Shown here: positions 1 to 64,000 of the stretch, in pieces
Layout: each line of letters starts with the position of its first letter
How positions within the stretch are numbered: the stretch's first letter is position 1
Origin: Geosiphon pyriformis
Lineage: Eukaryota > Glomeromycota > Glomeromycetes > Archaeosporales > Geosiphonaceae
NCBI GenBank assembly: GCA_016748015.1
Contig: JAAOMT010000375.1
Location: forward strand, 68,962-132,961
DNA: 64,000 nt
Direction: 5' to 3'
Notes under the pieces: generated by a model
Seen by the model: the letters and a program-made list of their open reading frames with translations, nothing else
What the model was told of the DNA's origin: nothing
Databases searched by the model: none
Made by a program: the position numbers and the translations under genes

Positions 1-1686
1 GGTGGATGATAATAGGTGTGTTTGATTTTGAAAACAATTTGAGTTTCCTGAATTATTATGTTGTTGTAGAAATTAATAGATTGCCTAATTGTTAGCTAAG
101 TATTTTTTTAATTTCTGATTAATTGAATTACTGAACTGCTTCAATTTGGAATCCAAGTCAGATAATCCATTTATTACTAAATTTATAGTTTGGACATGGT
201 TGGCTTTTAGTTCAGTGGCTTCAAAATCTCTGGTGTAGGTGACTGCTGCTTGTAGGTCTGCTGAATGTAATAAACATATGCATTGGAAGATACTACTGCA
301 CAGGTTTTTAATGAACTGATTTAAGATTTGTGGTATGATAAAATAATCAGCTTGAATTGTTTGAATTTGACATAAGTTTCTGTGGAAGCATCCTAAGTAA
401 GTAATGACTGCTTCAATTTTTTTTGCTTAATAGTAGTGAAGATATTGGTTAAGCAGTTGATACTATTATTGTTGCTAAAATATTGTAGGAACTCAAGCTT
501 GAATGTGTTGAAATTTTGAGGTTTGTTGACCAAGCTTTGATATCATGAATCAGCAGTATCCTAAAGAAAGTATGAGATGGCTTGTATGGCTTTGATGTCA
601 TTTCATCTGTTGGCTGCAATGGTTTTTTCAACATCATTTAGCCATATCTAGATATCATTTTTTTTGCCAGTGAATTTTTCAATTTTTGCAATTGAAGCAT
701 ATACCATTAGAGCTATAAGTGGTGGCTGTTGTGATTGTGGTAGTGGTTGAAGTGGTTGTTGTGATTGTTGCTAAGATGGTACTTGTGGCTGTTAAATTGG
801 TTTAGCAATCAGTTCAATTGGTGGCTAATTGATGATAATTATCAGAGATAAGGTTTGTTAATTATTAATGTTGGGGTTTGGATCATTCTGATTTTGTGGA
901 GTTTGAATATTTAGGGTTTCAACTTCTGAATTTTCTAAAATCGGATTTCTCTTATTATTTTCTTGATTACTATTTTCTTTTTTCTTGGAATCAGTTATTT
1001 CCCAAGAACTAACAGTTCTGAAATCTGGTTGTGATGGTGGTGATCAAGTTTCTGATAGTGTTGAAAATTGCAACTTAAATTCCTCAAAGTAATTATTATA
1101 TGTTCCCAATAACTCTGTTTTTTTCTGTTTATTTTGAAACAAAATTTTGTTTAATGGTGTTGTTGTGTTTGTGGTAAACACATCTGTTGATGTTATATTG
1201 ATGATGCTTCCAGGCATGTGATGATATAATGGATTAGCAGATGAATCAACTCTCTGTTTCTTCCAAGTGGGTAATTGTATTTGCTTTGAGGTTTTTGCTG
1301 GTGTTTGCAATCTTCTTTTTTCTTTGTCAGCAAAAGTGATGAGAAATTTTTGTTTGGTGTATTTTTTTTATTTCTCTATTTATTTCTATGATTAGTGGTG
1401 CAAATAAATAATTCTGTTGCAGTGTAGTGTTTTAGAGTACTTTATTGAAAAAACTGTTGAAGGTGAATTCTGGATCTTCTTGGCCTCCCAAATAATATAT
1501 TATTCTTTCATTGACATAGCAATTGAAAGCTGATTTTGTTGGCCAACTATTATTCATTAATCCAAGATAAGTGTGATAATATTGAAATAAGAATTTTGCA
1601 AATCCCAGATGGTTTGTTCCTGTTTCTTCAGATTTTGCCACTGTTTCAGATGGGTGTTGTTGGTGTTAGTTTTTTGTTGGATTATA
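1..1686 (-). pseudogene. Ty3-1 gag remnant (5' end of a minus-strand Ty3-type retrotransposon; rest off window)
   Basis: The minus strand reads as a Gag capsid polyprotein interrupted by many stops. Around 660-430 the translation keeps a capsid-like stretch (IWLNDVEKTIAANR, YQSLVNKPQNFNTFK, YFSNNNSIN) in which several expected Trp or Gln codons are TAG, TGA or TAA. Further upstream, pieces at 1641-1432 and 1310-1044 align with a second gag copy at about 8690-8090. Pol would lie to the left of base 1, so only the 5' part of the element is in the window. A primer-binding site and LTR follow directly at 1687-2708, which fixes the orientation. Dead copy; Gag would form the cytoplasmic particle of a Ty3-type element. 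Confidence 0.75.
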
Positions 1687-1703
1687 CCTCACAAGAAGCA
1701 CCA
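1687..1703 (-). other. Primer-binding site of Ty3-1
   Basis: Read on the minus strand, two bases after the LTR end, the sequence is TGGTGCTTCTTGTGAGG. It is complementary to a tRNA 3' end of the form GAAGC-A-CCA. Yeast tRNA-Thr ends in this way, so a tRNA-Thr primer is possible. The equivalent sites at 8703-8719 and 42166-42182 are decayed versions of the same motif. Confidence 0.6.
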
Positions 1704-1794
1704 AATGTTACAGATAATTATTTAGGGTCTCAAACAAATAACAAATCCATAACTTGGTGCCCAATAGCTAATATAATAATGTTGGTATCTGAAG

Positions 1795-1872
1795 GTTTGG
1801 GTTGTCTAAAAGTTTAGGTTGTCTGAAGATTTAGATTGTCTGAAAGTTTAGGTTGTCTAAAAGTTTAGGTTG
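1795..1872. repeat. 17-bp tandem array inside the Ty3-1 LTR
   Basis: About four and a half copies of a 17-bp unit, GTTTAGGTTGTCTAAAA, with one to three differences each. I do not see it at the corresponding place in the other two family-1 LTRs. Confidence 0.75.
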
Positions 1873-2450
1873 AGTCTTTTGTATAATAGACAGAGATTTC
1901 TGTATTATTTTATTCATAGCTTCGCAAAATCACAATTCCATTAATTTTTTTCTTAGCTTAGTAGTCAGCAATCCTCTGGTAAGCAATCCATAATTCTTAT
2001 ACATTCTACCTACTTATAGGGGTTTTTTACCAGACAATCCTTGACATTAATAACTTAGTGCTTAATTTTTAATCAATTAGTCAACAACAAGAAATAACAA
2101 ATAAAAGAAAAAAAAAAAAATAAAAGAAAAAAAAGAAATAAGCCAAGACAATAAATATTAATATCTTATCAATAGCTGTAATCAAGAGCTATTGTTTTAG
2201 TGTAGTTAAGTATCAATTACTATCAATATTTAGAGTTGATAGCAAGCAATTGGATTTGAAATATGGAATAAGTATATTTATTAATATTTTGGAGTGATAT
2301 GTTTCTAACTAAAAATGGTAGCTAATGACTTTCTGTCTAAAGCTTCTATTTTTTCTGCTTCTATTGCTATTGTTATATATACATATTTTCTAGTTTTACA
2401 GGATTGTTTTGGATCATCTGTTTTTGCTAGCTATTGTTTCATTTTTTTTA

Positions 2451-2630
2451 CATTATAACTAATTATCTTATGTTATAACATATTATCTGACATTATTACA
2501 TGTTATTTTGTGTTATCCTGTATTATAACACATTATCCTATGTTATAATGTATTATTCTGTGTTATTCTGCATTATAACATATTATCTTACATTATAATA
2601 CATTATCCAACATTATTGTGCATTATTCTG
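2451..2630. repeat. 20-bp tandem array inside the Ty3-1 LTR
   Basis: Nine consecutive 20-bp units of the type CATTATAACATATTATCTTA, 180 bp in all. Each unit is itself two related 10-mers (YRTTATnnYR). It sits just downstream of the ACAGGATTG block, where the solo LTR at 14287-15331 carries an unrelated 20-bp array. Confidence 0.85.
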
Positions 2631-2708
2631 TGTCTCTTCATGTTTTATCACATTTTTTTTGGTCACATTTTTTTTTTTTCTTTAATAGGCTTTTTTTTTC
2701 AAGTAATA

Positions 2709-3910
2709 ATATATAGTATAATTAAATAGTGATAGTTTTATTTTCCATTTTGCATAATAATTATTTCCAAATTTTTGTTTTTGAATTGATGTCAATTCTT
2801 TGTGATTAGTATATACATTAAACTTTTAGCTTAAGTATTTTTTCTATTTGATAACAGTCTAATAGATAACTAAATATTTTAATGTTAAAGTTTTATAGTT
2901 TTTTTTAGTTGAATTTAAACTTTGGCTGGCATATGTCACTAAATGTTCTTGTCTATTGGCTTTTTTTTGTAACAATATGGCTTTCAATACTTGATCAGAT
3001 GTATTAATAGTAATAATAAATGGCTTGTTGTAATTTGGATAAATTAGTACTAGAGCTTGAATAAGCTTTCTTCTTAAAATATTAAAAGCTTTTTGTTGAG
3101 TTTTAATCTATTTATATTTAGCATTTTTTGCTTAGAGCTGGTAAAGTAGTTAAGTCAGTTTGGAGAAGTTTTGGATAAAATGACAATAGTATTCAGCAAA
3201 TCTCAAGAATGTTTTTAATTTTGTAAAATTTGTTGATATCAAAAAATTTTTAACTATTTTAATTTTATTTAAATCTGTTTTAATGTTATTTTTGTTCATA
3301 ATATGTCCCAAAAACTTGAGTTCAGTTTTTTCAAAAAAACATTTGGTGGTATTTAGCTTTAGCCCTGTTCTTTTTAATCTTTCAAACATTTGTTAGAGAT
3401 AATGGAAATAATTATCAAATGTTTTCAAAAACACATTGGTGGTTATTTAAGTAAACTACTACAGATTTTCATAGCAATCTAATATATACAATTTTCATAA
3501 ATCATTGAAAAGTGGCTGAAGTATTGATTAAGCTAAATGGCATAATGTTAAATTTAAAATTTTTTTCTTTGATAATAAATGCTATCTTCTTTTTGTTTGC
3601 TGAATTCATGGCTACTTGTCAGTAATCACTATTTAAGTCCAATGTTAAGAACTATTTTTTCTCTCTAAAAACATTGAATAGTTCTTGGATCCATAAAGTT
3701 AAATAACTGTTTCCATATATTATACTGTTGAGCTTTCTGTAATCTACACAAAAGTGGATTTTTTTATTTTTTTTACAGACAAGTACTATTAGTAATAACC
3801 ATAGACTTATTAATGATTGAATTAATCTGTTGTTTAATATTTAATTAATTTCTTGTCAAATGATTTTATGGTTAACAAGTGGTATTCTGTTTACTTGTTG
3901 CTTTATTGGC
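2709..3910 (-). pseudogene. Ty3-2 reverse transcriptase and RNase H remnant
   Basis: The 3389-3150 reading gives a typical Ty3-type RT C-terminus and connection (LKLNTTKCFF, LKFLGHIM, then F-x-Y-Y-x-x-F-I-x-x-F-S-K-L). From about 2960 an RNase H segment follows (VTYASQSLNSTKKNY, then a block where a Trp codon is now TAG). Traces of the next RNase H block run to about 2713 and stop at the LTR of Ty3-1, so integrase is missing here. RT blocks upstream (to about 3900) are recognisable but frameshifted. No functional enzyme could be made. Confidence 0.75.
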
Positions 3911-6070
3911 ATGACATTTCGAGTTTTTGATTTGATGCTAAATAATATCAGTTTAGCCAAATTTGTTTTTACTTACAAAAATATTAGTGAAATTGTTAAG
4001 TAATATTTTGAACTATATATATTAAAGTAGATCTAAATTTTTTAAGTTCATTTGTTTCAATTGTTCTGATTGTAACAAATAGCATTCTTTTCTTTTATAT
4101 ATGATTTGGGATGTAATATCCATATATTTGCATAGTTGTAAAAAGTCTGAAATGGTAATTGGTAATTGGTTCTTAACTTTAGTGCTTAATTATCTAATGA
4201 TAGTTCTATTTGGTATTTCTATAAGGTTTTTGGTTGTGTTGTGTATTGGAATCTTAATATGTTTGTGGTTTTTGGCTGGTATATAGAGATTAATAATGGC
4301 AATTTCTCGTAATTTACAAATAATGGCTTTTACTTCAAAAATTTGGGGTTGATCTTTCACTTTTTTTTATAGTTAACATATACTAATTATATAATAAAAT
4401 AAAAATAGATTAATTGGTAAAAATAATTTTTCTCTTATCAATGATTTTTTTTTCTGTCATATTAACTGGTATCTCTATTTTACTTATGGATCCAAATTTC
4501 TTTATTTTTTTTGCTGTAATTTTTAATTTTTAATTTATTTTTATTAATATTAATTGAGCTATTTTAATTAAAAACAGAAATATTGTCTATGCTATTTTTT
4601 TATTTGGTTTAATAGTGTATTTTTTTTTGAGTTATTTTGTAGTATTGTAATAATATTTCCTACATATTCTGCATTAATTATTTCTCTTCTAATATTAATT
4701 TCTTTTTTTACTAAACTAAATCTAGAGACTAATTGAATCATTGTTATTGCCAGAATTTCCAATACTAATTTTAAATCTATGCTGATACATAAATAAAGTT
4801 CCAATATAATGGCAGTTTTTTCTGGATATTAGAAATCAAACCCTGTATTAATATTATGTACATATTCTGGCATAATACTCTTATTATTATTACTGAATCA
4901 TTTGAGTTTTTGCTTTTTTAAGAAATCTAAAAGTGCAATATATTGTTTGGGATTTTTGTCAAAGTTTGAATCATCATTGTTGTTATTATGAACAGAATTA
5001 AAACTGTTGTTGTTGTTATTATTATTAAAGTCTGAATTGTGATTAAATTTTGATTTTGATTCCAATATGCATTCACTGATTGGTTTTTTTTTTCAGGAAT
5101 TGAATAAATCATGTATAGTAGTAGATTGTAAATAAAATTATAATTGTCACAATATTCAAAGTCATTGGAAATTAGACAATATTTACAAAATCTAGTGTTT
5201 ATTTGTTTCAAATACTGCTCTTGCTTTTTTCTAGTAGATGCTAAATCTTGATAATATTTGTGGAATTGTTTTAGATTACTCAAAATATTAATAAATACAT
5301 TTGAATTGAAAATGAAAACAGTTTCAACAGATTTTGGTGGGTTGTTTTTAATTACTAATATTTTGTTGGATAAAATGCCTTTGACTTTGACATTTGTCAT
5401 TCTTCAAATCTTGTCTTTATTGTATAGATAACTATTTAAGCATAAGAGTGTTCAATTTTACATAGCATTGAAAAACATTCTTTTGTTTACTCAGTTGCTT
5501 ATAAGAATTATGTATTAATATAATTTATCACACATTTCTCTTCAACCAAAAATATTATTCCATATTTTTTTATTAAGTAAGATTTTTTCACAAATGAAAC
5601 ATAGTTTATTGTCCTACTTTTTTTGTTGTTTTGGGTAACCAAAGTGTTCTTAATAGTATGATTTGCAATAGTAGTGGATATGCATTCAGTAGTTTTCTTT
5701 TGGTAAAATCTAAGCTTCTATGAATAAAAGCTTTTTTTTATAGTTAATGCATCTAAGTAGAATATAGGATAGTTTTTTTCTGGTTTTCACTGTGTATAGA
5801 ATATGTTAACCATTATTTGTTTCTTTTGTGAAGATAGTGGCTTGAAGTTTATTTTCTTTTTTCCTTTTTTTTTGTTGTTCCAAAAGAAAATTAGTGGCAG
5901 TTCATTGTGTTTGTTTTCTGTTTACAAAACTTAATAAGCTTTCCAGATAAGGATTTTTTTTTGAACTCAATTAGTAATGATTAAATGGTAGTGTTTATTC
6001 TAAAGTAGCCACAAATAGCTGGTATTCAAATATGCTAATCATTTTGACTAAACTGTAACTCTTACATGAT
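3911..6070 (-). pseudogene. Ty3-2 region between protease and RT
   Basis: Heavily decayed minus-strand coding sequence joining the protease and RT regions. The best open part is 5400-4927 (157 codons), with a Cys-rich segment (FCKYCLISNDFEYCDNYN) that I remember as a conserved linker in related Ty3 polyproteins of arbuscular mycorrhizal fungi. The rest is stop-rich and I recognise nothing else in it. The two-Cys pattern could be a zinc-binding element, but this is inference. Confidence 0.5.
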
Positions 6071-6286
6071 TCAGTCAAGTATAGTATTGGTTTTGAACAA
6101 CCAGTTATTACCAATAAAAGCTTGATATTGGGTGGCTTTTATAACTAGAACTTTAATTAACATAATAATACTGTTGACTTTAAATAAAAAGTTGTTGATT
6201 TTACCAATAAAAGTTTTTGTTACTCTATTGGCTTTAGTAATTCTGGTGCTGGCAGTATAATTAACTTGATGACTTAATTGGTCCAT
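6071..6286 (-). pseudogene. Ty3-2 aspartic-protease-region fragment
   Basis: A 71-codon minus-strand open piece ends with KATQYQAFIGNNWLFKTNTILD. This is the C-terminal block of the retroviral-type aspartic protease in related Ty3 elements, where G-N-D-W-L is usual; Asp is Asn here. The catalytic D-S/T-G motif is not in this fragment. It lies upstream of RT in the expected order. Confidence 0.6.
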
Positions 6287-8702
6287 GAATTGTCATGTAA
6301 TAATACTGTCTGCTAATTTACTATTAAGGATTAGCTTGATAGATTGGTTATCAACTTTGGTATCTGTGTATATTGTGATAATTGGTTTAGTATTGAAAGC
6401 AGTTCTACTAAATAGAGATGTTATTGCTAATTTTTTTAATTCAAAAGAAAAAATAGTTGCAAATAACTCATCTTTAGTGACTGTTGCTAGTAGAATATTG
6501 TTAGTAAGTAGTATTGGATTGGTTTTTAAGTTATTGGATGAGTTGTTTTCTGGAGTAACTAAAAAACTTAAATAGTTCTGTAAATTTGGGTTTTACATGT
6601 ACTCACTTTTCAAATTCTGTTGACATAATTCTAATGGCTGGTTGGAGAAACTGAAGATTGATTGGTACATAACTATTGCTAATTTTCAGTTCTGTTGTGT
6701 ACATATAATTTTTAATATTTGGTTACTAATTGACATTTGAACTATGTTTTGTGGCAGTGTTTAAATTGGTTGAAGTTAATAAATTACTTGTGACTGCAGT
6801 TAATAAATTACTAGTACTGAAGTCTAATAAACTAAAAGTACATATATAAGTTATTATATTATTTAGAAGTAATAAGATTAATATTAATATAGTCTTAATA
6901 ACAAATTGTTGGCATAGTTCTGGATTTGAAATCTGCAATTAGAGTTTCAATATTGATTTCCCAATTGTTGGTTAAATCTGGAATAGTAATCTGCTTTTAA
7001 ATGGCCTTGTTTATTATAGTAGTAGCAATTATAAATTTCTTGTTGTCATTGTTAATTTAATAATAACAATAATATTAAATGTGATTAATTTTGGAAATGA
7101 TTAAAGTTTCTTGAATTGTTGTAATATTGTAGAAGCTAATAAATGGCTTAATTATTAGCTAAATATTTTTCTAATTTCTGGTTAATAAAGTTGCTAAATT
7201 GTTTTAGCTTAGAATTTAATTTAAATAATCAGTTTATTACTAGATTTATGGCTTGAACATAATTGGTTTTAAGTTCAGCTAATTCAAAATTTTTGGCATA
7301 GATGACTGCATTCTAAAGAATATTTGGATGCATTAAGCATACTTATTGTAACAAGCTATTGTATAATCTACAAATTAATTAATTTAAAATCTGTGATATC
7401 ATAAAGTAATCAACTTGAATTGTCTAAATTTGGTACAAATTTTGATAAAAACATCTCAAATATGTGGTAACTGTTTTAATATTGTTTTGTTTGATAATGG
7501 TAAAGTTAATTAATAACCAATTGATACTGTTGTAATTGCTGAAATATTGTAGAAATATATTTTTAAATATGTTAAAAATTTGTGGCTTGTTAATTAGACT
7601 CTAATACCATAAGTTAATAGTATTTTGTAAGAAATAGAAAATGACTTGAAAAACTCTAGCATTATCTTATCTATTGGCTGCAATAGCTTTTGATACATTA
7701 TTCAATCATGTTTGGACATTGTTCTTTTTGCCAGTAAATTTTTTAAGTTTAATAATAGGTGTATATGTCATTGGTACAAGTTGTTATTGTAGTTGTTGTT
7801 AAAGTTGTTGTTAAAATTGTTGTTGTAGTGCAGTAATTGGTGCAATTAGTGAATTAATTATGATAATTAAAGATAAGTTTTGTTAAAAAATAAAAGCAGA
7901 GTTTAGATTATTCAGATTTTGTTAAGTTTAAACAATTAAAGTTATAATTTTTAGGTTAATTAGAATTAGGTTTTAATTATTATTTTCTTGATTATTGTTT
8001 TCTTTTTTTTCTGAATCAATGTTTTTTCAATGACTGATAGATCTGAAATTTGGTTAAGGTGACAGTAATTAAAGTTTTAATGATATTATTAGTCATAATT
8101 TAAATTTTTCAAAAAAATTGCTGTAAGTTTTTAGTAATTTGGCTTTTTCTTGATTATTTTGAAATAGTACTCTTATTAATAATGTTTTTGCAACTGCTGT
8201 AAACATAACTGCTGGTGTTATGTAAATGGTACTTCCAAACATATGATGATATAATAGATAAATAAGTAAAACAATTCTTAGTTTTTTTCAAGTAGACAGT
8301 TGTATTTTTTTAGTGTTTTTGTTAAAGTTTGTAATTTTTTTTTGTCTGCAAAGGTAATAAAAAATTTTTGTTGTGTGTATTTTTCAATTTTTTTGTTTAT
8401 TTTTGTAATTAGTGGTGCAAACAAATAGTTTGGTAGAAATATAGTGTTTTGGAGTAATTTACTATAGAAATTATTGAAGACAGTTTTTAGATCTCCTTGG
8501 TTTTTTAAGTAGAATTTAATTTTTTGTTGATGTAGAAGTTGAAAGCTAATTTTGCTAGTCAATAGTTATTTGTTAGTCTGAAATGAGTTTAATAATGTTG
8601 AAATAAAGATTTTGCAAATCTTAAATAATTTTTTCTTATAATTTTTTGGTCTGTCACTTTTCTGAATAGTTGATATTAGTACTGGTTTTCTGTTAGATTA
8701 TA
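6287..8702 (-). pseudogene. Ty3-2 gag remnant
   Basis: The second gag copy in the window. The piece at 8562-8278 (94 codons, NYLFAPLITKINKKIEKY) aligns with the Ty3-1 gag near 1640-1380. The segment around 7780-7000 aligns with 740-60 of Ty3-1, with more TA-rich codons and more stops, so Ty3-2 has lost more C and G. The PBS and LTR lie immediately upstream in sense orientation. The stretch 6290-7000 probably held the Gag C-terminus and protease N-terminus but is too decayed to assign. Confidence 0.65.
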
Positions 8703-8719
8703 CTTAACAGAAAGCACCA
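8703..8719 (-). other. Primer-binding site of Ty3-2 (decayed)
   Basis: The minus strand reads TGGTGCTTTCTGTTAAG two bases from the LTR edge. It is the same site as 1687-1703 with a few substitutions. Confidence 0.5.
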
Positions 8720-8721
8720 AA

Positions 8722-9585
8722 TATTACAAATAATTATTTGAAATGTTAAAACAAATAAAAAATCCATAACTTGGTGCTCAATAGCTAAGAATGTTTGTAA
8801 TTTCTGAAGGTTTTTGTGATTTAAAAATTTTGGTTGAGTTTTTTGTATAATAAACAGAAATTTAATTAATAGTTTCTTTTGTGAATTTTTTTTTTTAGCA
8901 TAGTGGCCAGTTTATTTTGGCAATTGTGCTCTTTTGGTAAGCTATCTTTAAATTTTTACCCTTGCTTCTGGGTTTTTTATTAGACTATTTTTGATGTTAA
9001 TTATTTAGTACTTAATTTCTTTAATTAATTAGTAAACAACAAAAAAACAAAATAAAATAAAATAAAATAAGAAAAAAAAATAAAAAATTAGTATTTTGTC
9101 AATAGCCATAATCAAAAGCTATTGGTTTAATGTGGTTAAGTTTTGAATTTTATTAACATAGAGTGTTAATAATAAAGAAGTGATTAATATTCTTAATCAC
9201 TTAATAATAATATAAATTTAACAATAATTAGATATTTTATTAATATTAATGTAATTCTACTTTAAATTATAGAAAACTATTTTTTAAAAAGAAAGATAGG
9301 ATAAATAGTTATTGCTAGCTACTGTTCTGTTTGAGTTGAATATTTTTTTTGCTTTTAATATTCTTAATATATATACATAATTTATATTATACAAGATTTT
9401 TTAAAACCCTGCAATTTTTTAAGAGAAATTCTAAAATTCTAGAATTCTGGAATTCTTCAAAAAAAATTCTATAATTCTGGAATCTTGCAATTTTTTAAAA
9501 AAAATTCTGGAATTTTTTTTTACTACACCTATTTCTAATTGGCTATTTTATTTATTATTATAATTCTTACTTTCTATAAATAACA
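8722..9585 (-). repeat. 5' LTR of Ty3-2 (LTR family 1)
   Basis: Starts TATTAC (TGTTAC with one G-to-A change) and ends ATAACA. It shares with the other family-1 LTRs the hairpin CAATAGC-n11-GCTATTG (about 9101-9125), the A-rich tract before it and a ttaTACAAGATT block near 9390. At the site where the other two LTRs carry 20-bp arrays it has a degenerate run of AATTCTGG-type units (about 9428-9510). Its right edge cuts a LINE ORF1 on the same strand, so Ty3-2 inserted into that LINE. Confidence 0.7.
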
Positions 9586-10622
9586 GTGAATTTTATTGCC
9601 AGTTTTAAGTGAACAATTAATAACACAAGTTTTTTTATCAGTTCTTTCTAACAAAGTACTTAGATTATAAGCTGTTGTTTTTACTGGCAAAGTAAACAAA
9701 AGTGTTCTAAAACAATTTCTTGACATTTAGACATTACAATCTTCTATAGTCTTTGTCATGTATACTGAATTTTTTCTAATTAGAAATAACAATCTTGCTG
9801 TTAATTGATTTGCTTGACTTGATTTGGTAAATTCTATCACAGCTTTTTGCCATAGCCCAATTAATTGTAATTAAATTAATACTATCTTACCAAACTCAGC
9901 TATTGCAGTAACAATTATTTTTTTTAACATGTTTATAAGAATTTTTTTAATTATTACAGTTCAATCTGACTTAATTTTTTGTTTTTTAAGATTAATATTT
10001 ACTTTGATTCTCTTTTTTAACCAATAATACAGTTTTTTCATGCTCTTTTCTGATGTAAATATAGATCTAATAATTTCTTCAAATTTTAAAGAAGTAGTGA
10101 CTTTTCCAAAACTATTGATTGCCAAAAATTTTTTTTAATGAGCTAAGTTTTTGCAGTTGCCAATTTTTCTTTTACAGCTAATAGATTAATATCCAATACA
10201 AAAGATTTCTTAACAGTTATCTTAACTTGAGTTTTTACTATTTTAAGGTCAACCTATTTTTTGTCAAGAGAAATATTATAAAAAGAAAGAAGAAAACCTA
10301 TATTTTTATTTATTCTTAAGTTAATTATACCAATAAAAAAGTTACTATTCAAATTTATATTAATTTTCTTAGCTTTGAAAGTTGTTGCAACTGAACCAAA
10401 AAAAAAACCACCACTTGAATCCACTATAGTATCACTAATCTTACTATTACTAAACTCACTATTTATGTCTAAATACATATCATTATTAATACTAGATTTA
10501 ACTAAAAAATTTTTTTTTATTTCCAAAATACTTAATATTGTCAACAGAGACCTTTTTTTTTAAGAGAAAATACTACTAACAAAATTATGAAAAGCACTTT
10601 TAGAAGCCTTCTTTTTTGACAT
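9586..10622 (-). pseudogene. LINE copy F, ORF1 N-terminal part (minus)
   Basis: From ATG at 10622 the minus strand reads MSKKKASKSAFHNFVSSIFS and then a stop. It continues through the open piece 10544-10254 and further stop-broken blocks (KSFVLDINLLAVKEK). This is the lysine-rich N-terminus of an ORF1 protein known from Rhizophagus-type LINEs. The segment around 9740-9900 aligns with LINE copy B ORF1 near 52440-52560. The reading ends at 9586 because Ty3-2 inserted there, so the 3' part would continue left of the window. ORF1 proteins of LINEs bind the element RNA. Confidence 0.65.
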
Positions 10623-11570
10623 ATTGCTACTTATAGCAGTCTCTAGATTTATTACAAAAGAATTATTAGCTTAAGAAATATTAAAAGTAATATAAGCAGA
10701 AAGATAAAAACAAAAACTTCTTTATTAAAAAATAGCTCTTTAGGAAATTTAAACATAGAAAAGAAAGAAATTTTATGTTTTTATATATGTAATATTAATA
10801 TTTATATAAATATATAATATAGTTTTAGTTAACTTAAATAGTTAATTACATATAATAAATATATAAATTATATTTAGTTTTAAATATTTAATTTGTTTAT
10901 ATATGCTAAATAGTAATTAAATTATATTTGTAAAAGTTAAATAAAATTAAAAAATTAAAAAAATATGTTTTATTTTATCTTAAAAAACAATAAAATATTT
11001 AGTTATTAAAAATATTAATTATAAAAATAAAAACCAAGTTTTTAAATATTATATTTAAATAATTTAAAAATTAAACATAAATATTACTTAATTATATTTT
11101 TAGTTTTATTAAAGTTTTAATAAGTTAATATACTGCTAAATTTAAAAAATATTATTTTATAATTATTAAATAAAAAAATTGGTTAATATTGATATTTTTT
11201 TATAAGTATATTTAAAATAAATTTAATTAATAATATATATTAAATAAATAATATAAAATTTAATTAAATATTTATTTAGAAACTAGTTTTAAAAGTTTTA
11301 AAATTGTTTACTAAATTAATTAAAATTGTTTTTATTGTATATTATAAAATACTTTTTTAATTATTGTAATAAATATAAATATAATAATAAATAAAATAGA
11401 TTTTAACTATTTATAAAAAATATTATTTTTATATTATATGTTTAAATAATAAATTAATAAATAATAAGAATAATTATTAAAATAAGTAATAAATAATAGA
11501 AAATTTAAAAATAAATTAAATTTTTAAAAATTTAATAAATATAATTAGTAAAATACTATCAAAAATTATA
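10623..11570. repeat. AT-rich spacer with a LINE 3' tail
   Basis: No gene. 10623-10790 is probably the 5' leader of LINE copy F. 10815-10960 resembles the LINE 3' untranslated tail seen at 21770-21900 (a GTTAACTTAAATAGTTAATTAC-like core). The remainder to 11570 is simple A/T sequence with no reading frame. Confidence 0.45.
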
Positions 11571-11639
11571 ATCTTCTTTCTCTTTTTCATCCCAAATTTC
11601 TAAAAAAGAGTCAAAAAGTTTTTTGAAAGAAGTTTTTTT

Positions 11640-13508
11640 ACTATTCAGTACAATAAATCAAAACCATTTTTGCTTGATTACAAGACTATTGTTGGCTATA
11701 GTATTACTATTATAAAAAAAGCTATTAAAAATTCTGGTTTTGGTGCTAATGGCAGGGATATTGTTTTCAGAAAGAAGAGAAAAAGTGTTGTGCTGAAAGA
11801 TAGTATTACTCATAATATAGCTTCTACTAAAGAAGTGGTTAGGAGTTTTTGGAATTCTAAAGTTAAAGATATAACTGAATTTAATAGTGTTAACATAGAA
11901 AAAGAGTTTCTGGTAGAAAAAACCAGTATAGATTATGGTGAAAGAAATGTGTTCATTAAAGATAATTCTGGTTAGATACCAAAAGAACCAAAATTGATGA
12001 CAAAAAAAGCTTTGGAAACACTATTGAGAAAGATAAATTTTTTGGTTGATGATAATGATAATGTTTTTTTAAATGCTCCTGTGGTCTTTTCTCTCTTTCT
12101 GAAAAATTTGGTTAATGTTTTAATTAAGAAGTTTTTTGCTATGAATATTAGACTAGATAAAATTGCTGGAAAATCATTTTAAGAGAAGCTAACAGTGGTC
12201 AGAAAAATGTTTTCTAAAATCAATGGTTTTGGAAGGGCTTTTACTTTCTTAAAATTTGCTGAGATTATTAAAACAACATTTACTTTTAAATTAAGCTTGG
12301 CACAAGCTTTTAAAATGGCAAAAATGACAAAAATTTTGGTTAATACTAATCTCAAAAAATCTGTTGGGCCTTCAAATTGGGCTGTGGTAATAAAAAAAAT
12401 TCCAGTTGAAATATTGGCTGAAGCTGTACACACTGCACTATCTGAATTTAGTATAATTAAGTCAATCAAGATGCAATTAATAGGTCTCTAACAGAAAGCT
12501 GTAGTCAAATTTAAACAGATTGATTATGCTGATTTGGTTGCAACAAAATAGTCTATCCTTATTAAGAAAGATGTAATACATGTTGCTAAAATAGATTTGG
12601 ACAAAAAAACATAAGATGTAAAAGATACTTACAAAGCACTTTTGTATATTTTACTAATAGGAACAAATATGCATGATATTTGGAATTATATCAGCTTAGT
12701 AAATAAGAAAACCTGTGTTATCAACTGGCACCTAGTTATTTATGCTTGGACCAAGTGTGTAGTTATTTGTTTTGACTCTACAGCTTCTCTAAATGCTGTT
12801 ATAAAAACTATGCTAGTATTATAGAATGCTAATCTACATTGGTCTTATTTGGGCTCTGCCAAATGTGCTAAATATAAGAAATTAGGTTATATATTATTGG
12901 ACTGTGCTTCTGGTAGAAAAAATTCTCTTGGTGCTTCTTTTTATAAGATGCTATCTGAGGAGAATAAAAGCAAACTGGTTTCTATCTATGTTAAGTATTC
13001 AATTTCAATTGCTTACTCTATTTCTTTTGGTGATGCTTCTTGGGCAAAGATTGTTGGTGGATCTTCTTTTCCTCTTCTATTTGCATATAATAGTTTGGCT
13101 AATTCTGGTTTTTTTTCAGAAATAAAATCTTTTCTGTCTGTTGCTAATAAGTTGGAATTATGTTTGATCAATATTGAAAACAGTTTTGCCAATTTTGCAG
13201 AACAAATTGGTGAGTTGGCTAAGAGATTGGAGTTATTTATGCTGGCAGTTTTCCAGTCTAGCTCTGAATGTCAGCTGTTGGTAACTCCCTTATTACAGGA
13301 TCAAATAGGTAATATAGTGATAAGAAAGAGCTTGAATAAGATTACTAGTGGCAAAACTACTATGGTTTTAGACTCATCTGCCTCTTTTGAGGTTGTTAAA
13401 TTAGAAAACATGTTGGAAAGTCTTTCTGCTTTAGTACTAAATCTGTCAGCATGCTTTAATAATTTGGTTTTGACTGGTGGTATGTTTCTTCTACTTTTTT
13501 TTCAATGA
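11640..13508 (+). pseudogene. LINE copy A ORF1 remnant
   Basis: Open pieces at 11670-11975, 11994-12182, 12195-12491, 12642-12824 and 12849-13508 lie mostly in one frame and correspond block by block to ORF1 of copy B. Recognisable parts are the KSKPF leader, KINGFGRAFTFLKFAEIIKTTF, the TNMHDIWNYISLVNKKTCVI block and a C-x2-C motif near 12860 (AKCAKYKKLG). The final stop TGA at 13506-13508 overlaps the ORF2 start as ATGA. ORF1 would be an RNA-binding nucleocapsid-like protein. Confidence 0.7.
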
Positions 13509-14282
13509 GTTGTTTAGTTTGGAAGATTGTCACATGTAATATTAAAGATATGAACAATCTTGCTAAGCAAGAGGATATTATCTATTGGCATAAAAAAATG
13601 AACAATTTGGTCTCTATTGTTACTAAAACAAAATTGAAGGATAAAATTTGTTCATAGATTATGAATAAGTTTAATGGTGTTTATGTATTTACTTCTGGTT
13701 TGAAGTCTGGTCACCTGGACTCTGATGTTGCTGTTATAATGAACATTGGTTTGGCAAAACATGTGTGCAAGATTTTGAAAGTTGCTGATAGACTCTTGTC
13801 TATCAAGCTGTTTTTCAGAAATAAGTTGTTCATTTTAATTCTGGCACTTTATGCTGGTGCTTCACTGGTTGTGCATTTGTCTCAAGTTAGGAAGGTCAAC
13901 TTTTTAATTGCAAGAGCAGTGAATAAATCTTTTTTTGTTATCTTGGGTGGAGATTTCAATAAGAATAATTTATGTAGATGTGTTAGCTTCAAAAAATGTC
14001 TCAATTTGGAGGTGGTAAATTTTCTGTCAGAAAGTTTAGTTGTGAAAAGTTCTATATAGAAAAATTCAAGAAGTGCTGAAAAAACAATAAACTATGTATT
14101 TATTTCTTCAAATTTGGTCAATACAATAATAAGTCATAATATTTTGGATGTTAGTGAGCATTTTAACACTAATTACCAAGCTGTTTTTGTGTTCATAAGT
14201 TTAGATGATCTGTTAGATATGCAATTGAATTTTCTTTACAAATAAGTTAATAGAGATTATTGAAAATTTGACATTAAGAATA

Positions 14283-14286
14283 CTAG
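14283..14286. repeat. Target-site duplication CTAG (left copy)
   Basis: CTAG flanks the solo LTR here and at 15332-15335. Removing the LTR and one copy restores continuity with LINE copy B. Confidence 0.8.
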
Positions 14287-14900
14287 TGTTATGGGTAAAC
14301 TTGGTAAGGTATAGTGGTAATATTTGGTGCTCTAATTTAGTATTCTAAGGTTATATGTTTTTCACAGGGTTGATGGTTATCAGTCTTTAAAGGTCTTTTC
14401 TGGATGTGAATTTACTTGTTGAGTTCTTTGGTTATAAGGCACAAAGTTTTGGTTTTTGCTAATTGCAACTTCTTATAATGGTGAACTTTCTTCTTTGAAC
14501 TAATGAGCGCAGTTATTAGGGTCTGATGTTGTATTTTTGCTCTTCTGGTAAGCTACCAAGATAATGTTAATATCCAAAACTTAGGGAGAGCTTCCCTCTT
14601 TTACCAGGCTATCACGAAGTCTATTTCAAGACAGTCAATTTTTTTATGTTGTTACTTCACAAGAGAAAAATAAAAAAAATAAAAAAAAATAAAAAAAAAT
14701 AAAAAAATAAAAAAATAAAATAAATAAAATAAAAAATAAGTATCCTGTCAATAGCCATGATTAAGAGCTATTGTGCCAGCAGGTTAAGTAGTGAATAATA
14801 ACATGGATTTGAAAAATTGAAGAGATATTTTATTAATATAATTCCATTTTAGTTAATAGCAATTATCCTTAAAAGGAAAAGTATTTAATAATTATGACCT

Positions 14901-14972
14901 GTGAGTTTAATTGACTCTGAGAGTTTAATTGACTTTGAGAGTCTAATTGACTCCTAAAAGTCTAATTTTCTC
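14901..14972. repeat. 18-bp tandem array in the solo LTR
   Basis: About four units of an 18-bp repeat, GAGAGTTTAATTGACTTT, diverging by a few bases. Confidence 0.75.
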
Positions 14973-15054
14973 TTTGGATGTCTTTTTAACTTCTATAGCT
15001 ACTTATTTTTATACATTCTTTTTGTTTTACAGGATTGCTTTCAATTGCTTCACT

Positions 15055-15235
15055 ATTGCTAGCTATTGTTTTATTATTGCTAGCTATTGCTTATTATTAC
15101 TAGCTATTGCTTATTATTGCTAGCTATTGCTTGTTATTGCTAACTATTGCTTGTTATTGCTAGCTATTGCTCATTATTGTTAGCTATTGCTTATTATTGC
15201 TAGCTATTGCTTGTTATTGCTAGCTATTGCTCATA
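15055..15235. repeat. 20-bp tandem array in the solo LTR
   Basis: About nine units of a 20-bp repeat, TAGCTATTGCTTATTATTGC, built from two 10-mers that both end ATTGC. Many units contain the palindrome GCTAGC. The Ty3-1 LTR has this motif only once (TTGCTAGCTATTG near 2425), so the array arose by local expansion. Confidence 0.85.
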
Positions 15236-15331
15236 TTTGTTCTGTGTTACCTCGAGTTGTACCACATTTTTCTTGTCACATTTCTTTGTCATGTTTTTCT
15301 ATAGCTTTTTGGTTTTTCAACTTAAATAACA

Positions 15332-15335
15332 CTAG
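15332..15335. repeat. Target-site duplication CTAG (right copy)
   Basis: Pairs with 14283-14286; the LINE reading resumes straight after it. Confidence 0.8.
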
Positions 15336-18300
15336 TAAAGCTGAGTGGTACAAGTTCAAAAAGTTTACAGCAGCTAATATAGTGATGTTTTCTGATGAGT
15401 TTGTTGTGTCTAAAAAGTTTTCAGATCTGAATGCTATGTGGAATATTGTTTATAAGATGATGTGTTTTTCAGCAAATAAAGTTTTCAAGAAAAAATAGTT
15501 CAAAGATTATGATAATATTTTCACCAAGGAATCTTCTAAGTTTTATAAGTTGGAAATTTTGGTGTTAAGAATTGTCAAGTTTTTACATAAGAGTGTTGAC
15601 AATGCTTTTGAGTCTTTGATAAACTGCTGGGCATCTTTGGACATTAACAAAACTTTGTTTATTCATGCTTTATTGGATTCTGATATGAATATTAATTGTG
15701 TACATTTGGCTCTTTTTAATATGAGAAAATCATATTGTGTCTTCAAACTTGCTGAATCTTTGTAAGCTGAGGAATCAAGAATTAAGTTGGCTATTAATAA
15801 ATGAATGGAGAGTTTTGCAATCAATAAAGGTCACACAATTAAGAATATACTGGAGCATTCTTTTTGGAAGATAGTTTTGGACTATCTGGTTATTAAAAAT
15901 GAACTGATTCTGAAACTTGAACTGGTTAAGGCCAAAGTAGATGTGATTATAAAAGGCTGGACTAGGATACATAAAGTGGTGATAGATTTCTCTAATAATT
16001 GGTTTTATCAATATCAGCTTTTGGAATATGTTTTTGATGATGTTTTTTTGAATGTAATGTGTTTAGTTAGTTTTAATGAGTTGTTTAGTGTAATTTTTAA
16101 TCTGTTTAATGGCAAAAGTGCTGGTTTTTTTGAAGTCTCAAATAAGCTCTGAAAGCATTACAACAAATTGGTCTTAGATATGCTTTTGGTGCTTTTGAAT
16201 TTTTGTTTGTTTTATAAATTGGTGTTTAATGCTTAGAAGAAAGCTTAAATCTTGATGATGCCCAAGCCATATAAATAGAAAAGTGTTCTTATGAATACTC
16301 AACTTATTGCTTTAATTGAGACTGCCTATAAAATTTTTTTCAAGATTCTTTCGAACAGGATTTTTTTGGCATGTAGCACTTTTGATGTTCTATAAGAAAA
16401 CAATTTCTAAGTTTTAAAGAGTACAACTACACAATTTCCCATTTTTGTCATTGGTTTAGTTATTGAAGATGTTTTAGAAAAAAACAGTAAACTCTGACTG
16501 GTTTTGCAAAATATGCAAAAGGCTTATAATTCTGTTAAATGAGAGCATTTTAGGAAAAGCTTAATCAAAATAAAAATGTGTGGCAAGTTTATTAGATTTT
16601 TTGGTAGTATTTACAATAATTGTGTCAATAGGGTTATGACTAATTTTGGGTTAATGAATAAATATCAAGTACATAATAATTTGAATTAAGAGAAAGTGTT
16701 TTTACTTTTTTTTTGACACATATTTTATGATTCTCTTTTGTGTGAAGTCAAGAAACAAGAAAGCATATGTGAATACAGATTGGATTTTTACTTTATTGTT
16801 AAAACTGGTTACATGGAATCTTAGATTGAGTTGACATTTTTCTCACTGCTAGTGTATTTGTCAATGATACTATCTAAATTAGTAGCAATCAAACTACTAC
16901 TTAACACATTTTTAGTATTGTTAGTGAGTTTTTTTGAATTAATAACATTTCTATAAATAATAACAAAACAGTGGTCATTTTCATTAATTGTAGAATTGGA
17001 AGTTCTTTATTGTCAATCAATAGTTTGTCTATTTTTATTGCCAAAAGGGGAGAATCCCATTATTATTTAGGTATTTTTCTGTTTACTGAAGAGTTGTTAA
17101 AGCCTAATCTGGCCAAAGCATATTCAGATATCTGGTTTTTTTTCAATCTTATTTTAAAGAAAGCCATTTTGGATAAACAGTTTTCTTATTTGGTATTAGT
17201 GGTTTTTTATCCTATTGTTAACTACTGAATACAGTTCAGCTTTGTGTTTATTCGTGTATATAATAAGTAGGATGTTTTGATTTGCAAAGGCCTGAAGTTG
17301 AAGACTAGTTTGTCTCTCAATTTTTCTAGTGACACATTCTACTATCCTTTTTTATATGGTCTTAAAACCTTTGAACAAGTTCAGACTAAGGGCAAATTGG
17401 CTTCTATTGTGTGTTTTGCAAACTCTGGTGGGATCTTGGGTCAATTATTTTTACACAGATTTCATGACTTGTAAGCTCTGTATTAGTGTTCAGTTTATTC
17501 TTTAAGTTCTTTGGCTTGTATTAAAATCAGTCTATCTAATAACTTTTTGGCAGATGTGATTTGTGTTTTTCTTGAGTACAATTTGTCCTTGGGTGATCCA
17601 ATAAGCAATTTTTTTTGTTTTTGAGATGGTACTTCCATGTTAACTGTTTTTGGTAAGTCTGGATTTTTTCTCTCATTTCAGTAGTATGGCATAATATTTG
17701 TTAAACAGCTTTACAGTTATAATAGTGCTATTTTTAATTAGAAAACCTTTAGACATTGGAAAAAATTAGACCCACGTAGTCTTGTTCCTAACTGGTTTAA
17801 GCTTTTTGTTAACTTTTTTAATAGTATAGCTTTTTCTCTTATCTGCTTCTTTTCTTTAAATATTGCTAATACTTTAAATGTTTTGGGGTCTTATAAGTTT
17901 GGGATTGTTTATGATAATTTGCTAGATGTTATAACTGACTGTTTTTCTGTTTATATAGATGAATCTCTAAAGGACTTGGGAAGTGCTAACATAAAGACTG
18001 GTGTGGCAGTTTTTTTTAAGAACATAAACTTGGGTTTAGGAGTTAGGATTTTCAGTTTGATGTCTTCTACTTTGGTGGAGTTCCAGGCTATTATATTGGC
18101 TCTTGAATGTGTTTTTTTTTTTAGCTTGGTTTGTATTATGATGGACAATTAGACTGCTTTGGATGCATGCAAATTAGAATTGGGTCTAAAGTATTCAGAT
18201 TTTTGAAATTAATATTGGATTAAGCATCAGCATATTATTAACATTGTTTGGAAAAAGAATTTAAGTGTTAGCTGGCACAAAGTAAAGAGTTATTTAGGTA

Positions 18301-19365
18301 TCTTGGGTAATATATATACTAATACACTTGCTAATGCTGCTTTTTTTTCTTCTTGGTATTTTTTCTCCTAATTGAAGAAGCATTACATATTGGCCAAAGA
18401 TGATATTATTTCTAATAGTTCTAAATATTTTGTTTATGAAATCTTTCAGTTTATTTATTATGTATATTGGGAAGTTGGTTTTGGTTCTAAAGTCTTGAAT
18501 AATAGTTTGTTTTTGAATATTAATTGGCTTAGCTTATTCTTGATGTGGCATCTCAATTTACATATGACTGCTGGTTTTACTAGTAAGCTTATTGCTAATA
18601 CTTACACATATTTTATAAAAGCTTTGCATTATTAGCTGTTAGTTATTGTTTGGAAGTGCCTATATAATAAGTGTTATCCCAATGTATTATGTTTGTATTG
18701 TAATAATATTAAAGTTTTAGATCATGCTTCTTTTTGTATGGTTGATGTTTTTGCTTATTATTAATTGTTGGATGCCCATACAGCTGGTTGGAGTGTAATT
18801 TCTGGTCTTTTTTGTTTCTTTTTATGTGTATCTTAATTGTTGTTTTTCTGTGTTTTAAATATTGTAGTATGTATGACTTTTTGTAAGAGTTTTGTCTTTA
18901 GAGATTGGTTTCGAGAGACTGCATCTGTCTTTAAAGATTCCAAGATTGTAAAACAAAAGGTTGTAAACTTTGTGTATAATTTCTGTCTTGCTTTTAGAGA
19001 TGATATTTGGTTAATTTATGTTAAACATTATGCTTTTATAGAAAGAAATAGGCTGATACTAAGTAATAGTTTGGCTTCAGTTTTAGTTTTTGGGCTGTCT
19101 TTAATGTTATCTGTTAAAGTGGTTAAATTGCTTGGTATTGCTAAAGCATTTGGGGCTAGTTTTGGATTTTGTAAATCTTGTTTATTTTTTTTAGGTATTA
19201 AAGATTCAGTTTTGGTGTATATAGGTGCTTAGTGTTGTTTTAATTGGCTTAAATGACTGATTATGTATAAAAAATACATAATTCACACCTAGTTTAGATT
19301 AATTATTTGATGTATTGTATTAGACAGTATTTAAGCCTTACTCATTAAATAAATAAAATAAATAA

Positions 19366-19900
19366 ATAAATAATAATAATTGGTTTTAAAATTAAAATTA
19401 TTTATTAAAAAATAATATTAATATTAATATTTTATGTTTTATTTAATAAATTTTAAATTTAATTATAAATATTATTATGTTTTTTAATTATGTTTTTATT
19501 TATTAAATTATAAAAACAGACAAATAATTTTTTAAATAATTTTAACAATACAAAATATATAAATATTAATAAATAATTTACATTATAAAAAAAAATTAAA
19601 CTTTAATTACTTAATTACTTTAGTTATTTATTTGTTTTATTTGTTTAATTACTTAATTAAAAAGAAAATAAAACTTTTTGTTTTCTTAATTTTATAATTA
19701 TAATCAAAGTAAAAAGTAAAAAAGCTATAATTAGTATCTTTTCTTTAGTATCTTACAAAATTTTAACCAAAAAAGTTCTCTTTATTGTAAAAACAATTAG
19801 ATAAAATGTCTTAAAAACTTTTTTTTAGTTAGTAATAACAAAAAACTGCTTTTGGAGATTATTATATTATTATTTTTTCTTTAATTGGTTCTTTATTGGT
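19366..19900. other. AT-rich spacer
   Basis: Very AT-rich sequence between the tail of LINE copy A and LINE remnant G. I see no gene or recognisable repeat beyond short A/T runs. Confidence 0.5.
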
Positions 19901-21599
19901 CAAAGTTCTCTTAAAAAAACATACTTAAGTAATTTCAGTATTGTCTTACTTTTTTTAAAAGCCCAAAAGTATTTAACAACAAACTAATCAAAAAGCTGGT
20001 TTTTTATTATAGTTTTTATATTTGGTATTATTAGCACCACTTTTTCAAAATATAGTCAAAAAGACCAATGATTCAAAAAAATAAAAGCAGTTATTTGTTT
20101 TTGTTATTATTATACCAAACTTTTTTGTGATTTTTAATAAGATTTTAAATAAAGTTTTTGTTATATTATTTGATCTGTCATTTAAAATAGACCAAAATTG
20201 ATTACTGGCTGTATTGTCAAATAGAGTGTTTTCTGATAAATTTTTGCTGGTTTTAAAAGCAAAACAATCTGTTTTTATTAAATTATTTGTTCTTAAAAAC
20301 TGAACTGATTAAATAGAAACTGAATCAAATTTTTTACTGGTTTTTAGTGCTATTGCTGGTAATGCTTAAAAAATTATTATTAATTATTAAAAATTTGCTA
20401 AGTAAATGATCTCTATTTTAATGCTTAATACTACTTTTAAGATTAAATTGGCTTATATTAAGGCTGTTATAATCTGTGCATGGTTTTTTGGATGTAAAAT
20501 CAATATTAAAAAATAATATAAAGCTTTTTTATATAAAGTTTGCTTCTTAAAAGTTTTTAAAAACTGTATTTCTAATTAAACTTACAAGTTTTGTTTACTA
20601 AATCACTTTCAAAATTGTTAAATTTTTGGTAATTTCTGAGTTTAATTTTTTTTTTGCTATTGTTGTACTGTATAATGTGTCTTTGGATATATTTGCTGCT
20701 AATATTAAGACAGTATTTAGTGTTTTTGGTAAAATTGTCTATGTTGTATTGAAGTTTATTGGTGTTTAACAATATATTGTTATTTATTTTAAAAAGCTAG
20801 ATACTATTGTATTTGCTTTGAATTATTGGTTAATGTTAATAAACAAGAATAATATTATAATTTTTTTTTTAATAAATCAAAATAAGATTATTTTGTTTTA
20901 TAATAAGTTTAAAGCCAAGTTGGTTAATTATTTTTTTAATTGTACTGTTTTTAAGATTGGTAATTGAATGTGTTTTATTTTTTACTTTTTTAATTTTGGT
21001 TATTATTTCAGTTTGCTCTGATTATATTTGAATCTTAAGCTAATTTAGACACTATATTAATTAAAACTAATATATTAAAAAGATATTATATTTGTTAGAA
21101 AACTTTTAGTTGTTAATATTATTTTAGATATCAAAAAATAGATCATTTAATTGTAGATTATAAGATGTTTTTATCTTTTTTTTTTAATGTTTCTAAAATA
21201 TTTGTATTCTATTTTATAAATGCTAAGTTTTATGTTAAGGTTTTTGCTTCTATAAACATTTTTGATTTTTTTCTTTTGATAGTACTTGCTTCTTTTTTTA
21301 TAATTATTGGTAATTCTTTGGTCTTTTCTTGGTTGGCTTTTTTAGAGTCTAATTTGGCCAAATTAATTACTTTGGTTGAATCTATTGTTGGGCTTTTTGG
21401 TTTTTTGATAATTGTGTTTAAACAATTTATTAAAAATAATCTTGTTTTGAGCAGTATTTTTAGCCTTAGAGTTAATAAGCTTGTAGTATATCTAAATGTT
21501 TTTAGCAAAATTGTTAATAAATTGAAGAGAAAAGTAGTGTTATTAAAGAAAAAATATTATATAAATAATATTAACATAGTTGGTAATTCTGTAAATTAA
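19901..21599 (+). pseudogene. LINE remnant G, ORF1 of a second LINE family
   Basis: The plus strand carries a stop-broken ORF1 of a different LINE family from copies A and B. Recognisable blocks are VFSDKFLLVLKAKQSVF near 20230, NTTFKIKLAYIKAV near 20430, ALNYWLMLINKNN near 20815 and the open frame 21165-21599 (LESNLAKLITLVESIVGLFG, a heptad-like Leu/Val segment suited to a coiled coil). I recall related sequences from Rhizophagus LINEs. ORF2 is absent: a LINE-type 3' tail follows at 21770, so the copy is internally deleted or fused to another tail. Strong AT bias suggests great age. Confidence 0.6.
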
Positions 21600-21769
21600 G
21601 TTATAAAATATTTTTAAATTTAAAGTTACTTTGAATTTATGAATTTATTAAAATTAAGACTAATTTCTTGAAAACAGTTAAATAACTAATTAAATTAGTT
21701 TTTTGTAGTGTTATTTATTTGAAACAGTTCAAAAAATGTTTTTTTTGATAAATTTTTTTTTATTGTATT

Positions 21770-21960
21770 AGTATAGTATAGTTTAAACTGGCTTAAATAG
21801 TTGATTACATATAAAAAGTACATAAACTTTATTTAATATTAAAATATTTAATTTGTTTTTAATTTTTAGATAGTAGTTGGGCCATATTTGTTAAATATCT
21901 AATAAAAAAAATAAAAATATTATTTATATAATTATTAAAAAAATTTAATAATTAGATAAT
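21770..21960 (+). repeat. LINE 3' tail (plus orientation)
   Basis: The core GTTTAAACTGGCTTAAATAG and the following sequence to TAGTTGGGCC match the 3' untranslated end of LINE copies A and C. It faces an oppositely oriented LINE 3' end starting near 22000. Confidence 0.6.
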
Positions 21961-21999
21961 AATTAATTAATTAAGTTAATATTTAGATTTTTTTTTATT

Positions 22000-22640
22000 A
22001 AAGTTTTACAAGTACAGCTCAATTACTATCTAAGTACATAAAATCAAACAAGATCTTAAATTAAGTATGATTCATGTTTTTTCTATACATGACTAGTTAC
22101 TTAGACCAATTAAGATAACACTATATACTTAAACTAACCACTACAAAAAAATTATACAAAAAACCAAAAGCATACTTGCCAAACTAAGATACAAATCAAA
22201 ACAAACATGAATGTTTAACTTGATACCAAACTCACAAATCATCTTATAAGACTACAAGGATATCAAACCAGAAATGATTAGAATCACAAATTTATTTTTT
22301 GACAAGAAATTCTGTTTCTCATAATGTACTCTCAATTTGGCAGTCAACATTCAGATAACAGATCTATAATCTTTGGCAAAACTTCAGATTAAATTGACAA
22401 TCATCAAACTTCTATTAGACTCAAAACTCAACAAACTTACTATGTTAGACACTTACTCTTTCAACACAAAATTTTTGGCCAAAGCTATATATAGGCAATC
22501 AAAAAATTCAGCCTTATAATAACTAAATTACTGTGCAACCAGTATTACTAATGCCCAACAAGTCAGTCCAAGCCTTAATTGTATCAAAAATTAATTTTTT
22601 CTTGGCATTAGCATCTTATATACACAAAAATATGTAATCA
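22000..22640 (-). pseudogene. LINE remnant E, 3' end (minus)
   Basis: Minus-strand LINE 3' end. 22045-22170 aligns with the tail and C-terminal coding end of copies B (46690-46860) and C (62650-62780), sharing the block around CTATACATGACTAGTTACTTAGACC. Decayed C-terminal ORF2 sequence continues to about 22640. No open frame survives. Confidence 0.6.
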
Positions 22641-23520
22641 AAATCTTCAATCAAACTGATTTAGATTAATAATTATTATTTAAAAATAAAATATTTAATA
22701 TATGTAATAATTAATAAAAACTATAACTTTTAATTATAACAATATAAATAAATATTTTAAAAATTTTAATTATTGTTAAAAAACTGAAATTTTTATACAA
22801 AAATTTGGTTTTTTAAATTTAAACTTATTTTATCCTAAATACATATTTTATTAACAAAAAACTTTACCAAATTAATTAATTTTAAATTAGATAATATATT
22901 ATTAAAGCTTAATATTTTTGGAAAAAATAATATAATTATTTTATTTTAGATAATAATTATAAAAGTACTGTTTTTTTAATTAAAAATATCTTATTTTTTA
23001 TTTATTTATTTATTTTATCTTTAAGTATCTAATATTGTTTGTAATATAAATTACTTATTGGTTTTTAAATATTTTTTTATTTGTATTATTAAAATTAACT
23101 GAAAAAACTATTTGTTTTTTTTTGTAATTTATCAAATAAAAACAATTAAAAAATACAACAATATTTGTTATTAATTTTAAAAATTGCCAAAACATAAAAT
23201 AATAACAGCAGTATTATCTTATTAATAATTATAAACTAAATTTTATCTTCAGATTTTTATTATTATTTTCAATAGGTATTTTTCTTTGCTATTTGTTAAC
23301 TTGTTATCCAATTTATAATATTACTGCTTTTTAAATATTAAAGCCTGGGTAAATTGAAAAAGAAATATTATTAAATAATAGCAGAATTTCCAAGTAAATT
23401 AAACAATCTGTTTTAAATAAAAATTAAAATATTAAGTTTAACATTAAAACTTATTACAATTAATTTAATGTTTAGTAAATATGTAATATAAATTGTGCAA
23501 AAATGAAAATTTTCAACATT
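22641..23520. other. AT-rich spacer before host island 1
   Basis: A/T-rich sequence with no supported gene. Composition changes sharply at about 23510, where CG dinucleotides and unique sequence begin. Confidence 0.5.
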
Positions 23521-23940
23521 ATAATGCGAAACACTCACAATAAGTTCGAAAATCCCAAAAAGAAACTCACGGGTCTTTGATCATTCTCAATGGTTACTTG
23601 GGTAAGTATAAAAGACGAGAAAAAAGGCAAAAATTGACAAGCTGAAATAGTTTCTCAGTGTTATTCTATATATAGATATGGTTTGATCATCTATAAGTTT
23701 TTAAAAACATAACAGGATACCTATTTTTTGATATTATACTACAAGGATTTATTCTCTGCATCTTATTTGTGAACTAACGAAAATTACAAATTTACAAAAT
23801 GAACAATAATTAATCAAATTAGCAGTCATCATTGAAAGGTTACTCAGTGGTAAATAGATGAATTTATATGGTGGGAATTACAGAAGGGCGTGTTCCTACC
23901 AAGCATGGAGTAAGAGACATGGAGGAAACCCATGATTCGG
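23521..23940 (-). other. 3' flank of the PARP-E2 gene
   Basis: Unique, less AT-rich sequence downstream of the stop codon at 23941-23943. It probably holds the 3' UTR and poly(A) region. No reading frame or RNA gene recognised. Confidence 0.4.
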
Positions 23941-26900
23941 TTAACGACCAAATAATTTGGACCATTCCGGTGGGATTCTCCAACCATGTTGATTAGCAAC
24001 TCGTATGTACGCATCCATGGCCTCCTATAATATTGAAAATCGTTCATTTTAGTGGATGGTCAATGTTCGATAATTCAATAACGATTGTGTTATTCTTACG
24101 CTGGGATCATATTCACTATTCCAAAAACGCGAGTCAAGTCTTGCGGGATTGGGGTCCAAAGAGCACAAAGCCATTTTAACCTAGAAAAATAACCAAATTA
24201 GCGGATGAACCATTGGAGCAAAACAGAGGTCACGCCTGTTTTGTTCATCACCTGCAGTAATACAGCTTCCATGTTATATACCGATGACCAACCGTTTTCA
24301 GTGGAACTTCCCAGTGTAAGAAGATCCATGCATATAGAGCCACCAGCGGTCACCTTAAAGATGGTGCAAAAACTTAGGAAACCTGTTCGAACAAAAAAAA
24401 CGGTTTACCCTGTCATTTGACTTACGTGTCCACCACCACCTTCCATGAATCTCAATAGTCTGGGACGAATTACACGAATGTACCTTGATCAGACAAGTAA
24501 TTTCAAAAGTCGAATTAGTTTGTTAATTTTCCACTTTAAAACATTATGTCAAAAATACTTACGGAGGATGATATGGATATTCCGGGGAAAATCGGACTTC
24601 CATATCGATACTTTTAACTTTGTACTTTTTCATATCTTGTGCTAAAGGCAATGAGGGATCAAAGTCTTTCATTTGTACCACCTATTAGAGAAATAAGCTT
24701 GTAAATTGACGAATATAATTCTAAGCAAACACTTCATTCTTCTTTACCCATTGATACATAGACTTCAGTTTATCCGTATTCACGGAAAATGCGAGATCAT
24801 TCGAAGGGTTGGTTTGTTTCCTTACAATTTGACACAATTCCTGGGAAATACGGTGCGTAGCAGTCTTTGATGAGGCGTCTAGTATATTAAAACAAGAGAA
24901 TGATTAAATAGATCATTCTCAAATATCAAAATATAAATCATGATTACTTGCCTGGAGCTGGTAATAAATTCGGATCGAAACCTTGGCCTAACGTTTATTA
25001 AAGATTAAAATACCGAGAAGCTTCAGCCAAAATTGAAAAATAAAAAAACTGTGAAAACCTACCGTCATTGAAGTCAGGTTCATCCTCAGGTTTCTTTGGC
25101 TCACTTGGTGGAAAACCGAAAGCATCATCGTCATCAATTAAATAATCTTCAGAATAGTCATCATCCTGTTCATCATCCATTTCCTCCTCATCTTCATCCT
25201 CGCCATCACTATCTTGATCAGCCCTTCCCTTTCCCTTTCCCTTATATTGATGACCAATTTCTATTTCATCCTCATCCTCATCCTCGTCGTCCGCCGCTTC
25301 ATCTAAAATTTCATCATCTAATATAGATCTGTTTGCAGAGAAGTCACGACCTACTACTAATGAACTTTTACTATGATGGGAAAATTGATAATTGAATGGT
25401 TCAACTTTCACCGAACTTTCCTGTGGAGCCTCATTTGCAATTATTAAAAAATCTCGTTTAGGTATTTGTAAAGGGCTGTTGTTCAGCCAAACAGGAGTGT
25501 ATGCAGGGTCCAACTTTATGAATTCTGGAGTCCTTCCTCGACTTGAACTTTGCCTTCGAATGAATGGATTCATGGCAGGGGATTTTGCGTTATTACGCAC
25601 AGGAATAGGTTGAGCATATTGGAGGCTGGGTACAAAACCCGGAGACCATTCGTCTTCATACGAATCACTCACAGGGTCTGTTGGGTTTCGGAGACACTCC
25701 ACAAAAAGGTATCGTGTTGTAATCCATGATTCGTCAGAAACCACAAGATAAGGGTTGGTACTGCATATAATGATGATTTCAGAAGGCACCAAACCAAAAA
25801 CAATATTGTGTTACAAAAATTATTTACAAATACCTTATAAATCGTGAAGGCCTATTTACAATTTCACTTAAAGCCATGCATTTTGTGACTACCAACATTG
25901 AATTTTTCCACACACCAGTGTCTTTTCTAGGATAGGCAGCTCCTGCATAAGTAGCAGATGTTCCGGCTTGGAGTGAATGATAAACGCCATCACCAAAAGC
26001 CCGCCCGTGAACAATTTTTTTCCAATTAAGACATGTTCTTCGATTAGAAGAAACCATTTGAGCCCATTAAATGAAAAGCAGTTAATAATCAAAATACCGA
26101 ATAAAGTATGAAAAATAAATTATAGATGTCGACAACTACCGAATGATCGAGTGCCAATTACCGAGTGGTGAGCCATGAAAGGCGTACAATTCCCCCAAAG
26201 CTAATGCGAACAACAAAAGGTTCAGGAAAGGAAAGGGAATGATAATGTTCTAAATTTCAAAATCAAGTGACCAATTTTACATGATAATCCTCTTACGTTG
26301 ACCCATCCGTTCTATTCTAAGCTCCTCTTTTGCTTTCTGGAAGTTCGATTCCTTATCTGGGGAACTCATAATCATGACAAATTGTCTCCAATTTCCATAA
26401 CTAGATTCCTCATTGAATTGGACCTTTTCTTCTTCAGATTCTAACAATCGTAAATGCGTACGGTTCGAGGAGATAATCCATGACAAGAGTGGGAAACAAA
26501 GTGGATCGAGCTTATCAAGCTCAGCCTTGAGTATCTTCTTCTGAGCGTACTGTACCATTGCCGACACACTCGGCAACCTGTTAATGACGGCTTGGATGAG
26601 TAAATAATTTACGTGATCATCATTACCTAAAAAATTACACTCTGTACGACGGCATAATCGGAAAGGCAAATAAACCGGTCTGCTAGGAACAGCCGAAACC
26701 GGGAATATTATTGGGAAATCAGTTATTAGATAAGCAGTAGTGACTTCTAGGACTCGTACAGAGGTAGTTTGATTGCATCTGTTTACAGTGAATGATTGTC
26801 CTGTTTCAGGATTATAAACCTCCAGCATATCATTTACTTTCACTAAATCTTCAAAAGGCTTCCAGCCATAAACCTCGTATCCGGACTTCTGGGAAGCCAC

Positions 26901-28806
26901 CCCTATGGTCCCATGTGTATCGCTCCAGTCAACTACAAGTGAATTATTACCCTCATGCTTCGCGGTAGTAGTCACACCAATAGCTCTGGATGGATATGGG
27001 CTTAAGTTTTTTGACTGAATTGCCACGTAGCACAATGATATTAACAAGTCAACCACAACAGGACTGCTGACCAAAACGGCTTCGAACAAGTTGCCTAATC
27101 CAACCTGTGCTTGATGTTCACATAAGGCGGCATTACAGACAAAGGGCCGAATCGAGGAAATAGCTCCATCGTGAGGGTAATGGCAGGTCAAGCAATATTT
27201 GGTCGAGAGCAAAATTCTACGACGAAGAAAACGTAATAAAACCAGCAGAAAGTTATGGTTTTTGGAGGCACTAGAAATCTCGTTCTTCTCAGCTTCAAGG
27301 TAACATAATTGTCCATGTTGCACCTTATCTTGAAGGATACACTTTTCAATTTGACTTTGAAATGCTGGATTCTCACCGTTGAGAAAATTGGGCTCCTTCT
27401 CCTTGTGTCTTTTAAGATCGGCAAACTCAGCACCATCCCAGCCAATACCAAACCACATGTAATCACATAACATGTCAAAAAATTTGCTGCGCAGAAGTTC
27501 TGTTAAAGTCCAGGAGAGCACAAAATGATCACTCTCTAGAAAATCGTCTTTGTGATGAGCATGACTCGGCACACCTCTTGGTAATGCTGAGGTCAAAATG
27601 GTGTATTCAATTGGAAACTGTTTTTTCAACCATTCCTTCACTGCTGCGCAACCACCCTTTATCATTAAATCTGATTTTTTTTGGCAAGCTTGTGCAACAA
27701 CTCCTTCCAAATCGATGTAACTCGGTGAAAATTGTATGGTGCACACGAGATAGCTAATTTTAATTAAAAGGAAAATGAGAATGGGAAATTCCCGCGCTAA
27801 AAGGTATAGAGAATCCTCACCGATTAGGATCAAGATTCCAAGCTTCGCAAGCCTCGAAACTCAGGCCAAGCCGACTGACTGGCATTGATACAGACACTTT
27901 GTATCCAATCTCATCTGCACAAAGAAGTTCTCCGTGGTATCTTGATATGTTCACAGAATGAACGATTAGAAACAGAATCAATAATCCTAAGAAAAGCGAG
28001 GACAAGATCGAGGTGTGTCTAGACCCTTACTTCCAATGCTTTATTTCGAGCAGATCCCTTTCGAGCAACATGCTGGGGGTTTTTACAATTGGATTTTCGG
28101 GAGCAATAATTTTCAATAACGCATTAGTTGTCGATCCGCCATGTTCCCTTAATGCATTTGCATTAAGGTCCTTGGGTATTTGAATCCGAAAATGGTTACA
28201 TAACATGTGGATAATTGTTGCCATAATTTCGCCGACCGTTTGGTTGGCAATGTTTGCTTTCTCGAGAAGTTTGGCGGCTAAGAAGCAATAGAAAAGCTAG
28301 AATCAGGAAAGGGATAATTCAAAGCGGTCTTTTAGAAAGGTGGGTAACATACCTGAATTTGTTTCATTATCCACTGAGCCGTCAACACATACAAACCCAC
28401 TGAATTTCGATGGATAGGATCGTAAGGAGGTGTCTGTTCAGAATTTGAGATAATTGCGAGAAAGCATTAACAAAATATAGGAAAAGGTAACGGGTGATTT
28501 GCGATGGTAAAAAAAATGATGATGGTTGTAAAATTCTTCATACCATTGACAAATATTTGCACGGTGAAGGCCTTACGTGATTTATAAGTAAAACGGAAGC
28601 TAAGCTCAGGATCTTGAAAATCAAAGCCTTGCAATTTCAAAAACATTAGAGCGAAAAGATTATTAAGATGAATCCATTAGTCAGAAAAGCGAAGAATCGA
28701 AAACTACACAAGGGTTACCTTTTACCAAAGCAGTGCTCTTCGCACTCAACCTACTGAAATATTCCTTTAATTTTTTGACATCTTGCACAAAATCCTTTCG
28801 ACCCAT
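23941..28806 (-). CDS. PARP-like ADP-ribosyltransferase fused to a ubiquitin-conjugating (E2, UBE2Q-like) domain
   Basis: Sixteen exons: 28806-28719, 28627-28544, 28433-28353, 28277-28031, 27940-27821, 27753-26297, 26200-26140, 26037-25834, 25760-25063, 24987-24952, 24878-24748, 24681-24563, 24483-24426, 24353-24252, 24180-24100, 24024-23941. They sum to 3,651 nt (1,216 aa plus stop). The N-terminal ~580 residues have no domain I can name. The PARP catalytic region is about 580-805: FHGSPLGNWHSIIR (His701), HGRAFGDGVYHS (Tyr732), NPYLVVSDESW (Pro784 where PARP1-type enzymes have Glu). A Ser/Pro linker and Asp/Glu-rich stretch (~930-1005) with KGKGKGR follow. The E2 domain is about 1026-1200 with YPYHPPYIRV and GGSICMDLLT (Cys1136 presumed catalytic). 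Fungal PARP-UBC fusions are a known architecture. Predicted role: mono-ADP-ribosylation coupled to ubiquitin or ADP-ribose chemistry; substrate unknown. One intron uses a GC donor. Confidence 0.9.
24879..24951 (-). other. GC-AG intron in the PARP-E2 gene
   Basis: The intron starts GCAAGT and ends TAG. Using the nearby GT four bases later puts the next exon in a frame with an early stop. Only the GC donor continues into the E2 domain (DASSKTATHRISQEL). GC-AG is a known minor class of U2-type introns. Confidence 0.8.
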
Positions 28807-29990
28807 GGTAGGGTTGGGCGTTAACTTGTACGCGTTTATTCAACCACTGAGACTATTGGGAGATTAAAAGAAAAGCGAGTAATAGGTTAAAAACTGAGAA
28901 GAATAGTAAAACGAGCGTTTATAGTTTGTCGACAAATTCGTTCTGGCCGTATAATTAAATGATTCTAAAAGGTCTCGTGTAACTTCTCTCTGAGGTGAAA
29001 TTGATAAAGAGGGCCAAAAGTGTAAAGTGGGCATAACTAAGAGAACAACTATACAACTCTTTCCACCAGTCAGCAATGGCAATTACCACTTCAGTCGAAA
29101 ATTATAGGAACTGGCAGGAATCAGTTTTGAAAGGGAAAGAATACCAACCTAACCGATGAATAAAAAAACAAAAACACCTACGTTAAAAAGGGATATGTTG
29201 AAAGAAGAGAAAGACAAGAGAGAATGAAAGTCGCGTGGATCTTTGAAAAATACAATAGGGTTTGAACCTGAGGGTAAGGTGGGTGTTTTATACTACGCAG
29301 TGGCATAGACCTTCAGACGTGAACGTCGTCTTGGTAGACAGGTGGGGGCGAGTAGGTATAAACTGGAGTCCGACAACTCCGAAACTTTGAGGACAGCAAC
29401 ACCGTTATTACTGCGCATTCTTTAGGAATTTGCATTACCAAGTTTCCTATCTCAAATTGCACGTGGGATTAATGTAATTCACGTTATAATTCTATAGTGC
29501 GAATTAATCTATCAGCAAATGTTAAAGCTTACCAGTAACTATTTGGTCTGATTGGCGAAAAAATGAGAGCTTTGAGCTAACCAAGTCAGCAATCACAATT
29601 TTTATTGATATATTAGCAGCTCATTGGAACATAATTTGGAAGAGGTGTAAATGAGAAAATAAAAAATAAAAAATAATGTCGGTTCGCCTGTTGGCCACTG
29701 AGATACATTCTGTTGATTTGAGCCCTTTAATATCAATGCTCTCAACCTATATAAAGAAAATTATAAATTTTTGCCAAAGTTCCCATCTTAAATACCAATC
29801 CGAGCCGCCCAAAGACCAACATAATCCCAATAGAATATGAAACTAAAAATATTGCAGAAAAAACTCAAAATGAAGGATGAAAAAATGCGACTATGCAAAG
29901 AAAACACAAACTATTATGTTTACAAGAAGGCATATCCAAAAAAATTAAAAGAAAAATCAAATGCTCATAAAAGAGCCTGACATCGATGCC
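28807..29990 (-). other. Intergenic region between the two island-1 genes
   Basis: Both neighbours read on minus, so this holds the promoter and 5' UTR of the PARP-E2 gene (right after 28806) and the 3' UTR of the RRM gene (left of 29991). The short frames are unsupported. No RNA gene recognised, although 29280-29470 is the least AT-rich part and looks unique. Confidence 0.4.
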
Positions 29991-31967
29991 TCATTGAGCG
30001 TAGATGCCTCTCCAGTTACTTCCATCCGTGTCCATTCTTTCAAGTAATGCTTCTTTGTTCGAGATATACATTTCGTTCATTCGTTGAACGGGAATAGGTT
30101 CTAATGGATCAATTGCGACTGGGGGTAGTTGAGAGGGTACTGATGCAACGGGCGCAGTAACTACAGGAGCGGTTGCAGGGTAGGAACCATAGGTAGTAGT
30201 AGGTGCTATACCAGCCAGTGGATTGTAAGCACTTGTCTGCTGAGGAGTACTGGAACGTTTTGAACAAGTAAATGTTAGATGAATGCGATATTCATGGTTT
30301 GGAGCATAAAATCAATGAATATCGCAAGTGAGCTTTTTCTAATTGCATCTTAACCTACCGGTAGGAAGTCGTTATCGCGGTTTTGTCATTCTGTGATCTT
30401 CCCCAGGAAAGCCTAACACGTGAATTACCTTTTTGTTTTCGAAACAAAGGAGGGGGAAATTTTTAGAGGCTTTAAAACGCCAAGCTTATTAAGATATAGT
30501 ATAAATTTCAAGAATACCAATTGGATAATGCTGCATTTGATTGATTGCCATTTCTGCACTTTGTCGATGAACGAATTGAACAAAGCCGCAACCTTTACCT
30601 GGTGGGATTTTTACATAAGTGATTTCACCAAATCCTGCGAAATAACTAGTAAAAGAAAGTAGATAATTAGAAAAAGATCAAATTGAAAATCTTGAGTTAA
30701 AGAGCCAAAAAAAAATTGATATCCAACCTCCTTAAATCATCTTCACTATTGACGCCCGACAGACCGCCAACGAAAACCGTGCTGTTATTGGGATCGTTAT
30801 ATTGATTTAGAACAGGCGCTTGCGTAGGTTGAGGATAATAACCCGTCTGGACGCCACTGACGGCACCAACTCCACCAGTCTTGTTTTTTGGAGTGGCGGT
30901 AGAAATACGCATGGGTCTATTACCGCAGAATAAACCTTGCATCTCAATAAGGGCACGCTGTTGTTCTGCTTCGTCGGCAAAGCGAACAAAACCATAACCT
31001 GCGAAGTTTAAAAAAATGAATAAATGAATCGTTGTCGAATATTTTTTAATTTTGAAAGACATCCATGAGCATGACAAAAAGATTTTTGATCGTGCTATCC
31101 TATGTTTTTTCACCTCTCGACATGCCAGTCATTGGATCTGTCATGATCTTTGCAGATTTACAACTTTGATATCGCTGTTGAAAAGTGGTCTATAGGGAAA
31201 TTCAGAAAAATAAAGGAGTCATTTCAATAAATCTCAACAGCTTATCATGTTACTTTTTAAGGATTAAGGTATTCCTACCACTAGCATCCATTCATTCACC
31301 TCGGGTCCTAAATCTCCCACAAAAATGGAAAATTCTGGACCACGATCATCCCTACTCCATGATTGGAACATTGCACGAGCAAAAATTGAAATTAATACGC
31401 AGGGTATCATAAGGAATAATCGGGGATCATGAAAAGATAGGTTATAAGGAAATCGAGAAAGAGCTTACTTGCGATCAGTTAATCCACCCCCCGAAGCCCA
31501 GTTCAGTTTAAAAACTCTTTGGGTATTGGGAATGAGCGTACCATTTACTTGGCTAAGTGCCTTGACAGCAGCAGCATTACTGACAAAATCGACAAAGCAA
31601 TAACCAGCATTTTGTCTAATCAATTTCAAGTCGAGAAAATCAAGCAGAAGTTAGGATAAAGTAATTTTTAAAATCAAAGGAACTAGTCAATTTATTATTT
31701 TCAAAAGAACGCAGCTAACCCGGTGAACTTGTCACGAATGAACTTGACATTGACTTGTTCACCTAGCTGGTACCATACGGTCCGAATGTAATTTTCGTCC
31801 ATCCAAGGTTCCAGCTCGCCCATCCTACAAAAATTTTTTAAGAGTGAAGAATGGTTTTGGGAAAAGGAACGCGGAGCGAAGTCATACCATAGGGTGGTCT
31901 TGTTATCCATTCCGCCTCCATATGGAGAGAGTTGCTGGGAGTATTGATCATATTGCTGGTAAGCCAT
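29991..31967 (-). CDS. Triple-RRM RNA-binding protein of the Nam8/Csx1/TIA-1 type
   Basis: Nine exons: 31967-31888, 31824-31720, 31615-31469, 31351-31279, 31189-31114, 30998-30728, 30645-30518, 30428-30359, 30249-29991. They sum to 1,209 nt (402 aa). RRM1 starts at about residue 24 (TLWMGELEPWMDENYI, RNP1-like GYCFVDF). RRM2 starts at about 118 (SIFVGDLGPEVNE, CKSAKIMTDPMTG, RNP1 GYGFVRF). RRM3 starts at about 235 (STVFVGGLSGVN, RNP1 GCGFVQF, ending RLSWGRSQND). A short Tyr/Gln-rich N-terminus and an Ala/Pro/Thr-rich C-terminus flank them. This order matches yeast Nam8 (a U1 snRNP-associated splicing factor) and fission yeast Csx1 (mRNA stability in stress), both TIA-1 relatives. Which role applies here cannot be told from sequence. 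All introns are GT-AG. Confidence 0.92.
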
Positions 31968-32285
31968 TTTTTGTGTTTAAAAGGACAAGAAGTGAGAAGG
32001 AGGGTAGACGATAAATTTATGGCTTCAACAACAAAACAATAGTAAAAGGCGATAGCGAACGTGAACACCCTTCCTAAAAAAATTTTGGTTTTGCTGATCT
32101 GATGATTCAGCATCTCCAGGTTTAACTTCTTTATCAGTAAATAAGTTTGGTCTGATAGATGAGATAGAAGATAAAAAATGGATAATGGAAATATAATTAC
32201 GTTCTTTTATGTAATTTGCAAAAGAAATTATTTTCCTGTAATATTTACGAAAACTTTGGATATTAAGGAGGAAGGTGGTCAAATT
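31968..32285 (-). promoter_or_regulatory. Upstream region of the RRM gene
   Basis: Contains the 5' UTR and presumed promoter. No TATA box or factor site can be named. A sharp drop into A/T-only sequence at about 32285 marks the edge of the island. Confidence 0.35.
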
Positions 32286-32564
32286 GATATTATAATATTT
32301 AAGTTTATTAATTAAACAATTTCTAATATTTTAATAATTAACAAATTTTATTGAATAAAATGTTCAATAATTGATTAACTATATGTAACTATATTTATTT
32401 CTTAAATTATAAACTTTTTCAATAAATGGTTTTAAATAATAAAAATAAAAATATATAAATTACAATTAATTGCATTTATGTAACAATTAATTATTGGAAT
32501 ATATTAAAATTTTATTTTCAAAAATGTTAATTAATTTAAAAATCTGAACTTTTCAATAAAACAA
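32286..32564. other. AT-rich spacer
   Basis: Nearly pure A/T, no gene seen. Confidence 0.4.
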
Positions 32565-33005
32565 TTAATTCTAAATTTGGTGTGTTTTCTGAAAAAATCA
32601 AAGAAAATCTTGAATTGGTTTTTAAATGCTTTATATGCTTCTGTAATTGTAATTATAGCAGGTGGAAATTTTTCTAATTTTTTTTTCGAATCATTAATTG
32701 TATTGGTTTCAATTTAAGCATTGGCTAAAACCATATCTACAATTTTATTATTATCAAGAATATTTTCAGTTGTCAATAATTTATTAACTATTATAGTATA
32801 AACTTTGAGATTTTTGACTAATTGTTGTGCATTTGATGGTAAATTGTTGAATATATCTATAGCAATTAATGTTTTGGATTCTTAAATTTCTAATTCTTAA
32901 TTATAAAAAAAAATATTTATTTTTTGCCAACAGTTTTAAATTGTAATAGGTGTTACTTAAAACAATAATTGAACAATATAATCAATTGCTTGTTTTATGT
33001 TTAAT
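32565..33005 (-). pseudogene. pogo/Tigger-like (DDE) transposase C-terminal remnant
   Basis: The minus strand reads as a stop-broken protein: KQAIDYIVQLL, then VTPITI-stop-NCWQKI, then DIFNNLPSNAQQLVKNLKVY and ITITEAYKAFKNQFKIFFDFF. The V-T-x-x-T-I-x-N-C-W-x-K-T pattern is the C-terminal signature of DDE_1 (Tigger/Jerky/pogo) transposases, as I remember it. Upstream catalytic parts are missing; LINE sequence begins at about 33120. Some stops fit lost Gln codons. Confidence 0.5.
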
Positions 33006-33242
33006 TTATTTTTAAAAAATAAATTAATATTAAATAAAATTATATAATATATAATGATAATAATATTGTATATATTATATTACTTAACTGTTTAATATTA
33101 ATTTTTGTTCAAATTAATGTAAAATAATTATATAATTTAATTTTAATTAGTTAAATAGCTAATTATATATAAATTAAAATATTTAGTTATTATATTATAT
33201 TAAATAATAATTAGATTATATTTATTAAGTATAATAATAATA
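33006..33242 (+). repeat. AT-rich spacer and LINE 3' tail (plus)
   Basis: 33120-33225 resembles the LINE 3' tail at 21770 and ends in a TAA/ATA simple repeat. The facing LINE copy D 3' end begins at about 33243. Confidence 0.45.
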
Positions 33243-34462
33243 ATAATTTTATTATTATTATTTACAAATGCAGTCTAATTACTATTTAATATACAGAAAC
33301 AAATTAAGTAATTCTAACTAAATATAATTTATATACTTTCTATACATAACTAATTATTTAGATTAATCTAGGCAATATTATACATCTACTTAAATCTTTA
33401 TATTATTAACCAAACTTAAAAAACAAACAAGTCTTATATAATCTAAAACTAACAATAAAAGACTCTATTATACTAAGCAAATAAACTACTTTAATTAACA
33501 AAAGTTTAAACAAACTATGTAAAACCTCAGACAAAATTTTATTATTATTAACTAGTTTATTTTTTTTCATATTTATTCTAAACTTTAACTTAAACAATCA
33601 CATTTTGTTTTAATGTTTTTTAGCCAAATAACAAACAAAATTAACTATTACTAACACAAACTTTTTTTTATTATCAAAAATTAATATTGTTTTATCAATT
33701 CAGTTTCTAAAAACAAAATTTTTGCATAAAATTATGTAAATTTTTATATCTAAAATTTCCAAAAAAGTGTGTATAACACTAATAAAAACAATATAATACA
33801 AGCTTTTACTAATGACTTTTATAGCTTAATATGCCTATACAAAATTTTAAAGTATACAAAAACATTCTTTGAACAAATAAAAACATAATTAAGCAATTTA
33901 ATATTATTGTATACTAAACATAATATACTTAAATAACTTTTATTATAAAGTTTTTTTTAATCAAAATTAACAATTTTCTATAAATTATTTTTATCAAATA
34001 TATACAAAAAATAGCTAAAGTCTAACTAGTAAAACCAAAAAACATATAAGAATTCAAATATCAGACCAAAGCAGTACAAGCTCAGTTTATGTTTTGAATA
34101 AATAAACTATCTAAAATTTCTATATTAAAACTCATTTTTTATTAAACATAATAAATAGTTTAATAAATATTATAAACAAATTAATAAGTATTATTAAACA
34201 CTAATTAATTATTGATTATAACTATTCTTAAACTCTAACAAAAAAAACCAAACAAGACTGTACTATATTATATATTAAAGCATTAGTTAAGTTGTTATTT
34301 GTATCTTCCAAATAGTTTTTGATTTTTATTCACATTATTAAAATGTTTTTTGATCTTATTAAATTAGTCATATGTTGTTTTTTTATTCAATACTTATTAT
34401 AAAAATTAGGCAGACAAAACTTAAACTTTGAAATATATACATTAATAGCAGCTTGGCTATTT
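33243..34462 (-). pseudogene. LINE copy D, 3' part (minus)
   Basis: The 3' end and C-terminal ORF2 coding region of a very AT-rich LINE on minus. It aligns with copy C (62650-63850): the last 40 bases before the Ty3 insertion match copy C near 63800-63845. The reading continues at 42918 across the Ty3-3 element. No open frame survives; only scattered blocks of the RNase H to C-terminal region can be followed. Confidence 0.6.
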
Positions 34463-34466
34463 GTAT
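34463..34466. repeat. Target-site duplication GTAT (left)
   Basis: Pairs with 42914-42917 at the far end of Ty3-3. Confidence 0.75.
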
Positions 34467-35148
34467 TATTATAAATTAAAATAATAAGCTAATAGATAGC
34501 AAGAAAAAACAAAATTATAGAATGATAGAAATAATCAAAAAAAAATTACAATATAAAAGTAAATTAAATAAGTAAAGATTTAATGTGTGTGATTAGTTTT
34601 ATAAAAATCACAATCACAAATTTTTTCTGAAAATCTGAAGATAAAAAAATAAACCATAATTGTTAATAAGATAATATTGTTGCTATTATTTTATGTTTTA
34701 ACTTAATAATTTTTAAAATCAATAACAGATATCATTGTGTTTTTCAATTGTTTTTTTATTTAATAAATTACAAGAATAAGTAATTACTTTTTAGGCTAAT
34801 TTTAACAATACAAATCAAGAAAAGAAAAAGATAAGATATGTAAATGCCAACAAATAATCTTTCATTTCAAGATATTCAGATACTTGAAGGTAGAGAAAAA
34901 AAAATAAGTAATATGAAAGGAAGTAATTAATAGTGAGTTTTATTTTGTTATTTGATTATGTTTTTCTACAGCTAAGTAACTTAATACTTATATAACTATT
35001 AAAAATGATCAATAATTATGTCAACAACTAAATTAATGATCAGGTCAACAATCAGATCAATGATCAAATTATTGATTAGGTCAACAGTTAGGTTATTAAT
35101 CAGATCAATGATCACTATCTAAAAATAGAGTGGCTAATTATATAATAT
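34467..35148 (-). repeat. 3' LTR of Ty3-3, first part (family 2)
   Basis: Starts TATTATAAATT, which aligns base for base with TGTTACAAGTT at 35149. Over the first ~100 bases nearly every difference from the nested LTR is G-to-A or C-to-T. A 12-bp array lies at about 35010-35112. It resumes at 35861. Confidence 0.8.
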
Positions 35149-35860
35149 TGTTACAAGTTGGAGTAACAAGCTAACAGATAGCAAGAGAGAACAGGATTGT
35201 AGGGTGATAGAAATAATCAAAGGGAATTTCAACTTTAAAAAGCGAATTGAATAAGTATGGATTCAATGTGTAAGATCAGTCTCATAAAATATCTCAGTCA
35301 CTATTTTTTTCAAAGGTAAATAGGGAATCTGAAGGTAGAGGGATAGTCCATACTGTCAACAATTGATTACCACTGGTATAATTCTATGCCTTATGTCGGC
35401 ACTCTTAGAATTCAATATCAGGTATTAACTTGTGCTTTTCAGTCACATTTATTCAAATAATCTTCAAATGCTACAATTATATATGTCAAAAAAAGGCCAA
35501 CAAGTAATTTTTTATCTTTAAGAGGTTCAAATACTTGAAGGTAGGAAAAGGAAAATTAGCAATAAGAGAAGGATTGAGATAAAAGTTGTTATTTTATTTA
35601 TTTTTGATTATTCAAATACTTGTTATTACATGTTTTTCTACAGCTAAAGATTTATCATTTATATAACTATCAAAAGTGGTTAATGATCAAGTCAATGATC
35701 AGGTCAATGATCAGATTAATGATCAGGTCAATGATCAAGTCAACAGTCAGATTATTGATCAAGTCAATGATTACTATTTAAAAATAGGGTGGCTAATTAT
35801 ATGACATCAGTGGCTAATACATGTGATAACTAATAAAAACTATGAGTTTCAACCGTAACA
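35149..35860 (-). repeat. Nested solo LTR (family 2), youngest LTR here
   Basis: 712 bp with perfect termini TGTTAC...GTAACA and ATAT duplications at 35145-35148 and 35861-35864. It has clearly more G and C than the LTR it interrupts, so it inserted after much of the decay. It contains a 12-bp TGATCA array at 35682-35771. No internal element remains. Confidence 0.85.
35682..35771. repeat. 12-bp tandem array in the nested LTR
   Basis: Seven full units plus a partial one of AATGATCAGGTC, most containing the palindrome TGATCA. Counterparts lie at 35010-35112 and 42736-42826, so this array is ancestral to family 2, unlike the family-1 arrays. Confidence 0.85.
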
Positions 35861-35916
35861 ATATTAGTGGTTAATACATATAATAACTAATAAAAAGTAT
35901 TGGGTTAACTCCATCA
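35861..35916 (-). repeat. 3' LTR of Ty3-3, second part
   Basis: Continues the LTR after the nested insertion (ATATTAGTGG..., matching ACATCAGTGG in the nested copy and ATATCAGTAG in the 5' LTR). The end is decayed (about CCATCA for CCGTAACA), so the exact boundary is approximate. Confidence 0.65.
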
Positions 35917-36399
35917 AAATCAAGCTATTTATAAAATAATCTGATTAAAAAGTTTTGTTTAGCTCAAAACTAATTAGTTTATTGAAGTTTTTTGTAAATA
36001 AAATATATAATATCTAAGGCAAAATGAGTTTTGTATTCAAGAAACCAAATTTTTGTATAAAAATTTTGGCTTATTTAGCAATGATCAAAATTTTTAGAAC
36101 ATCTAATTATATAATACTCAAAATTTTTATCTGTATCTTTGAAGTTGTTTTTTTTATAGCTTTATATTCTCTATAATTTCATCAAATGACCATAGAGTTT
36201 TAATTGCCTTTTATATAACAAGTTTTTGTTTATGAATAAGATTTTCTTAATTGGTTTTCTAATTATAATAGAGAATAAAAGTATTGCTACTATTATATTT
36301 TTTAGCAGATATTTATCTATTTTACTACCAATTCTTTCTCTTTTAGTAGTTGTTTTCTTTGATTTAATAACAGTATGTGTTCTATTATTATTAGTTATA

Positions 36400-37660
36400 A
36401 TAGTCTGTTTTCCAATAGTCAGAGTAATATTTGAATAGTTTTTGATCCAATACTTATAAAAAGTATAGAAAATATTTTGAATGTTTTGATCCAGAAAATA
36501 ATTGTTTATATTGATTGAAGATATCTCTGTTTTAGGAATGGTGTATTTATTTATACTTAATTTTTGCTGATTATTTGGATTGGTATTATCACAACAGACA
36601 ATTAATTAGATCATTTGTAATATTTCTTAAGTTATATATTATAAATAAAGTAATTATTAAAGATTGTTTTATATTAATCTTGTAAAATATAAAAACTATT
36701 GTTTAAAATTTTGTTCACTAAAAAGAGTCTTTTCTATTATTTAGAGAATTTATCACTATAAACATTGTCTCTGTTTGAGCAATATTTCAAAACTAAGTTA
36801 TCAATATTTAAGAAAAGTGTTTGGTAGATTTTCTTTTTTTTAAGCTTTTTTTTAAACTGTTTTATCTTTTTAAAGACAATTATTTGTGCTTCTACTAAGG
36901 AATCAAGAATGGTACCAAGTTTTTTTTACAAAATGTCTTTATAATTTCTTATTATGATTTTTTTAAAGGATATTGTTTCAATATTAGTTTCTATTAGTAG
37001 AGTTGCTATTTGTTTATAGAACAAATAAAAAGATTTATAACTTGTTATGTCATGATTTACAGTTTTATAAACAAACAAAGCTGAAAATAGTAGTTTGTCT
37101 CATAAGTTTGTTTTTTTATTGGTTTTGGCTAATGTTTCACATAGAATTCTATTAAAATATTCTACTAAGTCATTTGTTTGAAAGTAATAAAAAAAAAAGT
37201 TTATAATATATTCCTATTTTTTTACAAAGTTCTTTAACCAATATACTAAGAAAAGCTCTTTTCTTATTAAATAAAAGTTCTTTAGAGCAGTCATAATAAC
37301 AAATAATATCTTTACAAATGAAATTGGCTATTAAAACTGCTATTTAGTTTGGAGTGGCTCTTGTTTCTAACTACTTTATAAGATAGTTAATAGCTGTAAT
37401 AATATATCTATAGCTATAAAAAATTATTATTAAAGATCCAATAACATCTATATTAATTTTGTTAAATGGTTGATTAATAAAGATTGAATAAATATCTTCT
37501 TTGCAATTAGATTTTCCTCTTTTTTGACAGATGTTACAAATTTTAATGTATTTAGCAATCTCTTTTTTTAAGGTAGGCCAATAATAATAAGCTAAAGTTT
37601 TCTGAATTGGTTTTTTTTCTAAAGTGTTTAGTTAATGAATTAGTATACATGTTGTAAATC
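36400..37660 (-). pseudogene. Ty3-3 integrase remnant
   Basis: The minus strand around 37570-37430 reads KICNICQKRGKSNC followed by NQPFNKINIDVIGSL. These are the C-C half of the integrase HHCC zinc finger and the block with the first catalytic Asp. Later catalytic Asp and Glu blocks down to about 36400 are too decayed to place. Integrase would insert cDNA into the genome. Confidence 0.65.
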
Positions 37661-37999
37661 ATAATTTTTCTTTTTTCAAATCTTATAACTCTTTAGAAAT
37701 GATCAAAATTTTTTTTATTTTTTTATATAGTTGGTTTTAGCAAATTAAATAGAAATTTGATTGTTTGCACAAATGTTCTCTTTGCTGTTAAGTGTATTTT
37801 AATGGGTATTGTTTTTTATTCAAAAATTCTATTAAGATAAAGTAGTTGTTTAAGTCCATTATTGTGTTTGGTTAAGAGAGAATTACTAATAATTAAGTTG
37901 ATTTGATTTGTAAAAATTGTATTGTTATTGGGTAATAAATCTGAAAAGAGCATTGGCATTTTGATAATTTGCTCTTTTTTAATGTTAAATGTCATAGTT

Positions 38000-39210
38000 A
38001 AATTCATTCAAATAGAATATCTAGCAAGTTATTCTTTTGTGTTTCAGCTTTTTTTTGTTGTGTAACCAAAACAATACTTAATAATCTGTTATCATTAAGA
38101 ATTTTACATTAAAAATATATTTATTCTAGTAACTAATAGCCCAAACTACTGCTAAGCATTCTTGTTTAATAACTAAATAATTTTGTTCTGCTAATAAGAG
38201 TGTTCTACTTGCATATACTATAATATGTTTTTTGCTATTTTTATCTTTCTGTAAGAGGATAGCACCAAGTTTATAACCAGATGTATCAATATAAAGGATA
38301 AAAGATCAATTCAGATCAGATTGTATAAGTATAGGTTTTGTAACTAATTTTTTCTTTAAAGTTTTAAATGTTTTTTGTTAATATGTATTCCAGTAATAAT
38401 TGATAGTTTTTTTGAGTAGCTGATTAAGTAAAAAGACAATTTTGGAGAAATTCTTGATGAATTTGCAATAATAAGAGACCAATTTAAGAAAAAAGCATAG
38501 TTTATGAATATTTATTAATTATCTAATATTCTGGACTTTTTTAACTTTAGCTAAGTCAGAAAAGATTCCATTTTTTGTAATAAAATGACCAAAAAACTGG
38601 ATGGATTAATGTTTAAAGAAAGATTTAATTAGGTTAATCTTAAGATTAGTATTTCTAAGAAGGTCAAAATTTTTTTGTAAATATTTTAGGTATTTATCTC
38701 AAATTTTTGAATATATTATTATATTATTTAAATAAACCTGAACAAAGTTTTCTTTTACTGATTTAGATACTTTGTCTATTAAGTATTAAAAGATAGAAAG
38801 GATATTAGTAAGACCAAAAAACATGACTGTAAATTTGTAGATGCCATACTTGGTAATAAAGACAGTTTTCTTCTTGCTTTCTGAATTCATTTCTACTTGT
38901 CAGAATTCAGCAATTAGATTAATAGTTGAGAAAAAAGCAGCACTATTAAATTTGTTTAACATTGTATCAATCTTAGAAAGTGGATACATATTTATTTAGT
39001 AATAGTATTTAATTGACAATAGTCAACATAAAAGTGTAGAGCTCCACCTTTCTTGAATATTACTACAACTAAAAAAGCCTATTTACTTTTGGTTTTTTGT
39101 ATAAATCCAAAATTTTTTATTTGGTTTATCTTTTTCTTAATAAACTTATCATTGTATTAATTGGATTGATAAAATTTTAGATAGATAAAACAAGCTTCTT
39201 TGGTAATAAT
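38000..39210 (-). pseudogene. Ty3-3 reverse transcriptase and RNase H remnant
   Basis: RT blocks include a stop-broken F-S-T-I-x-L-x-x-x-[YW] region near 38930, then VEMNSESKKKTVFITKYG and FGLTN. The active-site box is Y-L-N-N-I-I-I-Y-S at about 38735-38710, so both metal-binding Asp codons are now Asn by G-to-A. RNase H near 38215-38110 reads VYASRTLLLAEQNY and QECLAVVWAISY followed by TAG. The order RT then RNase H and the polarity fit Ty3. Confidence 0.8.
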
Positions 39211-39806
39211 AATATGTTGTATTACATAGATTTATCTAAAAGTATTACTTTTTTTGAAATAACTGAGCTATTTTTAACCAACAGATTTTTAATGTCTACT
39301 TTTTTTTTCCAGAGAAAAGTTCTTTTTGTTCTATTGCAAATAATTGGTTTATTTTCAAAGGACTTCTGTACTTTTTTTATTTTTTCTCTGGATATCAAAT
39401 TAATTGGTTCTTAATTTTTGTAATAGATTAAATAGGACTTGTATTTATTACTAAAAAAATACAAAAATTTATTACACTAGTATTAGACATAAGAACCATG
39501 TTACTAATATCTGTATTTGACTTTCTTGTCAGGCTTTCTGTTAAAAGTTCTTCTAAAAATATCATAGTAAAACCAACAGATCATTTTGTTATTTACAATA
39601 ATTTCTTTTTTGTCAGCTTTAATATTGTTTAGTGACTTGCTATTGCTGGTAAAGATGATGTAGATAAGTTTAATAGTTTCTTTTTGTTCTTCTTTTTTAT
39701 TACTCTTTTCATTATTTGATTTATCTGATTGTTCTTTTTCTTGGTTCTGCTTAAGTATTGAGAGAATTGTCTAATAATAACACTTAACTACAATAAGCCT
39801 TTTATT

Positions 39807-40136
39807 TTATCTAATAGTTAGTTCATACAGTTTATAGTCAAGTAAGACTTTGGCTTTTTTTAACCACTCATTGCCAACAATTATGATGTATTCTTTGATT
39901 TCAGATACTTTTATGTTAGTTTTAATGCTAATGCCATTAATGCAAACAGAAATGACTTTGACAATACCAAGTTCTTTTTTTTTGTTATTATGCATATTAG
40001 TCATAGGTCTGGTTGAGAGTTTATTAATTTTTTTACCAATGGTTTTCAAGAAATGTTTAGCAATAACATTCACAGAAGATCTACTGTCTAGGATTAGATT
40101 AATAAAGTAACTAGCCACTTGGACTTTGTAAATCAA
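39807..40136 (-). pseudogene. Ty3-3 aspartic protease remnant (open but active site changed)
   Basis: A 109-codon open minus-strand frame covers most of a retropepsin-like domain. The catalytic motif reads LILDSRSS, where D-S/T-G-S is expected, so the Gly next to the catalytic Asp is Arg (GGA to AGA). The later block IIIVGNEWLKKAKVLLDY matches the usual G-N-D-W-L region with Asp replaced by Glu. Would have cleaved Gag-Pol; inactive as read. Confidence 0.75.
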
Positions 40137-40599
40137 AAGGGTGATATTGCTATTGTTAATAAGTTTAGTTTGTTAAGAACATTTATTGGTTTTTGGTGTC
40201 TTTTTTTTTTGAAATCAAAAATTTATGGAGATTTTTTCTAAATTATGAATGGATTATTAACTGGCCAAAGGTAATGTGAACCAGAATTTTTATAAGATCT
40301 TTGACAACAAAATAGAAATCAAATTTTTGTACAATTTCTGAGGGTTCTAGTTTTGGAAAATTCTTAAAAACTTTAGTCTTTGATGGCTTATTGTTATTAA
40401 TAGTTAATGTTGAAGCTTTTTTAAGTTCTAAGACAAAATTAATCTTGGCTTTTTTTTTTTTTTTGTTAAGTTTGAAAGGTTGATTGCCAGTTTATTTATA
40501 TTATGGTTATCATCAATTAGATTAAAAGTATAAAAGGGGTTTTCTTCTAGTTGGCTTGCACTCTTACTTTTTGAAGATGTACTTACTAGTTTAAAAACT

Positions 40600-42165
40600 A
40601 ATAAACAATGGCTTTAACTAAGAAATTTTTCTCAAAGAAATTAATATTGACATGATTGGATTTTTAATTAAAGATATTGTTGTTGTTAGGTCTGTTGTTC
40701 TGATTATTATTATTTCTAAAAGCTGAAAAAGCAAAGAAAAATTGTTGTATTTTCTTAAAAAGTGTCTAATTAATCCACAATAATAACATACAAGTAGACC
40801 ACAATTTTTCTGTCTTTAATAAGAAGGTTGTTAAAGCTGGTTAAAATGTGATTCAAATCTGGGTCTTTGTAATTATTAGTTGTCTTTAACTGTTTGGGCC
40901 AAAAATTCTAATAAACAGGCAAAATTAGCTATAAGTTTGTCTATTAATTGTTTATTAAAGTCTTGAGTATGAGCAGCAAAAGAAGTAATAATTATTTGTG
41001 AAGCAGAAGTCATAACAAGAATAATAATAAAAACTGGAAATATGAATCCTAAATGTATTCTTTGGTTGTTTTCAATTTTTTGAGTAAGTTTAATAGTCAT
41101 GTCTATTGTAAAATTGTTTTTCAGAGCCAAAAAAGACCAAAAAGCATAAGATAAGTCAGTTTTCAATCCTTTTGTAAAAGAGTAAATCTTTTGCTTTTTT
41201 ATTTAATTCTTTTTAAAATCTACTTTTTTAATTAACTTTTTTATTGTTTTGGCATATTTGGTTACAACTTCACTGAAATTTTGAGTTCTTTTTTCCAATT
41301 CTATATGCCATTTTGAGATTAAAATAGAGGTTCTAAATTTGTTTTTAAACTAAATGGTAAAAAAAGTGTTGTTTTTTTCAATATTTACTTGTGCTTATCT
41401 TATAATTCTTTACTAAGTATTGGCATTAATTTCTTGTAAAAACCAGGTAGTAGAAGAGCCTTGAAAATAGCCACCAATAATTTAGAACTTGTATTCATCA
41501 TTATACTAATTTGTAGTGGCTGCTTTTTTAAAATTATTCAACCATTTTATTAGATCTTAGATATTACTTCTAAATAGTGGTAGTGGAATGTTATTTCTTT
41601 ATTCTAAAGCAGTTTGTATGTCTTGAAGAGTGGTTAAAATGCTTTGTTGTATGGGATTATTAACCATTAGTTCAGAAGTAGCTATTTGTATAGAATATTC
41701 TAATTTGCTTGAAAAGAGATCAAAAACAAAAACAGTTTAATAACTTTTTTTTTCTGTTTCAAAGGAGGTTTTAGCTAACTGGTGGACAGCAATCCATATG
41801 TAAATTTAATGATACAGATATTCGAAATCAGAAGGCTGTTGTTCAAAGATTGTAAAGTATAAAAACTGATTAATACTGTTGTTTTTTTCTTCAAAATTGT
41901 CTTTAAAATAAGCTTGGTCAAAGTAATAAATTGTATAGACTGTGTAAGTTTTAGCTGAATGCTTATTTAAAAGCCAGTTCCAGAAGTTTTGAAATTGTTT
42001 ACTGGATTGTTTTTCAAAAAGAAAACAGATTAAACAAGAGAGCAGAGGATTGAATATAATAAAATTTAGATTGTTTCTGTTGTGTACTGCAAAAATGTTC
42101 TTCTAATTATTGTGACAGATATAAATAATCACCTATACAATAAGAAAATAAGTGGATTTTAACAA
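40600..42165 (-). pseudogene. Ty3-3 gag remnant with zinc knuckle
   Basis: Minus-strand Gag region between the PBS and protease. One open piece (41166-40876) ends in a Gln/Asn/Leu-rich segment. Near 40820-40770 a nucleocapsid knuckle reads C-Y-Y-C-G-L-I-R-H followed by four residues and a Tyr: C-x2-C-x4-H-x4 with the last Cys changed by G-to-A. Capsid blocks upstream are stop-broken. Confidence 0.6.
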
Positions 42166-42182
42166 CCTTATAAGAAGCACTA
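42166..42182 (-). other. Primer-binding site of Ty3-3 (decayed)
   Basis: Minus-strand TAGTGCTTCTTATAAGG, equal to the Ty3-1 PBS with a few transitions. It lies six bases from the LTR. Confidence 0.55.
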
Positions 42183-42188
42183 CTTTTA

Positions 42189-42913
42189 TGTTATGGATTA
42201 AAGTAACAAGTTAATAAATAGTAAGGAAAAACAGAATTGTAAAGTAATAGAAATAATCAAAAAAAGAATTACAATATAGGAGTAAATTGAATAAATAAGA
42301 ATTCAATATATGTAATTAGTCTTATAAAAATCACAGTCACAAATCTTTTCTGAAAATCTAAAAGTAGAGAAATAGTCTATAATTGTCAATAAAATAACAC
42401 TACTATTATTATTTTATGTCTTAATTTAGCAATTTTTAAAATCAATAACAGATATTATTGTGCTTTTTAATTATTTCTTTATTCAATGAATCACAAAAGT
42501 AAGCAATTGCTTTTTAGGCTAATTTTAACAATACAAATTAAGAAAGAGAAAAGATAAAGTATGTAAATACTAATAAGTAATCTTTTATTTCAAAATATTT
42601 AGATATTTGAAAATAAGAAAAAAGGAATAAACAATATAAAAGGAAGTAATTAATAATGGGTTTTATTTTATTACTTTGATTATATCTTTCTACAGCTAAA
42701 AAACTTATTACTTATATAGTTATTAAAAATAGTTAATAACCAGATCAATAATTAGGTTAACAATTAGGTCAATAATTAGATTATTGATTAAGTTAATAGT
42801 CAAATTATTAATTAGATTAATGATCACTATCTAAAAATAGAGTGATTAATTATATAATATCAGTAGTTAATACATATAATAACTAATAAAAAATATAAGT
42901 TTTAACCATAACA
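42189..42913 (-). repeat. 5' LTR of Ty3-3 (family 2)
   Basis: 725 bp with termini TGTTAT...ATAACA. It aligns throughout with the LTRs at 34467 and 35149 and has the 12-bp array (42736-42826). Followed by the GTAT duplication at 42914-42917. Confidence 0.85.
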
Positions 42914-45900
42914 GTATATAAAACTACTAAACAAAAAGAAAAAACACATTTTAATATTAAAACAACTACCTATAATTCTGATATTATCAAAGATAACAAC
43001 CTATGTATTTTAATTTTTATTTTTATTTTAATATCAAAAAAATATGCTATTGTCTTATTAGTTACTTTTGCAATTCTCAATTTTTTTAATAAACTATTAA
43101 TATAAATGCTAATTGTTTTAGTCCACAATTTATATAAACATTTTTAAATATCTAAAAATTTTTTTGAGCAAAAAAAATTTAAGCAGCCAAACTTAAAAGT
43201 AAATTTATTAGCTCCAATAAAAAGATTACTTATATATACTAAAGCTTTTATAAACTATAGTGGCACTAAGTCTTAAAAACTCAATCTTTTTAACAATAAA
43301 ATGTTTTTTAATTTACAATTATCTTATGTTTGTTTAATAATTTGTTCTTAAAAACAATGCCAGAATGCTTTAAAAAACAAATTACATTAAAATAAAAAAA
43401 TTTTTTAGAATTACAAACATTAAGAAATACTTAGATTCACAAAATACATTAAACAAATTGTTTATTAAAGATATTTTATTATTTAAAAAAATTTCTACAA
43501 TACTTACTAAAAAATTATTAATTGAGTTAACTTTTAATTTAATTAAATACTACAGCAAATTTATAGATGTTTAATCTAGAATTTGTAAATTCAAAAAACA
43601 GTGCTTAAACAACTGGCCAAAAACTTCTATTGTATTAGAAAACCAAACTATTGAAACTATTTTTGTTTTTGTTTATATCTGCTTAAAAAATTTTAAAACA
43701 TAATACAAAGTTTTATTAAGAAAGTTTTTTGGTAAATTGGTTTTAAATTTAAGCTTTTTTCTTATTATAATATTTTATTTTTGATATATATTTTTAAATA
43801 CAAAACTGAACTATATATAATAATTTACTATAAGCTATAAAATTACAGAAATTAAATAAAAAAACTGTTTATTTAACAATGTTTTCTTAAAAACCAAATT
43901 TGAAAAAAATCTGACATTTGAATAAACTTTAACAAACTTAACTTAAATATGTTATTTATAGACAAAAAAATTCCCAAATATTTATAAAATTCACTATGTA
44001 TAACAATAAAAATTGGCTGATTATTAATGTACAAAACAATATTAATAACTTTTTAATTAATAAAAATAATCACTGTTTTGTTATTATTAATAAAAATGTC
44101 ATTGATCTTAAAAAACTTACTAACAATATTCAGAATATATTACATCAAAATCTAATCATACTTTATCTAAATTTTATTATTAATAAAAGCACTAACTATA
44201 AAAAAAACAATTTTTTTCTACTAATTTCTACTTTATCTATGTTTATTATAAAGTTTGTGTTAATTTTATATTCATATAAATGGTTGGTTTTTTTATATTA
44301 CACAATAAAAAATCATAAAAAATTTTTCAAAAAAATAGTGAGAAAATTTTACTTTAATTTAACTTATTAAGCATATTATAACTATTTAAAAAACCAAAAT
44401 TAGTTATTATTTTATTGTTTTTGTTTTTGTAAATATTACCAAAAAACTCAATAAACTTATTATATATCTTAATATGTCTTAAATTAATCTTTAAATAATA
44501 TTATTCAACTAAGTTATAAGTTTTGCATATATTTTATAAAACCAATTAAAGTTTTTGTCTCTTTTTTAAAGTATTTTCTATAATTAAACCAACAGTAAAT
44601 ACAAAAAATTAAGTTAAAATACTCTTTAAAATTAAGAAATTATTATCTTAAAAAATATTAAATTTACTATATACAGATAAAATATAATCAAATAAAATTT
44701 TAAACAAAATTTTTTTAGCTGTTTTAATTAAAGCAAAAGATCTGATGTTTATAAAAACACTATTTTAATCATAAAATTTAAGGATTATTAAAACTTATAT
44801 TCTTTTTTAAAGACTTAGAACATTACTAATAGCCAAACAAAAGTTTAATAAATTCAAAAAACAATCTACTATTATATTATTATAATATTTTAATAATTTA
44901 TTAAAAATATCAGATAGGCTAACCACTTTGTTATTAAACAAACTACCAATTATTAAACCCAATTTGTTTATGTTAATTTTATTCATTATATAAAAAAAAC
45001 TATTATTTTTTATATAACTTAATAATACATATTATTAAAATCATAAATTAAGCAAAAACAAAAACATCTTATACTTTTTTATTTATTTTATTATAATTTT
45101 ATTAATTTTAAGCTTTATTTTTTCTAGCTTCAAAATTAAGTTCTTTTTAATTACTCAAAATCATTTTACAAAAAAGCCATTTTAAAACACTCTTTATTAT
45201 ATTATTCTTATTAAAAATAAAATTTTTTATTTATTTCTTAATTGTCTTCTTAATAAATATATTTTTAACTATTTCTAACTTATAATATTTGGATTTATGA
45301 TAACTTTTTTTGACTTTTAACAATTGTTTAACTATTTTAGTATATTTTATCTGTAGTTAACTAAACTTTAATAAAACTATTAAATTCAGACATATTACTT
45401 AAACTTAATTTTTATTTTATTTTAATAATTAATAATTATAGCTTAAAAAATTTTAAAGATTATTTGTTTCTTAAATAATTAAATTTATTAAATCAATATT
45501 TAAAAAAAAGTTCATTAATTAATTCTAACATCACTTTTTTTAATACTTTCTATATTGTATTCAAATCTTCAAGATTTTAATAGTATTAAACTTATTTTAT
45601 ATTATTAAAAATCTATTAAATAAGCATTTTTCAAATTATAATTATATAGCTTTATCTGTATTTTTTGTTTTAAACTTTTAATAATTATTATTAGTTTGCT
45701 TGTAAATACTATTTAGACAAATATTTAATAATTTTTCTAAGTCAACTAAAATTACAACTGTCTTGTAATCTGTATTAAAAAACTTGACTACTAAATTAAT
45801 ACTATAATTTACAATTACTAATATCAAATATTTGTTTAAAAAAATGTAATTAATAATCTTTTTAATTTTTTTAGAATTGTTTTAAATAGAAATTTTGACC

Positions 45901-46290
45901 AAAAAATAATCACAAAATAAGTTAACCATTAAAAAAACTTTTTTCTAAACTAAACATAAAAATTTATATATTTTTAAATTTATTTATGATCTATAACTTA
46001 ATATTAAATTTCAATTTTATTTCTGTAATAATAAAAATTATATTGTTAAATTTTATATGCCAATGAATAATGTTTTTTTATTTAACTAAATTGTTTATTT
46101 TTCTTATATTGTACATAGCAATTTTTTAAACAAAACTGATTATTAAAAAAAGTAAAAATCTAAATCCAAAACAAGATTGTTTACTTTAATTAAAAGATCC
46201 AAAATCATATTTGATAAGTATTTTATATGATTTTTTAATTTTAAGAAGTTTAATAAATTTGAAACCATTGTTTTTATAATAGTTCTACTA
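42914..46290 (-). pseudogene. LINE copy D, 5' part (endonuclease and RT, minus)
   Basis: Begins with the GTAT duplication (42914-42917). The minus-strand LINE continues with strong AT bias. 44510-44800 aligns with the RT region of copy B (49510-49790: the stretch around AAGTTTTGCATATATTTTATAAAACC). 45750-45830 aligns with the endonuclease end of copy B (50810-50900). The reading is lost at about 46290 in an ATA simple repeat, so ORF1 is missing. A plus-strand open frame at 43996-44370 is antisense noise. Confidence 0.65.
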
Positions 46291-46298
46291 TTAATAAT

Positions 46299-46341
<43 letters not shown>

Positions 46342-46659
46342 TAAATATAAATATAAATTATTTTATTAATAAATTAAATACAAAAATTTGTTTTTAATAT
46401 TAATATAATATTAATATAAGTTTAAATAACCAATTATATATAAAAAATATGTAATTTATATTTATTATAAACATATATATAAATTATATATATAAATAAT
46501 AAGAAAGTTAAATTTAATTAAGGCAAAAAAAATACATAATCTTTTTACTTTAAAATATGAATATAAATTATACACTTTTTTTTTGAAATAAAATCAGATT
46601 ATTAAACCAATTTTTTGATAAAATAATTATGTATTATCTTTATAATTTTTATTTTATTA
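46291..46659. repeat. ATA microsatellite and AT-rich spacer with LINE tail
   Basis: 46293-46340 is a TAA/ATA microsatellite. 46425-46500 resembles a decayed plus-oriented LINE 3' tail facing copy B. No gene. Confidence 0.5.
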
Positions 46660-46799
46660 TTATTATTATTTTTTTATTAAAGTTTAATGAATGGAGTTCA
46701 AACGCCACCTAGTACTATACATCATATAAATGATCTAAACTAGATGCGAATCATGCCTTTGCCATATGTGACCAGACACTCAGACTAGTCAGAACAACA

Positions 46800-49700
46800 C
46801 TATGTACTTATATGAACAGAAGCCATGTCACTAACACCTGCATAAAACAAACACCACTTACAATACCCAAAACTGATGCCAATTGCATTAGCAACACCCA
46901 ACAACCTAATCACTCCAGCCGAAAGCCACGTAAAAAAACCAGAAACAGTGACAAAAATGGAACCATCACATGGAATTAGCTTATTTTTCTCCATAATGAC
47001 CTGGTGTTTTGCACAAACCAACCAGATATTATCATGAAATGCAAGATAAAACTCACATACAAAATTCACAATATTGATCACTGCCACCTTAGGATCATTA
47101 TAAACAGAAACAGACTTGTGATACCAATCGTCAAAAACAAAGCCCTTACACAGGACCATACTAACAGTCACATCTGAAATGCAAGTTGACAACAACTGTA
47201 ATACATACAAAGAAGAACAAGACAGACCAGAATGCACCTTCCAGGCAGCTGCATAAGTGTCCAACAAACTGGCACGACTATCAATATCAGAAAAGCAAGA
47301 AAAGACATGGTCCGAGACTTCAACCTCATCACAGAACAAACAAACTACACTGGGATAATCCTTATCATACAGACACTTTCACACAGCAACAAGAAGGTGA
47401 TGATGAAGGGCTTTCATAAAATATGTACGAAAGCCAGCCATCCAAATACTAGTAAAACCAGTTGTCATATGGGAATCCAGGTGCCATACCAGAGAGAATT
47501 TCAACCAGTCAATATCAGCATGCAAACAACCTGGAACAACCTGGGAACTAGAACCAACCTCCCAATGCATGCGATGGATTGACCTAAATATGTCATGAAC
47601 AAAATGCCTCAAATTACCAGAAACTGTATCAATACCAGCCTTCAAAAACTTCTCACTGACCAAGTGGGGCAAATGCCAGGCAGAAAGGGCAGTATTCTTA
47701 GCCAGCGCATCAACACGTTCATTGCCTGAAACATCCAAATGGCCCTTGACTTTAATCCAATTAACATCTAAATTTTTGCGACAAATGACATTGGTGATGT
47801 GACAACACTTAATCCAACAACAATTCCTGAAATCAGGACCAACCAATAAAGACTCCAATCTGCAAGCATTTATAGTCACCTGGCTGTCTGAGAACAAGTC
47901 AACTGAATGAAAAGAAAAAACACTTAAAAGCTAAAGCAATGGCCTGCAACTCCACCAAAGTAGAAGAAACCAAACCAGAAACCTTCACACCTAGACCCGA
48001 ATCAATGTCCTCAAAGAAAACTGCTGCACCAGCCAATATGTCAACAGTGCCCAAGTTATTCAGAGATCCATCTGTGTATACAGAGAGGTGGGTGGCACCA
48101 ACATTCAACAGATCATTACAAATAACACCAAAACCAAGAGACTGACAGATGTCAGAAGAGCCACAAATACCCTTATGAAGAGAACAACCAGAAGGAGAAG
48201 CTATACCACCAAGAAAATGTACAAAGAGATTAAACCAGAAGGGGACTAAGCCACAGAGGTCTAGTCTTTTCCAATGCTTGAAAGTCTTCCAATCAAAAAC
48301 AATGCCATTTCAGTCACAAAGTTGTTCTATGAAAGCAATACTATAATGCCTAAGGGAAGAGACACATTTGAAGAAAATTGTCTTACTAAGAACTAGAAAC
48401 ATAAAAGTACCACTCCAAAGATGAAAAGCACTAGCCAGAGAGCCACTCAAAGACAAATCACACCCAGAAAAAATATGAACCACACCTGCCAAAAAGTTGT
48501 TTGAAGAGCTGACTCCAATATGAACAGGAAACAACAAAGAGTGACGAGGATGCCAGCTGAGAATCTGGAGATCATAAGACCTATGAGAAAACAAGCGACC
48601 CAAAACACCAACCAAATTTACAAAGGCAATGACAGAAGCTGACTTGCTCTCAGCCTGAATCTACTCAAAAGTTTTTAAATTGTACAAGGAAGGATGATAA
48701 AGTGCATCATTGGGAAAGTTCAGAGGCAGCCCAAATTTGGACTTCAGGCCCTTGTAAATCAAAGTGTCTCACTTATTATACACACTGAGAGGAATAAAAC
48801 TGAACTGAGTTCTGTAGCTGATAATAGAAAAGAGAACTAAAGACACCAAATAAGCAAACTGTTTATCTGAAATAACTTTTCTCAGAATGAGATTAACAAA
48901 AAACCGAACATCCGATTGCATCTTAACCAAGCTAAGCTTCGAAAGACCTTTAGAAGATAAAAAAATCCCCAGATAATAATGAGGTTCATCTCTTTTAGCA
49001 ATGGAAATTGGCATATTACTGATAGTTAAGTAAGGAGCAGCAACTCGACAGTTGATAGGAATAGTCACAGTCTTGTCATTGTTTATTGAAATGTCATTTA
49101 AACAAAAGAAATCACTAGCAACATTGAAGATGTGTTGTGTAGCAGCCTGGCTGCTACTGACTCAAATAGTATCATCAACAAAAGCACTAGTGGCCAAAAA
49201 CAACGTTAGCCCAGCTTGAAATTTCATCCGGCCGGTCTTAGAAATGAAATAAAAAATCAACCTGTAACCACAAATGCTTTCCTGTCTCTTAATCTTACAC
49301 AAAAGCGAGTCATAAAATATGTGCCAGAGAAGTGGTAAAAAAACCTCTCTCTGATCCAATCCATTATGAACATGATAATCATCAGTCAAACCAAAATCTG
49401 TCATTACTCTGTTAGTGTAATCATTATAAATGCTACCAAAAAATCTGATAAATTTGTCACACATTTTGATTCTAATCAAACTTCTCTTGAGATGCTCCCA
49501 ACCAACAAAATCATAAGCTTTGCGCATATTCTATAAAACCAGCCACAACTCTCAGTTCTTTTCCAAAGCATTTTTGATTACTGAACCAATAGCAAAGATA
49601 GACAATTGAGTAGACATACTCTTCAGGACAGAGAAATTGTTCCCACAGAGGACATTAAAAGTACTACAAGCCAGAGAGATCCGATCTGAAAGAATCTTGG

Positions 49701-51486
49701 AAAGGACCTTGCGAGCTGTTTTAATCAAAGCAATAAAGCGGATATTTGTAAGAACCCCCTTCCACTCATAAGATTTAGGAATTATCGAGACCCAGGCTTC
49801 CCTCTAAGGTCCAGGCACTGACTCACAATCCAAACAAAAATTTAAGAGCACCAAAAGCATATCCAAGACCGACTTGTTATAGTGTTTCCAAAGTTCATTA
49901 GTAATACCAGAAAGACCAGCCACTTTTCTATTGGGCAAATTTAAAATAACACCAAACATCTCTTTATAACCAATTAAATATATTACATCAGAGAAGGCAC
50001 CATTGAAGACATGATCCAAAGGCCAAAATTGTCTTGCCCAATCACCAGAGATATTAGAAGCCACCTTATGTTTCCTAGTCCAACCCTCCATGATTCCATC
50101 CACCTTAGATTTAACCAACTCAGACTCCAAGACCAACTCCCCACTATTTACCAAATGATCCAACACCACTTTACAAAAAGGACACTCCAAAACACTTCTA
50201 ATGGTGTGACCTTTATCTATCTCAAAACTCTCTATTCTCCTCTCAATAGCCCGCCTTATACTAGATTCTTCAGCATGCTTAGATTCTAACAACTTAGAAG
50301 AGCAATAAGACTTCCTCACCTTAGCCAGCCCAGAACGGATCGCATCAAAACTGGTGCCAGAAAGAAACAGAGATTTCATTGGCAAAGTGCCCACAGAATC
50401 AAGCCTGTTTTAAGTATTCAACAACAAGGCAAAATTTCTGCCAGAAACCAACCGAGAAGTCTTTACCAGTTTAGACACAAGTAGCTCCAGTTTATGAAAC
50501 CGGGAAGATACCTTATTAAAAACACAATTAAAACTCTTAAACCATTTTTTTTTGAATGTTTTACCAGCCAAAAGAACCATAATCTTACAAACAATGTCCC
50601 ATATTGCATCCAGATCAAAAAACTGCTTAGCTGCAACAAACTCATCCAAGAACATAACAGCATTAGCAGCTGTAGCATTCCTGAATTCTGACCACTTAAT
50701 CTTACTGGCATTTTTGATATTATACTTCTAATAATCTCTATTAGCTTGTTTGTGCAATAAGTTCAACTGGACATCGAGCAGGCCACCCAGTTCTACAGAA
50801 ACATAAACAGTCTTGTGATTGGTATTAAAATAGTCTTCAACGCCATCTACACCATGATCTATCATTGCACCAACCAAATTAGAAGAAATGAACACATAGT
50901 CAATTGTCTTAGTAACACCACGAGAATTGCACCAAGTAGGTGACTTCACAAAAGAGCTATTCCTCAGAGAGTTAATCAAACCCAAATCAAAAAATTTTTT
51001 GAAACTGGCACATTTGCATGAACCATCTTTATTAAAATCACCACCAAGAATAACAAAAGAAGACTTATTAACGGCTTTAGCAATGAGAGAGTTGATCTTA
51101 CCAGCCTGAAAAAACCGAACCACTGATGAAGCACCAGCATAGAGCCCCAAAATAGACACTGAAAGTTTATTTTTGAAAAGCAACTTGATGGATAGGAGCT
51201 GACCAGACACCTCAGAAATCTTGCAGATGTGTTTTGCTAAAGAAGAATTCATGATAATTAACACCCCAGCACCCAAAAAACCAGAATTCAAACCAGAAGT
51301 GAAAACCTGAACACCATCAAATTTGTTAGCCAACCATGGGTGAACTTTCTCTTTAAGCTTTGACTTTGTAAAAATAGAAACCAAATTGTTTATATTCTTG
51401 TGCCAACGAATAATATCATCTTGCTTTACAGGATTGTTCAACCCATGAACATTACATGTAGCAATTTTCCATACCAGACCACTCAT
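46800..51486 (-). pseudogene. LINE copy B ORF2 (endonuclease-RT-RNase H polyprotein), broken
   Basis: ATG at 51486 overlaps the ORF1 stop. The endonuclease (51486-50728, 252 codons) starts VWKIATCNVHGLNNP, has VILGGDFNKDGS and SRGVTKTIDYVF, and ends with a Y-F-N-T-N-H block where D-T-D-H is usual. It then stops at a lost Trp. RT pieces at 50394-49804 (AGLSGITNELWKH) and 49527-49162 (RKAYDFVGWEHL, FVDDTI intact). 49068-48769 and 48615-48310 continue the thumb and linker. RNase H at 48108-47379 retains TDGS, VELQAI, SDSQ and VDAL. A C-x2-C-x7-H-x3-C finger is at about 47343-47296 and the C-terminal domain at 47339-46800. Target-primed reverse transcription would occur in the nucleus. Confidence 0.85.
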
Positions 51487-53281
51487 TGAGAAAGAGGTAG
51501 AGAAAAAATACCACCTGCCAAAGCCAAACCATCCAAGCGCGCTAATAGGCTCATAATCAAAGCAGAGAGACCTTCCAGCATGTTTTCCAATTTCACAACT
51601 TCAGGTGAGGCAGTTGAACCCAGAATGGCAGCAGTTTTGTCACTAGTGGCATCACCCAAACCCACTTCTATTACTATATCTTCTCCTTAATTCTGCGATG
51701 AGGGGGTCACCAACAGCTGACATCCAAGGCTAGGCTGGAAAACTGCTGGCACAAATGATTCCAACTTCTTAGCCAACTTACCAATTTGTCCTGTGAGGCT
51801 GACAAGACTGCTTTTAATGCAAACCAAACGTTTTTTCAAACCATCTGCAACAGAATGGAGAGGTTTACCAATATTGTCAGAACCAAAAAGTGAACCAGTA
51901 CTATGAGAATTGTGCACCAAAAGAGCACCAACAACTGATGCCCAAGTCTTACCACTGAAGGCCAATAGATGAGAAATGGGTGCAGATTTCCAAGTGTAGA
52001 TAGTCACCAATCTAACCTGATCCTGAGCAGAAAGAGGTGTCTTCCTGCCCCTCAGGGTTGAACCAACCTTAACTGAAACACAATTAAAAGATGTATAACC
52101 AGAAAGACTGTAGACCGAGCACAGTACCAAAGAGAGGTGGGACCAGTGAAGGCCAATCCCTTTTATAACTGGGGTTGCAGCCATTGCACTAACCAGATCA
52201 GATTCAGACCCAAAACAAACAGTAGCACAGCGAGCACAGACGTAGCTAACAGGATTACGATCAATGACACATGTTTTTCCACCAACCAAACTAATGAAAT
52301 CCCAAAGGTTATGAGCATTTGTCCTTACAGGAAGAGTGTATAACAGCATCCTGAATTTGTCTCTGGAATCCCACATCTGTTTGTTAACATTGGCCTTGGC
52401 CACACATACTGTATCCTTTCTAATAAAGATAGACTATTTGGATGCCAAGAAATTAGCTTGATTCTGATCTTTTAATTCAACAATTGCTTTTTGCCACAAA
52501 CTTACAAGTTGCATCTTGATTGACTTAATCAATCCAAACTTGGACAGGTAGTGTGCATAGCCTCCACAGAAGTTCTCATAGGAATTTTTTTTATCACAAT
52601 TGCCTAATCCATATGGTTGTCTACAGGATGCTTAAGATTGGTGTTTACCACAACACCATGATTATTTGCCAACTTCCCAGCAGCCATTATTGCCCTTTCC
52701 AAAGTAAAAGTCACATGAATAATTCCACCAAATTTTAAGGAAGTAGAAACCCCCCCAAAACCATTCACACTTGAAAAAATTTTCCTAATAAAACACAATT
52801 TTTCCTAAGAGGACTTTTCAGTAATGACCACAAGATTAATATCTAAAGCAAAAGATTTGCAAACAAGCACTTGAACAGTTGGTTTAATAGGTAGAGGAGG
52901 TAGGAGAAGAAGGGAATTGTCTAACACATCATCATTTGTATTGACAGTACCATAATCAATTACACCCAGAGGCTTCTCTAACATCTTTTTGGTCTTTATA
53001 CATAAACCTTTTGGCATCTAATTGGGATCCCCTTTCATGAAAGCATCACTTTCACCATAGTCAACACTGGTTTTTTCAACTAAGCACTCCTTCTTCATGT
53101 TAATACTCTCAGATTTAGTAGTGTCACCTGTCTCAGAACCCCATGAACAAGCACCAGGAGCTTCAGCAGCAACCTCTTTATTATCAATATCCTCTGTTAA
53201 TACACCTCCCTTCCTTTTCTTTCTCGATACAACCGCCTTGAAACCATTTTCAGAACCAGAAACTTTAATAATCTTCTTCAT
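51483..53281 (-). pseudogene. LINE copy B ORF1, broken
   Basis: Pieces 53281-53018, 53017-52805, 52798-52604, 52403-51687 and 51665-51483 read as one ORF1 with a few stops and a frameshift. It starts near MKKIIKVSGSENGFKAV and has a basic KKRKGG segment, an RRM-like middle (TNAHNLWDFISLVGGKTCVI), a Cys pair (CARCATVC), a hydrophobic-heptad segment and the end SLPLSQ. The open frame actually extends upstream of the first Met without a stop for a short way, so the true start is unsure. Probable RNA-binding nucleocapsid-like protein. Confidence 0.75.
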
Positions 53282-53417
53282 AACAGCAATAACAGAGTTA
53301 ACAGTGGCCTCGTAATCGAAGAATGGTTTTGATTTATCATACTGAATGGTAAAAAACTTCTTTTGAAAAAATTTTTGACTCTTTTTTGGGAATTTTGGAC
53401 GAAGGAGAGAAAGAAGT

Positions 53418-54000
53418 TTTTTTTATTATTATTTATGTATTATAGAATTAATTATTTTATTTTTAACAAAGTTTTTAATTAAATTGTTAATTAAAATTAA
53501 ACATATATAAATATAAATTTAATAGCAGTTTTTTAATATGTTTAAATATTAAAAAATAATTTGGTTCAAAAATAACAATAGCATTAAATAAATAATAATA
53601 TATTTTATTTTTAAATTAATAATTAAATTGTAAATATATTAATCTTAATCCAATTAAACTTAAACAATTAAAGAATTTAGAATGGTTAAGTTTAAAAAAA
53701 AGTAAATAGAATAGTATTAAAAATATTAAAAATTACATTAATTTAAAAAAAAAGTATTTTATTAATAAATCTATTATAAAATACACCAATTAAAATGTAT
53801 AATATTAACTGTTGTTTGTTTATTATTTTCTTATGAAATATATTTTTATTTTTGAATTTGTGTACTATTTGTTGTAATCTTATTACTTATTTCTTTTGAA
53901 ACAGATTTTTTTGAACTTATTTATTATTCTTGTTATTCTAATAGACTTATTCAGATTAATTTAAAATTACTTATTGACTTTGTACTATTTTTCCTAATAT
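53418..54000. other. AT-rich spacer
   Basis: A/T-rich sequence between the LINE 5' end and host island 2. No gene or named repeat seen. Confidence 0.45.
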
Positions 54001-54535
54001 TTGATCAAATTAAAATTCTGAGCTTGAAAAAACAACTATTCAACACTGCTGGGCAAAATTTTGAAAGACTCTATAGCTTCATTATTCCCTTTCCAATATT
54101 TTTAATATTTGGGCTGAAACAAAAAACCTGGGAACGCAAAAAATTAAATCAACCCATGAAAATTTCAGTAATTGCGTCATGCAGTATGCCGTATGATTTC
54201 CACCAATCTTGAACAGGAGTTTTTTTTTATCAATAAATTTGAGATGATTCAATATAAAATAAGTGGCGTCTTTTTGTTAATTGTAATCGCATGATCGGAT
54301 TCTTGGGGCAACCCGCTCAACTTGTGATATATTACACTGATATACCGTATTTTGATTGTGTTTCCTCTTTTCTACGAGTTCTAACGTCGTGTTAGCTAAG
54401 TCGTTTTTTGTATTAAACTTTCCCCTTTTACTTCTAAAAGAAAAATTATATCACACAAAATAAAAATTACCTCATTAAAAATTTATTAAAGCTAGTCGGA
54501 CGAAAACCCGGACAATGAACCACACAGCTTAAATC
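54001..54535 (+). promoter_or_regulatory. Upstream region of the SWR1-type gene
   Basis: Unique sequence with CG dinucleotides appears from about 54040. Presumed promoter and 5' UTR of the gene starting at 54536. A short frame at 54024-54212 has no support. No specific factor site is named. Confidence 0.35.
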
Positions 54536-57500
54536 ATGGTAGCAGCGTATATAACGACCGACAATATTTTTAATTCTGAACAAAAGGAAAATATTTCACG
54601 TGAAGAAAAAATGAGAGAAACTAACTTCATATTTGTTAAAGAAGAAATTGAAAAGAGCACGGAGGAAGTTGTTCCAGCACCTGAAAGATCCTTGGCTAAT
54701 GTAAACCAAACAACACCTAATGTTTTAAATGGCTTCGAATTCAACCACAACGAACGAATTAGTGTATTTATCAACAATACAGAAGATATTGCTTTGGCAG
54801 CAGCCGCTCGAAGAATTCCTCCTAATGTCACACCATCAACGAATCCCAACTTCTCAATAGAAACATCTCACAATTTTCAAGTCAATGATCAAAGTAAATC
54901 TAATTCAACCTCTTCAATGCCTACAGCCTCACCTCAAACGATATCTCCAATCGTGGTGATCAAAAGAAAAGGACCTGGTCGACCACGTAAATCAGAAAAG
55001 TTATCCTTTTCTCAAGGAACCCATACTTTTAGCATCAATTCGTCCCCGACAGAAGGCACCCCTGATCCCAATCGTCCGAAAAGGACGTATAGGAAAAAGC
55101 GCCCTAAAATATCTCCCACAGAATCCATCGACACCCTTAACACACCATCCCCATCAACAACATTTATTACGAATAACAACAACAACAACAACAACAATTA
55201 TAATCACGACAATAACAATAACAACGACAACAGCAATGCGAATAATAATAATAATAATAATAATAATCATCATCATCATCATCATCATACTCATGATGGT
55301 TTAAATGGTGTCCATCCAATCCCTCTAGCTCCTTTCAACAGATCTGTGGACAAAACATTCACCATCTCTTCTGATCCCACACCTACATCTATGCAATTCT
55401 CAGATATTAAATATGAAGACTCAACCATCACAAATTCTTCTCGTCCAGTGAAAAGAGGACCTGGTAGACCTCGTAAATTACCAGTGTCAATTGATAATTC
55501 TCAAAATAGTATTTCTGAGGCTACTACCCCGATCAACGTATCTTCACCTCAACAGAACGATAAAAAGCGTAATGCTGATGGTGATTTAAAAAATGAGCAC
55601 TCCCTTGATACCTCGAATGGCCATGTAGTTTCAAAACCATCAATTAAAAAATTTACTCCTCGTAAGAGACCAAAAACTTTCTCGCCGAACAAATTAGAGT
55701 CTTCGTCGTCAACATCGCCAATTGTTGAAAAAAAATCGACACCACTTGATGAAGTACGGAATGCACATTTAAAAGAGAAAGAATTATGTTTAGCAAAAGT
55801 AGTTGATGATCATGATAGTTTGGTTCGAGAGCTCTATTATATGGAAAATTTTAATTTGTTGGTTTGGGATCTTGATCGACATAAATTAAAACAAGATAAC
55901 AGTGAGAGAATGGTCAAGGTAAGAGAAATTTTTACAGAGTTAAACCACCTTTATAATCACGAAGCTTTATTCATAAACAAATAAAGTTTTTTGAAATTAG
56001 TGGAAGGTATTTTAAAATTTCTTGAATATAATTATATAATCTTCTCAGCGAAACCGAATCTTCCATACTGCTGTATTTTTTCATTATATAACTGTGTGAT
56101 ACTTATTATTGAAATCAGTATCTCGAAAGTCACAACTTATGGTCGACCGTGAGTGATCAAGTGCTCAACTCTGTACAAGCCAATTCCACTCGCATGTCCA
56201 CGAGACGTTCTCTTAATCAACATCGTGACTCGTTGGTTAGTATCCTTCAAAAAACCTTTACATCACATGGATTAAATCTGGCCGAAGCTCCAACCTTAGC
56301 CCCTCGCAGTCGCGGTCGTAATAGGAGAATTGAACCTGAAACTAGTCCACCACCAACGAACAATCCCTCTATAAACATACTTCGTCGAAGTCGTGGACAA
56401 GCCCAATTTCCTAGTGTTGATGTGTTTCTTGCTTCTTTTGTCACTCTTGATGACGAAGACATGACCCCAATGGATGCTCAAGCACGTGCCATACGTGAAG
56501 CTGATATTCAGTATAGAATATATTCATTGAGGAAACAAGGTCGAATTTTACGTAAAACACCCAAACCACAAATAGAACCACGTCGCCCACTAACCCACAA
56601 AGATCATCTCCTGGACCATATTACTTCCCAAGCCAAATATATGACCAAGATAACCGAGAATAAAAATAAAATAACAAGGCAGATTAACAAAGCAGTACTG
56701 CAGCATTTTAACAAATTGGCAAATCAAGATGAAAAAGATAAAAAAGCTGAAGAGAAGAGATTAAAAAGATTAGCAAAGACCACCGCAAATCTGATAAGAC
56801 AAAAATGGAAAACTGTTGAATCGGTAAGCTTTTTTTTTTTACGTGAAAATTATTGATAATTAAATTTGACGAATGAGACATTTCTTATGCCTTATCAAGC
56901 CTCAGTTTTTTGGGTTATTTATTTTGGCTTCTTTGCAGACAAGAGCAGGAAGAGATCTCAGAAGTTACATCGATTCCAAATGATTTACTTATTTTTGTTC
57001 CTTGCCAGATTATTTTGGCAAAACAAAAGGAAATCATGCGAGAACGACAAGAACGTAAAGGGAAGCGTCATCTTAATCTTCTTCTTGAACATTCGACTCA
57101 AATGTTGGAGGTACAACAGAATGAACTTTTGGGTACACCTATCACTGCAATATCCTCTTATGGGATTCCGTCAGTGATGCAGGATCCCAGTTCAAAAGAG
57201 CTCGATTTCATTGAATTTGAACATCCAGATGAAGATGGTGCGAAATCAATTAGTGAAATTGGCGATAACGATTCATCGGATGACGAAGAAGTAGTCAAAA
57301 AATTGCAAGCTGAAAAAGATCTTCCTTTAAAGGAGCTTCTCGAGAAATACGACTACAATATAGGTGATGACGATGATGATCTCGGCAACCGTGGATGGGA
57401 TGATGAAGATGAATTTGAAAAATATACCGATCCCGACCTTTCTCAGCATGAACAAAGTGAGGACGAAGCCAATCAATCGAACGCACGAGAAGATACCATA

Positions 57501-60500
57501 AAAGTCGAGGAAATTTGTGACAATCGTGACAGGCCCAGTGAAAATTTTATATTTTCCTTACCAAAAATTCCCAAAACCGAAGAAACAAATAACATTGCTA
57601 ACTCTGACTTTCTACGATTGCGTAAACGCAAAGCATCTGCTAGCCTATCAGCGGATGAGGATGAAGAGGACCCTGATGAAAATGATTATGAGTTTAAAAT
57701 TGCTCCCAATGATCAAGTGGAGGATGACGAAGCGTCTTTGGATGCTCAAGAGCGTGAAGAAAACCCTGATGAAGAAAAAGTGGAATTAAATGGGTTGAAA
57801 GATGAATCAAATTTGCCAATTGAAGATTTGATCAAACGATACTATGGGTACAAAATTGGAGATGAAATGGAAGAAGGGAATGAGGTTGATGATGAACTAA
57901 TGATTGAAGAAAAGCATAGTCCAATAGAGTATCCCGTAATAGATGGTGAAGATATTCCGAACAGAGAACAGAATTGCTCTTCCAAAGATTTTTCTTATAT
58001 CTCATCTGGTCTCAACCAAGTGTCTTCTATGGAAGTGGAGACAGAAAATTTAAATTTGGGATTAATGTCTCCACAAAACAATGGTGAGTTGAATATTGAC
58101 GACCACGTTCAAATGGATGTTGAAGATCAATTGCAACGTTGCTATGATACTGATGAAACCGTTACCGCACAAGGGAGTGAAACAGATGTCGAAGAATATG
58201 CCACCCGCTTATTGGTGGAGGAGAGTTCAAGTCAACGGGAAGCAAAATGGAAAAACCAGAGTGAAGAATCAAAAACCGTACAAGATCAAGAAAATTATAA
58301 GCTCCATCCCACCCTACGCCTTCGAATGAGCAACGAACAAGACCAAGGATCATCGCGGAAAAATTATCTTAATGAACAAACCCTGAAGGAAAAACATGAG
58401 TCAGACTATGAAACTTCCGAAAAACAAGACGACGATCAAACCAATGAAGGAACCAAAGAAAAAGGTGGCGAGGAAGAGATGGAAGATAATAAAAGTACAA
58501 ACTCAGAAAAACACAGGAGTCCTGCCTTAGTCGCTGATCCACCAACAGGCACTACTCTTTCGACCGCTACTGTCAGAACTCAGATTCCTTCACTTCTTCG
58601 CGGTCAACTCCGAGAATATCAGCACGTTGGCCTTGATTGGCTTGCAAGCTTGTACAATCACGGACTTAATGGGATCCTTGCTGATGAAATGGGGTTAGGA
58701 AAGACTATACAAACTATTGCATTACTGGCTCACCTGGCTTGGGATAAAGGCGTTTGGGGTCCACATTTAATCGTCGTTCCCACAAGCGTTATTATTAATT
58801 GGGAAATGGAATTCAAAAAATGGTGTCCGGGATTTTCTATATTAACTTATTATGGAAGCCCAAGAGAAAGAAAGGAAAAGCGAATGGGTTGGTCAAAAGA
58901 ACATAAATTCAATGTATGCATAACCTCATATCAGCTTGTGGTTCAGGATCAAAATGTGTTCAGAAAAAAGAGATGGCACTATCTTATCCTAGATGAGGCG
59001 CACAACATTAAAAATTTCCGTTCACAACGATGGCAAACTTTACTAAATTTTAACTCCACCCGAAGATTACTCCTTACTGGGACACCTTTACAGAATAATC
59101 TCATGGAACTATGGTCCTTGCTTTACTTTTTAATGCCGCAAGGAGTATCACAAGCAATGCCGATTGGTTTCGCAAATCAAAAGGAATTTCAAGAATGGTT
59201 TTCCCATCCCGTTGATAAGATGATTGAAAATAATGAACAGATGGATGATGAGACACGGGCTGCTGTATCCAAGCTGCACACTGTTCTTCGACCTTACCTC
59301 TTGCGTCGCTTAAAGGTCGATGTTGAAAAGCAATTACCTGGGAAATACGAACATATAATATACTGTCGCCTTTCCAAGCGCCAAAGATTTCTGTATGACG
59401 ACTTCATGTCACGGGCCAAAACAAAAGAAACTTTACAATCAGGAAATTTTTTGAGTATCATCAATTGCTTAATGCAATTGCGCAAAGTATGCAATCATCC
59501 CGATTTGTTTGAGGTCAGGCCAATCCGAACATCATTTGCAATGTCCAGATCAGCGATAGCCGATTATGAAATAAAAGAACTATTGATACGTAGAAATTTA
59601 TTTCAAGAACGAGATGATGAAGTGAACATGGACTTTTTGAATCTTGTCCCAAGGCAATTTGAAGGCGTGCTAGATTGGTTGGTAGCCAACGAATGGGGAC
59701 ATATAAATCCAGAATATCATTTTTGGCATCAAATAGATTGTCTTGGAATGGTTCAAAAAGGGGATTTGAAGAATGGGCTCACCTCTATCAATTACAAAAA
59801 TGTCGCACTATTCAATCAAGCAATGAAACAACGCAACCGTTTATCACTGCGTCAATGCTGGGATCAAATGAGATATATTAATTCTTTTCGCCTTAAACGT
59901 CGACCAATCTACGGTACCGGTCTCATAAAGCTATGTCGTGAATTGGGAACCACCATATGCGACAATTTCTTGGCAGATGCTCTTAATCCTAGAAAGTTTT
60001 GGCAACGAGTTGATTGCATGACAGATTTAGTCGTGACAAATGAAAAAAGATATGCTATGATGGAAGAAGTTATAAAACGGTACGCATTTGTCACCCCTGC
60101 AGTAGTTGCGAAAGATATCTCATCAATTGCTTTGGTTGGCATGCCTGAAGAATTGCGATGGATGATTCAGACACAAGTTCAAGATTTATATCATCCAATA
60201 CGAGTCAAACTTCAAATAGCCTTTCCTGATAAACGGCTATTGCAATTTGATTGTGGCAAATTGCAAAAACTTGATGAACTTTTACGTAGTCTTAAAACTG
60301 GTGGTCATCGAGCTCTCATATTCACACAGATGACACGTGTACTGGACATACTTGAAATCTTTCTGAACATTCATGGTCATCGTTACCTGCGACTTGATGG
60401 CGCGACTAAAATTGAACAGCGTCAATTATTAACGGAACGGTTTAATCATGATCCCAAAATTTTGGTTTTCATACTTTCCACAAGATCTGGTGGTCTAGGC

Positions 60501-61222
60501 ATTAATCTCACTGGGGCGGACACGGTAATATTTTATGACTCTGATTGGAACCCGTGTATGGACCGACAATGTCAAGATAGGTACGGATAACGAGAAAGGT
60601 TTCAATTCTAGTCGAATTTAATTCTGAAATTTAATATTATCAATTCAGATGTCATCGGATTGGGCAAACACGCGACGTTCACATTTACCGCTTTGTTAGT
60701 GAATACTCGATCGAGGAAAACATGCTGCGCAAAGCAAACCAAAAAAGGATGCTTGACGATCTCGTAATCACAGAAGGAGAATTTACTACAGATTATTTTC
60801 ACAAATTGGATTGGCGTGATCTTTTAAATGACATAGCCCCTGATAGAGCCAAGAAAGTTCATGAAGAACCCATATCCGGTATGGAGCTGGAACATTGTCT
60901 CGCCCAAGTTGAAGATGATCCTGATGTAAATGCTGCTCGAATGGCGAGAACCGAAATGGATCTTGACCTTACAGAATTTGCCGAACCAACTTCACCTGTC
61001 GAGGAAAATTCGAGTGCACCGCCATCTTCACTTACTCGCCGAGTAAGTGATCTTTCATCGATAAATTCGCCCCCCGAAGTAATGGATGATACAAAGTTTG
61101 ATCATGTTGATAATTATATGCTTCGTTTGATGGAACGCGAAATGGGAGTGTATGTAGGTTTTGGTGGATTACCTATTCCTAATAATATTGACGAAGAGAA
61201 TTCTTTTTTGGGAAATGAATGA
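54536..61222 (+). CDS. SWR1: SWR1-type (INO80 family) chromatin-remodelling ATPase
   Basis: Four exons: 54536-55918, 56119-56823, 57009-60580, 60649-61222. They sum to 6,234 nt (2,077 aa). Two AT-hook motifs lie near residues 143-154 and 304-313 (GPGRPRK). An Asn run then His run lies at about 213-252. An N-terminal conserved block (VRELYYMENF ... LKQDNSERMVK joined to YLESHNLWSTV) spans intron 1 in phase 0. The HSA helix, which binds actin-related proteins, starts at about 622 (AEEKRLKRLAKTTANLIRQK). A long acidic region follows (~760-1190). The SNF2 core has ADEMGLGKT (~1254), LDEAHNIKNFRSQRWQ (~1358) and LLTGTPLQNN. A family-typical insert separates it from the second lobe (IFTQMTRVLDILEIFL, LDGATKIEQRQ, STRSGGLGINL, DRCHRIGQTRDVHIYRF). 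The complex exchanges H2A for H2A.Z. Fungal orthologues I remember are shorter (about 1,300-1,700 aa). Confidence 0.93.
55175..55292 (+). repeat. Asn/His codon repeat in the SWR1-type gene
   Basis: AAC/AAT runs interrupted by a few Asp, Tyr and His codons, then a CAT run coding seven His. In-frame, low complexity, likely length-variable. Confidence 0.85.
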
Positions 61223-61900
61223 TAAAAAACGGGTGTTTACCTGCAAAATATACAATTGATATCAGCAAAATTTATGACTGCTAAAAATTATTGCGATAAT
61301 TATCCTGTAATATAGCGTTAGAATATGCTTATGATTGAATGACCGATCATCACAGAAAATCCCTCAATCAAAATCTACGCTGCTAAGCCTTTGTCCATGA
61401 TCAGCAGTAAAGACCACAATTTATTGGTCAATCGTCAATTATGATTTTAGGCATTAACTACTAGTTATTTCCATTAAAGCGAAAAGATGTAGATCTACGA
61501 TAATTGTTTTGGTCGTAAATAATAATTTGAAAAACGATCATACTTTTTAGAAATAGTAGGAATTGCTAAAGCCTATAATATTACCTAGACATTGACACTT
61601 TAAAAATTTTCAATAAATCCAAAAGCGAAAATATTTAACAAAGGATCAACTTTTACAAAAAGATTGGCCAAAATTTAAAAATAATTATTTAGAACAATCG
61701 TATTTATAAGAAATATATTTTCGTAGAGATTAAATAAAGCTTCAAGATCAGTTTAAATCTGATTTTTTTGCTTTATTAAATTTTCGTAAACTTTTCAGTG
61801 GATTTTATAATTAATAAATAGCGAACACAACAAATATTTTCATAGCTTTCTTTCAAATATGCAAGAAGATTAAAGCTTTTCTAATTGGCTTATAATAATA
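61223..61900 (+). other. 3' flank of the SWR1-type gene
   Basis: Unique sequence that becomes AT-rich towards 61700. Presumed 3' UTR and terminator region. No other gene seen. Confidence 0.35.
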
Positions 61901-62540
61901 AAATGGACTTTTGGGTTGAGTGAATCTCCAAATCATGAGAGATGGCTTTGAGGTTGAAACTTGTTTAGAATGTTGATTAGTATTATTAGTTTTGGTGGTT
62001 TAAATTTGAAATATTTTCTAAGTTTTTTGATGTAATATCAAACTTTATTTTTTGTTTTAATAAATATTGATTGCATCTCAAAATTTTTTGCTTGCTAAGT
62101 TACTTTTTCTTATTATGCTTAAATTGCTAAGTCTTCTATGGTTTTTGAATTAGTTTTTCTTGCATTTTATAATATTCTTAATAGATTTTTTGATAAAATT
62201 AAACCCAGTTTTGGTAAAGTTGTTGTTGACCTAAAATTTGTTGATTTGTAATAATATATTATTGTTTATTATAAAAATTTGGTTTTAAATTACTGGTTAA
62301 TTTTTGTAAAAAAAACAGTATTAATATTTTTTTTAAATTAAAATCCAATTTTACAATTAAATTAATCTATTTTTTTAATTGTATAATTTATAAAATTAAC
62401 AATATAAAGTGTTTTTTTAATTATTGTTAAAAATATGTAATTATAATTTTTAAATTTTAATATTACAGTTGTCAAAATTAATATTTTAAGAAAAACTAAA
62501 TTTAATAATTGTTAATATTATTACAAATATTATATATATA
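61901..62540 (+). pseudogene. LINE remnant H (family-2 ORF1 fragment, plus)
   Basis: Strongly decayed. A block near 62255-62430 aligns with LINE remnant G near 20800-20960 (an N/K-x-W-x-I-F-V-K-K type segment followed by a FFNC-like motif). No open frame; it ends in AT-rich sequence. Confidence 0.4.
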
Positions 62541-62644
62541 TATTTATTTATATTATTTATAAACATATTACATTTATAAAATCAGTTAAATAAAAAAAGA
62601 TATAAAATAAAACCAATTTTAAATATATTTAATTATTTTTATTT

Positions 62645-64000
62645 TTATTTTTTAATAAGTGAGATCTAAACACTGTTTAGTATCATATAATTGATCTAAA
62701 CTAAGTGTAAATTATGTATTTTCTACACATGACCAGCCACTTAAGCCAATTAGGACAATACTAGATTCTTATATAAACTAAAACTGGGTCTCCAATACCT
62801 GAAAAAAATAAACAAGAATAACAAAAACTAAAACCAATACCAAAAGCCTCAGCAATATCTAGCAATTTAATTACACTAGCAAAAAGCATTAAAAACAGCC
62901 CAAAAACTAAAACCAAAACCAAACTATTAACTGGTATCAGCCCATTTTTTTCTATAAAAGCACAATGTTTAGCATGCACCAACCAAACTTTATCTTTAAA
63001 AGCAAGACAAAAGTCATGTACAAAGTTTACCACCTTTCGAACTGCAATTTTAGAACCCCTAAAGACAGAAGTAGCTTTTTGAAGCCAAGTTTTGAATATA
63101 AATCTTTTGTAAAGAGCCATGCATACTGCTACATTTATTACACAAAAGAATAATAATTGAGATACACAAGAAGAAAAGAGAGAAAAACTAAAAAGCGCAC
63201 TCCAAACAGTCACATAAGCATCCAACAATCAATGGCAAACAGAATTATCAACTACATAAGAAAAAGCATGGTCCAAAACCTCAACATCACCACAATACAA
63301 ACACAATACACTGGAATAACACCTGTCATATAGGCACTTCTAAACAGTAACAGACAACCAATAATACAAAGCTTTTATAAAATATGTATAGGCACCAGCA
63401 GTAAACTTACTAGTAAAACCAGTAGTTATATACAAGTTAAAATGCTATACCAAAAATAAGCCAAGCCAATCAATGTTTGAAAGCAAATTAACACCTAAAA
63501 CTTTAGAACCAGAACCAACTTCTTAGCATGCATAATGAACAGCCTGAAAGATCTCATAAACAAAATATCTAGAACTACCAAAAATAACACTACTCTTAGC
63601 CATAATAAAACATTCACTCACCCAGGGAAGAGAGGAAAAAGGTACCAATGAAAAAGAGAAGCAGTATCAGCACATTCATTACCTAATATTTCTAAATAAT
63701 TTTTTATCTTATGCCAGCTAACATTCAAATTCTTCTTTCTAATAACATTTACAATATGCTGACATTCAATCTAACATTAATTCCAAAAATCTAGACACAC
63801 CAGATCTAATTCCAACTTACATGCATCCAAGGCAGCCTAACTGTCTGTAAAAAAGCAAACTAAGCTTAAAAAAAGAACACAGTCAAAAGCCAAAGCAATT
63901 GCCTGCATTTCTGCCAAAATTAATAACATCAGACCAGACACTTTGACTCTCAAACTCAAGCCAATATCTTTAAAAAAAACTGCTGCACCAGTTTTCATGT
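62645..64000 (-). pseudogene. LINE copy C, 3' part (minus, runs off the right edge)
   Basis: Same family as copies A and B. The 3' tail (62645-62760), the C-terminal domain open at 63228-62761, the finger region near 63305-63255 (C-x2-C-x7-H-x3 with the last Cys now Tyr) and RNase H blocks to the edge align with copy B 46690-48100. Stops and TA-rich codons are more frequent than in B and less than in D. Confidence 0.75.

Follow-up and report, generated by a model that had tools for sequence, protein, structure and literature searches.

The window (the whole 64-kb stretch of Geosiphon pyriformis DNA that was analyzed) contains retroelements interrupted by stop codons, next to host genes with open frames. 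This locus raises the questions of whether its repeats decayed through C:G to T:A changes and, if so, which process was responsible. The features concerned are as follows (o/e, observed/expected).

11571–19365, plus strand: LINE A, a decayed LINE with 29% GC, CpG o/e 0.05 and numerous in-frame stops.
14243–14245 (TAA) and 14261–14263 (TGA), plus strand: stops of LINE A; the minus-strand counterparts in LINE B are CAA (50746–50748) and TAG (50728–50730).
24000–32000, minus strand: host gene block with open frames, CpG o/e 0.84, a spared control.
34467–35149, plus strand: LTR-like repeat copy 1, 19.5% GC, zero CpG; its LTR status is putative.
35149–35865, plus strand: LTR-like repeat of another subfamily than copy 1, which it abuts; 29.6% GC, less decayed.
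42191–42860, plus strand: LTR-like repeat copy 3, of the same subfamily as copy 1.
43795–44788, minus strand: LINE D, a strongly decayed LINE fragment, 15% GC, zero CpG.
46642–52800 (5' limit approximate), minus strand: LINE B, a younger LINE copy, 38.5% GC, CpG o/e 0.22.
54536–61222, plus strand: host genes, including a 1226-codon SNF2-type open frame, CpG o/e 0.95, a spared control.
62499–64000, minus strand: LINE C, a partial member of the LINE A family truncated at the window end, CpG o/e 0.07.

In the window, CpG o/e was 0.84–0.95 in the host genes, which were open as the first-pass annotation had described them, versus 0–0.22 in the repeats. Intergenic DNA has a GC content of just 13–19%, and the genome is AT-rich. 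The two pairs of codons in LINE A and LINE B were also as claimed. Over the first ~130 bases, the LTR-like repeats at 34467 and 35149, which had been described as differing almost only by G-to-A and C-to-T, differed by 26 transitions and 7 transversions, with A or T in the 34467 copy at 25 of the 26 transitions. However, these repeats share 65.6% identity with a transition/transversion ratio (ts/tv) of 2.0 over their full length and represent two subfamilies, and LINE A and LINE B also form an inter-subfamily pair (ts/tv 2.4–2.5). The claim that paired copies differ mostly by transitions holds, far more cleanly in better pairs and many-copy alignments than in these pairs (ts/tv 2.0–2.5). Since inter-subfamily pairs are weak tests, we used many-copy alignments instead.

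Genome copies of the LTR-like repeat (n=31), the 3' part of LINE A (n=22) and the 3' part of LINE B (n=20) were aligned, and minus-strand LTR loci were reoriented before changes were counted. Genome-wide, ts/tv was 12.5 in the 31 copies of the LTR-like repeat and 16.3 in the 20 copies of LINE B; the first-pass annotation had made its reading depend on an excess of transitions over transversions. LTR-like copies 1 and 3 (34469–35148 and 42191–42860) differed by 108 transitions and 4 transversions, and individual LINE pairs by 0.159 transitions and 0.0027 transversions per site. The change was confined to one class: C>T and G>A reached ~0.5 per site versus ≤0.009 for any other class in the many-copy alignment, and 0.2 versus ≤0.004 in LINE B. 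Every copy examined, in several element families, had lost 20–50% of its C/G sites, while all other classes of change remained below 1%. C>T and G>A were equally frequent, indicating that both strands are affected, and a search for strand-biased tracts of mutated sites found none. The LTR copies were in linkage equilibrium and share no common mutation history; therefore, each copy was mutated separately after its insertion. The C:G to T:A decay of repeats is real and is far stronger genome-wide than within the window.

The first-pass annotation noted that many hits fit CpA to TpA. This did not stand as a rule: CpG leads (to TpG or CpA), followed by all C with a preference for a 5' T, and the context counts ruled out a Neurospora-type CpA preference. 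The mutated fraction was 0.425–0.71 for CpG versus 0.13–0.45 for CpA, which was never the top context. The accompanying caution against a single-context rule was justified, since all C contexts were mutated, with CpG at the highest rate. CpG was lost first (80% in the young LINE B and 99% in older families), and non-CpG contexts were mutated 4–5 times more slowly, to a fraction of 14–57%. A 5' T was favored at these non-CpG sites; within CpG, the 5' base had little weight (0.39–0.48 in LINE B). The CpGs of LINE B were found as CG (255), TG (443), CA (489) and TA (66). The doubly mutated form (TA) thus accounted for 0.053 versus 0.18 expected under independence, a deficit expected if the process acts on methyl-CpG and its hits fall in different rounds of replication. 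All 43 non-shared stops in LINE B derive from TGG, CGN or CAG codons. The classical composite RIP index was negative (LINE A, 1.00 - 1.30; LINE B, 0.76 - 1.44; LTR copy 1, 0.91 - 1.32); therefore, composition tools would overlook this decay.

A duplicated gene served as a control. Two copies of a methyltransferase gene in the same genome (>900 bp, 90% identity) differ by 67 transitions and 34 transversions (ts/tv 2.0) and retain 34 of 39 CpGs; they are not hypermutated, and they differ from a LINE pair (205 transitions, 9 transversions) with a Fisher p of ~1e-11. Their transversion divergence exceeds that of the LTR copies and LINE B copies. In contrast, an 18S rDNA copy was hypermutated: 23 of 25 changes at conserved 18S positions were C>U or G>A, 14 of them at CpG. 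The suggestion that the repeats are subject to a RIP-like process or to methylcytosine deamination is supported by the many-copy alignments, both-strand symmetry, the independence of copies and the sparing of genes.

Ordinary neutral decay with an AT bias, eroding dead elements over a long period and involving nothing directed at repeats, would suit an AT-rich genome with such low intergenic GC. However, transversions and A:T to G:C changes were 20–100 times rarer than C>T, and the methyltransferase duplicate, although more diverged by transversions than the LTR and LINE B copies, has kept its CpGs and a low ts/tv. This control ruled out neutral decay as the sole cause, and we consider this explanation very improbable. 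Still less credit is due to an assembly or base-calling artefact of long reads at methylated cytosines. Repeats are difficult to polish, and nanopore reads of methylated motifs contain errors of the transition type; however, a context-driven error would strike all copies equally and fall short of the 16–20% divergence, whereas a given column of the LTR repeat, with an identical local context, carries C in approximately half of the copies and T in the other half, and sites are unlinked. These random per-copy patterns at identical sites ruled out the artefact. The least credible explanation is APOBEC/AID-like editing of single-stranded cDNA during retrotransposition. Some APOBEC3 enzymes favor TpC, similar to the preference observed here, but the equal and unclustered C>T and G>A changes ruled out single-strand editing; moreover, CpG is the top target and an rDNA copy was mutated.

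The main rival is true RIP, in which a RID/Masc1-type enzyme scans for duplications before meiosis and mutates C in bursts, with CpG first and TpC favored. The large and exclusive excess of C>T on both strands in all C contexts, the independent mutation of every copy with genes spared, and the mutation of a non-TE repeat (rDNA) are consistent with RIP. RID/Masc1 lacks BAH (PMC7862722), and a methylase gene in which BAH was not detected, L041, is a candidate. However, L041 has ENV in motif VI, its closest solved structure is a bacterial C5-methylase, and its RID orthology is conjectural; a search for a RID-specific match, performed without reference RID sequences in the comparison, found none. 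CpA is not preferred, CpG double hits are too scarce for one simultaneous both-strand round, and the two-copy duplicate was untouched. We regard true RIP as possible but doubtful. The search for RID/DIM-2-type enzymes proposed in the first-pass annotation yielded a DNMT1-type gene, L044 (RFD, two BAH and methylase), and two additional BAH methylase genes, L043 and L045, but did not establish a RID-type gene.

We favor, with some reserve, repeat-directed cytosine methylation followed by deamination as the probable driver of the C:G to T:A mutation of dispersed repeats, judging from sequence patterns. Dispersed repeats would be recognized and their cytosines methylated, CpG by the DNMT1-type enzyme and other C more weakly by further DNMT1-superfamily enzymes. 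Over many nuclear generations, 5-methylcytosine would become T through spontaneous or enzyme-assisted deamination with poor repair. A CpG that has lost one of its two C would no longer be a strong target, and element copies would be inactivated as Trp, Arg and Gln codons turn into stops. CpG loss as TpG or CpA, mostly with a single hit per CpG, is a MIP-like feature found in LINE B, and DNMT1-superfamily enzymes (L043, L044 and L045), another such feature, are present. The TEs of Rhizophagus irregularis carry CpG methylation (PMC8647823), and the fungal CpG-type C>T bias accompanies Masc2/DNMT1-type enzymes and has been attributed to methylation and deamination (PMC4352252). Some observations do not fit easily. 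The non-CpG hits demand substantial non-CG methylation, which is unreported in the AM-fungal literature cited, and the two-copy gene duplication escaped. A purely gradual process predicts a correlation between the mutation load of LINE copies and a clock of other substitutions; none was found among these copies, which were selected for similarity and gave small clock counts.

RIP is described as an ascomycete trait. The RIP of Ascomycota (RID/DIM-2; Neurospora crassa) and the decay in Geosiphon (Glomeromycotina) share both-strand C:G to T:A changes in repeats, stops in TEs, spared genes and AT-rich relics; in contrast to the CpA preference of N. crassa, Geosiphon loses CpG first, its composite index is negative, a two-copy gene duplicate was spared and L041 is a candidate for RID. 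The RIP-like TpCpG hypermutation of Microbotryum (Pucciniomycotina), also seen through copy alignment, similarly has CpG as the top target and favors a 5' T, which in Geosiphon matters at non-CpG sites, whereas the Geosiphon decay reaches every C context and is far heavier (20–50% of C lost per copy versus 1.7 of 35 target sites per element; PMC5381629). The CpG signature of Tuber and Microbotryum resembles it in the change of CpG to TpG/CpA, a DNMT1-type (Masc2) enzyme and TE specificity; Geosiphon adds a strong non-CpG component at a constant rate of 1:4 to 1:5, and methylation is deduced here from the mutations (PMC4352252). R. irregularis, of the same subphylum, also has a DNMT1-type enzyme and targeted repeats, but the irreversible mutation observed in Geosiphon is not described in that report (PMC8647823).

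The decay in Geosiphon, which is related to arbuscular mycorrhizal fungi, looks like a repeat-directed mutation defence, none of which has been established from its fungal group; RIP signatures were stated to be absent from Gigaspora (PMC8647823, PMC7082362). If so, a RIP-like defence would exist in an early-diverging fungal lineage or would have originated independently. That the standard index is negative even with half of C lost shows how such decay can be overlooked. We consider it unlikely, but worth stating, that a true repeat-scanning mutator operates in Geosiphon by rules of its own (CpG before TpC, and TpC before any other C), within a subphylum long deemed asexual and RIP-free. If this mutator were premeiotic, as in ascomycete RIP, the marks it leaves in the genome would document a cryptic sexual cycle of the AM-fungal lineage. 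How the lineage controls a genome of 64% repeats and whether the mutations require a sexual phase are now testable.

The mutated rDNA copy, a single assembled 18S/5.8S copy, was located through its 5.8S. A universal 18S pattern search of the genome gave no match, and the same site carries C>T in this copy. The rRNA pseudogenes of filamentous ascomycetes are likewise decayed copies that escape concerted evolution (PMC5555474); the case in Geosiphon differs in that it concerns one assembled 18S/5.8S copy with CpG-biased hits. Since conserved and primer sites are mutated in one rDNA copy, the decay is also relevant to rDNA barcoding.

The first-pass annotation attributed the decay of the retroelements in this window to C-to-T and G-to-A changes on both strands, in a RIP-like process or through methylcytosine deamination. 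The following elements of the window were considered:

11571-19365, plus strand, LINE A
46642-52800, minus strand, LINE B
34467-35149, plus strand, putative LTR
35149-35865, plus strand, putative LTR of another subfamily
42191-42860, plus strand, putative LTR

We searched the 124.7 Mb assembly (406 contigs), in which the window lies on contig C263, and made three alignments: one of the LTR-like repeat (31 copies), one covering 1.4 kb at the 3' end of the LINE A family (22 copies), and one covering 1.1 kb of the LINE B family (20 copies). Alignment column states were used for counts only, and a site was called as an original C or G when at least two copies were unmutated. In the LTR alignment (670 columns), A or T was invariant in 353 columns but C and G in only one each, establishing that the changes ran from C to T and from G to A. 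The copies were top-scoring matches to decayed queries, and, therefore, the loads and their uniformity are biased; at inferred C and G sites, the fractions changed (C>T and G>A, respectively) were 0.475 and 0.503 in the LTR set, 0.519 and 0.412 in the LINE A set, and 0.233 and 0.182 in the LINE B set. All other substitution classes were at or below about 0.009 in the three sets. Pairwise transition/transversion ratios were 12.5 (LTR) and 16.3 (LINE B), and certain LINE pairs differed by 16% transitions and 0.3% transversions. The 683-base LTR-like repeat begins with TATTA or TGTTA, yet runs on 3' in most copies, and its LTR identity is putative.

The codon-level differences previously read between LINE A and LINE B proved right, coordinates included. 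The adjacent LTR-like copies at 34467 and 35149 differed chiefly by transitions over their first ~130 bases (26, with 7 transversions), and 25 of these 26 had A/T on the side of the 34467 copy. The claim that paired copies differ mostly by transitions held for this LTR start; however, the full-length pairs (LINE A and LINE B, LTR 34467 and 35149) gave pairwise ratios of only 2.0-2.5, being different subfamilies. The signal was far sharper in the same-subfamily pair 34469-35148 and 42191-42860 (108 transitions, 4 transversions). A further repeat pair, 6-2211 and 7069-9141, showed 67% identity, GC contents of 31 and 23%, and a ratio of 2.7.

Many hits had been described as fitting CpA to TpA, with other contexts also present. 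All C contexts were indeed mutated; however, CpG, not CpA, was in front. In LINE B, 80% of CpGs were lost (CG 255, TG 443, CA 489, TA 66), versus only about 14% of non-CpG C, and a 5' T increased non-CpG mutation (TCA 0.235 vs ACA 0.068). In the older LINE A and LTR sets, losses amounted to 99% at CpG and about 34-57% at C outside CpG. Cumulative hazards for CpG and non-CpG, calculated from the counts, were 0.80 and 0.15 in LINE B (ratio ~5) and 2.25 and 0.53, and 2.36 and 0.60, in LINE A and LTR (~4). This similarity points to a single process at different ages. Double hits (TA) in LINE B were below independence (0.053 observed, 0.18 expected); a CpG is thus no longer a prime target once mutated, as expected if hits accumulate at methyl-CpG over successive replications.

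Pairwise differences in the LTR set had the same variance as in shuffled data, and r2 between sites averaged close to its null value; these copies thus have no mutation history in common, and each was mutated after insertion. LINE B was likewise inside the shuffled range, and LINE A showed genuine subfamily structure. The two strands were equally mutated in the LTR set, and no strand tracts of hits were observed in the LTR or LINE A sets. Two LINE copies on contigs C217 and C208 (L050/L051; flanks L090-L093) had most hits in common and diverged later by 205 transitions and 9 transversions over ~5 kb, filler N excluded; they represent either a duplicated, already mutated copy or alternative haplotypes.

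CpG was retained in host genes (o/e 0.84-0.95) and depleted in repeats (0-0.22), and AT-rich intergenic DNA had values of 0-0.36. Further regions considered were as follows:

Window 9200-11560, 19400-23900, 32000-34460, and 44800-46600, AT-rich spacers, GC 13-19%, CpG o/e 0-0.36
L041 3736-5066 and L042 4050-5150 (partial), contig C318, inverted, ~32 kb apart, methyltransferase gene duplicate with no BAH detected
L068 (1301-3154) and L089, contig C320, close to the contig end, mutated rDNA copy

The spacers are probably older repeats that have fully decayed. The gene duplicate, a single case, exhibited ordinary divergence without hypermutation (67 transitions, 34 transversions, 34 of 39 CpGs kept), and its transversion divergence exceeded that of LTR or LINE B copies. 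Strongly conserved positions of the 18S copy on C320 showed 25 changes. Of these, 23 were C>U or G>A, with 14 located at CpG, and a G>A was present in each of the primer sites AML1, NS7, and ITS1. The 18S copy carries near-exact glomeromycotan primer sites, among them an Archaeosporales-type site resembling ARCH1311. No functional rDNA unit was seen in the assembly, this copy being the sole strong 5.8S/18S match found. The process is thus not confined strictly to transposons, although one low-copy gene duplicate was spared.

RID/DIM-2-type methyltransferases were sought by matches to PF00145:

L044, DNMT1-type gene with RFD, two BAH, and methylase domains
L043 and L045, BAH-containing paralogues, DIM-2-like or DNMT1-like
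L046 and L047, DNMT2-like genes, assigned by motif
L041 (with partial copy L042), methylase with no BAH detected

RID/Masc1 lacks BAH (PMC7862722), as L041 appears to; however, motif VI of L041 is ENV and its top match among solved structures is a bacterial C5-methylase, and L041 is therefore only a candidate for RID.

In its effect the process resembles RIP; however, the preference for CpA that marks RIP in ascomycetes is absent, and the composite index is negative. We lean towards repeat-directed methylation plus deamination as the somewhat more probable origin. RID-type RIP, for which L041 is the candidate enzyme, is the main rival and ranks below it as less likely because CpG signatures have been linked with methylation-deamination and enzymes of the Masc2 type, whereas RID goes with CpA or CpT signatures (PMC4352252). 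The composite RIP index was negative for both LINEs (A and B) and for the LTR-like repeats of the window even though the alignments gave 20-50% of C lost; composition-based surveys would score no RIP here. Similarly, alignment detected TpCpG hypermutation in Pucciniomycotina (PMC5381629), whereas a later composite-index study reported RIP-like signatures to be absent from them (PMC12210899). Reports on AM fungi did not find RIP signatures in Gigaspora (PMC8647823, PMC7082362). The host is taken as Geosiphon pyriformis (Glomeromycotina), the published assembly of which comprises 129 Mb with 64.35% repeats and 29.25% G+C (PMC9453076). We found no report of such a pattern in Geosiphon in the literature searched, the Geosiphon genome paper lying outside that search.

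Stops had been assigned to Gln and Trp codons. TGG and CAG were confirmed as sources and CGN codons contribute too, the three accounting for 43/43 non-shared stops in LINE B. Among the best 150 RVT_1 matches genome-wide, about half contained in-frame stops, most commonly TGA. Long open frames remain among these matches, and active source elements may still be present. The longest, 1307 aa, holds the reverse-transcriptase match at 347570-348049 of contig C238 (G000), which suggests that some elements are still alive. Within LINE A, a short tandem array of tattgctagc-type units (15060-15240) separates the two coding parts.
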